Origin: Cymbomonas tetramitiformis | Lineage: Eukaryota > Chlorophyta > Pyramimonadophyceae > Pyramimonadales > Pyramimonadaceae | Direction: 5' to 3' | DNA length: 64,000 bases | NCBI GenBank assembly: GCA_001247695.2 | Contig: LGRX02009818.1 | Coordinates: forward strand, 48,276 to 112,275 | Notes under the pieces: model-generated | Seen by the model: only the letters and a program-made list of their open reading frames with translations | What the model was told of the DNA's origin: nothing | Database searches by the model: none | Shown: piece by piece, positions 1-64,000 of the stretch | Layout of the letters: each line of letters opens with the position of its first letter | How positions within the stretch are numbered: the first letter of the stretch is position 1 | Program-made: the position numbers and the translations under genes

Positions 1-600
1 GAACGCTACAATGCCGACCCTTTCGAGGTGGCACCTCCAGCAGTGCCCACAGCTGCCATGGCACCTGATGCCGCAGAGAAGCGCACGCTTTTGGTGGCTT
101 TTTATAAGGTCCACAACCCTGATCAAGTGGATCAAGTGGACAGCATTATGGAGGCGTACACCCTGGAGGCCATCCAAGCAACTTGTTTGGAACGCTACAA
201 TGCCGACCCTTTCGAGGCACCTCCAGCAGTGCCCACAGCTGCCATGGCACCTGATGCCACAGAGAAGCGCACGCTTTTGGTGGCCTTTTATAAGGTCCAC
301 AACCCTGATCAAGTGGATCAAGTGGACAACATTATGGAGGCGTACACCCTGGAGGCCATCCAAGCAACTTGTTTGGAAGCTACAATGCCGACCCTTTCGA
401 GGCACCTCCAGCAGTGCCCACAGCTGCCATGGCACCTGATGCCGCAGAGAAGCGCACGCTTTTGGTGGCTTTCTATAAGGCCCGCAACCCTGATCAAGTG
501 GATCAAGTGGACAGCATTATGGAGGCGTACACCCTGGAGTCCATCCAAGCAACTTGTTTGGAACGCTACAATGCCGACCCTTTCAAGCCACTCCCCACAA
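1..600 (+). repeat. 186-bp direct tandem repeat, three copies plus a partial fourth
   Basis: Copies start at about 1, 190, 376 and 561 with nearly identical sequence. Copy 1 has 3 extra bases (in frame), copy 3 lacks 1 base, and the fourth stops after about 35 bases. The period is a multiple of three, as expected for coding repeats that expand by unequal exchange. Confidence 0.9.
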
Positions 601-605
601 TATGA
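1..605 (+). pseudogene. 3' end of a gene encoding a tandem-repeat protein (partial, frameshifted)
   Basis: The reading frame enters from the left edge. It encodes repeats of about 62 residues: a Pro/Ala linker, then a module with the cores LLVAFYKVHNPDQVDQVD and IMEAYTLEAIQATCLERYN. From memory, FYxxHNPxxVxxVD followed by a short helix resembles a small repeat scattered through algal and stramenopile proteins; its function is unknown to me. Copies 1 and 2 share a frame. One base is missing at the start of copy 3 (about position 378), so the frame is lost, but the protein sequence continues in the next frame to a TGA at 603-605. This is either a recent frameshift or an assembly error. The module is a pattern match only. 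Confidence 0.55.
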
Positions 606-2042
606 TTGTATTTCATCTTACAGATATTTTGGTGTATATAGCCCGAGAAGCGGCTGCAGCATAATAAGCATTATCCCTGTTATTATTATCATCATGGTAT
701 CGTTTTGTGAAATATCAATCAACATATTTTACTCAACCCTTAACCATATGCAATATCGATCACATTCTCGATGCATGCATGAACACCGGCTTTATAGCCT
801 ATCGAGTAATTTCCTTATAATGTTCATTATTCCGAAGTCCACATGGCACCCCAATGTGGAAAGAGATCGTTATGCGTCGGATGTGGTCCGCAGCGGATAG
901 AACGGTGGATACGACTTGTCCAAAACCGACTTAAAATAATATAGAAGAGAAGGTAGGAAATGGGCAACCTCTGGTGAGCGGTGATGCGACATGCAATACA
1001 GAAGTGAGCAGCAGAAGCGGAGTGAGCATCCTGTCTATCGTATGGCGTGATCCAATAATCCTGTGTTACTAGCTTTGACCACGCAACCAAGCGGCAAAAA
1101 AATGCCTGTAAATAGATTGGGGATATGGGGAAAAGCCTAAAGCCCCCAACCCCACCTTTTTCGGGCGAAGGCAAATAACCGTAGTAACCGGTTAGGCCAG
1201 TTAACTAGTTAGACCCAGTTACTACCAGTTATTGTTACTAGCTAGTTAATCAATTCCATTTTTATTAACTAACCAAAAGCCCCCTCCCCCCACCTTTGGT
1301 CGCCAAATCCCCCACCTTAAAAATGCCCCAAAAAGCCCCATACGGTAAGCATTTCCCCCAAATTTTTAAAAGCTCCCCGCCCCCCACCTTCGGTGGGACC
1401 AATAACCTAAAGCCCACCCCTCACCCCACCTCACAGGGCCTAAAGCCCCCCTCCCCCTCCCCCCAAACATTTCGTACAGGCCAAAAAAAACAAAATCAAT
1501 GTCCTATAAAGCGGAAGCGGAAATTCGAGAAATGTTGAAATCTGTGATTCAGGCACCCTTGACAGACATGCCCCTGACCCTAGGCTCTAGTGTGTCCATA
1601 CAGACCGTAGTGACATCGTTGTAGTAGTAGGAGTACACGCGTACTCTAATGTTTAACTATCATTGGTTAACTATGACTAACTTTGACTATCTGATATCAA
1701 ATTATGATAGGGGTGTCAGCGGGGGTCTGTAAGGCCCGCCAGGGGGTCTGAAAATCAATTTTGACCGTGTTAATCGACCGTGGAAGCCCCCCTATGGTGA
1801 CACCCTAATCTTTGGGTGCATTCAGGGTTTAGGGTTTAGGTTCGGCAGAATTATGTCGGAATCAGGTCAGAATTACGTCAGAATGTGCCATAGTGGCGGC
1901 TACGCCGCCGCCGGTGCAGGTGCCTGCGGAATTTGAATATGTCTTATGTGTTAAATATGGGCGTGCTCTAAGGAACGGCGCAGCCTTAAATTACTATATT
2001 CATATGTATTTGTTTTCTTCATTTAATAAAATAAAGGGTGAA
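606..2042. other. Intergenic, no supported gene
   Basis: No convincing ORF. 1265-1475 is very rich in C runs (for example 1445-1465), so the minus strand has G-quadruplex potential. Two tandem telomere-like heptamers (TTTAGGG type) lie near 1825-1838, too few to be a telomere. A G/C-rich inverted repeat spans about 1708-1795. Confidence 0.5.
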
Positions 2043-3775
2043 TGGTGAGATAGCCCGGTGGCAACAATTTTCATTCCTATTAGGCCTGTGCTACACCGGA
2101 TTTTGGTGCACTGTCGAGAAGCAAATAAGATTCGTTTCGCCGGGTCATACAGTCTCCATATGACCCGGCGATCATTTTCAGACGAGTTATTAAATCTATA
2201 AATCACAGTCCGCGCGATCAGATTAAAATCGACATTCGCCTTATCGAACGTGCGAAACGACTTAAAAAGGAATATTTCGGGCAAACGCGCGATATGTGCA
2301 GAATGCTGATTTTCCGAGCGAGCGGAAGCATGTGGAACACTCCACGTCGAAAACTAGACGACCCCATCTTGAACAGTGTTTGTGATTGGAAAATGCAGCA
2401 TATTTCAGTCCAGCGATACACGATCTTCGCACCCCAGCTAGCCGGTGGTCTCTCTGAACCGTTCCCGTTTTTTTGATCTGATGATCCAGGATTTGTCCTA
2501 GGCGACATTTGGGTGACATTTGATGCAAATGTTGTCCAACATTTGGGATTTCGAGGTCCCAAATGTTGGACGATTATTTGCTTTTTGGCATTTCACAAAT
2601 AATGACTTCGCATGACCTCGCATGACATCGCCGGATGACAGTCGCGACAGGAGCCAATGAAATCGCTGCGGTCAACACATTTGCTTTCCCAAGTTTCGGT
2701 GTAGCACAGGCCTTAGCCCGGTGGCTTTAATCGTTATATGTGGGAAAGCCCGGTGGCATACATTTTTATTCCTATTTGGCCCGGTGGCAACGAATTTTAT
2801 TCCAAAATAGCCCGGTGGCTTCAATTTTTAATTTTGAGATAGCCCGGTGGCTTTAACCGCAGCCCGTCGGCATATTTGTCCTGTCTGAGATAGCCCATTA
2901 CCTTATTAAAAAATTTCAAGATGGCCCGCTTCACTGAATTTTTTTGTAAGATAGCCCGGTGGCAATAATTTAATTTCGATTCAGCCCGTGGCATTAGTTC
3001 ATTATTCATATTTAGCCTGGGCGCCGTCCAATCTCCCGCCATTGCATTGCATTTAGCTCGATCTTGCAAAGGTGGCATACCCAGATTTTGGCTGCGCTTA
3101 GTGAAGGTGTGCTCTAACAACGCCGATCGGATTTGTATTGTCCAGTCACCCACTCCACTCTAAACTCTTGCTGCTCTCCACACTGACACTCAATATCTAT
3201 ATCTTCATCTTCATGACGACCTCGAACGACGCTGCCGCTCAACCTGCGCCTGGGGTTCGACCATCTGTCGCCAGTCTGAGAGAGAGAGAGAGAGAGCGCT
3301 ACATTGACACGCAGTTATATGCAGTTATATGCAGTTATATGTTATATAAGATCGATAATGACCCTATTAAGGCGAATTAAATTGAAGCCACCGGGCTATT
3401 TTGGAATTAAAATTGAAGCCACCGGGCAATTTAGGAATTAAAATTTAAGCCACCGGGCTATTTTGGAATTGTATTGAAGCCACCGGGCTATTTTGGAATA
3501 AAATTGAAGCCACCGGGCTAGTATACAATTTGACAATAAGGCACCGGGCCACGAAAACAAGCAAGGTACCAGGCTATATAAGAATTATGAACATTGCCAC
3601 CGGGCTATCTAAAAGTTAAATTGAAGCCACGGGGCTATTTTGGAATAAAATTCGTTGCCACCGGGCCAAATAGGAATAAAAATGTACTGTATGCCACCGG
3701 GCCAACTCACATATAAATTAAAGCAACCCAACTAAATAGGAATAAAAATTGTTGCCACCGGGCTATCTCACAATT
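2043..3775. mobile_element. Foldback-like element built of AGCCCGGTGGC repeat arrays in inverted orientation
   Basis: The left half (2050-3005) carries about ten copies of a roughly 30-40 bp unit with the core AGCCCGGTGGC. The right half (3380-3775) carries about fourteen copies of the reverse complement, GCCACCGGGCT. The outermost units match over about 37 bp in inverted orientation (GTGAGATAGCCCGGTGG at the left end). I found no clean target-site duplication, so it may be old. The middle (3010-3380) holds a short open frame from an ATG at 3213 (56 codons, ending in an Arg-Glu run from an AG microsatellite at 3277-3297) and three copies of TGCAGTTATA. No transposase is visible, so it would be non-autonomous. 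Confidence 0.6.
2083..2712. mobile_element. PIF/Harbinger-type MITE (non-autonomous DNA transposon)
   Basis: A 630-bp segment interrupts the left repeat array. Its ends are a perfect 16-bp terminal inverted repeat beginning GGCCTGTGCTACACCG (2083-2098 and 2697-2712). It is flanked by a 3-bp direct repeat TTA (2080-2082, 2713-2715). A 3-bp TTA/TAA duplication with GGCC-type ends is the known signature of PIF/Harbinger and Tourist-like elements. Inside are two strong hairpins: a perfect 12-bp stem at 2138-2170 and a perfect 15-bp stem with an 8-base loop at 2534-2571. The ORFs inside do not look like a transposase. Confidence 0.75.
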
Positions 3776-4006
3776 CATGCTGGATGTGACACACCGTGAC
3801 ACCACTCGCAACCCAGCATCGCTGCCCAGCACACCCGAAGTCCAAACAGCCCATCCACTTCTCACCCGCGCACCCGCAGCACGCTACCCGCCACGACACA
3901 GCGCGCGGTGCATGATCGCGACACTGCTGCTTCTTCGCCGGCACGGCCTTTTTAGCGCTCTGCGGCGTAGTTTTGCCTTGCCGCGGTTTCCTAGGTTGAA
4001 TTGACC

Positions 4007-4620
4007 TAGATGAGCCCTTACCCGTAATTTTAACGAGGAAATTACCTCTGTACTGTACTGTTGTTTGGTCTGTACTGTCTCGTCTTTGTACTGCGTCCGT
4101 GACAGCATGTCAATTTCCGCGTCTCTGGTTGAGGTCCACCGTTTTTCGTCGACGACAGTACAATACAGACAAAAAGGACGACAGTATAGAAGAAGAGGCG
4201 TGGATGTCGCCAAAATGAAATTAAGTATGGTGCGGAACGGTCGGTACATGCTACAGTACACGACGATATACGAGTCTGACCGGCGGTGCGGCACTACTGA
4301 CCGACAGCGATATACGACGCAGACGACAATACAGACGACAATACAAAATCGTGGAAAATAGACGACAGCACAGACGACAGTGACACAGACGACAGACGAC
4401 AGTTCACAGTACAGACGACAGTAGAAAATCGTGGAAACTGGGCAGCGCAGCGACACATCGACAATATTTCGCTTAAACCTTGTTCGGGCTGTACTGTACT
4501 GTCGCGCGGCTGCCACGTCGGCACAGAATATTCCCCAAAATCGACAGTACAGTACAGAAAACCGACAGTACAGTACACAGGTAATTTCCTCGCAAATATA
4601 TTGGGTTAGGGGTGCGCTAT
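4007..4620. mobile_element. Inverted-repeat element with GTACTGTACTG subrepeats
   Basis: The ends match in inverted orientation over 27 bases with one mismatch (CGAGGAAATTACC start; 4034-4060 and 4566-4592), and a weaker match extends outward to about 4007/4620. The interior is filled with short units such as GACAGTACAGTAC in both orientations and GACGACAGT runs (4370-4440). No transposase-like ORF is seen and the target-site duplication is unclear. It is a MITE-like element of unassigned superfamily. Confidence 0.5.
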
Positions 4621-4661
4621 GAGGATGATTTCAGCTACCTCTGTTCTTCAGTTGCCTGCTT

Positions 4662-4908
4662 TTATAGGAAAGTAGATATATGCTAATATATATACTCTCA
4701 GTCGAATGTCAAAGCACAGTGAGATAGGGTTCTCGGTTCGTCTAAAGTCGGATTATACTGAGAGATGATCGGGCTTTACGCTGGCGGACCGGGACACACG
4801 AGCTGAGCAGACAGCAGGCACTGCAAGTGACATCCGAGCAGGCGAGGGGTGACACAGGGCACCACAGACCTCCCCCCTTATGGGGGGTGAAAGTCGGTGT
4901 TCCCATGA
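4662..4908 (-). repeat. LTR (left copy) of the 4662-6606 element
   Basis: Matches 5972-6067 joined to 6455-6606 almost base for base (a few substitutions, one G-run length change). Confidence 0.8.
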
Positions 4909-5971
4909 CACCACCTCACCCCGAAGGTGGGAGGTGCACTGCAGGGCCAGCCGGTACTCCCGGACAGGCGGCTAGAAGAAATGTAATGTCTGCTAGCTAC
5001 TAGTGAACTCGTGATGTGCCAATTAAGGTTTTCAATCTAGGGCTTGGGGCCCGCAGTCTCTGCAATACAAGCAATCAACCAACGCCTGTGCGAGGCCACA
5101 ACGGCAAGTGGTCCGGCACCACCGAAAGAAACTCGTCGGCGCAGAGATGGCGAGGCGGTGAGAGGCGAAGAATGCGGCCAGCGTGCGCAACGGACGCGTC
5201 GCACTCAGCAAGGGCGAAGATTGGGGAATTGGAGTGGGAGTGGGCGGTGGTGATAACACCACCACACACCACCCGATGACGGCCAAGGGACGGGTGGGGC
5301 GGAAGTGGAGAATGCGGAGAGGCGAAGTCGATGTCAGACGCAAAGTCCATGGTGTCGGTGTCGATGTAGAAAATGTTGGAGCGAAGTTTGGCGCGTGGTG
5401 CATGGGCACCAGCAGGCACCACCAGGTCGTAACCAGTGGTAAAATGTCGAAGCCGAAGTAGGTGAAGTGCTGATCTCAGCGCGCACATGCGCGCATCCTG
5501 GCGCAAAGAAGCCATTCAGCCGCGGCTGTAAAATCCGTAAGGTCAAAGTTTGGGTTTGCGTTGAAAAACGTAAAATCTCGTAAAATCAACCAATTCAGAG
5601 GATGAAAAGGTCAAATTGTAGTAGAATTTCGCGGGGAAAACGTCGGTGAAGTCAAAATAGGCGTCAGGTAAGCCAATTTTGCTGCAGTTCAGGTGCTGTC
5701 GTCGAGAGGTTGAAGAACACAAAGGAATTGTCGGTTAAGTTGAATTGTGACGCACGTAAAGTGAGTGAAGTGTCGGTAAATGTCGGGAAGTGTCGGTATA
5801 GAAATGTCGGGGGTGACCGATGCGAAAGCAAGCCGGCCGTTGTCGGTAAGTGTCGGTATAAAAATGTCGGCAGTAGTGTCGGTAAAAAAATGTCGGAAAT
5901 AGAATCGCCGGGCGCGAAGCGGACGGAAGACTGAAGAGAACACCACCACTGAACGTGGGTGGGCTATAACC

Positions 5972-6606
5972 TTATAGGAAAGTAGATATATGCTAATATA
6001 TATACTCTCAGTCGAATGTCAAAGCACAGTGAGATAGGGTTCTCGGTTCGTCTAAAGTCGGATTATAAAAAAGAAAAAGAAAAAGAAAAAGAGACACCCT
6101 TGGACAGGGTGTGGGGCTTTGTGAGTCCCCTTGACTCTTATTTCCTTTTTCCTTAGTCCGGTTCCTTGTCTACTTTTTTCCTATATAGTCTGTTAAGGCT
6201 TACTGCGTATCCTGTAGCTAGGTCGTGTATTTTCCTAAGTAGGTGTAAGGCTTCCTGTTTGTCGAATCCTAAATGTTTAGTCAGTATTTTCTCCGTGTGT
6301 TCATATATCGTTCCCGTGTTGCCGAATACCATCACGCGTGTAGCGTTACCTTGTACCCGTATAATTCTAGTAGCTTTACCAGCGGTGTGTATTTCGTGTA
6401 CTTTGTCTTTAGTGCTTCCTCCCAACTCATTTCGTCTGTGTATGTCGGATTATACTGAGAGATGATCGGGCTTTACGCTGGCGGACCGGGACACACGAGC
6501 TGAGCAGACAGCAAGCACTGCAAGTGACATCCGAGCAGGCGAGGGGTGACACAGGGCACCACAGACCTCTCCCCTTATGGGGGGGTGAAAGTCAGTGTTC
6601 CCATGA
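5972..6606 (-). repeat. LTR (right copy), split by a LINE insertion
   Basis: The left part is 5972-6067 and the right part 6444-6606; between them lies a LINE 3' fragment. Both halves align with the left LTR without loss, so the insertion is younger than the LTR element. Confidence 0.8.
6068..6443 (-). mobile_element. 5'-truncated LINE with the C-terminal end of ORF2
   Basis: The 376-bp insert is flanked by an 11-bp direct repeat GTCGGATTATA (6057-6067, 6444-6454), as target-primed reverse transcription produces. On the minus strand it ends in a (CTTTTT)n tail. Upstream of the tail is a coding end of about 95 residues ending LNRLYRKKVDKEPD, preceded by MSWEEALKTKYTKYTPLV in an adjacent frame. 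This resembles the conserved region after the RT domain of many LINEs (K-x-Y-x-PL ... VxVxGxxGxIY). One missing base near 6336 separates the frames, so the copy is dead as well as truncated. Confidence 0.6.
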
Positions 6607-7688
6607 TGCTTGCAGGATTACAGCGGACTCATGACTTTGTCTTTATTCTCAGCGCGTAAATGTTATATTATTATTATCATCATCATTTTTTCGATCGGGA
6701 TTTGGGGATCTCCGATTTCATCTCCTATTTTTCCCCCAATATATCATATCATTTGATTGTTATATGAAAAACCTTTCCAAAAAGTAGCGCCGCCCACCAC
6801 CCAACCTCCGTATTTATAAAAAATGGGCACTTAATAGTCTGAACTAAATTAATAGTAATTTATAAATCGAAAGCGTCTATGCATCGGCTGTGCGTCTTAA
6901 AATTATATTCAGTTTCACTTGATGCATCGACTGTGCATCTGAATTATCATTATATAAATTATATTCAGTTTCACTTTATGTCTCGCGCCCTCGATTATAT
7001 TTTGCAGTCGATTAAATCGAACGTCGCAGATTATAAATCGAAAACGTCGCTGCGTCCTAGATGCATTTTAATCGACAGGGGTGTTTCGCGGGTATACATT
7101 AATTTATGGGGGGCATAACAGGGGGGTTTAAATATTTTAATTCTTATTTTGAATCTATTTAATTTAATTTAATTTTAATCAGAGGCGGGAGGGTTTAGTA
7201 TGTAAGGTTCATAGGGTTTCTAGGGTTTATTGTTACGGGTTTATTTTAATAATGTTTATTTATTTAATTAATTCAATTTAAATTTAATTATTATTTTAAT
7301 ACGGTAACGATAACGGCGCAGCCTACTACGGTTTAGTTTTGTGATGAACACGATTTTCGTGACACATTTATATTCCCAATGACATCGAGCTTCAACGATC
7401 AAGATTATTTATCGAATTGCAAATCGGACAGTTTACGTAGAGTACAGCAAATAAAGAAATCATTTCGTCTTCGCGACGTAATTAGGTCAAAAAACAGGCG
7501 ATAAAGCGCTTTCGCTTTCGTTTCGCTCACAAAACCACTTAGCAACACTGAAAAACCACACTGCTGGCACACGAAGTTAAAAAAAAACACAGAATATAAT
7601 ATACACCGCGCGTTTTTTTCTTTTCAAGAATATTACTTCTAGAAGGTACTCTGAAAAGCGCGCTCGCTCTAGGATCTGTTTGCTATTT
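6607..7688. other. AT-rich intergenic segment
   Basis: No supported gene. A roughly 60-bp direct repeat with TTATATTCAGTTTCACTT occurs at about 6900-6980. Low-complexity TTTAATTTAA tracts lie at 7150-7290. It contains the downstream flank of the 755-aa minus-strand gene. Confidence 0.5.
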
Positions 7689-9956
7689 TTAATCGTCTTC
7701 GCCCTCATCAAGATCCAGCTCTTCCTCACGGTACGAACATATCTTCCAGTGCCCCTCAGTTCTTTCGCACTTGCACCCGCCGCAGACGCCTATCGCCCGC
7801 AATCGCTTTTCCGCATACTTGAAACTCCATTGCCTGAAGAGTGGGTTGGTCATTCGTAAAACCTTTCGAAGCGCTTGTAAACTAACCGGCTCAAAGCCTC
7901 CCCCATTTGTTGTATAACCTAGTAGGATATCCTTCCAGATTTTGTTGAGAGCTTCTGTAACCCAGGAAGAGTACCTGATGAAGCTTCTGTGTTTGCGCAG
8001 GTGCTCAAGACTATGAGAAATAGAAGCATGCTCGTAGGTATTCACACTGTAGGGCATAAAAGGGAACGTCGAAAGTTCGACCTCTTCCTCTGCGCACGCT
8101 GCTGCATAGTTTTCGTAGGTGCTGAAATAACGATTCAGCAACCGCGCAAACTCTGCAGTGGCGGCGACATAGTCTTCCACATCTGCATCACTGAAAGCAT
8201 CACGAAGCATATGAGTTCCGACTCTGCACAACACGACATCCACGGCAGTGATCTGCTTGCACAAAGGATGGGCTGCAAGGATAGCGGCATTCCGTTTCGG
8301 GTTGAGAAGCAACAACTTCACATTTGTTGCATCCCAACCCATCATCGGGCGTGCACTTTCCTTGAGCCACAACGCATCCTTCGCTCGGACATTCACCCCG
8401 AGCTGTAGCCCCAGGCTGTGCACGAAGTTGCATCTCCACCCCTTGCACACATTGATAAACCAGTGGCAGCTGTCAAAAACGCATCGGTCTGGAGGGATAG
8501 AAGTCAGAGGTGGACCGCATTGATTCCTAAAAGCTTGTCTAAGAGGTTTCTTGACAAGCTCGGAAACTTTGCGACTCCAGTTCGGGACTTTCACTTTGAT
8601 GTAAGTGAGTAGGGCTTCCAAATTGGCGTGTCCTAGGATAGGTTTTGCTCGTTGCACGTCGAAGTCCTCACGGCTCATGTCCTTGTCGTAGCCCGCAGCA
8701 ACAGTTCCCAGAAAAGTCGAGGCCTCAAGGGTTCTTTGACAACCCTGTCGATGTAGCAGCGGGCCAATGCAGGGCCCGCCGTACTGGCACCAGTCCCAAA
8801 CACAATTCGAAGTGCCACCTTGGCCATCAAAAGCATATAATATTGCCAAAAGTTTGTAGTCAGCAGCTAGAAAGTCCAACAATGTAAATGTCACCCGCGT
8901 TGCTGTCGTGGGATGCTTCACAGCGATCGTGAAACCACCCTTGGGAAGCTGAGGCCTCAAGTGTTCCATAATTATTTTAACAAGCGCAGTAGACTCACTC
9001 TGATGGTGACAAAATACGAGAGGTCGAGCATACAAAACTGAGTTGCTCTTTCGTCCCTTGACGAGAAAGTATAAAATAAACTGCTCGTTCGGTATAGGGT
9101 TTTTCTCGAAATCATGAAAAGTAAACCCATCGCCACTCAGTTTAAAGTGCACTGTAGTTTCGATATCACTACCAAAGCGACGTAATATATCCTCCAACTC
9201 GGGGATGATGATGTCTTTGAGAACATCCTTCACTGCATATCCCACGACCGCGCCTGCTGCATTCTTCAAAGCCGTCAATCCCACATCTGTGTGCTGCATA
9301 TGCAGAAGTATTTCCTCGTAGGAAGGCATGTCTGGACGATATTTTACAAGATTCTGATATTCTCTCTTAGATAACTTCAGGTCGTGAAAAAGAGCGATAG
9401 CCTTTTCCAAAGGGAACTTCTCCAGGTCGTTCACCGGCTCATTGATGTCGAGCCCAATCCGGGCAAGCTTACGGGTCCACACCCTGAAGTTTTTCGCATT
9501 TGATAACCACCGCTTCAAGTGAGCTTCAAAGTCACCACCACATAAGTCCTCGATAAATCTTTGACGAGCGTTGAAGTAGCTTTCACTAAGTTCGTCTGAA
9601 CTCTTGCGATCAGCGATGCGAACCAGAACACTTCCAGCGCGCAACTTCACCCACCCATCAGCTTTCGGATATTTCGCGTCGATGTCTTCCGACTTATTAG
9701 CAACTTGAATAACTTCCTTCGCTTGTAAAGGTGACGCTCGCCACTGCTCTTCCCACATAAACTTTCTACTCTTCCTCGGAACTTCGAGTCTGGAGATCTC
9801 AAAGTCGGTATTGTGATTTGGATCATTGAAATGTGTGCTGAGAAGCGGTGCGCGTTGTATCTGCAATTCTTCAGGGGTGTTGCGCTTGGCAAAGCGACCA
9901 CCTTGAGTGCTTTTAAACTGAGAAGGGTTATTACCCCTACTCCGTTTGAAAGGCAT
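7689..9956 (-). CDS. 755-aa orphan protein, possible RNase H-fold transposase
   Basis: An intact ATG-initiated ORF with no interruptions. The N-terminus is basic (MPFKRSRGNN); the C-terminus is acidic (LDLDEGEDD) after a Cys cluster CGGCKC. In the middle are LSGDG (273-277, Asp276), AADYKLLAI (Asp366), CVWDWC (385-390) and DSCHWF (Asp495). From memory, this order of LSxDG, ADxKxLAI, CxxC and DxxH followed by aromatic residues is shared with an unnamed family of transposon-like proteins in sponges and cnidarians. I therefore suspect a catalytic acidic triad, but this is inference. No terminal inverted repeats were found around it. It could also be a domesticated gene: it is unbroken in a region where most other coding sequence is decayed. 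Confidence 0.7.
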   Translation of the reverse strand: MPFKRSRGNNPSQFKSTQGGRFAKRNTPEELQIQRAPLLSTHFNDPNHNTDFEISRLEVPRKSRKFMWEEQWRASPLQAKEVIQVANKSEDIDAKYPKADGWVKLRAGSVLVRIADRKSSDELSESYFNARQRFIEDLCGGDFEAHLKRWLSNAKNFRVWTRKLARIGLDINEPVNDLEKFPLEKAIALFHDLKLSKREYQNLVKYRPDMPSYEEILLHMQHTDVGLTALKNAAGAVVGYAVKDVLKDIIIPELEDILRRFGSDIETTVHFKLSGDGFTFHDFEKNPIPNEQFILYFLVKGRKSNSVLYARPLVFCHHQSESTALVKIIMEHLRPQLPKGGFTIAVKHPTTATRVTFTLLDFLAADYKLLAILYAFDGQGGTSNCVWDWCQYGGPCIGPLLHRQGCQRTLEASTFLGTVAAGYDKDMSREDFDVQRAKPILGHANLEALLTYIKVKVPNWSRKVSELVKKPLRQAFRNQCGPPLTSIPPDRCVFDSCHWFINVCKGWRCNFVHSLGLQLGVNVRAKDALWLKESARPMMGWDATNVKLLLLNPKRNAAILAAHPLCKQITAVDVVLCRVGTHMLRDAFSDADVEDYVAATAEFARLLNRYFSTYENYAAACAEEEVELSTFPFMPYSVNTYEHASISHSLEHLRKHRSFIRYSSWVTEALNKIWKDILLGYTTNGGGFEPVSLQALRKVLRMTNPLFRQWSFKYAEKRLRAIGVCGGCKCERTEGHWKICSYREEELDLDEGEDD

Positions 9957-10508
9957 GATCCAAACTCAATTTCAAACGAACGAACCCAAACGGAACACAT
10001 GTTACATCGGTTCCGTTTGAGCGCTACCCAGGGTAATCACAAGGAATCCGAACGGAGTGAGTTGGGACAACCTCGTGAGGTAATATACGCGAAGAAGAAC
10101 GTTTAAAAAACTTTGTAGGGAGCAGATTTTGAAGATGATTTTCAAATCTTGACCCGCAGCTGCTACGGCAACCTCGTCACAGGAGCCCCACCCGTAGGGG
10201 TCGGGCTTCTGTGACACGTGTATTAGTCGACTCATTTTTTCTCCGTACAGAAGTTGCGCCTTGTGTTCCTGGTCACCGTGTTACTCGCAAAATTGTCATG
10301 CGCCAAGTATTTCAAAAGCCTTGTGCAATCCAAAAGCTAAATAGCTATTCTGGTTTTCGTTTACGTACGGCTAGCCATTACAGAAACAACTTGAATTTCC
10401 GATAGATCCTTCATGGAAATTTATATCTATTTATCTCACGAAAATTTTGTTGAATATGGAATTAAACCGCCGTACAGCCTGAAATTAACATATTTATATG
10501 TGCGATTT
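9957..10508. promoter_or_regulatory. Upstream region of the 755-aa gene, with hairpins
   Basis: The first 100 bases upstream of the ATG hold repeated CCGTTTGA/TCAAACGG-type motifs, including a perfect 10-bp hairpin (9987-9996 with 10010-10019). A longer hairpin at 10178-10213 has a 16-bp stem with one G:U-compatible pair, one mismatch and a 4-base loop. No TATA box is obvious. A promoter role is inferred from position only. Confidence 0.3.
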
Positions 10509-10517
10509 TTTTATTTA

Positions 10518-11623
10518 GGGATAAGTCTAGATTGGGTGTAGACATTTCATTATAATTCAGATTGGGTGTAGGCACTTCATTTTAATCTAGATTGGGTGTA
10601 GGCACTTAATTTTAATCCAGATTGGGTGTAGACATTTCATTTAATCCAGATTGGGTGTAGGCACTTCATTTTAATCTAGATTGGGTGTAGACATTTCATT
10701 TTAATCTAGATTGGGCGTAGACTTCATTTTAACATACCTTGATGCCTGGAGGGCATTACATTTTACATTGATAATATTGCATGTGAACATTATTATGTAA
10801 ATTCGACCGTTAGATATCAACATCTGACCACAATGAACATATCTACCGGTTGGATTTGCGAAATAATGTTTTTTTAAGCATCAAACAACAAAAACCATCG
10901 ATTAAGAACATTTTTTTGCTAGTCACCGCATACAAAAAACATTATTTCACAATTTCAACCGATAGATATGTTCATTGTGGTTAGATGACGATATCTACCG
11001 GTTGAATTTGCGAAATGATGTTTTGTTTTGCAACAAATAACAACAGACATCGGTTCCGAACAGTTTTTCGCTAGTAATCGCATACAAAAAACATTATTTC
11101 GCAATTTCAACCGTTAGATATGTTCATTGTGGTTAGATGTCGATATCTACCGGTTGAATTTGCGAAATGATGTTTTGTTTTGCAACAAATAACAACAAAC
11201 ATCGGTTCCGAACAGTTTTTCGCTAGTAATCGCATACAAAAACATTATTTCGCAAATTCAACCGTTAGATATATTCATTGTGGTCGGATGTTGATATCTA
11301 CCGGTTGAATCGTTCGCGAAATAATGTTTTATTTTTTTTTGCAACAAATAACAAAGGAAATTGCAACCCGTACCCCCTATATCTGTGTCTACACCCAATG
11401 GCACATTAAAATGAAGTGTCTACACCCAATCTAGACCAAAATGAAATGCCTACACCCAATCTAGATTAAAATGAAGTGCCTACACCCAATCTAGATTAAG
11501 AATGAAGTGCCTACACCCAATCTAAATTAGATGAAGTGCCTACACCCAATCTAGATTAAATTGAAGTGCCTACACCCAATCTGGATTATAATGAAATGTC
11601 TACACCCAATCTAGACTTATCCC
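10518..11623. mobile_element. Foldback/Mutator-type non-autonomous element with 9-bp TSD
   Basis: The ends are long inverted repeats starting GGGATAAGTCTAGATTGGG, each built of 7-8 tandem 30-bp units (core ATTGGGTGTAGRCAYTTCAT; left 10524-10740, right 11385-11623). A perfect 9-bp duplication TTTTATTTA flanks it (10509-10517, 11624-11632). Nine-base duplications are typical of Mutator-like and Foldback elements. The centre (about 10800-11345) is a 152-bp direct repeat of about three and a third copies, with CTACCGGTTG at 10843, 10995, 11147 and 11298. No ORF is present. Confidence 0.85.
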
Positions 11624-11741
11624 TTTTATTTAATAATAAGAAAACGGGAGTATGGGGAGAGATTTGGGGAGCGGGGACGTCTCTGTCGAACCAACGACTA
11701 TCGAGTCAGCCCATGCATTAACTAGTCAGCAGAGTTCAGCC

Positions 11742-12452
11742 CAAGGGTCGGAATCGATTGTTGGGACAATTATGATTAACCGATTAAACACTATTATCAC
11801 AATTACAATCGATTGCCACTTTCAATAATTACAAACACAATAGGTTATGGACCTTGGAACAATCACAATCGAATCGATTTCTGATGGGTCGCAATCAGGA
11901 ATCGAATCGATTGCAGAAAAAAATGAAACACCAATCGAATAGGTTACAATGTTTCATAACACCAACTACAATGGGTTTTCACGATTGGCAAATAACATGA
12001 TTATGAAATTGTCGTTTGTACCACATCCATAACACGATTTCAGATCTTGATTTTGCCGCATCCATGACTAGAAACCGGAAATGCATCGCTAGACCAAAGG
12101 CATCAAACGGTGAGCCTGTCCGGTATCGATCCGGCGACCTTCTGTCAGCAAGACTATCGCTATACCATTGAGCTTCTGAGGCTTAATACCGGCTGGTGTA
12201 CGCGACGATATATAACCGGTTATACAATAGGTTACAACTTCTAACAATTCGGTACACAATAGGTTAGCAACAAACAAGAACACCAATCGAATAGGTTGTG
12301 ACTTCTAACAATTAGTAAAAAAATGGGTTGGCAAAAAGTGATAACACTAATCGAATAGGTTTACAATCCAAACAATTAGTTTACAACCGATTGTCAAAAT
12401 CACACGATTAGTTTGTAAGAGGTTACGATTTTCAAACCGATTCCGACCCTTG
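11742..12452. mobile_element. hAT-type MITE
   Basis: The terminal inverted repeat begins CAAGGGTCGGAATCG (11742 onward and, inverted, ending at 12452). The flanks are an 8-bp duplication with one mismatch: GTTCAGCC (11734-11741) and GTTCAACC (12453-12460). An 8-bp duplication with CARGGG-type ends is the hAT signature. The interior has many copies of AATCGAATAGGTTACAA-like subterminal motifs in both orientations, which in hAT elements usually bind transposase. There is no transposase ORF. Confidence 0.8.
12108..12185 (-). pseudogene. tRNA-like sequence (degenerate tRNA or SINE head) inside the hAT MITE
   Basis: On the minus strand, AGCTCAATGGTATAG (12160-12175) fits the tRNA D-arm/box A, and GGATCGATACC (12122-12132) fits box B, at roughly normal spacing. 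The T-arm can form CCGG/CCGG around a 7-base loop. The acceptor ends pair over five bases (AGCCT with AGGCT). The D-stem and anticodon stem are broken, so no anticodon can be assigned. It is a pseudo-tRNA or the RNA-polymerase-III head of a SINE. Confidence 0.5.
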
Positions 12453-12615
12453 GTTCAACCAACCCCTTGCGCTAATTGTTTATACAGTCAGCCAAACGAC
12501 TATACAGTCACTAGGCATCGACCTACCACAGCAGTTCATGCTGCCTGGTTAATCATAATGCTCATCTCGCCAAACTAGCCTAAGACATTCGATTGACTAC
12601 AATACTATAGTTTAC

Positions 12616-13095
12616 CTATGGAATAAGAATCCGTACAGGCTCGGACTCCTCCAGCTCAGACACGTTATAGCACTGATCCGTTCTCGCTGAGAATATCACG
12701 CTGCCCTTCGAGTATACATGCAACTCCTCAAACTTCGTCGTCAGACTCCACCACGCAGCATTTGGCTTGTACGGCACCACAAGCATAAACTTCGTGTTCA
12801 CGGGGTCCTTAGGAAAGTCCATGAGTATCTTGGTCAGCAGTCTCTCAATGAACATATCGTCGTACGGTGGATTACCCCAGAAGCTTCGTCCCGTCAGACA
12901 ATGAAGAAACACCGAGTTCACCAACGAGTAGTACTCGCTCACCTGCCGATTGTGCTCGTCAGCACACATATCCAGATGAAAGGGCCCCTTCTCAATGTTC
13001 CACCTCTGGAACTCGGTGAACTTCCAGTTGCATTTGTCCCTCACCGGACTACTCTTCTTCTTGCCGCACTCCACCCCCGGCATGACACGCGACAC
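12616..13095 (-). CDS. Dam-like N6-adenine methyltransferase domain protein (NPPY motif)
   Basis: A 155-aa frame from the ATG at 13083 (open back to a GTG at 13095). After a basic start it reads GPFHLDMCADEHN, then a gap, then FWGNPPYDDMFI, then FMLVVPYKPNAAWW and FEELHVY. The spacing of LDxCAxxxN, NPPY and a later VxPxxxxxxWW matches phage-type Dam/DNA adenine methylase domains, where NPPY is the catalytic motif. In algal and DIRS/gypsy-type elements such domains occur inside transposon polyproteins, so this is probably a detached transposon piece. No RT or recombinase is adjacent. Being about 155 aa with NPPY intact, it could still be a functional small enzyme. Confidence 0.55.
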   Translation of the reverse strand: MSRVMPGVECGKKKSSPVRDKCNWKFTEFQRWNIEKGPFHLDMCADEHNRQVSEYYSLVNSVFLHCLTGRSFWGNPPYDDMFIERLLTKILMDFPKDPVNTKFMLVVPYKPNAAWWSLTTKFEELHVYSKGSVIFSARTDQCYNVSELEESEPVRILIP

Positions 13096-13334
13096 GATCC
13101 GACACGACGGTTAAACGATGCACGTTAGAGCTCTATCGTTATCTGAACTTTGAAATCCTTGAAGTTCATAAAAAAACGGGGTTCCGTCTACCGTGTCACT
13201 CGGCAGTATCTGGGTATTGATTTACAGAACGATCAATTCCCCACAGAATTCCCACTGTAAAGTCGCGTTATAGTATGTTTCGAAGTTGTAAGTTATCCTG
13301 TAAGGCCTTCGGGCTACCAAGCTAGCTTTGAAAG

Positions 13335-13874
13335 ATGGGCGCAAGTACGAAAAAGCGCCCTAGTCCGACAACTAAGTGCTCTCCAGTTTACTCTGCCTCA
13401 CCCTTTCTGAAGGATGATCCGACGCAGCTTGCTCCCGGGTCGCCGAGATATGCGGGCAGTGTTCAAAACCAAACTCCCGAAAGTGACGTTGCAGTAACCA
13501 GGAGTGAGAAGAGAGTGCGCATTCATCCGGGAAAAAGTCGCGCACAGAGCATGGCATCTGTGTGCTATGCGATTTTCTTTTTCTTTTTCAGCATGGCAAC
13601 GTTCGGTCTTTTTGTGACAAGTCTTGTTGCGCTCGATGCTGTACCTGGGCTCCAAGGTCAGCAAGGAAGTCCATGTGGCGTTAATTCTCACGCAGCATCC
13701 TTCGCGCTACCCAATCGCAACCAAAGCTCCACGTCGTTCACTGGCAGCCTCACCAACTTCGACCCTTTCACCTTGTCTACTACTGCGACATTGAGAGGCA
13801 CGATCATCCGTGAGAGTCTCATAGGTGAACTTCTTAGTTTTCGTCGCAAGCGCGATTCTTTCTTACTCGAGTAG
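13335..13874 (+). CDS. Hypothetical one-pass membrane protein, 179 aa
   Basis: ATG-initiated. The first 75 residues are polar and basic. A strong hydrophobic stretch (about residues 77-100, containing AIFFFFFSMATFGLFVTSLV) follows, then a Ser/Thr-rich tail with NQS sequons and a basic end. The layout suggests a signal-anchor protein with its tail outside. A GTGAGT donor at about 13972 downstream suggests the gene could continue in further exons. I recognise no family. It could be a chance ORF, but the clean TM segment argues somewhat against that. Confidence 0.35.
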   Translation: MGASTKKRPSPTTKCSPVYSASPFLKDDPTQLAPGSPRYAGSVQNQTPESDVAVTRSEKRVRIHPGKSRAQSMASVCYAIFFFFFSMATFGLFVTSLVALDAVPGLQGQQGSPCGVNSHAASFALPNRNQSSTSFTGSLTNFDPFTLSTTATLRGTIIRESLIGELLSFRRKRDSFLLE

Positions 13875-15018
13875 GCCTTGAGTGGTGCCTTGCAACTTTG
13901 GGTGTGCAGCGGAATCAACAACTTTAGGTTTTCGCCCGGGTGGAAAGTGTGCACAACGTCTTGGAAGTTCAGGTGAGTTGCTCATTTAACATCATATTCT
14001 TGCTGCCTTTATAGTTGAATAGACCCGCACTGCGTATGCTACAGGGAATTTAGGCTTCAATCCAATCAGTACATTTACACTGAGGGGCAAGTCTCTGAGG
14101 GATTCCTCAACCATGCAGTTCATTGAATTAAGGCTCCTTGTGTTTGGCACTTCCTGCATATTGCATAGCAACCCTTGAAGTGGAATAACCCTTTCGTGCA
14201 CCGGTGTGCTTTGATGTGAGACTAGGAGATCACACAAAATCCCGAGACGACATGGGCACCTGTGGACATTTAATTTGGCTAATATATTTTCAGATTGATA
14301 TTTCCGGTGACGCAGCAGCATTAATATCGCTTCAAGCGGTGGAGTAGCATACCATTACATGCGCTTGAACCATGTATACCTTAGTAGTTGAATAGAGCCA
14401 CGTATGGACATGAATTCACTGAGACTAGTTGCAGAGCTCTGAGGTGCCACCAGAGTATGATCCGGGACATAAAGTTGCCTAAACATGCTTGGAAACATCG
14501 TGTAAAATAGGTCCTATGCGTTGAAATTGTTGGAAACAAATGGTCACGTGCATATAGTTCGGCTCTATTTTAGGATGGATTGAATTGGAAAACGGCTATT
14601 CATCAATTTTTGGAAGCCATGGAAGTTGAATTGTTCAATATGACGTGCCACAGAGTTGTGGTGAAGGGGGAGCACTCCTAATGCCACACAGTTGTGGGGG
14701 GCACTACTAATGCCACAAAGTTGTGGGGGACACTACAGTAAACACTCGATTTTAAGAAAACAGGAATTTTAGTTCAGCCTAGCAAATTTCTTATTTATAT
14801 AGAGATCTTAAATATGGAGTGTTATGTGTTAAATATTGTGAAGAAATCAAAAAAGCTGGCTACTTTCTTATTGGTGGGTTTTCTTATTACTGAGTGATTA
14901 CTGTACTAATGACACAAAGCCGTGGGGTCGGGGAGCACTAAAGTTTCAGAGTTATTGGGGGGGCGGGGGGGTTGGTAATTGTTTACTTATCAATCTTATT
15001 GGAAAGGGCTTTGCAATA
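13875..15018. other. No gene recognised; short GCCACA...TTGTGG repeats
   Basis: 14648-14735 and 14905-14960 hold degenerate copies of a roughly 34-bp unit containing TGCCACAnAGTTGTGGGGG. G-rich runs occur at 14955-14975. No open frame stands out. Confidence 0.4.
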
Positions 15019-15418
15019 TTATTCACGTTGTGCACTCGACTCGCACGCCCTTTTGATCCCTCCTTTATGGCAAAGTGTGGAGGAGACCAGAGTTATAATC
15101 CGGGGCCTCCAAGAACACACCAAGGAGCTTGGGGCGGGCATGCCCTATTCGAATGGGCCAAGCAAGAGGCTGAGACCATTCCTACGTGCAGTGTCGGAAA
15201 TGCACCTCCATTTGCATTGGATCGTGATCGGTGGCCAGACTTTATCAGAAGGTCACCTAATCCAACTTTCTACAATAGTGGGATTAATACGGCTAGTCAC
15301 AGCGCTACATCCGCGTGAGTGCGATGCACCATACCTCCCTTTCGCGTATGAGTTGTGATAATAATGATATAAAATACATACAATTTTACATTTCTCAATC
15401 ATCGGTAATGTATCGCAG

Positions 15419-17900
15419 GAAACGCCACGGGCATCAAGGCGCATTTCAGTAAGGGCTTTGCCACGGTGGCATTCTTGGTGTACGAGACCTTTTGGCATCA
15501 TCTAGTCCCCCGGATGCAGTGTCCTGATTGCAAGTCTTGTGATCGGGTTCGTCATGACGGTTGGTGTGATGGATTGCGCCGGGTCGCATCTACCCAAGGG
15601 ACTTTTTCCTGTATGGTAGGAGATATTAATGTAAGAAGTGCCCCTCTAATGGAGAAAAATGTCGAAAATTCAATTGCTATGACGACGATGTAATTCAGGC
15701 ACTCCCTGTGATAATACGTGAGCAACTTCCCTTTGTTTGCACCTCCGGGGGCGCGATGGCGAGAACCGATATGGATATGGTACGGCACATGTCTTTATTC
15801 CATTCATTTGTTTTCATGATGATCAACACATATCTTATATCCTAAAGTCAAGTTTGACTATCATGGCGTCTTGACTATCATGGCGTTCTATAGATGGAGC
15901 GAGACCTTATAAACGGCAAGTCTATCAAGGACGTGGAAGATTGCTTTGCTGAATTGAATCACCGTCGGTGAGGTTATCCCTCCATGCAAACACGCAAATA
16001 TATACGCATACTCATCATGCCATCCACATGGCGCATGATCATGTGTGACCTCAAAAATGTTTTGCTCGAGGGGGGGGCACAACCGCCCCTCAGCTCCACT
16101 AGCTCTCGGCGGCAGACACCGCGATACACGCTTCATTGGCGTTGGCGCCAGGACACCTCCCCGGTGACCACGCATTAGCAGCAGCCACCGCCAGACATGC
16201 CTTTGGCGTTGGCGCCAGGACACCTCCCCGGTGACCACCCCTCAGTAGCAGCCACAACCAGACACGCCTCACACGCGCTTGCGCCAAGACACCTCCCCGG
16301 TGACTAGCCCTCAGCAGAACCCACCGCCATACACACCTCACACCCGCTTGCGCCTGGACACCTCCGTCCCCGGTGACCAACCCTCAGCAGCAGCCATAGC
16401 CAGACACGCCTCACACACGCTGATGCCAGGACACCTCCCTGGTGACCAGCCCTCAACAGCAACCACCGCCATACACGCCTCACACACGCTGGGGTCAGGA
16501 CACCTCCCCGGTGACCAGCCCTCATCACGAGCCACCGCCATACACGCCTCACGCACACACGTTGGGGCTAGGACACCTCCTTGGTGACCAACACTCGGCG
16601 CAAGCCACAGCCAGGCACGCCTCACACGCACTTCCGCCTGGACACCTCCTCGGTGACCAGCCCTCGGCTGTTGCTACCGCCATATTGCTGAGCTGGCGTG
16701 AGGGATTCACCTTATAAATGTTTATCTGACGAGCTCCCTTTTGTTGCGGGCAGATTCCATCGAATTTATCTCATCTACCTCGCTATTCACAAATTTTACA
16801 ACAGTACTCAACGTCCTTTCAAATTTGAACCGTTCGGTGATTTCAAAGACAAGTCGGGGTTCCATGGTTGGGTGCCGAGTGACAACTATATACGTGATCT
16901 TTTCGTTAGCCTTCAAATGCGCAAGCGCCTTTGGTACAATAAATTCTTTTGCTCCATCAAAGGTCGTTTCTTACGGTAATGCCATTCTTTCTCAATTTAT
17001 TACACATATTTTTAGTTGTGGCTCGTGCCCCATATGCCGCTCTCATCCGCGGCATGCCTTTTGAGTGACAATGTGCGTACACATCGGGACACTTCTCCGG
17101 AATTTCCGGAGCTCGATAGCAAGTGAATGATGTGTGTGTGTGTGTATGCTTATCCTTGCGACTCCTGGAGATTCACTAACCCACAGTCAGGTGAGCTTGC
17201 CACTATTGTGCTGATCGTCTCACACATACACACATCGGTTCTACTAATGTACCATTGCGTGGATTGCATGACTCGATTAGGAATTGACATATGAACAGGG
17301 AAGATATCTTCCTGGGATTGGCCGGCCCGGGGCCGTGTCACGGAGGCCCGGGCCGAAGGCGGGCCGAAGGAAAAGTTGCGGATGGGCCGAGTCGCATTGA
17401 GGGGAAAATCGATAAATTTCCAAAATTTTATCAATTTTTGACAAATTGTCATACTTAAAATTAAAAATTTGCGCCTGCGTAAATTCCCAATGCGGGCCGA
17501 GTCACCTCCGCGGAAGATATCTACCCTGCATATGAATGCTCTTGCAACTTGCAGGGAAGTTGAATGTCACAGCGATGTTTACAGAGTGGGAACGGCAAGT
17601 GACATCCCGTGAGGCTCCGCCAAATGTCTATCCCACGAATGCAAGATTCTTGGAGAGGTTTAGCCAAGAAGTCGCAAGGAATGTCATGAGAAGGGCATCA
17701 CCTTTTCAACGATCTCCTAGAACTCCCACGGGCAGCTCAACGGCATCGTTACAACAACTTGGAGTGCCGCCTATCCCTTCGTTCACATCCCCAACGCTAC
17801 AAAGCGCCATCCCACATCCCCCCACCTTCCATCAAGCTTCCCAAACATATCACTCGCCGTATCCTACTCCGTCAAACCCAAATTTCCTCACAGCACAAGA
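15419..17900 (+). CDS. DUF6729-type transposon protein gene, multi-exon fragment
   Basis: Consecutive exons with matching GT-AG borders and matching phases: 15419-15615, 15699-15779, 15894-15967, 16754-16975. They encode a zinc-ribbon-like segment (MQCPDCKSCDRVRHDGWCD), then LPVIIREQLPFVCTSGGA, ERDLINGKSIKDVEDCFAEL, and FEPFGDFKDKSGFHGWVPS. The order Cys pairs / GW / LPxxxxxxFPFxLT / xxFGxFxDxxGYxGxxPS is what I recall for DUF6729 proteins of algal and fungal transposons. An upstream exon ending at 15314 is likely, but its frame is ambiguous. A last exon starting near 17555 (GKLNVTAMFTEWERQV) runs into an LTR at 17901. Intermediate exons are unresolved, so completeness is doubtful. Confidence 0.55.
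16100..16690 (+). repeat. About 70-bp minisatellite, eight copies, inside an intron
   Basis: The unit contains GGACACCTCCCCGGTGACC; copies start near 16149, 16218, 16289, 16358, 16430, 16499, 16570 and 16641. All lie in the intron 15968-16753 of the DUF6729 gene. The long open frames here on both strands are by-products of the repeat. Confidence 0.9.
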
Positions 17901-18474
17901 TGTCAGGGTTATGACCGATGACACATGTGTCATACATGCCATACATGTCATACGTGTCATACCTGTCAGACATGTCATACCATGTCATGTCATGTCATGT
18001 CGAGTCATGTCATATATTATAATGACAGACAGTCGTCAGTACGGTCGACTATGACATGTACAATCATATCATCTGTCATTTACTCAAGGTGAGACTTGAG
18101 TGACACCTGTCATCGAGAGGCCAGTATTCTGGACTCGAGATGGCAAAGCAAGATTGAACCTTGAAGAACCAAATGGTTCGGAGAGAACTCATCTTCGCTT
18201 CAAGCATGTTCTGAACAAGCATGTGAGTATCATATGGCTTATTCGTTCAGCCGATACTGATTGTTCAACCAATGCCTTGGGTTCACAACCCGATAGCGGT
18301 GGCATCTATGAGATGCAGGGCATTGCGTATAGATGAGGTAGCGTTGGGCTACAGCAGTAACTTCGGACGAAGCACTGCACTCATCACCCGCTCTTACGCT
18401 GCACGAGTTGTTACTGTTCAATAACATCCGTACTATCATATCATATCCATTCGCTTGCTAGCGAGACCTTAACA
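17901..18474 (+). repeat. 5' LTR of chromovirus copy A
   Basis: Starts TGTCAGGGTTATGACCGATG and ends TTAACA; aligns over its whole length with the LTRs at 31394-32023 and 41656-42279 (opposite strand) but is more diverged and shorter (574 bp). The first 130 bp is an array of ATGTCAT/GTGTCAT motifs. Confidence 0.75.
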
Positions 18475-21400
18475 GTTGGTATTCTAGTCGTCAAGGCGAC
18501 GAACGAGGACAATCTAGTGTGAGTGCAACAGTAGATATCAAATATTGTGTGCGCAGGTTTGCGGAGCGCGAATAATATCAGGCGTCGCAATCGCACATAT
18601 ATCGACATATCTGCATAATATAGACCGCTGCATAATCAACAGCGAGAATTGTGCGCGAAGAGACATCGTCATATTCGCAGTCGCAGATTGTACATATCGT
18701 CACCTATACAGCGCGAGAAGGTGTGCATGCAGCATACATATGCGCAGCGATCACATATACGCGCAGTTACGATTCGCAGTTGTACGAAATTCGCAATATT
18801 GAGACGCGGATAGAAAAATCATCATCAGAATATGATCCGCGCGAAAAATGGCATTTGTATCATATGCTGTTCATATGCGACAAGATGTGCTCATTATTAG
18901 CAGCGCGCACCATCGCGACTTTGATGATCGCAATAAATCGCTTACTGTACACAACGATTACTTTGCAGTTTTTGAAGACGATATCAGTGTTCATGATGTC
19001 ATAAAAATACCGTCATTTCCAATAGTTGCAATAATCACTCGTCAGCGCGCATCATGATATCCTTGACAGAATATTTGTATACCTGGTGGAATTATCATGA
19101 ATGGATGACGCATGATGACAGTATACTATGCAGCATGCCATAAATCTTTGATGCTTGCCGAGATATTATAATCCATTCACTGTCAGATTCGTATACAAAT
19201 CTGCAATCATGAGTGTGTACTGCATACATGCTGTGTGAGCAGCTTACACACACACACACACACACTCAACATGACAGATAAGTGGATGCTCTGCAGCAAC
19301 ATCATAGTGTGTACAATTATTGAGTGTGCGGAGATTATAATACTCGCAGCACCACACACACTTGCAGTATACACCATCATTGAGTATATACTGAGTGCAT
19401 GCAGCAGATGTGCATTACATTACTTGTACATTATATACTGAGCATCTGTATCATTGTGACATGTGCATACATTATGCATACAGCTTGATCACGTTAGCAG
19501 CTGTAATGAATAAACCGGCTTGATCACGATAGCAGCTAGGATATATTGCATCAAATCACAATAAATCAGACATTGCACATAAGCATACTTGCTGTGCATA
19601 TAAACTATATTTGAACCCATATAGTGTAAGGTGCCTGAAGGTGGTCTTTAACACAATAATTAGCTCGATATACTCTGACGCAGGATTTGGGATGAGTATA
19701 TTCGTTCTATTGTGGATCACTGAAAGGATTGCTCACCGGAACTATATGTGAAATATACCAAAGCAACTCATCACTGTGGATGAGAATATGCAGGATTACA
19801 ATCACTACTAAGCTGATATACATCATGTTAGATTTATTCTGTGATTGGTATACAGATCATCCTATATGATAAATCATCTTGGTATATTGTAATACCAGTA
19901 ATCACCTGTATACAAATGTGTGTAGTAGGACAATTCCACACACACACACACACACATGTACTCAATCAGAAAGTACATGAACATAAGTTACTGCTTACAC
20001 AAGTCACTGCAACTTATGTATCATTAAATATGACATTACACCGATTCACAAGTGTAATAAATAATCACTGACACTACTATGTGAGTTGACAATGCACTGG
20101 CTCGAAAGTGTAATGATTAATAATCATATCAACACATAATACATAGTACCATCCAGCTTGATCACGATAGCAGCCGGATGTCAAGTGATGGCGATACATA
20201 AGGGACATAATCAACCAACATGATGTAGGGCTGGATGGAGAAATCTCCAGACCCGAAGGCATCATACAATGCTCAGATAAGCAGCTGGTCACTGCTGGGC
20301 ATTGTCCATTTGTCTCACATATCATCGCTGGAACAACAACAACAACAACATTGCACTGTGACAATTGATTCAGAATTGATCAGCACAATAAGCATGTACA
20401 TTCTCAGATCAGTAACTACATGTTGAACTGATAGAGGTTGTTGTGGACACACACACACACACTATTGTGTTGTGTGAGATTGCTTAGATTTATTATCAAG
20501 CTATGTCCTGATCTATTTGGAAACTAAAGATATCATTTTGATACTCTTTCAGTGCACAGTCATATGCCCAAATAGATCATAGGTTCTGACAAGTTATCAC
20601 TTAAGTGGTTAACGCCCGCTTAAACTTGATACACCTAATTATCATTGGGAAGTGGACCAACTTCCATGGGTTTCAAATCAGTAAAACCCATATATATGTT
20701 CAACCACAGATGTTGACCATCAGATATCTTCACTATTATGCCATGAAAAAAACCATATGCAAAAGTGAGATAGTTCGCATGAGTTCTGTAACTTGCACAT
20801 TCCACACACACCAAGATATATATGCTGAGATATATATATATATATATATTGGCCAAAAAAGGTGGGAAATGGGTAAAAATGCTGTGCGATAAATTTCGAC
20901 CCCATTTTATCACGAATTATGATTTTATACCTATTAAGGTATCTGAAAAACATAATGTGCATGGTTATATCTCGTGTAACACCCTAAATATCAGGTGTGT
21001 AACACCTAGGGGTATACTAAAGTTGTTTTACTAAAATACGTGAAAAACTCACACGTTAGATTTGAAAATGATGTTATGGTCATCATTTTTTTCGTTACCC
21101 TATTTTATTAGCTATTGAAAAATATGCTCAAAATAGTACAGCACCTATAACGCCCTAATATTACCTATATTCACGTGTACAGTTACAAGGGTTTAACATA
21201 CCTCCTAAAAACCACGTGATACACAGTGAAAAATTAAATGCAGTTTTGCTTAAATTTCTTTGCAAAATGTTTATACTGCTTTAATTTAACATATTTTAGG
21301 GTTATTGATGGCAAGTAACACCCTAATATCACTGTGGGAGATAAGGGTCACTGTAACGTTACATACTCTGAAATGCCACCTATATAATAGGAAACACTTC

Positions 21401-21740
21401 GTGTTTGGCATATATGTCATGCTGAAATCAGCACAGTCATGACAATATTTCGGGCTACAACCCAAGAACTGTGGGGCAACAACCCAAGAACTGTAGGGCA
21501 ACAACCCAAAAACTGTAGGGCGACAACCCAAGAACTGTAGGGTTGCAACCCTAAAACTGTATAAGCTGCTTCCTATAAGGACTGCATGCTATATCATGAG
21601 GTATAAAGGCAACTGACAACTGCCTATGTATTCACACTTCCTTGAGGGGGGAAGAAGGTGGATATATGTACATACATCACCTCATTATAATGTACAGATA
21701 TACTACATGTAGTCATGTACAAAAAAATATATATATATAT
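18475..21740 (+). other. Leader of chromovirus copy A, with primer-binding site
   Basis: Directly after the LTR is TTGGTATTCTAGTCG (18476-18490). Copy B has TGGTATTCTAAAAGTCG at the same place, so this is probably the tRNA primer site. The rest is AT-rich non-coding sequence with CA microsatellites (19245-19267, 19937-19955, 20448-20462), a TA run (20828-20848) and a 27-bp array (21452-21560). It parallels the leader of copy B. A pyrimidine tract plus AG abuts the gag ATG in both copies, so much of the leader may be an intron. Confidence 0.55.
21452..21560 (+). repeat. 27-bp tandem array in the leader
   Basis: About four to five copies of a unit containing CAACCCAAGAACTGTAGGG. The same array sits at the matching place of copy B's leader (38570-38655). 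Confidence 0.75.
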
Positions 21741-24383
21741 GCCGTAGCACGGATGCGCGTGCGAGAAATTGTCATGGCATTTTGCATCCGACGAAACGGG
21801 GGGCTCCTCAGCTCCCCCGAACGTTTCCGTCCGTCACAACTCTAATATATATTAGAGTTTCAACGCTCGGGATCTTTTTGTACATCGAAAAATGACATGG
21901 CATCTGGGAATGGCATGGCATTGACATCATCCCACATCCCAAGTTCCGAGTGCTGTGTCACCGCTCACCGGCCTCCGCGATGCCCATGCCGATGCCGATG
22001 CCGCTACAGTACCGCTGCCGCTGCCGCTGCCGATCGCCAGCGCCATCGCATGACCTCTGCCCTCTCGGGAAACCTTTTGGGAAACCGAAGCATCATCATC
22101 ATCATCATCAATCATTGCCATCCGATCGACATAGAACGGTAATTCAACAGTCGCTCGTATCTTTGTCGGCCCTCCGTCCGCGTCCGCTCGCCTCGACCCC
22201 CGCCCGACCCGCGGCCGCGCTCGACTGGCGATGCGATGCGATGGCGCACTCGCAAGTCACCATACCATGCCATCGTATGGCTACCATCCGATCACATGCT
22301 ATAAACCGTAAATAGAGGGCAGAACGGCAGATCGACAGAATAATGAGAATCGAGATTCGAGAATGACGATCGAGAAAATGAAGGGGCGAGCAGCGAAAGC
22401 GAAGGAGCTGAACAGTCCTTCGCTTCCCATTTTTCGCGAGGCCAAACGAAAGACTGAACTCTCGACAAACATTCACTCTCTCCAGAACGTTTCTCAGCGA
22501 TGCAGCAGCTTGCCCGGTGCATTTTTTTGTTTGTGCTGCTGGATGACTGACTCTTGTTTTGAAATTGAAATGCACTGAGCTAATAAGTTTCCCAACTGTG
22601 ATACCCAGCTTTCTGTGCAAGTGGGAATTGCCGTTTGACATCTTGCCCCACTTTTGTTATTCAGCGTTTGTTTTCAAGGCTTCCTTTTCTGAGCATTTCT
22701 TGGATTTGCATTGAAACGCAAACGCCGGGAAATTGCAGATTGGACTACGTACGCATGATACGTAGATATTACTTAACTCGTCCTTGAGTTCGTTGGTTGG
22801 TGTGCTCTGCATGACAATACCTTTGCTGCTGCACAATGGCTTTCGGCCCTTGGCTTGGCAGCGATGCCCCCGTTTACTGGCCTGTGATATTAGCGATTTT
22901 ATCAATCGCAAATTTTGAACTTTAACCGGTTGCTATTTCATTCATTGGCCATCATAGCTTCAACCACTATTTTCTTTGGGCCGTTGTAACACTGTCATTT
23001 TTAAAGAGGCAGGGCGTGCGTTCGCCACCGGCGCGCTTCGGGATTAAACCCGACCCTGCCGTCGCAAGGTGCGTGCATACTGCTCTCTGTCTTTTGTGCG
23101 ATCGATATATCTCCCGAGGGGAATTCCTATAGCTAAGTTTGCAAACTGACTGTGTGCGCCTTTCTTGTTAATGCCAGCGCAGGTGACCCGCGGTCGACAC
23201 ATTACAGAGCGTAAGCACGACGTCCGTGTAAGCCCGTGGCCATGGTATGTTTTAAACCAAGGTGCGGGTTTTAACACTTTCTCTAATGCACAAACGGCTT
23301 TCATATCCTTGCGTACGGGTGTGGTTCATGAGTGCGATATCTGTGTGACGGTTTGTTCACACTCTGCTAGGCGTAGTCTGACAGCTATTAGTTCCCCTAT
23401 GCGTATTTCCTATGTGCATGAAATTAGTGTTATCAGGCTTGTCGTTTTTGGACGTTTAATTTCGTTTCCTGTTCAGTTGACATAGTGGGCCAACGGTTGT
23501 GCAGTTTAGGTACGGGCTGCTGGTGTGTAGATGCCGGGGCAGAATGGCCGACGTTGTTATGGCTTGTGAAGGGCCGATATGTGCAGGAGGCGGGGACTGG
23601 GTAACGATGTCCGAAGTGGATCTTGCCAGATTCTGCCAAGAGAAGTTCCAGGTGCGATCCTTAATTTAAGCTGAGAGCATCAAGCATATCGATAGGCTCG
23701 TGGGATGAGCTGTGCAACAGCCATGGCCGGCGAACGGTCTGCCCGATCTCGAGCTCACGGTGGGATGGCGTACTGCCATTCACCGCAATGTGCCCAGGAG
23801 ACCACGGTGCATTATCCTTGCCATCCGTTCCGTTCATTGTGCCCTAGGAGGCAAAGTGCGCTCCCAGTGCCATTTGTCCCCACAAAGTACGCACGTCTGC
23901 CTCTGCACTTGGCAGCATTATGCGCAGGGCGTGTGCACTAACTTTGCCATTCACTGCATTGTGCCTATGGGGTGCGCTTCTACTGTGTTTAACCGCATTG
24001 TGTCCAGGGGGGACAGAGTGTATTGCCTCTGCCATTCATTGCATTGTGCTCAAGGGGTAAGTGCGCACTGACAACACCCCCTTCACTTGCAGGCTACTCA
24101 AGCACCAACATCAGCGACACCTCTATCCACTGCAACCCCGACGATGGCAATCACAAAAGCACATAGTATTTTACATAGTTGTTCCTGCTTCTCCCATGTG
24201 CATTGACTATTGATTTCCCTCTAGTTTTCCAAACTACCTATCCGCATAGCCTTCTTCCGTGCTCAATGACACAGCTCTAAAGTAAATATGTTTTCTATAT
24301 GTAATCGCATCATCCTGCCTGACATAGCCACACGCATCTGTGCTAAAGGCGCATCTGTGCTAAAGGCGCTTTCGTGCTACAGC
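21741..24383. mobile_element. TIR-bounded insertion in the copy A leader
   Basis: Copy B reads straight across this point; copy A has 2.64 kb extra. The insert ends are inverted: GCCGTAGCACGGATGCGC at 21741 and, reversed, GCTGTAGCACGAAAGCGC at 24383 (15 of 18 matching). It landed in an AT microsatellite, so the duplicated target (2-8 bp ATAT) cannot be fixed. The interior has no recognised gene. 23760-24060 holds degenerate repeats with CATTGTGCCCAGGGG. A Cys-rich minus-strand frame (22657-22900) may be an exon remnant. The superfamily is unassigned. Confidence 0.55.
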
Positions 24384-24417
<34 letters not shown>

Positions 24418-25048
24418 TCAGCCAATCGTGAGGTATTTTGGTGTTGTGCTTTTGTTTTTTAGATGGCAGAAGAATCAGACATTCCAGCTATCAATGTAGA
24501 TCCGTCAACATGGTTCTTTGACATCTTAGGTTCCTACGATGCCTACAGTCGGTTCAAGATACCCAAGTGGCTCACTGGTTATGATAATACCCAGACCAGA
24601 TTCGACCAAATAGGGTACTTCGATAATATCAGTCGCATGAGGCCCGACATGAGCATATATAGAGATCCTGAGAATGAACCACAGGAACCAGATGAGGAGT
24701 ATACAGAGGAACATGCTCCAACAGTTTTCACAGATCATGATGATGATCCAATACCAGCACCAGCTCCATCCACTTTAGTTCAAAAGGTGAAAATGACACC
24801 ACCTAGGGAATTTAAAGCAGGACAGGGTGTAGAGATATGGTTGGAAACAGTGGATAGATATTTCCAGTTCACTTATCCAGGAGTTCCAGACAAGGACATT
24901 ATCACAGTATTCCTGACACTCATACAAAACAACGACCGACATTATTTCCAGGTCGTGGCAAAACAACCAAATGCCACATATGAGAAGGTCAGAAGGATTT
25001 TCCTCAGTCAGTTTGGCAACCCCCATAAAGGATCAGTGGCTAAAAAAC

Positions 25049-25303
25049 TACCGGAATATCCTAGTTCACTAGATATCAGAGGGTCCCGAACTGTGTGGAT
25101 AAACTCTCATAAGATAATAAACCCTAAGCTAGATATACCCGGAACGGTCTCGCAACGGTCTCGGATACTAGCCTACCTGTGACACAGCGTGTGTCACAGC
25201 ACGAACCTATAGATCAGTCAGCGGTCCAGTGTTGGTCCTAGGGGTCTGTCATAGGGGCCTGCACCGGGACTCCCAGTCAGGGCTGCCTATACAGATTCCA
25301 GCA
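25049..25303 (-). repeat. 3' LTR of the gag-only element
   Basis: Identical by eye to 28551-28805. Contains the palindromic TGTGACACAGCGTGTGTCAC at 25179-25198. Confidence 0.85.
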
Positions 25304-25633
25304 CACCACCCCAGCACTGTGGGTGGTGACTGTCTAGGAGAGTCAGAATGTTAAGATAAGTTAGGGTAGGAGCTAGGGTGACAAACCTAACTGCTAATTC
25401 AACTGTGCAATTCTGATACACAATTTGAAACCCTCTAGCCGGCACAAGAGCAGAAACATACAGGCAATGCAAGTCCTGCTAAACTACTGAAAAGCTCTGT
25501 GTCAGCAAGTCAGATTGAAGAGTTCAAAGTTGTCAAAGCAAAAGCATAAACCAAATTGAAGACCGTGTTGAGGTCAAAGTACATCTCAGCACACCACCAT
25601 GAAAGTGGTGTACTGCCAGAACCAGAAACATAA

Positions 25634-28399
25634 CTACTCGGGGTCAATGGCCAGAGGAGCACCGCCACCACAACGAGCACTGTAGTAGTCCGCAGTAGCA
25701 CGGCGGAGCAACACAGGGCTGCCAAAGTGCAAGGTGTCGGTCACTGAGAAATCATTCGCCAGAGAATTTGACGGAGTTGGAGTTGTTGATTCGTCGATCA
25801 CGGGAGGCTGCACCGCACCAGGGTGCTGCCAAGTGCTGCCCGAAGGTGGCGTCTCGTCATCCGAAGACGATGCCGGCGACAACGGAGGACCGCCCTCAAA
25901 TAAGACGCCAGGTGGCGGCGGCCCGGGATGCCACGGCACCGGAGCCATATAGAGGCCCTGCTGCCGCTGCACCCGCCGGTGGCGACGAGGCGGGATGGCA
26001 CATGGCACCGTGACAAGCGGTGACCCCTCACCCCTGCACAGCACAGGCTGCTGCGCAGCCCGACCCGATACCTGCACAGGGTCGATGTCGTTGGCCACCG
26101 TGTAGGTGGCTGCTCCTACTCCCATGACAGAGATCAAGAGAATGAAAGAGAGAAGGAAGGGCATCCCCCACAAGCCCGCGTGGGCGGGGAAGCCCCACGG
26201 AGGCTTTCCACAGCCGTAGCTGCGGGGAGCACCCTCATGCCAATCTCCCAGAGCACCACCAGAGTGAGGTGCTCGGGCTGCGGGCGTCGACGAGTGATTT
26301 GCCGAGATGGCCGAGGCCCGCGGCTTCACGACGAAGCTGCCGTCAGCGAGGTCCTCGTAATCATCCGTGTCGTAACCCGTGAGATCAACCGGCTCGACGG
26401 CGGCGTGGTTCACGGTCTGAACGAACCCAGCGAACTCACCGTCCGCGTCCGCTGTGGTGGTCACCCGCGCCGATTGAAGTGGCGCGGGCTTCACATCTTC
26501 TCCCTGCGAGACAGGCATAGCAGGGGCCGGCACGGCGGATGCCGATGCCGCCGCACCACCTGCCGGAACCTGCTCCTCCGGTGTGGCCACCGCTGCGGCG
26601 GGTACGCACACCAGAGCCGAAGCCCCCTGCCCGTTACCGGCAGGAGGCGGGAAAGATGCGTGAGTGTAGTGCACCTGCGGGTTGGCCGCGGAGTGAACCT
26701 CCGCGGCAAGATCGTCGAGCCTGCGGAGAATGTCGTCTCCCTCGGAATCCGGCTGCTGCTCCACGGTGAAGCCGTAGGCGGACACGTCGATGCCGCCGAC
26801 CGCTCCCGCACAAAGCACAGCGGGCGGCCCGTACGCGGCTGCCGCACGCGCGAATGACTCCGCCCCGTCATCCGCCGCCTGCTGGAACAACGCACACATG
26901 GCGAGTGCGTGCACCCCCTCTGCGTCCTCCTCGTCGATGGGAACGCAAAATGCCGCGGCAGAGGTGGGCGGGTGTTGGCGCCCGCCCAACGGGCAGTCGC
27001 GGTAAAAGTGATACGCCTCACCTTTTCCGGCCTTCTTGCACCTACCGCAGAACGGCTTGGCCCGTTGATCGTCGCGGTCGAATCCCACCGGTGGGGCCTT
27101 GTGGGTCCCCACACGGAATCCTCGCGGCTGCTGCCCCCGCTGCTGCTGCTGCCGCTGCTGCACCCGCTCCCGTTGTTGCCGCACAACCGGAGCGGCCTCA
27201 CCTTGCCGCCGTTGTACGAGCTCCTGCAGCTCCGTGATCTTCCGCAGCAGTGCGTCGTACTCGCTGCTAGACAGGTGCGCGGAGATGCCGTCCGCGCCAG
27301 AAGCCGTCTTCCCCCCGCCCGTCTGTGCCCAAGCCTGGTAGATCTCCACAACCATGGAACGGAGCGAAACCAGCGACACATGAGCCAAGTCAGCGGTCAT
27401 GGGATAGCGGACCTTCACCGCAGCGTAGAAGGTCGGGTCGAGGCGGGTGTAGAGGCTCAACTTTCTAGTAGCCTCCGTCGGTGTCCAGTCAGACGCCCTG
27501 TTATCCCGCACCAAACGCTGTTCCTTAGCCAAGATCGGCTGCGGGTCAACGTTTGCGGGATAACGTAACGCGGCGTGCTCCTCCTGCTGCGACTCCCGTA
27601 GTGCCACCGGCACACAGCCCTTGATCACGTCGATGAGAGCTCGCCGTCCATCTCGGTCAGTCGAAGAATCCGTACCAGTGAGCCAGACGAACGCGTTGCT
27701 GTGCTTCTCAACCACCAGGGCAAGAACGTCGTAGAGAAGCCCATTCACCCTGTTGACCACGGGTGCCAGAGGGTCGTCGAGGTCAAAGGCACGCAGCTCC
27801 AGACCAGCCGACTGAAACTCCGTACGCAGCTGCACCACCAGGTCGGACAGAAGGCCAGCGTCGTCCGTACCGCGAAAATGATGTTTCTTGTCACCAAGAA
27901 TATCCTCACGGATACTCTTGGCCCAAGCCCGATGGAGACGCGCTTTGTAGATCTCGTCCACCAACTTGGATTGCTCCTGCAAGTAACGTCTGACGGCCAC
28001 GTCCGCGTCTTCGTTCGATGCAGGGTTGGGGGTAGGAACGGAAGGCGTAGCCGCCGTCGGCGTGTTCCGTACCCCGTCGATCAACCTCAGAGAGGCGTCG
28101 ATGTCGCTGTCCCTCGTGAGGGATTTCTTGGATCTCGTTGTGATTCCCATCTCTAGATAAGCCTGAGGGGAGGCGGTACGCTGCAGCACGTTTGGGTAGG
28201 GTCGCGGAGAAAATGTGACGTCACAGACACGGAAAGAGCGGTCGGGCCATGCTAGCGAGGGGCGAAGGAAGATGTCGTCGAAGTCAAAGGTGCCTAGGTC
28301 ACCAGCCCAAAATACGGTAGCAGGCAGGATCAGAGCGAGCAGAAAACCGTGGATAATGGACATTGCGACGACGAAACCCAATCCAAGCCGGCACCCCAT
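25634..28399 (-). CDS. gag: Gag-like protein with zinc knuckle and C-terminal transmembrane segment
   Basis: A 921-aa intact ORF. The likely true start is the internal ATG at 28150 (MGITTRSKKSL, 838 aa): upstream codons look like leader, and conservation with the second copy is only seen downstream. Order from 28399 numbering: acidic/helical region with LLYDVLALVVEKHSN, a capsid-like middle, a Gln/Arg stretch, a knuckle CGRCKKAGKGEAYHFYRDC (about 450-468, C-x2-C-x9-H-x4-C), an Ala-rich linker, then a hydrophobic segment near 745-770 (LLSFILLISVMGVGAATY) and a Pro-rich tail. A transmembrane segment is unusual for a retrotransposon Gag. The Gly after the start Met could be myristoylated (inference). 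Confidence 0.75.
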   Translation of the reverse strand: MGCRLGLGFVVAMSIIHGFLLALILPATVFWAGDLGTFDFDDIFLRPSLAWPDRSFRVCDVTFSPRPYPNVLQRTASPQAYLEMGITTRSKKSLTRDSDIDASLRLIDGVRNTPTAATPSVPTPNPASNEDADVAVRRYLQEQSKLVDEIYKARLHRAWAKSIREDILGDKKHHFRGTDDAGLLSDLVVQLRTEFQSAGLELRAFDLDDPLAPVVNRVNGLLYDVLALVVEKHSNAFVWLTGTDSSTDRDGRRALIDVIKGCVPVALRESQQEEHAALRYPANVDPQPILAKEQRLVRDNRASDWTPTEATRKLSLYTRLDPTFYAAVKVRYPMTADLAHVSLVSLRSMVVEIYQAWAQTGGGKTASGADGISAHLSSSEYDALLRKITELQELVQRRQGEAAPVVRQQRERVQQRQQQQRGQQPRGFRVGTHKAPPVGFDRDDQRAKPFCGRCKKAGKGEAYHFYRDCPLGGRQHPPTSAAAFCVPIDEEDAEGVHALAMCALFQQAADDGAESFARAAAAYGPPAVLCAGAVGGIDVSAYGFTVEQQPDSEGDDILRRLDDLAAEVHSAANPQVHYTHASFPPPAGNGQGASALVCVPAAAVATPEEQVPAGGAAASASAVPAPAMPVSQGEDVKPAPLQSARVTTTADADGEFAGFVQTVNHAAVEPVDLTGYDTDDYEDLADGSFVVKPRASAISANHSSTPAARAPHSGGALGDWHEGAPRSYGCGKPPWGFPAHAGLWGMPFLLSFILLISVMGVGAATYTVANDIDPVQVSGRAAQQPVLCRGEGSPLVTVPCAIPPRRHRRVQRQQGLYMAPVPWHPGPPPPGVLFEGGPPLSPASSSDDETPPSGSTWQHPGAVQPPVIDESTTPTPSNSLANDFSVTDTLHFGSPVLLRRATADYYSARCGGGAPLAIDPE

Positions 28400-28550
28400 A
28401 GCCGCGGCCCAAGTCGCTTACCGCAAGCCGCTCATCTCATAATCTCCACTAATGCCCAAACGCGCAAACGCGCACCACCTCTCCGAGCGGCCGTTTAGCC
28501 AATCATGGCCAAACTAGCAAGTGGAATAAAGCGTGGATGGGGCCACGACC

Positions 28551-28805
28551 TACCGGAATATCCTAGTTCACTAGATATCAGAGGGTCCCGAACTGTGTGG
28601 ATAAACTCTCATAAGATAATAAACCCTAAGCTAGATATACCCGGAACGGTCTCGCAACGGTCTCGGATACTAGCCTACCTGTGACACAGCGTGTGTCACA
28701 GCACGAACCTATAGATCAGTCAGCGGTCCAGTGTTGGTCCTAGGGGTCTGTCATAGGGGCCTGCACCGGGACTCCCAGTCAGGGCTGCCTATACAGATTC
28801 CAGCA
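28551..28805 (-). repeat. 5' LTR of the gag-only element
   Basis: Identical by eye to 25049-25303. On the minus strand it is followed by GGTCGTGGCCCCATCC, which may contain the primer site (TGGCCCCATCC). Confidence 0.85.
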
Positions 28806-29592
28806 AAAACACCTAATGGCGCTGAATCAAGGGAACCAGACTTTCTCGGATTATCTACGCACGTTCACGTCACTGACTGCATTAGCAGCAGTTGATCTGG
28901 ATGATGTGTTGATAAAGGACAGATTCGTCAGCAGTATGGATTCTGATCTCCGAAAACAGTTCCATCTTAGATTCCTTACAGAAGACGAAAGGAATAATCT
29001 GTCGTGGTCACAAACCACACAGATCCTGCTCGACTTGAATTACGTTGTTCATTCGAAGCAGTCAGAGACCCTACATTATCGGGGGCAAAAGGAACAGTCA
29101 TCAGGAGGCCCAGTAGGAAAGGATAAGGACAAAGGGCGTGGCAGAAAGCCATATGACAGATCCAATAGGAACGGGAATCAGAATGGCAATCAGAATCCAA
29201 ATGCCAATCAGAATTCCCAAAGGAACAAAGGGAAAGGTGGAAAAGGCAAAGGCAAAGGAAAAGGGAAAGGAGCAGCAGCAAATCCTCCTCAGCCTTGCCA
29301 ACGTTGTGGTCGTACCAATCACGCCACAAAGGATTGTTTCTCCACCAAGACACCAGAAGGAAAAGCCATACAAGGCAAGCCTCCAGCTCAGAATCCTTTC
29401 AGAAGACAGCAGCAACAGAATAATCAGGGTGCTAAGAACGAGTCTGGCAAACTCGTCAAAACAATCAACACCCTGGTTAAGGAGCTAAAGAATCAGCAGA
29501 GCATCAATGCAGCAGTTGCAGCTCCAGCTCCAGTTCCAGCTTCAGCTCAGCTCCTCAGGGAAACTCTCAGGGTACTGCACAGGTACCAGTGA

Positions 29593-31393
29593 TGAGAGCA
29601 CCCCAAAGGTAAATCAGCCTGAAGATGCCACTGAAGCAAGTGGCCGGGTTGAGAGTATCTCAGAAGAAGTCCTTTCCAGTCTGACATTACAGTTTCAACA
29701 GATGGACACTCCCTCAGAGCACATCGCACAGATGCAGTCTCAGACAGCACAGCTGAAATCACAGAAGAAGCCGTTGTTGTACAAAGGGAAAGTATATGGA
29801 CAGAGTACTCACATATTGGTAGATCCAGGAGCTACATCGTCTTTCATCGACAGACAGTTCGCTGCTCAGCTTGGTATAGCACCCACAGATTCCTCATCAT
29901 TCTCAGTGGGATTGGCTGGAGGAAGCCAACTATCCTGTACATCCTATCTTCCCAAAGCTACATTCACGCTGGGTAAGTATAAGGACACAGAAGATTTCTA
30001 CATCATTGACATGAAACCCTTCACTTCATCCTGGGTCAAGATTGGTTGGAGAGGAGAAATCCACACATTGACTTCCAGTCCAAAAACCTGACGATCACTA
30101 GGAAGCACTCATCAGGCTCCAGTATTCGCACAGTGTTATCCAGAGTTGAACAGACTCCAGGCTCAGCTGACCTTCCTGAAATGGAATTGGTCAGTGCCAC
30201 CACCATGAGAAAGCACCTACGTCGTATTCGATCCAGTGGTTCGACTGAAGAAGCCGTAGCTTATCTCTTCTTTCTCTCAGAGGTCGATGGTAAACTGGTC
30301 TTCGCAGCAGCAGACTCAGACACCACTATGGAAGACCCAGAGGTCACAACAGCACGTGATCAAATGAGGGAAGACTTTTCAGACATATTCCAGGAGGATC
30401 TTCCAGCTAGTCATAGGCCAGAGCGGTTTGAAGGTGGTTATCATCGAATCAACATTGAACCTGGGCATACGCCACCATCACAGCCAGTTCGTACCATTCC
30501 AGTGCCCATGATGGAAGAGCTCAAACGACAGATCATCAAATATGTCGAATTGGGTATTCTTCGTCCGTCATCATCTCCATATGGATGTCCTATCATTTTC
30601 GCTCCTAAGCCAGGTGGGAAGTGGAGGATGTGCTGTGATTATCGAGCCCTTAATAACATCACAATTAAGGACACGTATCCATTGCCACCTCACGACACCC
30701 TTCTTGAACAGCTAAAAGGTGCACGATGGTTTAGCAGATTTGACTTCAATCAGTTTTTCCATCAGATCCCTATACATCCAGATGACATTCACAAAACAGC
30801 TATTCGCACCAGATACGGTTCCTATGAGTGGACAGTTATGCCTTTCGGATTGACCAATGCTCCTGCAACCGCTCTACGTGTAGGAAATCGGGCATTCTTC
30901 GACTTCATCGATCGGTTCCTTGTCATTTTCATGGATGATACTATTGTGTACAGTCCGGACTTTGACAGCCACGTGAAGCATGTTCGACAGTTCCTCCAGC
31001 GTTGCAGAGATCACCAGTTCTTCATCAGGCCTTCCAAGGTGGAGTTGTTCGTCAGATCCATAGATTTTATCGGACATCACATCTCTGAAGCAGGCCTATC
31101 CATCATCGAAGACCGAATCCGAGCAGTCATGGCAATACAGCCTCCAGTGTCGTATGGTCCTACCGTTGGAAAGCAGCCTCTACGCCGTATGGCTAAAGAT
31201 GGCAAGTCATCCCTTCGGTCATTCTTGGGCATGGTCGGTCAATTTAGGAGATTCATACCAAAGTTCTCCAAGATTGCCGAGCCGCTCAATCGTCTCCTTA
31301 AAGATAATGCAGAGTTTGTCTGGGAATCTGAGCAGCAGAAGGCATTTGATAACCTCAAAAGTGCCATCTGCAATGCTCCAGTACTACAGCTTC
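29593..31393 (+). pseudogene. pol: pol of chromovirus copy A (protease-RT), truncated
   Basis: The frame running up to 30091 carries the protease region with LVDPGATSSF. A one-base deletion near 30030 shifts the rest, which resumes as RT (MCCDYRALNNITIKDTYPL, MPFGLTNAPAT, VIFMDDTIVYS) and ends at about 31393, where copy B's codons continue into RNase H but this copy joins an LTR. The codons after 31393 are LTR sequence. Confidence 0.8.
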
Positions 31394-32023
31394 TGATACG
31401 GCTGTAGATACAAGCGCCGTGAATATATTATCAATATACAAAAGAAACACTGCAAAGTTAGACAGCAATGCGAGTGTACGGATGAGCGGGTTTGTGAGTG
31501 CAGTCTCTGTAAGAAGATCTGCTGAAGCACAACGCTTCCTCACTTTTATACCTACGTCACCCATCATCTTAGATGGTACCGCCATTGGGTTGTGAACCCG
31601 AGACGTAGGTTGAACGACCAGCATGGTAGTAACGACTAGTTCGTTCATGCTGCACATGCGAGTTCTGCGCATGCTGAAAGCTAAAGATGGTTCTTGGTTT
31701 GTTTCCAAGATGTATCTTTACTTTGCCATCTTCGAGTTCAATCATACGAACTCTCGATGACAGGGATGCCTGATGATATGACATAATCATCTGGCGACAT
31801 GTACAGTCATCGTCGACCGTACTGACGACTGTCATAAATGTATGACGCGACTCGACCTGTACAGTCATGATCGACCATACTGTCGACTGTCATAATAATA
31901 TATGACACGACCGACTGTCATAATAATATATGACATGACATGACATGACATGGTATGACATGTATGACAGGTATGACACGTATGACATGTATGACACATA
32001 TGTCATCGGTCATAACCCTGACA
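31394..32023 (-). repeat. 3' LTR of chromovirus copy B
   Basis: 630 bp, TGTCAGGG..CCGTATCA on the minus strand. The LTR start is an array of TGACAT/ATGTCA motifs. Confidence 0.85.
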
Positions 32024-33087
32024 GATCTCCCCTCTTAAGAGAGTTGTGACCTCACAACGGGCATACCTTTGTATATGTCTTTGATGTCTTTGTTGTTGTC
32101 GCTTCTTGCTGGTACCAGTCTTCTTACACCGATTTGAGGCGTCCCTCATGGTGTTTTTAGGTTATTGGGGGGAACTGAGTCCACTTTAGTCCCTCACCTT
32201 ACAGTTCTTAGGATGTAGCCCACCTTTACGGAAATCGTATCGTTGAGTGACGTTCCAAGGTTCAATGAAGAGCGTTTTCGCGATACAATCCTACGCTGGA
32301 TTACTGATTGATCCACACGTTATCATGTATGTGCTAGACGATTCAAAGCATCCGAAGTCTACGTTACGGATTATTTGCGCTAGCCGTCGTCGCTTTAGCG
32401 AACGATGATCCCACGATTTAACGATTTATAATCGCACGATTCTCGGCCTTATATATATGACTGATCGACGAAAACCCTTGGGTACATGTTTCCACAGTTA
32501 TATATAGTGCACCCAACCCTTCCTCCCCTCCTGAAGATACTATGGAGGTTCACAGGCGGCAATGGGGAGCCCGATTTTGGGGGCTTATTTTAATGCAAAC
32601 GGAGTGGCCCTGCTTAACCGAATTGGACTTATAATCCTCAACCGGTCTGCTCAACTCCTCAATGTTTGGTCCGGTACGCGCGCTTTGACGAACATCTATC
32701 GCGATGAGTGAGAATGGATTCGTCACGTACTAATGTGAAATTTCTTTAGTCATGTTTGTCAAGCACAACTTAGGATCACAACTCCGTCTACCTCAGTCGA
32801 TATCTCCGGTAACTCGGATGACTGGCCAAAAATCCGATGACAAACCACGGTTTTGGCAAAGGTAGCATTTAGCAGTTTTTATTTATCCACAGATATGATA
32901 TCTCGCATGTGTGCGTATCTGTGCAAGGGTATGATTTTGAACAAGGCTCACTACACCTTTAGCAAGGAAGGATCAATTCCCGCTTCATTGCAACATAATG
33001 ATAAACATTAAGAGCAAGGTTATATAGATGATCGACATGTATTAGTATATATTACAAGAAGTAAGGGCATAAGGCTTAATATAATGG
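32024..33087 (-). other. 3' untranslated region and polypurine tract of copy B
   Basis: The minus-strand sequence AAGAGGGGAGATC (32024-32036) abuts the 3' LTR and is the likely plus-strand primer. The remaining kilobase has no ORF I can support. Confidence 0.65.
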
Positions 33088-36000
33088 TTAGCCTTCATAG
33101 GCAGCTATAATGTCTGCTGCATTGGTCAGCTCTGTGGCTTTGACCCAGGTGTCATGCTCAGGACCGTAGCCTGCATATCGTACTAAATAGTATTTGACAC
33201 CTCTAGTGAACTTATCCGAGAGTATATGTGATATCTCAAACAGTGGTTGCCCTTCTTCGGTGATCATCTGTGGCAGAGGCAAAGGTGCTTGAATCGAGTC
33301 ATTGTACAGCTCTAATCTGGAAACAGGCTGTACCGGATGAATACGGATATCAAGATTTCCGAAATCTAACTCGTATGCACGTCCATGGCTAAGCACTTTG
33401 GAAATAGTGAACGGCCCAATATATGGCTGCTTAAAGTGTCTGCCTGCCTCTGTCAAACCAGTCCATTGAATAAACTCGGTCCGTAAAAGAACTTTCTGCC
33501 CGACTGCGAACTGCTTAGGCATGCGAGTCTTATTGAATCTGGCTTGGCTAATTTCTGCTGCTCGGAAAATGTTGTCTACCGCGTTGGCATGAATAGCCGA
33601 GTACTGGTCAAAATGATCTCGAATAGCTTCTTGTATTGGAACAGGAGCTTCTGGCGGGATAGTGATAACCAGGTCATGAGGCGAAAGTGGTTGCGCCATC
33701 GAGTCGAGATAAAATGGTGAATAACCAGTTGATGCAGAAACGGTATTGTTAATTGCAAACTCCACCAGAGGCAACTTGTCCTCCCACGAATTGGCTGAAG
33801 TATCATTGCAACAACACCTGAAAATGAAAATGCTACTAATCAGTTTGTAAACCAGAGGATGGTGAAATCATATCATGAATCAACAATTTGAAAAATACCT
33901 GAGGATGTCCTCAATGAAGGCATGGCTCCTCTCATTGGCAGCATTCGACTGTGGATGGTGTGATGACGTCATGGACAATCTCGTACCAGTAGATTTCCAC
34001 AGTGTCTGCCAGAATGTAGAGGTGAATCTGGGGTCTCGATCTGAGATGATGTTCCTCGGAAGACCATGGAGCTTGAAGATATGCTGCATATAGATGGAAG
34101 CAGTATGCTGAGCTGTCCAGGTCATGCTGAAGGGAATGAGATGACAACGATGAGAGAATTGGCACATTACCACAAATATACTGTCGTGCCCATTAGTGGT
34201 GATAGGCAGATCAGTGATCCAATCAAGAGATACATCAAGCCATTTTGTCTTAGGCACAGAATATCGTATGTGTGCCTGACCATAAGGCTTGTGTCGCCTC
34301 GTTTTCTGGCGCTGACAAACGGGGCACTCCCGAATGTACTTGATAGCTGCCGTTGTCATTCCTGGCCAATAATACCGGCTACGCAGAAGATGAAGCATGC
34401 GATTTTTGCCTACATGACCAGAAATAGTGGCTGAGTGGCACTCATGAAGAAGAATGTGGCGAAGTTGTGTGATCTCACCGTCATCTGTGGGGACTTTAGC
34501 TGTTGGTGGAATGTACAGCTGTCTGCCATATATGGTCTTACGATAGATCAACCCCTGAATGAGCTCGAAGCTGTAGCTGCTGACTGACTGTGATGAAGTC
34601 GATGATGTCAGCTTAGCCAAAATAGTCTGTGCAAATGTGTCACGATCATATTCGGATATAATGATGTCGTGTAGCTGATGAGCTGATGAAGAAGATATAA
34701 GAGCAATGAATGTAGGATCTGCGGATGGAATGACCTCGCTGATGTCCATATGATGAAGACAATCAGTAAGTTCAAAAAGTGCAGAGATACGCGTGAGTGC
34801 GTCTGCAACCTTATTCTTCTCGCCAGCAATGTGCTCTATACGGAAGTTGTATTCAGAGAGCTCATCCAACCACCGTGCCTGTTTGGGGCTCAGTGTGGAT
34901 TTGGTCTGGAAATAAACCAGTGGCTGATGATCTGAGCGTACAATAGTCTCAGGAGCTCCCAACAAGATGTGGCGAAAGAATCGGAAGCCTTCCACAATGG
35001 CAAATAGCTCGATCTCAGGAATAGGCCAACGTCTCTGTGTATCGGATAGAGTGACGCTGTGATAGCCACATGGCTTCATACCTTTTCCTTGATCCTGGAG
35101 TAATACTTGGCCAACGTGTGTGCCTGATCCATCGACCTCCAAAATAGATGGCAGTTTCTGATCTGGAAGTTGTAATACTGGAGCGTTACAGATGGCACTT
35201 TTGAGGTTATCAAATGCCTGCTGCTGCTCAGTTTCCCAGACAAACTCTGCATTATCTTTAAGGAGACGATTGAGAGGTTCGGCAACTTTGGAGAACTTTG
35301 GTATGAATCTCCTAAATTGACCAACCATGCCCAAGAATGACCGAAGGGATGACTTGCCATCTTTAGCCATACGGCGTAGAGGCTGCTTTCCAACGGTAGG
35401 ACCATAAGACACTGGAGGCTGAATTGCCATGACTGCTCTGATCCTGTCTTCGATGATGGATAGGCCTGCTTCAGATATGTGATGTCCGATAAAATCTATA
35501 GATTTAACGAACAACTCCACCTTGGAAGGCCTGATGAAAAACTGGTGATCTCTGCAACGCTGGAGGAACTGTCGAACATGCTTCACATGACTGTCAAAAT
35601 CTGGACTGTATACGATAGTGTCGTCCATGAATATGACAAGGAACTGGTCGATGAAGTCGAAAAATGCCCGATTTCCTACACGAAGTGCTGTTGCAGGAGC
35701 ATTGGTCAATCCGAAAGGCATAACTGTCCATTCATAAGAACCGTATCTGGTGCGAATAGCAGTTTTATGTATATCATCCGGATGAATGGGGATTTGGTGA
35801 AAGAACTGGTTGAAATCAAATCTACTGAACCATCTTGATCCCTTCAGCTGCTCTAGTAGGGTGTCATGTGGTGGTAGTGGATACGTGTCCTTGATGGTGA
35901 TGTTATTCAGGGCACGATAATCACAACACATTCTCCACTTTCCCCCTGGCTTAGGAGCGAAAATGATTGGGCATCCATATGGCGATGATGATGGACGAAG

Positions 36001-36950
36001 GATACCCAACTCGACATATTTAATGATTTGCCGTTTGAGTTCCTCCATCATGGGTGCTGGAATGGTGCGTACTGGCTGTGAAGGAGGCTTATGTCCAGGT
36101 TCAATGTCGATTCTATGATATCCACCTTCAAACCGCTCTGGCCTATGACCAGCCGGAAGATCCTCTTGGAAAACGTCTGAAAAGTCTTCTCTCACTTGAT
36201 CACGTGCTGCTGTGACCTCGGGGTCTTCCATTGTGGTGTCTGAGTCTGATGCTGCAAAGACCAATTCACCATCGACCTCGGAGAGGAAAAAGAGATATGC
36301 TACGGCTTCTTCAGCCGAACCACTGGATCGAATGCGACGGAGATGTTTCCTCATAGTGGTGGCACTGACCAATTCCATTTCAGGAAGGCCATCTGAGTCT
36401 GGAGTCTGCTCAACTCTGGACAATACTGTGCGAATACTGGAGCCTGATGAATGCTTCCTAGTGATCGTCAGATTTTTGGTCTGAAAGTCAATATGTGGAT
36501 TCCTCCTCTCCAACCAATCTTGACCCAGAATGACAGTGAATGGTTTCATGTCAATGATGTAGAGATCTACTGAATCCTTATACTTGCCCAACGAAAATCT
36601 AGCCTTGGGAAGATAGGATGTGCATGATAGTTGGCTTCCTCCAGCCAATCCCACTGAAAATGATGAAGAATCTGTGGGTGCTATACCAAGCTGAGCAGCG
36701 AACTGTCTGTCGATGAAAGACGATGTGGCTCCTGGATCTACCAAAATGTGAGTACTCTGTCCATAAACTTTCCCTTTATACAACAACAGCTTCTTCTGTG
36801 ATTTCAGCTGTGCTGTTTGAGACTGCATCTGTGCGATGTGTTCTGTGGGATTGTCCATCTGCTGAAACTGCAATGTCAGACTGGAAAGGACTTCTTCTGA
36901 GATACTCTCAATCCGGCCACTTGCTTCAGTGGCATCTTCAGGCTGATCTA
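33088..36950 (-). CDS. pol: Pol polyprotein of chromovirus copy B (protease, RT, RNase H, integrase, chromodomain)
   Basis: Numbering from the ATG at 36873 (the frame is open a little further upstream and overlaps the end of gag in the -1 frame). Protease LVDPGATSSF (Asp46; DPG instead of the usual DT/SG). RT with YRALNNITIKDTYPLPPHD and FMDD (415-418; the family norm is YxDD). RNase H near 581 (LEVDGSGTHVG). Integrase zinc motif HECHSATISGHVG...CPVCQRQK near 806-860, then the DDE core ending HHPQSNAANERS. The main frame stops at 33880. The rest (33088-33796 or 33819) follows an intron-like gap and ends in a chromodomain (LFEISHILSDKF...YYLVRYAGYGPEHDTW). The chromodomain probably steers integration to marked chromatin. 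Confidence 0.8.
33797..33898 (-). other. Intron-like interruption within the integrase region of pol
   Basis: On the minus strand the donor is CTCAG|GTATTTTTC. A branch-like ACTGATTAG and a pyrimidine tract precede an AG at 33820 (79-nt intron), and a second AG lies at 33797 (102-nt intron). Splicing to 33797 keeps the reading frame into DKLPLVEFAINN. Splicing to 33820 retains a typical NSWE segment but then meets two extra bases. Either way a stop (FSNC*) interrupts the unspliced frame. Confidence 0.5.
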
Positions 36951-38348
36951 CCCTCGGGGTGCTCTCATCACCGGTACCTGCGCAGTACCCTGAGAGTTTC
37001 CCTGAGGAGCTGGAGCTGATGGAACTGGATCTGGAGTTGCAACTGCTGCATTGATGCTGTGCTGACTCTTCAGTTCCTTGACCAAGGTGTTGATCGTGTT
37101 GATGAGTTTGCCAGATCCATCCTTAGCACCTTGATTCTTCTGTGGCTGTCTCTGATTCTGAAAAGGATTCTGAGCTGGTGGCTTACCCTTGATCTCCTTT
37201 CCATCATTGGTCCTGGTGGCAAAACAATCCTTCTCGATGTGACCAACACGACCACAACGATTGCAGGTCTTATCATTCTGTGATTTTCCTTTTCCTTTTC
37301 CTTTGCCCTTGCCTTTACCACCTTTTCCTTTGTTCCGATTCTGATTGGAGTTCTGACTGCCACTCTGATTACAATTCCGATTTCTGTTGGTTCTGTCATA
37401 TGGCTTCTGGCCACGTCCTCTGTCCTTATCCTTCTTGGATGGACCTCCAGATGACTGCTCCTTCTGACCCCGATAGTGAAGGTTTTCTGATTGCTTTGAG
37501 TGAATGACGTAGTTCAAATCAAGCAATATCTGTGTGGTTTCTTGCCACGACATATTGTTCCTCTGCTCTTCTGTCAGGTATCTGAGCTGGAACTGTCTGC
37601 GGAGATCAGAATCCATACTGGTGACGAATCTGTCCTTTATTAGCACATCATTTAAATCAACTGCTGCTAAAGAAGCCAGTGATGTAAATGTGCGCAAATA
37701 ATCAGCAAAGGTTTGGGTTCCTTGAGTCAGTGCCATTAGGTGTTTCTTGGCTACTGATCTCTTATGAGGATTACCAAATTGTCTGAGGAACGTCTGTCTG
37801 ACCATCTCATAAGTGGCATATGGTTGTTGTGCCAAGACTTGGAAATAGTGTCTGTCGTTATTCTGTATGAGAGTAAGAAACACTGTGATCAAATCCTTAT
37901 CATTGACACCTGGATAAGTGAACTGGAAATATCTGTCCACTGTATCCAACCAGACCTCTGCGTCTTGTCCTGATTTGAATTCCCTAGGTGGTGTCATTTT
38001 CACCTTGGGGACCAAACTGGGTGGAGCTGGTGGAGCTGGTGCGGGTACTGAATCTGCATCTGGGTCTACAAAGACCATCGGAGGACTGTCTTCTGTATAC
38101 TCTGCTTCTGGTGCCTGAGGCTCATTGGCAGGATCCTTGTACCGGCTCATGTCTGGTTTCATGCGACTGACATTGTCATAATAGCCTATGTGGTCATATC
38201 TGGTTAGTGTATCGGCATAACCAGCAATCCACTTTGGAACCTTAAACCGACTGTATGCATCGTATGAACCAAGTATGTCGAAAAACCAAGTCGAATGATC
38301 TGGGTTGATATCAGGAACCTCATGCTCTTCCTCTTCGATAGTAACCAT
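36948..38348 (-). CDS. gag: Gag of chromovirus copy B, 466 aa
   Basis: The ATG at 38348 lies just after a T-tract and AG. The N-terminal half has WFFDILGSYDAYSRF; the centre has MTPPREFKSGQDAEVWLDTVDR in a capsid fold-like context. A long Lys/Gly/Asn-rich nucleic-acid-binding stretch (about 300-355) is followed by one CCHC knuckle CNRCGRVGHIEKDC (about 360-373). The tail is Gln/Pro-rich. The stop at 36948 overlaps the upstream open frame of pol, which is in the -1 frame, so Pol is presumably made by frameshifting or from a spliced or second message. Confidence 0.85.
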   Translation of the reverse strand: MVTIEEEEHEVPDINPDHSTWFFDILGSYDAYSRFKVPKWIAGYADTLTRYDHIGYYDNVSRMKPDMSRYKDPANEPQAPEAEYTEDSPPMVFVDPDADSVPAPAPPAPPSLVPKVKMTPPREFKSGQDAEVWLDTVDRYFQFTYPGVNDKDLITVFLTLIQNNDRHYFQVLAQQPYATYEMVRQTFLRQFGNPHKRSVAKKHLMALTQGTQTFADYLRTFTSLASLAAVDLNDVLIKDRFVTSMDSDLRRQFQLRYLTEEQRNNMSWQETTQILLDLNYVIHSKQSENLHYRGQKEQSSGGPSKKDKDRGRGQKPYDRTNRNRNCNQSGSQNSNQNRNKGKGGKGKGKGKGKGKSQNDKTCNRCGRVGHIEKDCFATRTNDGKEIKGKPPAQNPFQNQRQPQKNQGAKDGSGKLINTINTLVKELKSQHSINAAVATPDPVPSAPAPQGNSQGTAQVPVMRAPRG

Positions 38349-41300
38349 CTAAAAACAAAACACAGCACAAAAAATACCTTCAGCTAATTGTCTAACTGAG
38401 TGTGTGTGATTTATATGTTATATATGGTATATCTGTATATTATGATGAGGTTATGCATATACATATATCCACCTTCTTCCCCCCTCAAGGAAGTGTGTGA
38501 TACAGTGGCAGTTGTCAATTGCCAATACCTCAAAATAGCATGCATTCCTGATAGGAATCAGCTGTTACAGTTTTAGGGTTGCAGCCCTACAGTCCTTGGG
38601 TTGTAGCCCTGCAGTTTTTGGGTTGTTGCCCTACAGTTTTAGGGTTGTTGCCCATAGTATTATCATGTCTATGACGATTTAGCATGATATAATAATACCA
38701 AAAAACGAAGTTTTACGAAATAAAACTGGCATTTTAGAGCATATATAGTTACAGTGACCCTGTTACTCTATACAGTGTTTAGGGTGTTACTTGATATCAG
38801 TAACCCTAATACAGGTAAAAAATAAGCAGTATAACGTTTTTGCAAAGATTTTTAAGCTAAACTGCATTCAATACCTAAGTGAATGTTAAGTGATTTTCAG
38901 AGGGTACGTTACACCCCTGACACACACATTCAAATATTAGGGTGTTACAGGTGTTACACGTGTTATGTCTTTCAGGGATTGTTATTTGATAGATAAATAT
39001 CCATTATAGCAAAAAAAATCAATCCCGAATTTGCAAAAGATTACACGTATTGTATTTTGACCGATTTCTCGTTACAGCCAATATGTTCACCCCTATATAT
39101 TACACACCTAATATCTAGGGTGTTACACGAGATATGACTGTTGTCATTATGATTTTCTCATACCTCAATAGGTATAAAATCATATTATTAAATAAAATAG
39201 GGTCCGATTTTCAATTTTCAAATCTATCGCAAACGGATTTTACCCATTTTGGCCGTTTTTGGCTATATATATATATACATATCTGTGTGTGTGTGTGGAC
39301 TGCAAAGTACAGAAGCACTGCATATCACTTTACCTTTGCACATGACAAATTTCATGGCATAAAAGTGAATTATTCTGCATATCAACATCTGAGGTTGATC
39401 ACATTTCTGGGTTTTACTGATTGAAACCCATGGAGGCAAATGCACTCTCTGGTGATATTTAAGATATATCAACTGTAATGAATTCACAGTTGTGTCAGAT
39501 CCTAAGATATATTTGGATGTATACAACGAGTATATCAAGTGATATCTCTATGTTCAAATACATCTGGACACTGCTAGATGTAATCTAAGCAGTTTTTACA
39601 CAACACAATATTTGTGTGTATGTACATCCACAACCACCTTTTGTCAATTCATGTATGGTTGCTGATCTGAGTTGGTACATGCATGTGAAGTGATCATCTG
39701 TATCAACTGTCAGAATGCAATGTAGATATTGATGTTGCTCCAGCGATAGTGTGTGGAATGACGAGTGGACTGCACCCAACAGTTACCAGCTGTTTAATGG
39801 GTGCAGTATCTTGCCTTCGGGTCTGGAGATAACTCCATCCAGCCCTACAGCATCTTGTCTTATCCTGCTCCCTTATCTATCGCAATCACTGACATTTTCC
39901 ACGCACATGTGTTTGGAAAATGGTATCTATGTATTATGTATAAGATATTGGTATTATACATTGATCATGTACACTTGCTGACTTAGTGTAATGTCAATAT
40001 ATCCATAACATGTACTGACATTAATATTATTGTAAGGACTATGATAAGTACTGTTATATCTAGTTTTATAGTGATGTGCATCTGATGGGATGGTATACAC
40101 AGTAACTATATATTGTATATGTACTTACTGATTGAGTACACTAAAGTAAATCGATATAAGTTAATCATACAGGTTTGTCTGTATACCACTGGACAGCATA
40201 TCACAAGTATGATGTATATCAATATTTTTAGTATACTGCTGTAATCTTGTACATCTCATCCTGATGAATGATGAGTTGAATGGTAAATTTCACAAGTAGC
40301 TCCGATGAGTATCCAACTTGATTAACAGGAGAACATATGTCCAATCCCAAATCCTTCGTCATGGAACAACTGTACTAATTCCTGTCTTAACAATCAAGAC
40401 TGGCATCTTATACTACTTGGGTTTTGAATATAGCACTGGACTTGCAAGTTCTAGCAATATGTCACAGTAAATAAGTATGTATGACAGTATGCACAGCCGC
40501 TATCGTGATCAGGTTGCATGCGTGCATGTCAAGCAATAATGTATGGATGTATATATACCATGCACAGTAGTAGCAAAGTATTTATGCATGTATGCATGTA
40601 TACTGGATTTTTACATGTGTATATCTAGCTTGATCACATGTATATCCCGTGCACACAATCAAAGTATGCCATGTGATAGTGATCTGTGATAATAATGATA
40701 AGTGTGATAATAATGACCATTCATTCACAATCACAGTATTCATGTGTATGACGATGACGATATCGCACACTCTATCTCTGCACAGCATGTGTGTGTATAA
40801 CAATGCTGATGTCGCACACAGTATCTCTGCGCAGCATGTATGTGTATAGTTGGGCCTTATTTTATCATGCGTCAATCTGTCGCTGTATGCGCCCACTTGG
40901 TGCGATATGGTACGAACATCGAGATTTTGCACACTATGTATGCGCGTGATACGAATTGTGTATGTCGCATGTCGATATGCATGTTGATGCATGCGTCGCA
41001 CGGTACGAACTATGATCATCGCACATCTGCGTCGCACGGTATGAATTGTGATCATCGCACATCTTTATGTATACTGTACGGGTCGCGCGGTACAATTGCG
41101 AATGTCGCTGTCGCTGATGATGAGATTGTGTGCATCTCTGTTGCAGTTGATGAGATTATATGCACTGACGCTCATTTTTCATATGCGCGCTTAATTCTCG
41201 CACATCTAACCATACCCTGCGATTATTGACAGCATACATATATCGTGTGCACACCTCGACGCAGTATATGCTGAATGTGATTTATGTCGCACCGACAATT

Positions 41301-41655
41301 TTATGCACAATTCCGCTCGGATCGCTGACGATGTATTGAAGCGAAAGCTGTCGTGTATGTGCAGATATTCGACGGTATGTATGCGAACTCAGTCGCGCTG
41401 TATACAAATCAATATACGTATATGTGTCAATTCTGCTGCACTTGAGTTCTCGTTCTTCGCCTGAGCGGAAGCAATGCCACTGTCACGGTTCTATATGCGA
41501 ACGTATATTATTCGGGCTGCAGATATTCAATTTTATGCGAGCGCTATCGTATGTGCGCCTCCTGCAACCTGCGAACAATATTAAATATGCTATGTCTATC
41601 ACTGCACCCACTTGGGTTCTCGAGTATCGTGCCTTGACGACTTTTAGAATACCAC
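38349..41655 (-). other. 3.3-kb leader of copy B
   Basis: Non-coding and AT-rich, with a 27-bp array (38570-38655), GTGTTACAC repeats (38760-39130), a GT microsatellite (39284-39299) and, next to the 5' LTR, the primer site TGGTATTCTA (minus strand, about 41644-41653). Parallels the copy A leader in order. ORFs here are scattered and unsupported. Confidence 0.55.
38570..38655 (-). repeat. 27-bp array in the copy B leader
   Basis: Minus-strand equivalent of 21452-21560; units contain GGGCAACAACCC and AACTGTAGGG. Confidence 0.7.
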
Positions 41656-42279
41656 TGATACGGCTGTAGATACAAGCGCCGTGAATATATTATCAATATA
41701 CAATGAAACACTGCAAAGTTGGACAGCAATGCAGGTGAACGGATGAGCGGGTTTGTGAGTGCAGTCTCTGTAAGAGGATCTGCTGAAGCACAACGCTTCC
41801 TCACTTTTATACCTACGTCACCCATCATCTTAGATGGTACCGCCATTGGGTTGTGAACCCGAGACGTAGGTTGAACGACCAGCATGGTAGTAACGACTAG
41901 TTCGTTCATGCTGCACATGCGAGTTCTGCGCATGCTGAAAGCTAAAGATGGTTCTTGGTTTGTTTCCAAGATGTATCTTTACTTTGCCATCTTCGAGTTC
42001 AATCATACGAACTCTCGATGACAGGGATGCCTGATGATATGACATAATCATCTGGCGACATGTACAGTCATCGTCGACCGTACTGACGACTGTCATAAAT
42101 GTATGACGCGACTCGACCTGTACAGTCATGATCGACCATACTGTCGACTGTCATAATAATATATGACATGACCGACTGTCATAATAATATATGACATGAC
42201 ATGACATGGTATGACATGTATGACAGGTATGACACGTATGACATGTATGACACATATGTCATCGGTCATAACCCTGACA
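41656..42279 (-). repeat. 5' LTR of chromovirus copy B
   Basis: 624 bp, nearly identical to 31394-32023. Differences include a base or two near 41704, 41722, 41732 and 41775 and one fewer ATGAC unit. Confidence 0.85.
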
Positions 42280-44225
42280 TTGACGACCCCCAGGCTCTGG
42301 TGGTGAGCAAGGTGAACGCCCTGCTGTACGACGTGCTTGGGCTTATCGTCGAGAAGCACAGCAACGCCCACGTCTGGCTTACGGGTACGGACGCGTCTGC
42401 CGACCGAGATGGACGGCGTGCGCTGGTGGACATCGTGAAGCGCAGCGTACCAGTGGCGTTGCGGGAGTCCTTCCAGCAGGAGCATGCCGCGCTTGGTTAT
42501 CCCGCGAACGTTGACCCGCAGCCGATTTTGGCTCGGGAACAACGTTTGGTGCGGGATAACAAGGCGGCCGACTGGACACCCACTGAGGCCACCAGGAAGC
42601 TCAGCCTGTACAGCAGGCTTGACCCGGTGTTCTACGCCACGGTCAAGGTGCGTTACCCCATGGTGGCCGACCTCGCGTCGGTTTCCCTTGTGGCCTTGCG
42701 CTCTTTGGTCGTCGAGATTTACCAGGCTCGGGAAGGCCTTCCTGGCCAAGCCCGCAGGTGGTGGCACGTCGGCCCTGCTCACCAGCAGCGAGCACCAGGC
42801 GCTGCTTGACAAGATCAACGAGCTGACCGCGCTGGTTCAGCAAAGGTACGAGGCGGCTCCGCCGGTTGTGCAGCGGCAGCAGGACCCGCCGCAGCGGCAG
42901 CACGGACAGCGCCGGCAGCAGCAGCAGCGCGGGCAGTCGCAGAGGGGCTTCCGCATGGGGGTCCAATCCCCACCGGCAGTGGGCTACGATCGTGACGAGC
43001 AGCGGGCAAAGCCGCTGTGTACCCGCTGCAAAAAGACTGGTAAGGATCTTTACCACTTCTACCGCGACTGCCCTCTTGGCGGTCGCCAACATTCCCCTCC
43101 TACTTCGGCCGCGGCTTTCTGCGTACCCATCGACGAGGAGGATGCGGAGGGAGTCCATGCGCTAGCCATGTGTGCACTTTTCCAGGAGGCGGCAGATGAT
43201 GGGGCTGAGGCTTTTGCCCGCGCAGCGACGGCGTACGGTCCGCCAGCGGTGCTGTGCGGGGGTGTTGTGGGAGGCATCGACGTGTCGGCCTACGGCTTCT
43301 CCGTTGACGCGGTGACGCCAGTGGCGGGAACGTCCGGTGACGACATCCTGCAGCGGCTGGACGACCTCGCGGCGGAGGTCAACGCGGCGGTAGAGCCTAA
43401 GGTACATTACACTCACGCCTCCTTCCCGCCGTCTGGGGGCATTGCGACGCAGGCTTCGGCTCTGGTGTGTGACACTGCGGGCGCAGGTATCACACCGGAG
43501 GAGCAGGTTCCGGCAGGTGGTGCGGCGGCATCGGCATCCGCCGTGCCGGCCCCTGCTATGCCTGTCTTGGAGAGTGAGACAGAGCTCTTGGAGCTCTACG
43601 GCTACGGCCCGCCCGTGTCCCTTCAATCGACGCGGGTAACCACCACGGAGAAGTCGGGCGGTGAATTCGCGGGGGTTGTGGAGACTGTCAACCACGCCGC
43701 GGTTGCGCCGGTTGACTTGACCGGCTACGACACCGACGACTACGAGGATTTTGCAGACGGCAGCTTCGCCGTCAAGCCGCGGGCTCCGGCCATCTCAGCC
43801 AATCATGCGTCAGAGCCCGCAGCCCACGTGCCTGAGTCTGGTGGTGCTTCCCGCACCTACGGATGTGGCAAGCCGCCATGGGGCTTCCCCGCACACGCGG
43901 GCCCGTGGGGGTTTCCTTACTTATCTCCCTCATTCTTTTCATCTCGATCATGGGTGTGGGGGCTGCCGCCTACACGGCGGCCAATGACATCGGCTCTGTG
44001 CAGGTATCGGGTCGGGCTGCACTGCAGCCTGTGCTGTGCAGGGGAGATTTATGCATCTACACTGGTATATCCGAGCTGGACCCCGTCACTCTGGATGCAG
44101 TACTGCACTCCCTGGGTGCTGCGACGGTGGTTCACCGGCCGCCTGACCCATTGGAGAGCAGTGCTACAAGCTACTACCGTGAACATTGTGGTGACGGTGC
44201 CCCTCTGAACTTTGACCCCGAGTAG
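42280..44225 (+). pseudogene. gag: Second copy of the gag-only element protein, 5'-truncated and frameshifted
   Basis: The homology starts abruptly at the LTR junction with IDDPQALVVSKVNALLYDVL, equivalent to the middle of the 25634-28399 protein. It runs in one frame to about 42740, shifts to a second frame (KAFLAKPAGGGTSALL, knuckle CTRCKKTGKDLYHFYRDC) and shifts again near 43870 into the C-terminal frame with SLLISLILFISIMGVGAAAY and a stop at 44223-44225. The membrane segment and the linker VDLTGYDTDDYEDFADGSF are strongly conserved between the copies, so this C-terminal domain is a real part of the protein. Confidence 0.75.
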
Positions 44226-44548
44226 TTTTCATTCTGGCTCTGGCAGTACACCACTCTGGTGGTGTACTGAGATGTACTTTGACCTCAACGTGGTCTTCAA
44301 TTTGGTTTATGCTTTGCTTTGACATCTACAATCTTCAATCTGGTTTGGTTACACAGTGCCTTTCAGTTGTTTAGCGGGAGCTCCTTACCCGTAGGTTTCT
44401 GCACTTGTGCTAGCTAGGGGGTTTCAATTTGTGTATCAGAATAGCACAGTTGGATTAGCAGTTAGGTTTGTCACCCTAGCTCCTGCCCTAACTTATCTTA
44501 ACTTCTCTGACTTACCTGTCAGTCACCACCCACAGTGCTGGGGTGGTG
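44226..44548 (+). other. 3' untranslated region of the second gag-only copy
   Basis: Aligns with 25304-25633 (opposite strand), including GGTGGTGT next to the LTR and the stretch GCAGTTAGGTTTGTCACCCT. No ORF. Confidence 0.6.
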
Positions 44549-44807
44549 TGCTGAAATCTGTATAGGCAGCCCTGACCGGGAGTCCCGGTGCAGGCCCCTA
44601 TGACAGATTCCTAGGTAGCCAACACTGGACCGTGACTGATCCGTAAGCATGTGCTGTGACACACCGAGTGTCACAGGTAGCTAGACTCGAGACCGTTCCG
44701 ACTCCGTGACCGTTCCGGGTATATCTAGCTTAGGGTTCATTTCTTATACGAGTTTATCTATATTGGTTCACTGATTGTCTGATATCTTGAACCGGGATAT
44801 TCCAGTA
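44549..44807 (+). repeat. LTR of the gag-only family (plus orientation)
   Basis: TGCTGAAATC..TTCCAGTA, 259 bp; clearly related to the 255-bp LTRs of 25049-28805 but diverged. It is the 3' LTR of the 42280 copy. Confidence 0.8.
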
Positions 44808-45187
44808 AGAAGTCACTTTGAATTATTGTTGCACGCAGTTCGCCAAGACTTCACTCGTCGTCGGGGTCGGTCGGGGCGCAGGCGTCTATGGCGCCGCTCG
44901 GCGCGAGCTGAGAGGCCTCGCGCCGTCGGCCCGTCGCGCCACGCCGTTGGCGCGACGCGTGCAAATTTTGCCTCGCGCCACAAGCCGGCGTCGCGCGTGA
45001 CCCCATTTTTCTGCGCCACCAATACTGATATACTACGGGTATATCTCCGATATATCACGGAGACGGTGAAATAAATATATATGAAGGTAGTGATATACTT
45101 CGTATATATTTATTTGTCTATTGAAATCACCGCGGAAGCTGGACATTGTCACAGCAGGCTAGAGCACACACTCGAACTAAGATGAGA
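44808..45187. other. 380-bp GC-rich spacer between two inverted LTRs
   Basis: 44850-45010 is very rich in GCGC/CGCG-type motifs. A perfect 13-bp hairpin of AT sequence (AAATAAATATATA, 45069-45081 with 45103-45115) follows. No gene seen. Confidence 0.4.
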
Positions 45188-45448
45188 TACTGGAATATCC
45201 CGGTTCAAGATATCAGACAGTCAGTGAACCAATATATATAAACTCTTATAAGAAATAAACCCTAAGCTAGATATACCCGGAACGGTCACGGAGTCGGAAC
45301 GGTCTCGGTCCTAGCTACCTGTGACACCTTGATGTGTCACAGCACGGGCTTACGGATCAGTCGCAGGTCCAGTGTTGGCTACCTAGGAATCTGTCATAGG
45401 GGCCTGCACCGGGACTCCCGGTCAGGGCTGCCTATACAGATTTCAGCA
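45188..45448 (-). repeat. Solo LTR of the gag-only family (minus orientation)
   Basis: 261 bp, an inverted and close relative of 44549-44807 (shared subfamily differences such as TTTCAGCA and CACGGAGTCGG). There is no internal sequence on either side and no matching 5-mers outside. Confidence 0.7.
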
Positions 45449-46500
45449 TGTCACAAACCACGGCTTATCGTGTACCTCAGCCGGGTTGTGACACTTGCTG
45501 TAGCAGTCTCTGTGACGAACATATGACGCGCGCTGTACGGTACGCGTGAGGAGTTATGACAGTGAAGAGATACGGAAAGATAAGCGGGTGTTACACTTGT
45601 TCAGAGATAGTGAGAATAAGTAGGGCGGCGTGGAAGGGTGAGGCAGACGCTCATTTTTTGTTTTGCCTTCGTAACAGTGATTTCCGAAAATAGCCAGGAC
45701 TCGCTTAGACCGCGAAAACAGCAGTGTTATGAGATAATTTATGAGATACAGCATTCTTCTGCTTGTAAAGATATACGTTTGTGGAACTTGCTCTTGTGCG
45801 ATAGTGTCAGAACTGTAATTAACAGTCTTTTTCAAAACAAAAATGTGCCATATTACAGACATGTCGTCTGTAATTCTGAGAGTGCAACAGCAGTCCTGAA
45901 GAACGAAACTTCTGAATGGTGATGCCAGGGACGGATTTATCCGTACTGGTAAGCCTTGGAAGAGGTTGAGGGAAACAGACTGTTGTGGCACTCGAAGTTC
46001 ACCAGTCTTGCAAAGTACAGCGACAGCGATCAGAGAGGAACCCGTTGCCAATTGTCCACTATGGCTACAGCGTTGAGAATTATATGCTGGGCTATTTCGG
46101 GGAGTGACATCCTGCTGGAGCGAAGCACCAGACGGTAAAGCCAGGGACGGATTCATTCGTACTGGTACGCCTGAAGGCGTAGAGCGAAACAGGGCTGTCA
46201 GTGAACACCATCACGACAGCGTTCTTTGCGACCACTTGACCCATGCTGGCATTCTTCCGAGTTACTGTACTGACCAGGCACACTGAGGGCTGAGGCAACC
46301 TTGCTGGACATCTAAGAAGAACCAGTGCAAGACAGGGTCAAGTCACAGACGAAACCGTGCTCACCATTCATGAACGAGATTATCCTGGCAGTGATTGCTA
46401 CTTAGAGCAAAGCACTGAAAGGTGAAGCCAGGGACGGATTTATCCGTACTGGTAAGCTTGGAAGTGTGGAGTGAAAAGAGCCTTCACACCAGCATCTCCT
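45449..46500 (+). promoter_or_regulatory. 5' region (possible LTR start and leader) of the methyltransferase retrotransposon
   Basis: Begins TGTCACAAACC and folds back on GGGTTGTGACAC within 46 bases, as many gypsy LTR starts do (TGTCACA). A second LTR copy is not available because the element is cut at its 3' end, so the LTR limit cannot be fixed. No coding frame is supported before about 46500. Three copies of a structured repeat lie at 45905-46470. Confidence 0.4.
45905..46470 (+). repeat. Three dispersed copies of a hairpin-forming leader motif
   Basis: Copies at about 45905-45975, 46115-46190 and 46405-46475 share GCCAGGGACGGATTTATCCG followed by TACTGGTA and GAG(N)GAAA. CCAG/CTGG encloses ACGGAT/ATCCGT to form a stem. 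In copy 2 a base change gives a G:U pair, so the stem is kept. The role is unknown: packaging, dimerisation or translation control are possible. Confidence 0.6.
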
Positions 46501-46504
46501 CTCC

Positions 46505-47237
46505 ACCGGGAAGATAGCAACGGAATCCAGTACTGACCGTCAGAAGCAACAAAGGGCAGAGAGGCGTGCCCAGAGAGCGATACGGGTGAGCCAGCACTTC
46601 ACAGAGCTGGAAGAAGAGGAAGGGGCTGCCAGAGGTCAGCCCGAGGTCCAAGCATGCACCAGTGCAACCTCAGGTCCAAGCCCAAGCACCAGTGCAACCT
46701 CAGGTCCAAGCCCAAGAGCCGTTGGTGATATTCGAGGAGGAAATGGAGTACACTGACTCCGCGCGCATCAACCTTGGTACGCTGCCCATCTACACGGGCA
46801 CCAAGGAGGAAGACCGTCCCAAGTTTCTGAGGGAGTTCGCCGACATGTGCGAGAATTTTGTGCGGCAGCACAACGCCAACGTCAGAAGGAGGCTCAGGTC
46901 CGGGGCTGGCACGCTCACCGATGCGCAGATCAAGACCCTGAGAGAGACACCTCCTGACTTTGAGTATCTGTGGGATATCATCCCTGCATGTCTGGCTGGC
47001 GAGAATTCGCAAACTCTCAGCTGGTGGCGTGAGAATTATGAGAAAGGGGGTGTAGTGGCCTCCAACATGGACCGAGTCCTCAAAGACACTAGTGAACATG
47101 GCCCACTCGAGGGTACCATCCCGTGTGCTAGGCCCCCTTTTAATGAAATGAACACTGGTACCACGTGGGTGATTGCGAGGCCAGTGACGAACCAAGACGC
47201 CCAAGCAAGGGGAGGTTTCCAACGACTATCTGACTGA
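46505..47237 (+). pseudogene. gag: Gag N-terminal region of the methyltransferase retrotransposon (frameshifted)
   Basis: A Gln/Arg-rich start (TDRQKQQRAERRAQRA... HFTELEEEEGAARGQPEVQA) shifts frame near 46650 into PVQPQVQAQAPVQPQ, a 30-nt tandem repeat. Then comes MEYTDSARINLGTLPIYTG, FLREFADMCENFVRQ and DFEYLWDIIPACLAGE up to 47237. At about 47200 the same protein continues in the frame of the next ORF (TPKQGEVSNDYLTDG). The frame from 46662 has no ATG start, so the true initiator must lie upstream. Capsid role by position. Confidence 0.55.
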
Positions 47238-47256
47238 TGGAACTTCGCTGAAAGGC

Positions 47257-50200
47257 TTGACGGGACATGATGGCACCCGTGACACGCAGTACTTCTACGC
47301 GCTCAGGGGTTTTATCGCTGCCCTTGACAAGAAGTTTATGATGAAGGGAACGCAAGAAAAAGTGGATCTGTTGACACAGAAGCCGCAGGAGGTGGGGCAG
47401 GATGGGCTAACATACATGAAGATGTGTCAACGCAGGGAGATGCAGCTCAACACTGGGAAGGTGCTGAGCGACGAGGAGCTGCGCACCTTCATCGAGGACT
47501 GCGTAGAAAACCTGCGCATCAAGGTCTTCCAGACACGGGTGAAGGAGCAACTGAGGGCACAGTTCCCGCCACCCAATCGGGTGACCTGGAAGGACCTGGA
47601 GTCCATCATCGAGGTTCAGGACAAGCTCAAGGGCGACGCGGAGTCTTGGATCCTCACCTTCCTTCAGGAGATCACCAGGCGGTGTGGCTGCCAGTACTCT
47701 ACCTGGGAGGCTCGTCAACATTGCCTCGACCTCAAGGCGATAAAGAACTCGATCAAGAAGATTGAGTCCGCTGGGGAAGGGCAGCCAGGCGAGCTAGAGA
47801 GCAGCAAGAAGGCGGAGACACCGCCTTCCAAGAAGATGAAGAAGGAGGTGAACGTTGCCGAAAGAACCAAGAAGACCTCCTACAACAAGACGCCGCCGCC
47901 AGCGGAGGGCACTCGTACGAACGACAAGCCCAAGTGCTTACGCTGCTTTGGAGGGGGCTGGCATGAGTCCGATCCTGAGCAGTGCAGGAGCGGCTACAAA
48001 CACGTCAAGATGCCTGCCGGGTTCCACGAGAGCAGACTTGGTTCCAGCAAGTGGTGGGACGCGGAGAATGTCGCCCTGCGCATGTACAACTTGAAGAACC
48101 GCTTCAAGAGCTCCGACTGGGGCATTCTGGTGACGGACTGGCAGCAGCTGTCCAACGACGAGAAAGACAAGTACCGAGCCAAGCAGACACCAGAGGACAA
48201 GCAGAAGGGCGCCACTGGCAACCCTGAAGCGTTGAAGGCTGAGTACCAGGGCATGGTGGCTGCCAGGAAGACTGCCAGTCGTGCGGGCAGTGTGAAATCG
48301 CAGGTACTGTCCGAGGTTGAGGGCTCCGACGAGGAGCCAGTCGCAGCGCGCGTCGCGGAAAGGGAGACACACATCGCCGATGCACACGTGCACCACCGTG
48401 GCAGCGCAGGAGCAGGAGCGCCATCTGGCTCTCCAACCGACTTACTCTCAGCAATGGCCGAGGAGATGGGTGAAGAGGCACTCTCGAGCGCACTCGACAC
48501 CTTGGGTTTGGGGGCACTCCCCGAGACACTGTGCAAGGGTGCAGAGTCCGAGCTCACAGCAGCCCCAGCGGTAGCCCTGGGCAGCACTCAACGCATGAGG
48601 GGCTTCCCAGTGAAGACACCTGAAGAGTACGAGGCCGACGCACAGGTGCCCATGGCGCCTGCGGCGGACGAGATGCAGAGGAAGGTACAGCTCATGGCTT
48701 CCGTGATCAAGAGTCTAGGAGCGGCTTTCCGTAAGCTAGCTGCTGGACTCGTGGCAGAGGGTCGTATAACAGCTCCCAGGGGTGTGGAAACCCTGGTGGA
48801 GCTAGCTGAGACCAATCAGCTCCCCATGCCAACAGCCTTAGCAGCAGACTGTCAGGGCATCGGCAGAGACCATGATGACGACAGCGACGAGGATGACGAT
48901 TGCCCGGGCATGGAGTCGGGTGACGACAGCGACGAGGATGACGATTGCCTAGGCATGGAGTCGGGCGACGACAGCGACGAAGAGGAGATTCCTCTGGACG
49001 AGATGCCGGAGGACACGGTGGAGCAGCCCAGGAAGGGGAGAACCACGGTGCGCGTAACTGCTGCAGCGGCCACTGTCCAGGAGAGCTTCGGGGTGAGGGA
49101 CTTCAGCGAGAGGGGCGAGCTACACGCAGGGACCATGGAGGCCAAAGCATACGAGCTGTTGAAGAAGAAGATGCTCAGTGGCCTTACGGAAGAGCAGCTC
49201 ACCGCCATGGCGCAGGTCCAGCCTGTGTGCAAGCTTCTGAACGAGTCTTTGGCACAAGGGATGGCTCTGGTGGCCTCTGGGGGCCTGCTCATGTTGTACA
49301 AAGCGCTACTTCTGGACACTGGAGCCAATTGCAACATCATTCCCATCAGAACAGTCAACAGGCTTGGCGTGACCATCTTCGATGCGGAGACGGGGGCCAG
49401 AGTGACCAGATGTGACGGCAGCCCTGCAGAATTCACCAAGTACTGCTACGTGGATGTGGTCCTCGCCGCGGGCACACCATACATGACTCTGCATCGGCTC
49501 CATGCCTTTGTCACATACACCAACGACACTACGTGGGATTTCTTGGTGGGCACGGGACCCCTGAAGAACGCACTCAAGCTGACCATCGACCTCTACCGAG
49601 GCATCGCCACCTCTGAGGCCGCGGTGTCACTGGGCATGAGGGAGAAGGTCACGCTGCCGTTGATCGAGTTGACGCCGCCCGTTGATGCGAGGAGCAAGCG
49701 GAACGAAGACCCCAGGGTGTGCCTGGCGACTGAGATCTTCGACGACGGTGCTACGCTAGCGCGCACTCTTGCCCCCGCCTTTGAAGGCTGCGCTCCACCA
49801 CCACGTGAGGCGGTGTTTCCAGACACAAGGGGAGAGGACCGTCTGGCCCTCTCAGGAGAAAGGTGTGCACCTGCACCTTGTGCATTCTCACGAAACCACC
49901 CCGAGCTGGTGGACCTCCTGGCATCATGGCTAGAGGAGATGAGACTGAGAAGGTTCAACTCGGAGGAGAGGGAGAGGCTCGATGCGCGTTGCCAGTCCAT
50001 GGTGGAGGCGGGCTTCTTGAAACCCAGCTCACTGATGCGAGTCGAACTCACTGGGCGGGTCAACTTGCACGCCGAGAGCTCAACGTTCGAACCACCGGTG
50101 CCCGGTACGTCCATAACGGGCCAGATGTTGGGCCTGCTACAAGCGACATCACGCAGCCAACGGGAAGCCAACGTGGCGACCAGAAGCGAGTGGTCCAGTG

Positions 50201-50958
50201 TTGAAGAGCCAGCTGAGACGGAGTCCGTCATGCCAGCCAGCCTGGCCACGACTCAGACAGACCCTCGCTATCCAGACCTTACGCAGGAGCAAGCGGCCGA
50301 GAGCGAAGCTGACTACAAGCTGGCCAGTGTACAGCCATGGGTGGGCATGGCAGTGAACCCATGGGATTATCAAGACAAGGAGAGCAGCTGGTCTCAGCAG
50401 CGCCTGTACATCGACCGCACGGGCTATGCTCGCTTGTGCACGCTCTGCGAAGAGGGCAATGGAAGTGGTGTGGACGCAGGATTTGTGCAGGTCAAGTTCT
50501 CGCGTTGTGGAGAATGGAAGACCATCTTGGAGACGGAGTTACTGTGGCCCGACTTCACGTTGGTGGATCAGAAGGTTGACAAGGAGACGAAGATACCCTC
50601 AGAAGCCTGGACCACGAGGGCGAGTCACAGGAAGGACAACGACCAGGTCCCGCTTCCTGACTGTGGTGCCCATTGGGAAGCTGGGAGGTACACAATGGCG
50701 AGTGTTCAGGAGGCCCTCAACACCCACCAGATTTACCCAGGGGTCGTGACGGGCAAGCTCATGTGGGACAAGGTGGCACGCCAGTTCTGCGTGCTCAGCG
50801 AGCACACTCGCGCCCAGTGGGATCTCATGGAGCGCATGGTACGTCACACCATGGAGGGTGCCGCCAACGTGTGCCCCATGGGGAAGGTGACTGGCGAGTT
50901 CCAGCTGCCCTTTTACTACGAGAAGGATCAGATCAGCGTTGGCAATACCAGCATCTGA
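47257..50958 (+). CDS. gag-pro: Gag-protease polyprotein segment, ORF of 1233 codons
   Basis: The frame is open upstream of 47257 (the codon there is TTG, so this is not a true start). Order: capsid-like helices (about 1-160), a Lys-rich NLS-like stretch (KKMKKEVN), a CCHC-like finger C227-x2-C230-x5-H236-x6-C243, a segment WQQLSNDEKDKYRAKQ that resembles an HMG-box helix, three acidic repeats of GDDSDEDDD type (about 540-580, 60-nt tandem repeats), then the retropepsin motif LLLDTGANCNIIP (Asp687). A further 540 residues follow with no domain I know. It ends at TGA 50956-50958, after which the protein appears to continue one frame back (-1). Confidence 0.75.
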   Translation: MTGHDGTRDTQYFYALRGFIAALDKKFMMKGTQEKVDLLTQKPQEVGQDGLTYMKMCQRREMQLNTGKVLSDEELRTFIEDCVENLRIKVFQTRVKEQLRAQFPPPNRVTWKDLESIIEVQDKLKGDAESWILTFLQEITRRCGCQYSTWEARQHCLDLKAIKNSIKKIESAGEGQPGELESSKKAETPPSKKMKKEVNVAERTKKTSYNKTPPPAEGTRTNDKPKCLRCFGGGWHESDPEQCRSGYKHVKMPAGFHESRLGSSKWWDAENVALRMYNLKNRFKSSDWGILVTDWQQLSNDEKDKYRAKQTPEDKQKGATGNPEALKAEYQGMVAARKTASRAGSVKSQVLSEVEGSDEEPVAARVAERETHIADAHVHHRGSAGAGAPSGSPTDLLSAMAEEMGEEALSSALDTLGLGALPETLCKGAESELTAAPAVALGSTQRMRGFPVKTPEEYEADAQVPMAPAADEMQRKVQLMASVIKSLGAAFRKLAAGLVAEGRITAPRGVETLVELAETNQLPMPTALAADCQGIGRDHDDDSDEDDDCPGMESGDDSDEDDDCLGMESGDDSDEEEIPLDEMPEDTVEQPRKGRTTVRVTAAAATVQESFGVRDFSERGELHAGTMEAKAYELLKKKMLSGLTEEQLTAMAQVQPVCKLLNESLAQGMALVASGGLLMLYKALLLDTGANCNIIPIRTVNRLGVTIFDAETGARVTRCDGSPAEFTKYCYVDVVLAAGTPYMTLHRLHAFVTYTNDTTWDFLVGTGPLKNALKLTIDLYRGIATSEAAVSLGMREKVTLPLIELTPPVDARSKRNEDPRVCLATEIFDDGATLARTLAPAFEGCAPPPREAVFPDTRGEDRLALSGERCAPAPCAFSRNHPELVDLLASWLEEMRLRRFNSEERERLDARCQSMVEAGFLKPSSLMRVELTGRVNLHAESSTFEPPVPGTSITGQMLGLLQATSRSQREANVATRSEWSSVEEPAETESVMPASLATTQTDPRYPDLTQEQAAESEADYKLASVQPWVGMAVNPWDYQDKESSWSQQRLYIDRTGYARLCTLCEEGNGSGVDAGFVQVKFSRCGEWKTILETELLWPDFTLVDQKVDKETKIPSEAWTTRASHRKDNDQVPLPDCGAHWEAGRYTMASVQEALNTHQIYPGVVTGKLMWDKVARQFCVLSEHTRAQWDLMERMVRHTMEGAANVCPMGKVTGEFQLPFYYEKDQISVGNTSI

Positions 50959-52190
50959 AGTACGTGCAGCGAGTGGACATCACTGACCTTCGAGCTCGTC
51001 TGAAGGTGAAGTATGATAAGGAGGTGGCTGGTGTGGAGGACCTGGGCGTAAAGGTTGTCCCGCAGCTCACGCTGTCAGACGCAGCTGACAAGGTGGGGAA
51101 GTTCTACCCAGTGACCGATGGGGAAGGAGGCGATGGTGAGGTGTTCAGCACGAACGCCGCCGCCGTGGAGTACCTACACTTGGGGGACAACGCCAGAGTA
51201 ATGCTTGGTGCATGCAAGACGGAGGAACAAGCACGTGACGCGCTGAACACCTATGGGGCCAGAAGGAACCCTCCGGTACGCACACACAAGACTCTCAGGA
51301 CACAGAAGATGGTCAGAGGAGATGAGGCAGGACCATCTGGCTCCACGCCGCCGCCATCCTCAGCTACGCTTCGCCTGAAGCATCAAACCTGGCCCAATGG
51401 AGCCTTCGACCCTGCGAGGCTAGAATATCACACATCAGTGTTCCAGGGCACTTACGAGCCAGAGTCACCCACCCGCAGCGAGAACACCGCTGGGGAAGCC
51501 GACTGGCTGGATCTGGAGGGGATCTCAGAGTTCGCGGCGCTGCACGGACAGACAGTCTTCCTCATCCAATACCGTTGTTTCAAGGGCAAGATCGAGTTCC
51601 AGCTTGGGAAGCCCTATGCACAGCGAGGGAAGGGAGTGCACACGCAGCGACTCAGCAACAAGACACTGCACAGGTACTCCTCCTCCGCAGGGGTGGGGCA
51701 ACGGGGAGAGTTTTTGCCTCTGGGCGGGCAGTCGAAAGGCTGCACGGGAGGACTCCTGGGCACCATACAGAAGCACATGGAGCACCTTGTCCATCGCACA
51801 CAACTCGTGGAGATAGCCAGGAGCCATTTGAACGATGGTCCACAGCAAGGCACTCTACGTGTGTTCAAGACCCGAGCCAACGCCCAGTCCAAGGCCGTTT
51901 ACTACCTCTTTGAGGATCATCGCTATTACCGTGAGCGGGGACCCGACGAGATGGTGTTCACCTTGGAGTACCTTTCCTCTGGGACACGTAAGTTCGACTG
52001 CTGTAGCTGGGAGACCTGGAACAAGGTGGCCGTGATGCATCGGGAGCCATTGTCAGCGTTCACATCCCTGGTGGGCCCTACGTTGCTGGCTGAAGCACAT
52101 CGAGCAGAGGTACACGAGCACCTGCGCAACGACTTCATGAGGTGCTTGGACCCAATCGTGGGGATGATGATTCCCATGCAGGAAGTGAGG
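50940..52190 (+). CDS. Central segment of the polyprotein, function unknown
   Basis: The -1 frame relative to the previous ORF; meaningful sequence begins about QHLKYVQRVDITDLRARL (50950) and runs to about MMIPMQE (52187), where the coding pattern moves to the next frame. It contains VFKTRANAQSKAVYYLFED and KFDCCSWETWNKVAVMHR. I recognise no domain. Its position between protease and the TM/RT part is where no standard Ty3 domain is expected. Confidence 0.5.
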
Positions 52191-53113
52191 AGGAAGATGG
52201 CAGCGTCTCGGGACACTCGCCCGACCTCGCGGCTGCTGCGGGTGCGAGCACCCACACGTGTCGCACAAGAACGCCGTCGCCGCAGACGGAGAGTTCTGAT
52301 GAGGACGTGGAGGTCATCAGTGAGAGGTTTGTTGGATTGGCTGCCAATTTGGCGCGAGGGCGCGCCGAGGTCGCAGCGAACAACGTCACCATGGCGGCTC
52401 TCTCAGAGTCGATAAGGGCGCGCCAGGAGATCATCAGGTCATCAGAGGAGATCATCAGAGAATATGAAGAGCGACCTCGCACTGCTCGCGCGACTGCGAG
52501 GATGAGCACGCTTGGGTCAGACTGCCCTGGGCTTGATGGTCGTGGTGGTGCACGAGCTGCGCCTACGCGGGAGCACTACTCTGGCCAAGCTCTCAGCGGT
52601 ACACGGTCCAGGGGCTTAGAGTGCAACATGGCACAGCGGCCCGAGCACCAGTCGGTCCACGACATTTTAAGGTCCCCGACGCATTCAGTCTGCACGCAGC
52701 GGACTGAAGCTGTGCCTCCGGCTGCACCGGAGCAGGAGGCCACTTCGCTCGTGCCATCGCCAACCAGGGGCTCCTCAGCGCCCGGCAGCCCAGAGCAATC
52801 CAGTGGCCGCGTTGTGCGCACCGACACCCGACGTGAGGGCCATCTTGCGACGAGCCCGCAGAGTCTGACCGCGAGGCCCGTGCAGCAGCGCTCGCCACGA
52901 GCTGGCCAGCGCAGGAGGAGATCTCCGAGCCCCAGGAGCGAGGCCCAGCGTCGTGGCGCAGCTCGCAGTCGACATGCAGGCAGCAGCGTGCCGCGTTCTT
53001 CCTATGAGCGCCTAAGTCATGATGAACGTTGGGAGGAGAGAAGAAGGGAGAGCGCACTGGGGCCTTTTCAAGGGGGCACCGGGTCGGCTGCAGCCCGGCG
53101 CGCCCGTCACTGA
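52142..53113 (+). CDS. Low-complexity, Arg/Ser-rich linker segment
   Basis: Again -1 relative to the previous frame. An acidic start (GSEEEDGSVSG), a helical part (ISERFVGLAANLARGRAEV), then a Pro/Ser/Thr-rich region and an Arg-Ser-rich tail (QRRRRSPSPRSEAQRRG). It is possibly a flexible RNA-binding linker. It overlaps the next frame from 53029 and stops at 53113. Confidence 0.45.
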   Translation: MLGPNRGDDDSHAGSEEEDGSVSGHSPDLAAAAGASTHTCRTRTPSPQTESSDEDVEVISERFVGLAANLARGRAEVAANNVTMAALSESIRARQEIIRSSEEIIREYEERPRTARATARMSTLGSDCPGLDGRGGARAAPTREHYSGQALSGTRSRGLECNMAQRPEHQSVHDILRSPTHSVCTQRTEAVPPAAPEQEATSLVPSPTRGSSAPGSPEQSSGRVVRTDTRREGHLATSPQSLTARPVQQRSPRAGQRRRRSPSPRSEAQRRGAARSRHAGSSVPRSSYERLSHDERWEERRRESALGPFQGGTGSAAARRARH

Positions 53114-56100
53114 GAAGCAGCCCCGGCGCACAGCCGGGCACACAGCCCGCCGATGGACGGTGGGCGAAGCGCACTCAGGTGTGCTTCCTGCTCGTGGGGG
53201 TGTTCGTGCGCTTGCAGTGGCCGCAGCTGACTCACTTTGCGGTAATGGTAGCGTGGATGGCCATGGAGATATCCAGGTGCCTTGGTGAGGTCGTCGCCGT
53301 CTGGGCGTGCCGCACTGGGGTGCCCCGCAGAGTCATGGCACGCACATTGTGGGCCATACGCACCGCGCCGCTCGAGCCATGGGCGCATCATCGGGCGCAT
53401 CTGCATGTGCTGTGGGAGCTGGCTAGGCACCTGCTGCTGCTGGTCGTGGGGGCCTTTAAGGTAACCGGGCTCCAACATGTCCAACGCGGGCTGTGGTACG
53501 TGCCATTGCTACGGTTTGGGCTCGCCATGCTCGCCATGCACTTCACGCGCATGGTCGGTACTCTGGGGTGCATCTTGGTGCTTGGCGCCCACGTTGTGAA
53601 CCATGGGTTGCCAGGCTCCTGCTTGGTTTGCGATAGGGGCGAGTTCACTACGCTTGGGGCTCGAATGAGCCGTGCGCTGGCGATCGCCCAGCGAATCTCG
53701 GCAGCGGGTCCGGCCACGCTGGCAGCTGTCCCTCGACGCATGCAGAAGCCGCGTTTTGCCGCCCGGCTGCAGCGCCTGCGGTTCACGGCCGCTTGCTACC
53801 AGGTGGCGCACTGCCTCTATGTGGCATCAGTATTGACGCTGGTGGTCTACGTGTCTGCGGGAGGAGGCCTGGGCCGTATGCAAGGGGGGTGGAGGATGCT
53901 GACTTGCATACTGACCCTTCACCCTCCGGTCAAACCAGTGGGGATCAGCAGAATTTTGAAACTTTTGCTGTTACTCGTGGTGGCTGCTTGGGTGGCCGCT
54001 GTGCCCCCTGGGGAGTTTCAGGGCGTGCTGGCGGTGGGATCGTGCTCGGGCTCGCCAACCAGATCTTTCAGGACCGCCTGGGAGGACCAGAGGTCTTCGC
54101 GCCAATGGGACACTGGATGGGAGGCTATGGTGGCGGAGCGAGACGAGGTGCTTCCGCACACGGTGCTGGACACCTTACAGCCAGGGGGCACAACCAGGGT
54201 CACCAAGGACGAGGCCGCGTGGCTGGATACCGAGCTCAATGCCACCTTTGGAGGACATCCCGAGTTCACTGAGGAGAACTGGGAGGAGATGCGCAACGTG
54301 GTGAGGAGGTGCAGCTATTGCTTCGCCAACAAGCCGCAGGACATCAAAGGCTACCATGGAGGTGCGGCACATGCGACCTTCGCCCTCCCGTTCAAGGACG
54401 AGACTAAGGTAGCCTACCAGCGACCGAGGAAATACAGCCCAGGGGAGCAGGAGATCATCGACCTGCACTGCAAGGAGCTGCTGGAATATGGCTTCATCGA
54501 GCCGGCTTCACAGCACTGCAGACACGCCAGCAACGTGGTGGTCGCGGGGAAAAAGGATCACGACACTGGACAGTGGACTTCGACGAGATTCTGCGTCGAC
54601 CTCCGGAACACGAACCGGTTGTCGCTGAAGGATAACACGCTACCACATCGTCCAGAAGAGCTCTACCAGCGCGTGGCCAAGGCCAAGTTCAAGACTACTC
54701 TGGACGCGACCAAGGCGTTCCACCAGATTCCCATGACTACTGAGGAGGACAGGGACAAGACAGCGTTCTGGTGGGGCAACCAGCTTTATCGTTACACATC
54801 CATGCCGTTTGGAGCAGCTGGAGCGACCGCAGCCTTCATCAGGATCATGGACTACGAGTTGCGTCACCTGCAGCATTGCACGGTGGCGTACGTCGATGAC
54901 GTGTGCATATACTCAGACACCGCTGAGCAGCACATCAAGGATGTGGAAGCCGTGCTTCGCACCTTGGGGGATGCAGGGATACGCCTGCACTCGGGCAAGT
55001 CGACCTTCGGGTCAGCCACTGTGGACTTCTTGGGCTACCGCATCGGCTACAACACTATTGGTGCGCAGGACATCAAGTGCAAAGCCATCCAAGAGTTGCC
55101 CAAGCCCGAGGACAAGACTGGAGTACGCTCCATCCTTGGACTCATGAACTACTACAAAGGTTTGGTGGGGGAGCCCATGGGACCCAACTACTCAGAGATG
55201 GCACGACCACTGAACGACTTGCTCAGAAAGGAGGTGTTGGATGTCAGCAAGGAAGCTTGGGGGAAGGAGCAGGACCAGGCATTGCAGGCATTGAAGGACG
55301 CCCTATGTTCGGGGAGATGTTTGAAGCCCATCGATTACAGCAGGCCCATTTTTCTCTACACGGACTGGAGTAACCATGGCATTGGCGCAGTGCTGGGTCA
55401 GAAGGATGAGAACGGCGTAGAGCACATCTGCGTGGTGATCAGTCGCTCACTGTCGAAGATCGAGAGACAGTACGCGAGCTTCCAGGGTGAGATGCTGGCA
55501 GTGGTGTGGGCAATCCGCACGTTACGACAGTACCTGCACGGGATCCACTTCACGCTGATTACCGACAATTCGCCGCTCACAACACTCATGGAGAAGGGGG
55601 ACCTGCAGGGTCAACACCTACGCTGGGCCATCAGCCTCCAGGAGTTTGAGTTCACGGTCCAGTACCGACCAGGTCCGAAGAATGAGAACGCGGATGTGCC
55701 ATCCAGGTACCCGCTGACCAGCACCGCAGACGAGACCGGTGCCCGCTTGGACCGTGAAGGGGACCAAGCCAGGGAAGCGGGGCATGCCGAGAGGCTAACG
55801 CGCTGCTTCACAGATACCATCTGCTTGGAAGTAACCAGGGAGCCACCACTTGGTCTAGAAGTGAGCCCAGAGGCACAGATGGCCAACTACTGCGAGAACA
55901 TGGTCAGGGAGCAGCTGGGGACCAACGCAGTCCATCGACTGTTTGACGTGCACTGCCAAGAAGAGTTGGAGTGCAACAAGGGGGTCATGTTTGACACTGA
56001 CCACCCGGAGGTGGCCAGGTGCTCGGGCAGGTTGACTCGAGTCGCCTGGGATGCCCTCAGCCAGGTCCGGCCAATCAGGGGTATGCATTCTGGAGGCTCC

Positions 56101-59100
56101 CCAGCGATATACGGCGACGAGACCATGGAGGGTGGCAAGCTCAAAGTGCCAAAGAAGATCGACACGAGAGTGATTGACAAGAGCTTCTTTCGGGAGGCCA
56201 GAGAAGAAGGCGTGGTCTGCTATGAGCCGTGTGGGGGCCTATGTGCTGGACTAGAGATGCTCTTGCGCTGTGGAGTTAAGGTCAACAAGTACCTCTACCA
56301 GGACATCTCGGAGTCCAGCCAGACGGTAGCCAGGGCCAGGTGCATGGCGCTCAGCCGTCATCATCCTGACTTGTTTCGTGCCGAGGCAGCCCATTTGGAA
56401 CAGCTGCCCAGCAACATCGAAGACACCAGTCTCATTGACCTTGTACATGCAGGAGCATTGAGTGGAGAACAATGGGTCATGGTGTGTGGATATCCATGCC
56501 AGGACCTGTCACCAGCTGGCAAGCTGGCTGGTTTGGAGGGCAGGCACAGCAGACTGTTCTACCAGGCAGTGCGAGTCCTCTCTACGCTGCAGCAGCTGCA
56601 GCCCCAGCGACCGCCAGCATATGTGCTAGTGAACGTTTCTCCGCTGTCACACAGGGAGAACTCGAAGATCAGGAAGGACGTGTTTCCCATCATCAATAGC
56701 GTGGTGGGCCAGCCAGTATCCTTCGACGCGGCGCGCGCGGGATCATACGCGCATCGCCTGCGAGCATATTGGAGCAATCTGTTTCAAAATCAGCAGTTCA
56801 ATCTGGTGATGGAGGGGGTGGACAGACCACCAGCCAGATACGTGCGCGATATTTTGCAGCGAGGCTGGAAGCCACGCAGGGTTGTCACTGGAGACAGAAA
56901 GCCTCACTACACCGCTAACGTTGTGGGGGAGCCTATGAGAGTATTGCCAACCATCTTGGCGACACAAAACTCTCGCGCCTTTCGCGCACCACGCGCAGGC
57001 ACGGTGGTAAGGAAAGAAGATGATGATGAAGTGGGGGAGACCAAAGAGGTTAACCTGGACGAGAAGGCAGTTGCCATGGGGTACAACGCGAGTGAGCTGC
57101 GCATGGCGCATGGCATGAAGGACGAGGAATTGGCAGGAGTGCTTGGCCTTGCTATGGATCGGAGAGCAATGGAGCTATTGTATGCGATTGCCGAGGTCAG
57201 CACGACCAAACTGCCGAAGAGCGAGGAGAGCGAGGAGGAGGAGCATGGCACGCTAGCTGCCATCCCTATCGCGAAGTCCACCAAGGTGGCTACCACCTCC
57301 GAGGACACAGCTGAGCCGGTGCGAGCACAACTAGCAGAGTGGGTCACCAGTTCCAGCGACTACACTCAGCAAGTCGCGCGACGCCTTAGCCATCAGGACT
57401 GGGAAGAACGACTGCAACACATGTGCAGCCAGGGGCAGAAAGGTACACAGGGGCTAGGCACCGCCGACGCCGTCCCACGTCGCAGACAGTGGAAGCTTGC
57501 CTCCATGAAGCTCGCGGGCTATGAGGCGCGCCATCGGCAGGCCTTTTCAAGACCTGGGGGCAAGCCAGCAGAGACAAGCTCAGCTCCAGAATGGGCACCA
57601 GTAGCGAAGGAGAAAGAGATGAGGCTGCCTAGGCTGCCCGACACTACGAGAATGGTTGCCATGCTAGCCAGTGTAACCAACCAGGAGTCACTTCGAGAGA
57701 AGTACCCCGACATACACGAGGACGAGCTATGCCTCGCGTGGATCAAGACCGGAGGAAGAGTGGAGGTGCCCAAGGAGGAGTACCACAGAGTGAGGAAGAG
57801 AGCAGCACGTCACCGCTGGGACGAGCTCATGGGCGAGTTGTACATGGTCACCGTCAGTGGTAAGGAGCTGCTGGTGCCCAAGCCCTGTGACAGGATTCAG
57901 CTGGTGCGTGAGCACCATGAGAGGACTGGCCATTGGGGCATCAGGCGGACACTGAACTTGTTGTGGCAACGCCATTACCGGGCAGGCATGAAACAGGATG
58001 TGCGAGCGGTGGTCACTCAGTGTCAGACTTGCCAGAGGGTGAAGACGCACTATGCACGGGAGGAGGCGATGCTCACGCCGCTGGAAATCAAGTCCTTCAT
58101 GTACCGCTGGTCCCTGGATTTAGCTTGGCCCACGAAGCGCATCACGAAGGCTAGGAACCAACGCGTCTTGGTCATGATTGAGCACTATACGCGGTTCGTC
58201 GTGTGCGTTCCAATCCCTGACAAGGAGGCCGCCACCATCGCCAGCGCGTTTCGCAATCACGTTTTATCCGTGTTTGGGGCGCCCGCAGAATGCCTTGTGG
58301 ACGGGGGCACAGAGTTTGAGGGCGAGTTCTCTGCCCTATGCAAGCAGTGTCTCATTGACCGGAGAGTGACCTCACCGAGTTCCCCAGAGAGCAATGGCTT
58401 GACTGAACGGGTGGTACGCACCCTCAAGTTTTGCTTCAAGAAGATGGCCCTCGACAAGGGCCTGGACTTCGAGTGGGACGAGATGCTCTGGTCACTCGTA
58501 CTCAGTTACAACGCAGCTAAACAGCAGTCGACTGGAGTGGCGCCATTCACCTTGCTGTTCGCTCAGGAAGCCACGGTGCCACCGGATCTTCGTGCTCGAC
58601 CCGAGTTGGACTTTGGGAAGCAGGAGGAGAAGACACTGGCTGAGGACTTGTTACAGCGAGCAGCCATCGTGAAGAAGCTCATGGTACATGCAGGGTGCAA
58701 CCTAGAGATCGCCCAGCACCGCGACACCTTGCGATATGAGCACAGGAGGAGTGGCAGCTACGAGCCGAAGCCGCACCAGTTCAAGGCAGGCAATTTCGTG
58801 TACATACGACAGCAACCGCGCTCTGGCATGGAGGTGGCCACCAAGCCAGCCATCCTAAAGATAGTCAAGGTGCAAAGAGATGGGGTGGTAGTGTTGGAGG
58901 ACAGCACGAAGTTGCGGGAGAAGAGCACAGTGCAGAACATCGCACCATGTCACCTGCAGGTGAAAGATCAATACGACTGCAGTGCAGCCATCCCCAGCAA
59001 GCACCTCGCGTGTGAGGCGTGCATGCGGACAGATGGGGAGGCAGCCATGTTGCTGTGTGACACCTGTAACCGTGGCTATCACACGTGGTGTCTGAATCCA

Positions 59101-59640
59101 GCGCTGGATGGAGTACCTGAAGGAGATTGGCAATGTCCCAAGTGCTTGGGTGGGAACGTGGTGGCAGCTGCCGCCGAGGTGAGTACGTCGATCGTAGAGA
59201 AGATGGCTGCCATGGAGCTGCAGCTGAGAGAGAAGTTGGGCTCAGATGTGGTATTGTTGCCTGCAGACGTGGGTCCACATCGTGCAGTGAAGCCGGGGCG
59301 TGAAGACCCATGGCAGGCGCTCACATCGCGACAGATGCTCAGGACAGAAGGGAGCATGGGGGATCTCCCTGACAGAGTGGCCTGGGGAAATCAGGAGGAG
59401 CTCGGCAGAGTAATTACAGACGTGATGCCAGGATTCTGGCATGTAGGCCATCGCACCATCCTGAGCAGAAAGTGTGCAGAACAGCACACTCGCGCGAGAA
59501 GCCTCCGCAAGGCGTCCACGGTGCAGGCCATGAGCCCAGAGGAAGTACAGAAGAGAGGGGATGTTAAGGCTCTCTGCATCCTCCGCTGGTACTGTGACGG
59601 GGAATTCTGCAATCCCTGTGGCATCACCAGCCACTCGTAG
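53029..59640 (+). CDS. pol: Pol polyprotein with RT, RNase H, cytosine-5 DNA methyltransferase, integrase and PHD finger
   Basis: 2203 codons; the first codon is TTG, so translation probably enters by fusion with the upstream frame. About five hydrophobic segments (52-80, 126-146, 162-190, 259-280, 309-329) precede RT (about 450-650; YVDD 621-624) and RNase H (Asp779, Glu821, Asp846). Methyltransferase about 1062-1395: YEPCGGLCAGLEMLL (motif I), GYPCQDLSPAG with Cys1157 (motif IV), VNVS at 1201-1203 where ENV is normal (motif VI), AHRLRAYWSNL (motif VIII). Integrase: HHERTGHWG...CQTC (1629-1668), then Asp1697, Asp1758, Glu1793 (D-35-E spacing). PHD finger 1995-2039 (C4HC3). The last 20 or so codons are antisense of an inserted RT fragment, so the natural end is lost. 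Confidence 0.85.
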   Translation: MGGEKKGERTGAFSRGHRVGCSPARPSLRSSPGAQPGTQPADGRWAKRTQVCFLLVGVFVRLQWPQLTHFAVMVAWMAMEISRCLGEVVAVWACRTGVPRRVMARTLWAIRTAPLEPWAHHRAHLHVLWELARHLLLLVVGAFKVTGLQHVQRGLWYVPLLRFGLAMLAMHFTRMVGTLGCILVLGAHVVNHGLPGSCLVCDRGEFTTLGARMSRALAIAQRISAAGPATLAAVPRRMQKPRFAARLQRLRFTAACYQVAHCLYVASVLTLVVYVSAGGGLGRMQGGWRMLTCILTLHPPVKPVGISRILKLLLLLVVAAWVAAVPPGEFQGVLAVGSCSGSPTRSFRTAWEDQRSSRQWDTGWEAMVAERDEVLPHTVLDTLQPGGTTRVTKDEAAWLDTELNATFGGHPEFTEENWEEMRNVVRRCSYCFANKPQDIKGYHGGAAHATFALPFKDETKVAYQRPRKYSPGEQEIIDLHCKELLEYGFIEPASQHCRHASNVVVAGKKDHDTGQWTSTRFCVDLRNTNRLSLKDNTLPHRPEELYQRVAKAKFKTTLDATKAFHQIPMTTEEDRDKTAFWWGNQLYRYTSMPFGAAGATAAFIRIMDYELRHLQHCTVAYVDDVCIYSDTAEQHIKDVEAVLRTLGDAGIRLHSGKSTFGSATVDFLGYRIGYNTIGAQDIKCKAIQELPKPEDKTGVRSILGLMNYYKGLVGEPMGPNYSEMARPLNDLLRKEVLDVSKEAWGKEQDQALQALKDALCSGRCLKPIDYSRPIFLYTDWSNHGIGAVLGQKDENGVEHICVVISRSLSKIERQYASFQGEMLAVVWAIRTLRQYLHGIHFTLITDNSPLTTLMEKGDLQGQHLRWAISLQEFEFTVQYRPGPKNENADVPSRYPLTSTADETGARLDREGDQAREAGHAERLTRCFTDTICLEVTREPPLGLEVSPEAQMANYCENMVREQLGTNAVHRLFDVHCQEELECNKGVMFDTDHPEVARCSGRLTRVAWDALSQVRPIRGMHSGGSPAIYGDETMEGGKLKVPKKIDTRVIDKSFFREAREEGVVCYEPCGGLCAGLEMLLRCGVKVNKYLYQDISESSQTVARARCMALSRHHPDLFRAEAAHLEQLPSNIEDTSLIDLVHAGALSGEQWVMVCGYPCQDLSPAGKLAGLEGRHSRLFYQAVRVLSTLQQLQPQRPPAYVLVNVSPLSHRENSKIRKDVFPIINSVVGQPVSFDAARAGSYAHRLRAYWSNLFQNQQFNLVMEGVDRPPARYVRDILQRGWKPRRVVTGDRKPHYTANVVGEPMRVLPTILATQNSRAFRAPRAGTVVRKEDDDEVGETKEVNLDEKAVAMGYNASELRMAHGMKDEELAGVLGLAMDRRAMELLYAIAEVSTTKLPKSEESEEEEHGTLAAIPIAKSTKVATTSEDTAEPVRAQLAEWVTSSSDYTQQVARRLSHQDWEERLQHMCSQGQKGTQGLGTADAVPRRRQWKLASMKLAGYEARHRQAFSRPGGKPAETSSAPEWAPVAKEKEMRLPRLPDTTRMVAMLASVTNQESLREKYPDIHEDELCLAWIKTGGRVEVPKEEYHRVRKRAARHRWDELMGELYMVTVSGKELLVPKPCDRIQLVREHHERTGHWGIRRTLNLLWQRHYRAGMKQDVRAVVTQCQTCQRVKTHYAREEAMLTPLEIKSFMYRWSLDLAWPTKRITKARNQRVLVMIEHYTRFVVCVPIPDKEAATIASAFRNHVLSVFGAPAECLVDGGTEFEGEFSALCKQCLIDRRVTSPSSPESNGLTERVVRTLKFCFKKMALDKGLDFEWDEMLWSLVLSYNAAKQQSTGVAPFTLLFAQEATVPPDLRARPELDFGKQEEKTLAEDLLQRAAIVKKLMVHAGCNLEIAQHRDTLRYEHRRSGSYEPKPHQFKAGNFVYIRQQPRSGMEVATKPAILKIVKVQRDGVVVLEDSTKLREKSTVQNIAPCHLQVKDQYDCSAAIPSKHLACEACMRTDGEAAMLLCDTCNRGYHTWCLNPALDGVPEGDWQCPKCLGGNVVAAAAEVSTSIVEKMAAMELQLREKLGSDVVLLPADVGPHRAVKPGREDPWQALTSRQMLRTEGSMGDLPDRVAWGNQEELGRVITDVMPGFWHVGHRTILSRKCAEQHTRARSLRKASTVQAMSPEEVQKRGDVKALCILRWYCDGEFCNPCGITSHS

Positions 59641-60239
59641 GAGCCCATCTGGGTGGTGAATGCTGTCTTCTCCACGTCTTCCTCAGCCATGGGGACTTGC
59701 CAGAATCCATCCACGGCGTCGAAGGAGGAGAAGTGGGTGGCACCCTGCATCTCGTCGAACATCAACTGAATGTCCGGCAGCGGGTACCGATCTCTCACTG
59801 TTTGAGAGTTCAGCTGGCGGTAGTCCACCACCAGGCGCAGCGTGTTAGGCTGGCCCGGTTTGGGTACCATGCGACATGGTGCCGCGTAAGGACTGGATGA
59901 GGGTCTGATGTAGCCCTTTTCCACCAGCTGCTCGATGCGTTCCCGCAGTTGCCGAAGCTCTTCCACAGACATGCGGTAGGGACGGCGAAATGGAGGTCCT
60001 CCCTCCTTGTCTGGCTTAAGGGGGACTCTGGCCTCATCCTCCATCGACCGCCGCAGTTTGGACATCATGGGGAGGGCGTCACGCAGCTCCTCGGAGAACT
60101 CCTCGAAGAGTGCCCGGAACTTCTCCTTCCAGCGGGGTGCCACCTTGGCGTCCCTCGTGTCCTGTGGGATGTCTTTGGCGGTGCCCCCAGTATCCGGGGG
60201 TTCCAGCTTCACCTGGGTGCTAACGACGATATCGCAAAA
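59570..60239 (-). pseudogene. pol: Fragment of a Ty3/gypsy reverse transcriptase, antisense
   Basis: Minus-strand frame (open 60248-59391) with RRPYRMSVEELRQLRERI, GYIRPSSSPYAAPCRMVPK, LRLVVDYRQLNSQTV, DRYPLPDI, FSSFDAVDGFWQVPM and MPQGLQNSPSQYQRRMQRA: the fingers/palm part of a Ty3 RT up to just before YxDD. Downstream of RAL the frame is antisense of the methyltransferase element. It belongs to a different family from copies A and B (VDYRQLN against CDYRALN). Confidence 0.8.
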
Positions 60240-60261
60240 ATGAGACACGCGGGTGTCTCAT
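60240..60261. other. Perfect 9-bp hairpin
   Basis: ATGAGACAC, a 4-base loop, then GTGTCTCAT. It lies at the upstream end of the antisense RT fragment, just before the satellite. Confidence 0.7.
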
Positions 60262-60280
60262 TATATTCTCATTTTTTAAA

Positions 60281-60924
60281 AAGTTATGATAACGAGGTTT
60301 TTTTTATATGACTAGATAGCATTTGGAGAGTAGATAATGACACGTTATTTCAAAATTTGAAATTTTAGGGTATAGCCCGAAATTTGGGGTTTCCAGGCGA
60401 TTTTTCGCCCCGTTTCGGGCGGTGCTCAGGTGTCAATCGGCGGAAGTTATGATAACGAGGTTTTTTTTATATGACTAGATAGCATTTGGAGAGTAGATAA
60501 TGATACGTTATTTCAAAATTTGAAATTTTAGGGTATAGCCCGAAATTTGGGGTTTCCAGGCGATTTTTCGCCCCGTTTCGGGCGGTGCTCAGGTGTCAAT
60601 CGGCGGAAGTTATGATAACGAGGTTTTTTTTATATGACTAGATAGCATTTGGAGAGTAGATAATGATACGTTATTTCAAAATTTGAAATTTTAGGGTATA
60701 GCCCGAAATTTGGGGTTTCCAGGCGATTTTTCGCCCCGTTTCGGGCGGTGCTCAGGTGTCAATCGGCGGAAGTTATGATAACGAGGTTTTTTTATATGAC
60801 TAGATAGCATTTGGAGAGTAGATAATGACACGTTATTCAAAAATTTGAAATTTTAGAGTATAGCCCGAAATTTGGGGTTTCCAGGCGATTTGTCACCGTG
60901 ATTCGGGTGGTGCTCAAGCGCCAT
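60281..60924 (+). repeat. 163-bp satellite, four direct copies
   Basis: Copies start at 60281, 60444, 60607 and 60770, each AAGTTATGATAACGAGG. The first three are almost identical; the fourth decays after about 120 bases. Each unit has CGAAATTTGGGG and GCCCCGTTTCGGGC, the latter able to form a small hairpin. Confidence 0.9.
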
Positions 60925-61200
60925 TTGTTAAAAATGGTGGTAATGACGATGTTTTCATATTGGATACGTCAAAGTCATTCCAAACAAACTGAGTCTGAAG
61001 AAACTTTTGTTCATATCTTACATACACCCCGAGAATGGGAGGCTTTAATGTTAAAAGCGGTGGCACCAACCTTAAATCTAGGGGGTGTAGGTCTGCACGA
61101 GACTGTAACTGTGTGCGTAGCACAAAAAAACAACAAAAACCGACAAAAGGCACGAAGAATGCTACCAGATAAGACGTTGGTGCTATGAAAATATACAGTC
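60925..61200. other. Unassigned open frame
   Basis: A plus-strand frame from ATG 60931 to 61188 (MVVMTMFSYWIRQSHSKQ...) has no family I know. It may be chance or an exon end. It lies downstream of the 61343-61729 gene, which is on the other strand. Confidence 0.2.
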
Positions 61201-61206
61201 TTTATT
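61201..61206 (-). terminator. AATAAA polyadenylation signal
   Basis: AATAAA on the minus strand, about 140 bases past the stop of the 61343-61729 ORF. Confidence 0.45.
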
Positions 61207-61342
61207 TGAACAGTCAAAGCACCCAGGGTTAGGGGTTTTCTTGCGGGCGCGGTATTATTCATTGTACAGGCCGGTATATACGATGGCAGTGCAGGTGCGA
61301 TCTCTCAGTTCGTTTGCTGGCTGGCTTATTAAGCATACCTAC

Positions 61343-61729
61343 CTATTTGCTAACGGACATGTACAGGTCAAACGTTTGCACAATCACCTTGGCGCGCAGA
61401 ACTTGTTCAGACACTTCCAGGTGCTGGGCGAGCTCCTTGTACCCGTTGTACTGTGCGATCGCCGACCGTTTCTTGTCCGTGTCCTCGCACTTCAAGTCTG
61501 TCCAGAGGCTTTCTCCTATCTTCTCAGCGTCAGCTTTCGCCGCCGGGGTGAGTCGAACTGACCTGGCCACTGCGGACCTGGTCGTGGTGGAGAAGCGAAC
61601 ATCGCCGGTCGTGATGGAGGAGAGGCTCCCGGGACTTTGGAGCCCGTTGGCGTCGTTAAAAGCGGGTGACCCTCCTCCTTGCGCCGAGCGGCGCTCCCCG
61701 GGTAAAGCCTCCTCCGCCGGTTGGAACAT
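61343..61729 (-). CDS. Probable last exon of a cellular gene, 128+ aa
   Basis: The frame continues upstream of the ATG at 61727-61729 for about 13 codons (NAPASSFAQ) to an AG preceded by ACCGGTAAC, so this is probably a last exon rather than a whole gene. It has a low-complexity first half (PGERRSAQGGGSPAFNDANG), then a well-formed charged/helical second half (AKADAEKIGESLWTDLKCED, YKELAQHLEVSEQVLRAKV). A normal stop is followed by an AATAAA. I recognise no family; the second half looks like a real folded domain. Confidence 0.5.
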   Translation of the reverse strand: MFQPAEEALPGERRSAQGGGSPAFNDANGLQSPGSLSSITTGDVRFSTTTRSAVARSVRLTPAAKADAEKIGESLWTDLKCEDTDKKRSAIAQYNGYKELAQHLEVSEQVLRAKVIVQTFDLYMSVSK

Positions 61730-61775
61730 TTGGGCGAACGAACTCGCTGGCGCATTGCTTGCCTGTTACCGGTGA

Positions 61776-62878
61776 CGTACCAACCCCCCCCCCCAACAGA
61801 CTATTGGGGATACGTGAACCATTATGCATGTTTTTAGACGGTGTTTTTCTGCTACTATTCTCCGTTTATAGACGACGGGTGACCTGCCACGTCATCATAA
61901 CGCGCAGTGTAATGCATACACGTGGCAGCCACGTAGGTTGCGATATGCGTTTATGCGGTACGGTATGCCTTTATTATGCTGTTTGCTATTGTGGTTCGTG
62001 TGATCATCGAGCAATCAACAGAGAGAGATCTATTTTTTGATTGGGTGTGTTCATAAACACAAGGCCCGCGTCAAAAAACGCGGCTATACAACTATCATCA
62101 CACGGGTATTGTTGCATGAACGTTGTCTATTCGTTTAATTACAAGTAGGATGTTTGCTAGTCGTGTTAGTAGTGTTACTATATGGTTGCTCATAAATGTT
62201 CGATAGTGAATTTTCCGTGCCGTGCCAAATGGTCATGTTGTCTGCCGATTTGATACAAATGACTAGCTACATGATTTCAAAGTAATTGCCATCATTATTG
62301 CTCCAGACACGACAGAGAGTCGGTGGCATCTCATTGGCACATCATGGCATTTTAGTTGTCTTCAGTCTTCCATTATTCCAAACGGACCAACTCGGGATCA
62401 TGCTTCTCAACGAAATAATGATACCGCAACACAAGGTTTGGGAAAACATCGGGATTTTCAATTTTGGATACGGGAGGATTGCCGGCCAACAATCCTGCAT
62501 TGCACTACTGTGGGTAATCGGCCATCAATTATTTTAGCGTAGGCATCGCATGCCGCTCGTACTCGCCGATTGTACCTGGCTCGAATAAAGGGGAGAACAT
62601 GTTTTAGTAACACGTATTTATGTCAACCATCGGGCAAGCTAGATGCGCATCAATCTTCTTGGAATGGTGGTAGGAGGTGGGTGGATGGTGAACGAAAGTG
62701 AGAAATGGATAGCGATGTCGCGAAAGCAAGCTTTATATAGTGTGTATGTGTGTGCCGATTTTCCAGTCTATCGGATCCCCTCCCTCAGTCAGGTCGGATC
62801 GAAGGCCCTCGTGCTCCTAGGGATTCCACTACACCACAAGCGGAGTCGCACCCCGACCAAAGAATGTATAGCGTGGGA

Positions 62879-62909
<31 letters not shown>

Positions 62910-63008
62910 GTGAGGCACTAAGTAAACATAGGTAGCAGCATGTCACGACCTAATATAGATATGTCGCAAAAGCCATAAGTCAGCAACCAATGGTCGTAGC
63001 GTCGTACA
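61776..63008. other. Intergenic
   Basis: Starts with a C10 run (61783-61793). No supported gene. A plus-strand frame at 62286-62537 begins with TTG and resembles nothing known. A TA/TG microsatellite lies at 62879-62909. Confidence 0.4.
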
Positions 63009-63302
63009 TCATAGTAGAGTGTTGCCATTACATTGCAACGTACTTAGTATTACTTCTAGGCAAGAGATCCCGAATCGGTTCACTCTACGCCTTTCAGACG
63101 CCGGAAAGGAATGATATAATCTATCAGCTCCCAGTATACCCCGTGCGTCTTCGTCATTCATTGCGTCCTGGCACATGAATATTTCGCAAGAACAGCGCAT
63201 ACACGCGAAATGTTCGTTATGGTCATTTATCGCAACAAGATACGAGCCAGCATTAAACCATGTGCGGACGTTGGCAGGAAGATCACAATAATCGCATTTC
63301 AT
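63009..63302 (-). CDS. Small Cys-rich protein, 97 aa, hypothetical
   Basis: ATG at 63302. It begins MKCDYCDLPANVRTWF and has HNEHFACMRCSC about 28 residues later, so two Cys pairs and two His could bind zinc. The C-terminal half is charged. A TATAAA box lies 107 bases upstream. No family recognised. Confidence 0.4.
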   Translation of the reverse strand: MKCDYCDLPANVRTWFNAGSYLVAINDHNEHFACMRCSCEIFMCQDAMNDEDARGILGADRLYHSFPASERRRVNRFGISCLEVILSTLQCNGNTLL

Positions 63303-63408
63303 GACGAGTTTGCCTTGGGGTTTTCAGGTAGCGTTTGGGCTATGTGTGGTCAGTTCTGAGTAGTGTAGAGCTGAAAAGTGAGTTGTGATGACAAGCGAGG
63401 TGAGTGCC

Positions 63409-63414
63409 TTTATA
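63409..63414 (-). promoter_or_regulatory. TATA box for the 97-aa gene
   Basis: TATAAAGG on the minus strand, 107 bases from the ATG at 63302, leaving room for a normal start site about 30 bases downstream. It overlaps the stop of the next ORF. Confidence 0.4.
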
Positions 63415-63826
63415 CCTGCTCAACTAAGGCAATCGCAACTGATAAAGTACTCGTCAAAAGGTGTCGTTTCGTCTTCTGGTAACAATAGACCAATATGTGG
63501 ACACCATCGATCGGAATAACCATTAATCGCAGAGTCGTCCATCCATGCTTCACCCCATGCATATTCAGCGCGATATCGGGACAGAGGTGCGGCTGTACCA
63601 ATTCAAAAAACAGATAAACCCGAGTTCGCCGGGTAAAGCGCCACATAGCCATTATCATAGCATGCCTGTGAGCATCGGAAACAGGGCGGTTTGCCATCGT
63701 CATCAAATTCCACTGGTGCAAATTGCATACGGGGCATGGTCGGTGCACCATCTCATGGCGATGAATGGCATCTACATCGACACTTGCGCGATTCCGATGC
63801 ACACCAAACCTGAACACTGAAGGCAT
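63410..63826 (-). CDS. Hypothetical protein, 138 aa, CPVC motif
   Basis: ATG at 63826. It contains HRPCPVCNLHQWN and many His and Met residues (AHRHAMIMAMWRF). It ends about 107 bases before the next ORF on the same strand. It is possibly a decayed gene; the composition is less convincing than its neighbour. Confidence 0.25.
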   Translation of the reverse strand: MPSVFRFGVHRNRASVDVDAIHRHEMVHRPCPVCNLHQWNLMTMANRPVSDAHRHAMIMAMWRFTRRTRVYLFFELVQPHLCPDIALNMHGVKHGWTTLRLMVIPIDGVHILVYCYQKTKRHLLTSTLSVAIALVEQV

Positions 63827-64000
63827 CACAATGATTGTACGATTCGCAGACGGGTGCGTCGCTCAGCAGTCAGGGTTTTATCTGGATTCCCTCTATATCA
63901 CACGTGCAATGAGGACTGCGTGTCTCCTGTTGTTACGGGCTCCCATCCGGTATTACAGTACGTATACGTAGGAGCTCGTCCGCCAATAGCAGAACACTAA
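63827..64000. other. Window edge, no feature seen
   Basis: No supported gene or repeat. Confidence 0.4.

What the first reader, a model, noticed from the sequence alone, without database searches (positions are those of the whole stretch)
53029..59569. Retrotransposon polyprotein combining RT-RNase H, a cytosine-5 DNA methyltransferase, integrase and a PHD finger
Seen: YVDD, RNase H acidic residues, PCQDL and AHRLRAYW methyltransferase motifs, a D-D-35-E integrase and a C4HC3 PHD in one 2203-codon frame. Known: methyltransferase capture by algal and dinoflagellate retrotransposons has been reported. Inferred: the element can write DNA methylation and read histone state, through PHD, to choose sites or hide its copies. 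Having both writer and reader in one Pol is unusual.
Basis: partly seen in the sequence, partly recalled or inferred. Interest (0 to 1): 0.92.

Follow-up and report, generated by a model that had tools for sequence, protein, structure and literature searches.

The report
Retrotransposon carrying two DNA methyltransferases
A jumping gene of a green alga carries, fused to the enzymes that copy and insert it, a DNA-methylating enzyme and a histone-reading finger, and its undamaged copies carry a second methyltransferase-like domain as well, so it may mark its own DNA chemically; the copy in this window is old and damaged.

Summary
Window 53026-59564 (+) is the Pol frame of a Ty3/gypsy-type element with RT, RNase H, a DNMT3-class cytosine methyltransferase (C5), DDE integrase and PHD finger; host most likely the green alga Cymbomonas. 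It is no assembly fusion: 8 of 8 other genomic copies fetched (picked for long frames; 3 of 8 with all domains in one frame) and many relatives share the order. DNMT3 capture by gypsy elements is known (de Mendoza 2018); eight paper searches showed me no report of the PHD or second methyltransferase with it. Enzyme activity, histone binding and purpose are inferred. New variant of a known kind.

The parts
45449..45834 (+). 5' terminal repeat A of the element, starts TGTCAC
   Evidence: 90% identical to repeat A of genomic copy C1905
46590..53110 (+). ORF1 (gag side) remnant, in four overlapping open stretches in this copy; one open frame of 2168 codons in copies C1905 and C1237
   Evidence: stretches of 180 codons or more listed
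49306..49422 (+). aspartic-protease-like stretch in ORF1
   Evidence: weak: Asp_protease_2 E 0.022, below cut-off
53026..59564 (+). ORF2 (Pol), open, cut off at its 3' end in this copy
54592..55047 (+). reverse transcriptase core (YVDD)
55345..55710 (+). RNase H; one His conserved in 97 of 97 other rows is Asn here
56185..57192 (+). C5: DNMT3-class cytosine-5 DNA methyltransferase domain
56629..56631 (+). motif VI codon: Val in this copy, Glu in 93 of 96 other rows
57889..58047 (+). integrase H2C2 zinc-binding domain; one Trp conserved in 100 of 101 other rows is Arg here
58105..58386 (+). DDE integrase core (rve)
   Evidence: just under the curated cut-off
59011..59145 (+). PHD finger, C4HC3; glycine at the usual place of the K4me3-cage Trp (recalled criterion)
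59413..59564 (+). first ~50 codons of the C-terminal methyltransferase-like domain (A domain); the rest is lost here
59565..60248 (-). unrelated antisense gypsy RT fragment at which the element ends
   Evidence: RVT_1 2.1e-19; junction

Best explanation
It is a decayed, 3'-truncated copy of an LTR-type (Ty3/gypsy) retrotransposon family of Cymbomonas whose Pol is RT-RNaseH-C5(DNMT3)-integrase-PHD-A, A being a class I amino-methyltransferase fold. Shown: domains, order, copy structure, recent copies with open frames, selection on each captured module. Inferred: during or after reverse transcription the Pol-tethered C5 and A domains methylate the element's own cDNA or its new insertion site (5mC plus a second amino-base mark), so that new copies look like host DNA or take on a chosen chromatin state; and the PHD, placed after the integrase where chromoviruses keep a chromodomain, tethers the pre-integration complex to histone H3 tails, probably unmodified at K4. 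The window copy probably does none of this any longer. Confidence: identity about 0.97; C5 an active writer in intact copies about 0.7; acting mainly on the element's own DNA about 0.5; PHD targeting integration about 0.45. The number given is for the whole.
Against: No activity, methylation, expression or histone-binding data were available. In 5 of the 8 fetched copies the domains lie in more than one frame. C1237's two A repeats are only 94.6% alike and it has no TSD; TSDs were found in 2 of 4 testable copies. CpG depletion of the element (o/e 0.72-0.77) is not special: a gypsy element in the same window without a C5 hit has 0.54. C5 is catalytically altered in some relatives (Pleodorina P0083 lacks the PCQ and ENV motifs) and A has lost motif I in several (P0017, P0021), so catalysis is not needed in every lineage. 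The Cymbomonas A domain on its own matched no Pfam or PHROG family. No XXXYYYZ slippery heptamer in the ORF1-ORF2 overlap, so how Pol is made is unknown.
Confidence: 0.6

Rival explanations
1. C5, PHD and A are kept as non-catalytic DNA- or chromatin-binding parts (scaffold or targeting) and not as enzymes.
For: Motifs lost in some lineages: Pleodorina C5, A motif I in P0017 and P0021.
Against: In Cymbomonas the C5 motifs are kept in 8 of 8 fetched copies, whose Pol DNA differs by up to about 15%; Glu in 93 of 96 rows; dN/dS 0.05-0.10 for C5 and 0.02-0.09 for A.
Confidence: 0.2
2. The methyltransferases act on RNA (the element's own genomic RNA) and not on DNA.
For: The A domain's top-ranked solved structure is the rRNA m6A enzyme METTL5, tied with M.TaqI; RNA methylation was proposed for SymbioLINE-Dnmt (Discussion).
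Against: C5 is closest to DNMT3A/B/C and far from DNMT2 (1e-16 against 7e-4 to 5e-3); the A-domain families hit by sequence are mainly DNA methyltransferases.
Confidence: 0.1
3. The fusion is an assembly or gene-model artefact.
For: None found. Gene models such as P0004 do skip parts.
Against: One open frame in the raw window DNA; same order in 8 of 8 other loci and in metagenomic proteins.
Confidence: 0.01
4. The captured domains are unselected passengers.
For: The window copy has lost a catalytic residue.
Against: dN/dS C5 0.05-0.10, PHD 0.06-0.13, A 0.02-0.09 over the pairs computed, near RT and IN, while the Pol N-terminus shows 0.16-0.45; conservation across relatives.
Confidence: 0.03

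Closest known systems
KnitGypsy-Dnmt3 of Klebsormidium nitens (de Mendoza et al. 2018, PMC5890265; abstract, passages with the Fig. 4 legend, and the Discussion section seen)
   Same: DNMT3-class domain inside the Pol of a gypsy element; repeat structure like DIRS; purifying selection on DNMT.
   Different: Here also PHD and a second methyltransferase-like domain. The words PHD and chromodomain do not occur in that paper's main text; labels inside its figure could not be read. Shared ancestry not tested: no hit was named as Klebsormidium.
SymbioDIRS-Dnmt3 and SymbioLINE-Dnmt (same paper)
   Same: Retrotransposon-encoded DNMT; the DIRS type has DNMT3 in Pol and CG de novo activity in yeast.
   Different: Tyrosine recombinase or LINE endonuclease in place of a DDE integrase.
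Survey of eukaryotic DNMTs (PMC12344493, passages seen)
   Same: Notes DNMT3 members embedded in retrotransposons, and a chlorophyte lineage 'ChloroDNMT' often with PWWP.
   Different: The passages shown do not describe PHD-bearing retroelements; the word PHD occurs once in its text, in a passage I did not see.
Chromoviruses (gypsy elements with an integrase chromodomain; recalled)
   Same: A histone-reading module after the integrase.
   Different: PHD in place of chromodomain; no chromodomain hit in the window Pol.
DIRS-type elements with Dam-like adenine methyltransferase (mentioned in PMC5890265)
   Same: Retrotransposon with an adenine methyltransferase and split direct repeats.
   Different: Pfam Dam (PF05869) was not among the families matched by the A domain; DDE integrase here.
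Phalaenopsis gypsy elements with AlkB m6A demethylase (PMC9289625, passages and part of the abstract seen)
   Same: Gypsy element that captured a nucleic-acid modification enzyme.
   Different: An eraser in a separate ORF, not writers fused in Pol.

Membership tests
Ty3/gypsy LTR retrotransposons | RT-RNaseH before DDE integrase (H2C2 + rve) in Pol | tested here: met
Ty3/gypsy LTR retrotransposons | Terminal repeats TG..CA and short TSD | tested here: inconclusive
   TGTCAC..GCGACA ends; 4-bp TSD in C1905 and C24244, none in C1237 and C20827; the full A+B unit only at the 3' end
Ty3/gypsy LTR retrotransposons | gag with aspartic protease upstream | tested here: inconclusive
   an upstream ORF1 is conserved; protease hit only E 0.022
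DIRS-type retrotransposons | Split direct repeats A-coding-B-A-B | tested here: met
   4 of 5 copies with flanks fetched; the fifth contig ends too early
DIRS-type retrotransposons | Tyrosine recombinase | tested here: not met
   a DDE integrase is present; no recombinase hit in the four window frames or in P0004, P0012, P0026; an intact ORF1 was not scanned whole
KnitGypsy-Dnmt3 | DNMT3 in the Pol of a gypsy element with DIRS-like repeats | tested here: met
KnitGypsy-Dnmt3 | Common descent with the Klebsormidium elements | not tested
   no Klebsormidium sequence in hand
DNMT3-class C5 methyltransferases | Motifs I, IV, VI, VIII and DNMT3 fold | tested here: met
   met in the genomic copies and most relatives; motif VI altered in the window copy
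PHD fingers | C4HC3 zinc ligands | tested here: met
PHD fingers | Binding to histone H3 tail | not testable with these tools
   nearest PDB PHDs by sequence: KMT2C, KMT2D, CHD4, KDM5, WSTF, ATXR5, BAZ2
N6-adenine methyltransferases (A domain) | Class I fold with DPxxGxG and (N/D/S)PP(Y/F)-like motifs (recalled) | tested here: met
N6-adenine methyltransferases (A domain) | Adenine as against cytosine-N4 specificity | tested here: inconclusive
   fold ranked nearest to m6A enzymes, but SPP(F)-type motif IV recalls m4C enzymes (recalled); no assay
Chromoviruses | Chromodomain after integrase | tested here: not met
   no chromodomain hit at E<=0.1 in the window Pol

The most novel reading that the evidence does not exclude
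A lineage of algal retrotransposons is a self-contained epigenetic kit: one Pol makes cDNA, writes two chemically different DNA marks on it (5mC by a DNMT3-type domain and 6mA or 4mC by a phage-like domain), reads unmodified H3 with a PHD and integrates, so that each new copy arrives with its own chromatin identity. Writers and reader are kept by selection in Cymbomonas and conserved in relatives from other green algae.
Probability: 0.3. Interest if true: 0.88.

Novelty: new variant of a known kind. Interest (0 to 1): 0.66.

Why it matters
DNMT capture by retrotransposons was known from a charophyte and dinoflagellates. Here the writer is joined to a histone reader and a second methyltransferase-like domain in a lineage with recent copies in open frame and selection on every module. 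That makes it testable whether a mobile element benefits from choosing or writing the chromatin state of its own insertions. In green algae, where adenine methylation can mark active chromatin (recalled, Chlamydomonas), an element with both kinds of writer would be a natural experiment.

Tried and rejected
Assembly fusion: rejected. Passenger domains: rejected. Ordinary two-LTR structure: not found in the five copies with flanks, only A-coding-B-A-B. CpG depletion as a footprint of the encoded C5: not distinctive. Programmed -1 slippage site: no XXXYYYZ heptamer in or near the ORF overlap. Origin of the A domain: among 42 hits of a search limited to short proteins (132-420 aa) I recognised, from the listing alone, no stand-alone relative outside this element lineage (many are Cymbomonas gene models or short metagenome contigs). 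PDB profile match for A: nothing convincing, best E 0.54; Foldseek alone ranks mixed class I methyltransferases first, and the VIA ranking is a second look at Foldseek's 1000 best. Host donor of C5: of 8 genomic C5 loci seen (L001-L008, of 124 matches) the best match to the element profile is a ~390-codon intronless DNMT3-like gene at 1e-13, in my judgement too far to be the donor; the other loci were not compared. Trees are FastTree only, without bootstrap, with 33 and 32 weak forks. Tree rows needed at least 80% of each domain: 101 of 141 candidates kept (139 proteins and 2 own rows), 97 C5 rows plus 5 genomic C5 genes. Distances of C5 and RT-RH-IN agree only modestly (Spearman 0.38, first 60 of the shared rows, 0 of 500 permutations as high). 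The figure of 97 element-like rows is mine: 124 listed matches less 27 that match other ranges of the profile; 8 of the 97 were fetched, chosen for long open frames, so '8 of 8' is a biased sample. The published long-read assembly is given as 914.3 Mb, G000 has 851.7 Mb; I cannot say which assembly G000 is.

Full report
What is there. The window frame 53029-59640 (+) is open for 2203 codons and carries, in order, reverse transcriptase, RNase H, a C-5 cytosine DNA methyltransferase, integrase zinc-binding and DDE domains and a PHD finger. The host is most likely Cymbomonas tetramitiformis: the closest protein is CYMTET_10903, 88% identical over the methyltransferase region and 97% over integrase-PHD, and the window's assembly G000 has 851.7 Mb in 25,745 contigs; the genome is estimated at 850 Mb to 1.2 Gb (PMC5741210, abstract in the listing), and the long-read assembly has 914.3 Mb (PMC10675990, passage). 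The 2015 genome paper already noted that very-high-coverage scaffolds include a cytosine DNA methyltransferase (PMC5741210, passage).

The window copy. DNA homology to genomic copies runs from 45449 to 59564, 88-89% identical to copy C1905. The 5' end is repeat A. ORF1 lies in four overlapping open stretches while copies C1905 and C1237 have one frame of 2168 codons. At 59564 an unrelated antisense gypsy RT fragment begins; the contig ends with the window, so the missing 3' part was not seen. At three near-invariant places the window copy departs from its relatives: one in RNase H (97 of 97), the motif VI glutamate of C5 (93 of 96), one in the integrase zinc domain (100 of 101). I take it for a dead copy.

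The intact element. Copies C1905 and C1237 are 15,504 bp, begin TGTCAC and end GCGACA, and have the repeat order A(384)-coding-B(225)-A-B. C24244 and C20827 show the same order, in C20827 with an insertion inside the first A; C17782's contig ends too early: 4 of 5. The two A repeats are 98.7% alike in C1905, 99.5% in C24244 and 94.6% in C1237. A 4-bp target duplication is seen in C1905 and C24244, not in C1237 and C20827. ORF1 and ORF2 (2398 codons, stop to stop) overlap by about 85 bases in -1 relation, without an evident slippery heptamer. Of 8 copies fetched, 8 have RT, RNase H, C5, IN, PHD and A in that order; in 3 of 8 (C1237, C1905, C17782) all six are in one frame, in the other 5 one or more lie in another frame. 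In one search, 7 matches lie in open frames of 2000 codons or more (4 of them 2398), of 124 matches listed; only 123 of 6837 first-look candidates were scored, so 124 is a lower bound.

The PHD. C4HC3 is complete. The best solved PHDs by sequence are KMT2C, KMT2D, CHD4, KDM5, WSTF, ATXR5 and BAZ2; the place of the K4me3-cage tryptophan holds glycine, which suggests (recalled criterion) a reader of unmodified H3K4.

Relatives. Of 79 C5-query hits, 42 have RT-RH-C5-IN-PHD-A, 22 lack only A, the remaining 15 are partial in the same order (where the window is an 80th row). All 79 have C5 by the way they were found. The integrase-PHD query gave 79 hits, 60 of them new: 15 complete, 5 without A, 7 with C5 in front of RT, 15 plain RT-RH-IN, 7 with PHD alone (BAZ and other non-retroelement proteins), 1 RT-RH-IN-PHD (P0103), 1 RT-RH-IN-PHD-A (P0112), 1 RT-RH-PHD-IN with a Dam domain (P0119), 8 partial or rearranged. 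Named hosts include Haematococcus, Pleodorina and Monoraphidium. In an RT-RH-IN tree of 101 rows, rooted at the midpoint, the 86 rows with C5 or PHD form one group (support 99, P0119 outermost); a 77-row group inside it (support 99) holds those with C5 between RNase H and integrase (and P0112, which has none), and the C5-first ones branch near its base (FastTree). So the PHD association looks at least as old as the C5-in-the-middle arrangement.

Selection. Between C1905 and C24244 dN/dS is 0.02 RT, 0.02 RNase H, 0.05 C5, 0.06 IN (156 codons), 0.06 PHD (45 codons only), 0.02 A and 0.32 for the Pol N-terminus; over all eight pairs computed C5 0.05-0.10, PHD 0.06-0.13, A 0.02-0.09, Pol N-terminus 0.16-0.45 (Nei-Gojobori counts). 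The catalytic ENV is in 8 of 8 fetched copies. Selection was measured among Cymbomonas copies only.

Reading. The element works like a gypsy retrotransposon that has added a de novo cytosine methyltransferase, an H3 reader and an amino-methyltransferase to Pol. The likeliest use is marking its own cDNA or fresh insertions, as de Mendoza et al. proposed for DNMT elements (Discussion read), with the PHD doing what a chromodomain does in chromoviruses. These functional steps are inferred. What is new against print, as far as eight paper searches show, is the PHD and the second methyltransferase in the same Pol and the spread in chlorophyte-side algae; most subscription papers and all figure labels were outside the search, and one survey (PMC12344493) holds the word PHD once in a passage that I did not see.

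Noticed in passing
window 12616-13095 (-): A 159-codon ORF matches the Dam N6-adenine methyltransferase family (PF05869, 5.7e-9), perhaps a fragment of another mobile element.
   Followed up: partly
window 44549-45448: A foldback with arms of 140 nt (95%) and 83 nt (100% complementary) whose outer arm ends exactly where the retrotransposon begins at 45449.
   Followed up: no
L007, L008; one search places C8, C6, C2041, C154, C16883: L007 and L008 are alike ~390-codon intronless C5 methyltransferase genes, of the eight loci seen the nearest to the element's C5 profile; five further places have like length and profile range but were not read. Perhaps viral or another mobile family.
   Followed up: no
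protein P0119: A different gypsy-like Pol with Dam before RT and a PHD between RNase H and integrase, no C5: another methyltransferase plus PHD pairing.
   Followed up: partly
protein P0083 (Pleodorina starrii): The C5 domain of this relative lacks the PCQ and ENV motifs while RT, RNase H, integrase, PHD and A are all matched.
   Followed up: no
protein P0112, residues 1636-1686: Weak Tudor-like match (PF21743, 0.0022, below cut-off) between PHD and A domain, a possible further reader.
   Followed up: no
window 53200-54150 (+): Long hydrophobic stretch (by eye) in Pol upstream of RT, evolving faster (dN/dS 0.16-0.45) yet open in intact copies.
   Followed up: no
window 60281-60955: Tandem array of four ~163-bp units beside the truncated 3' end.
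   Followed up: no
window 28816-31407 (+) and 33088-38348 (-): Two gypsy-type elements or pieces; the second has RT, RNase H and integrase in one ORF and is strongly CpG-depleted (o/e 0.54).
   Followed up: partly
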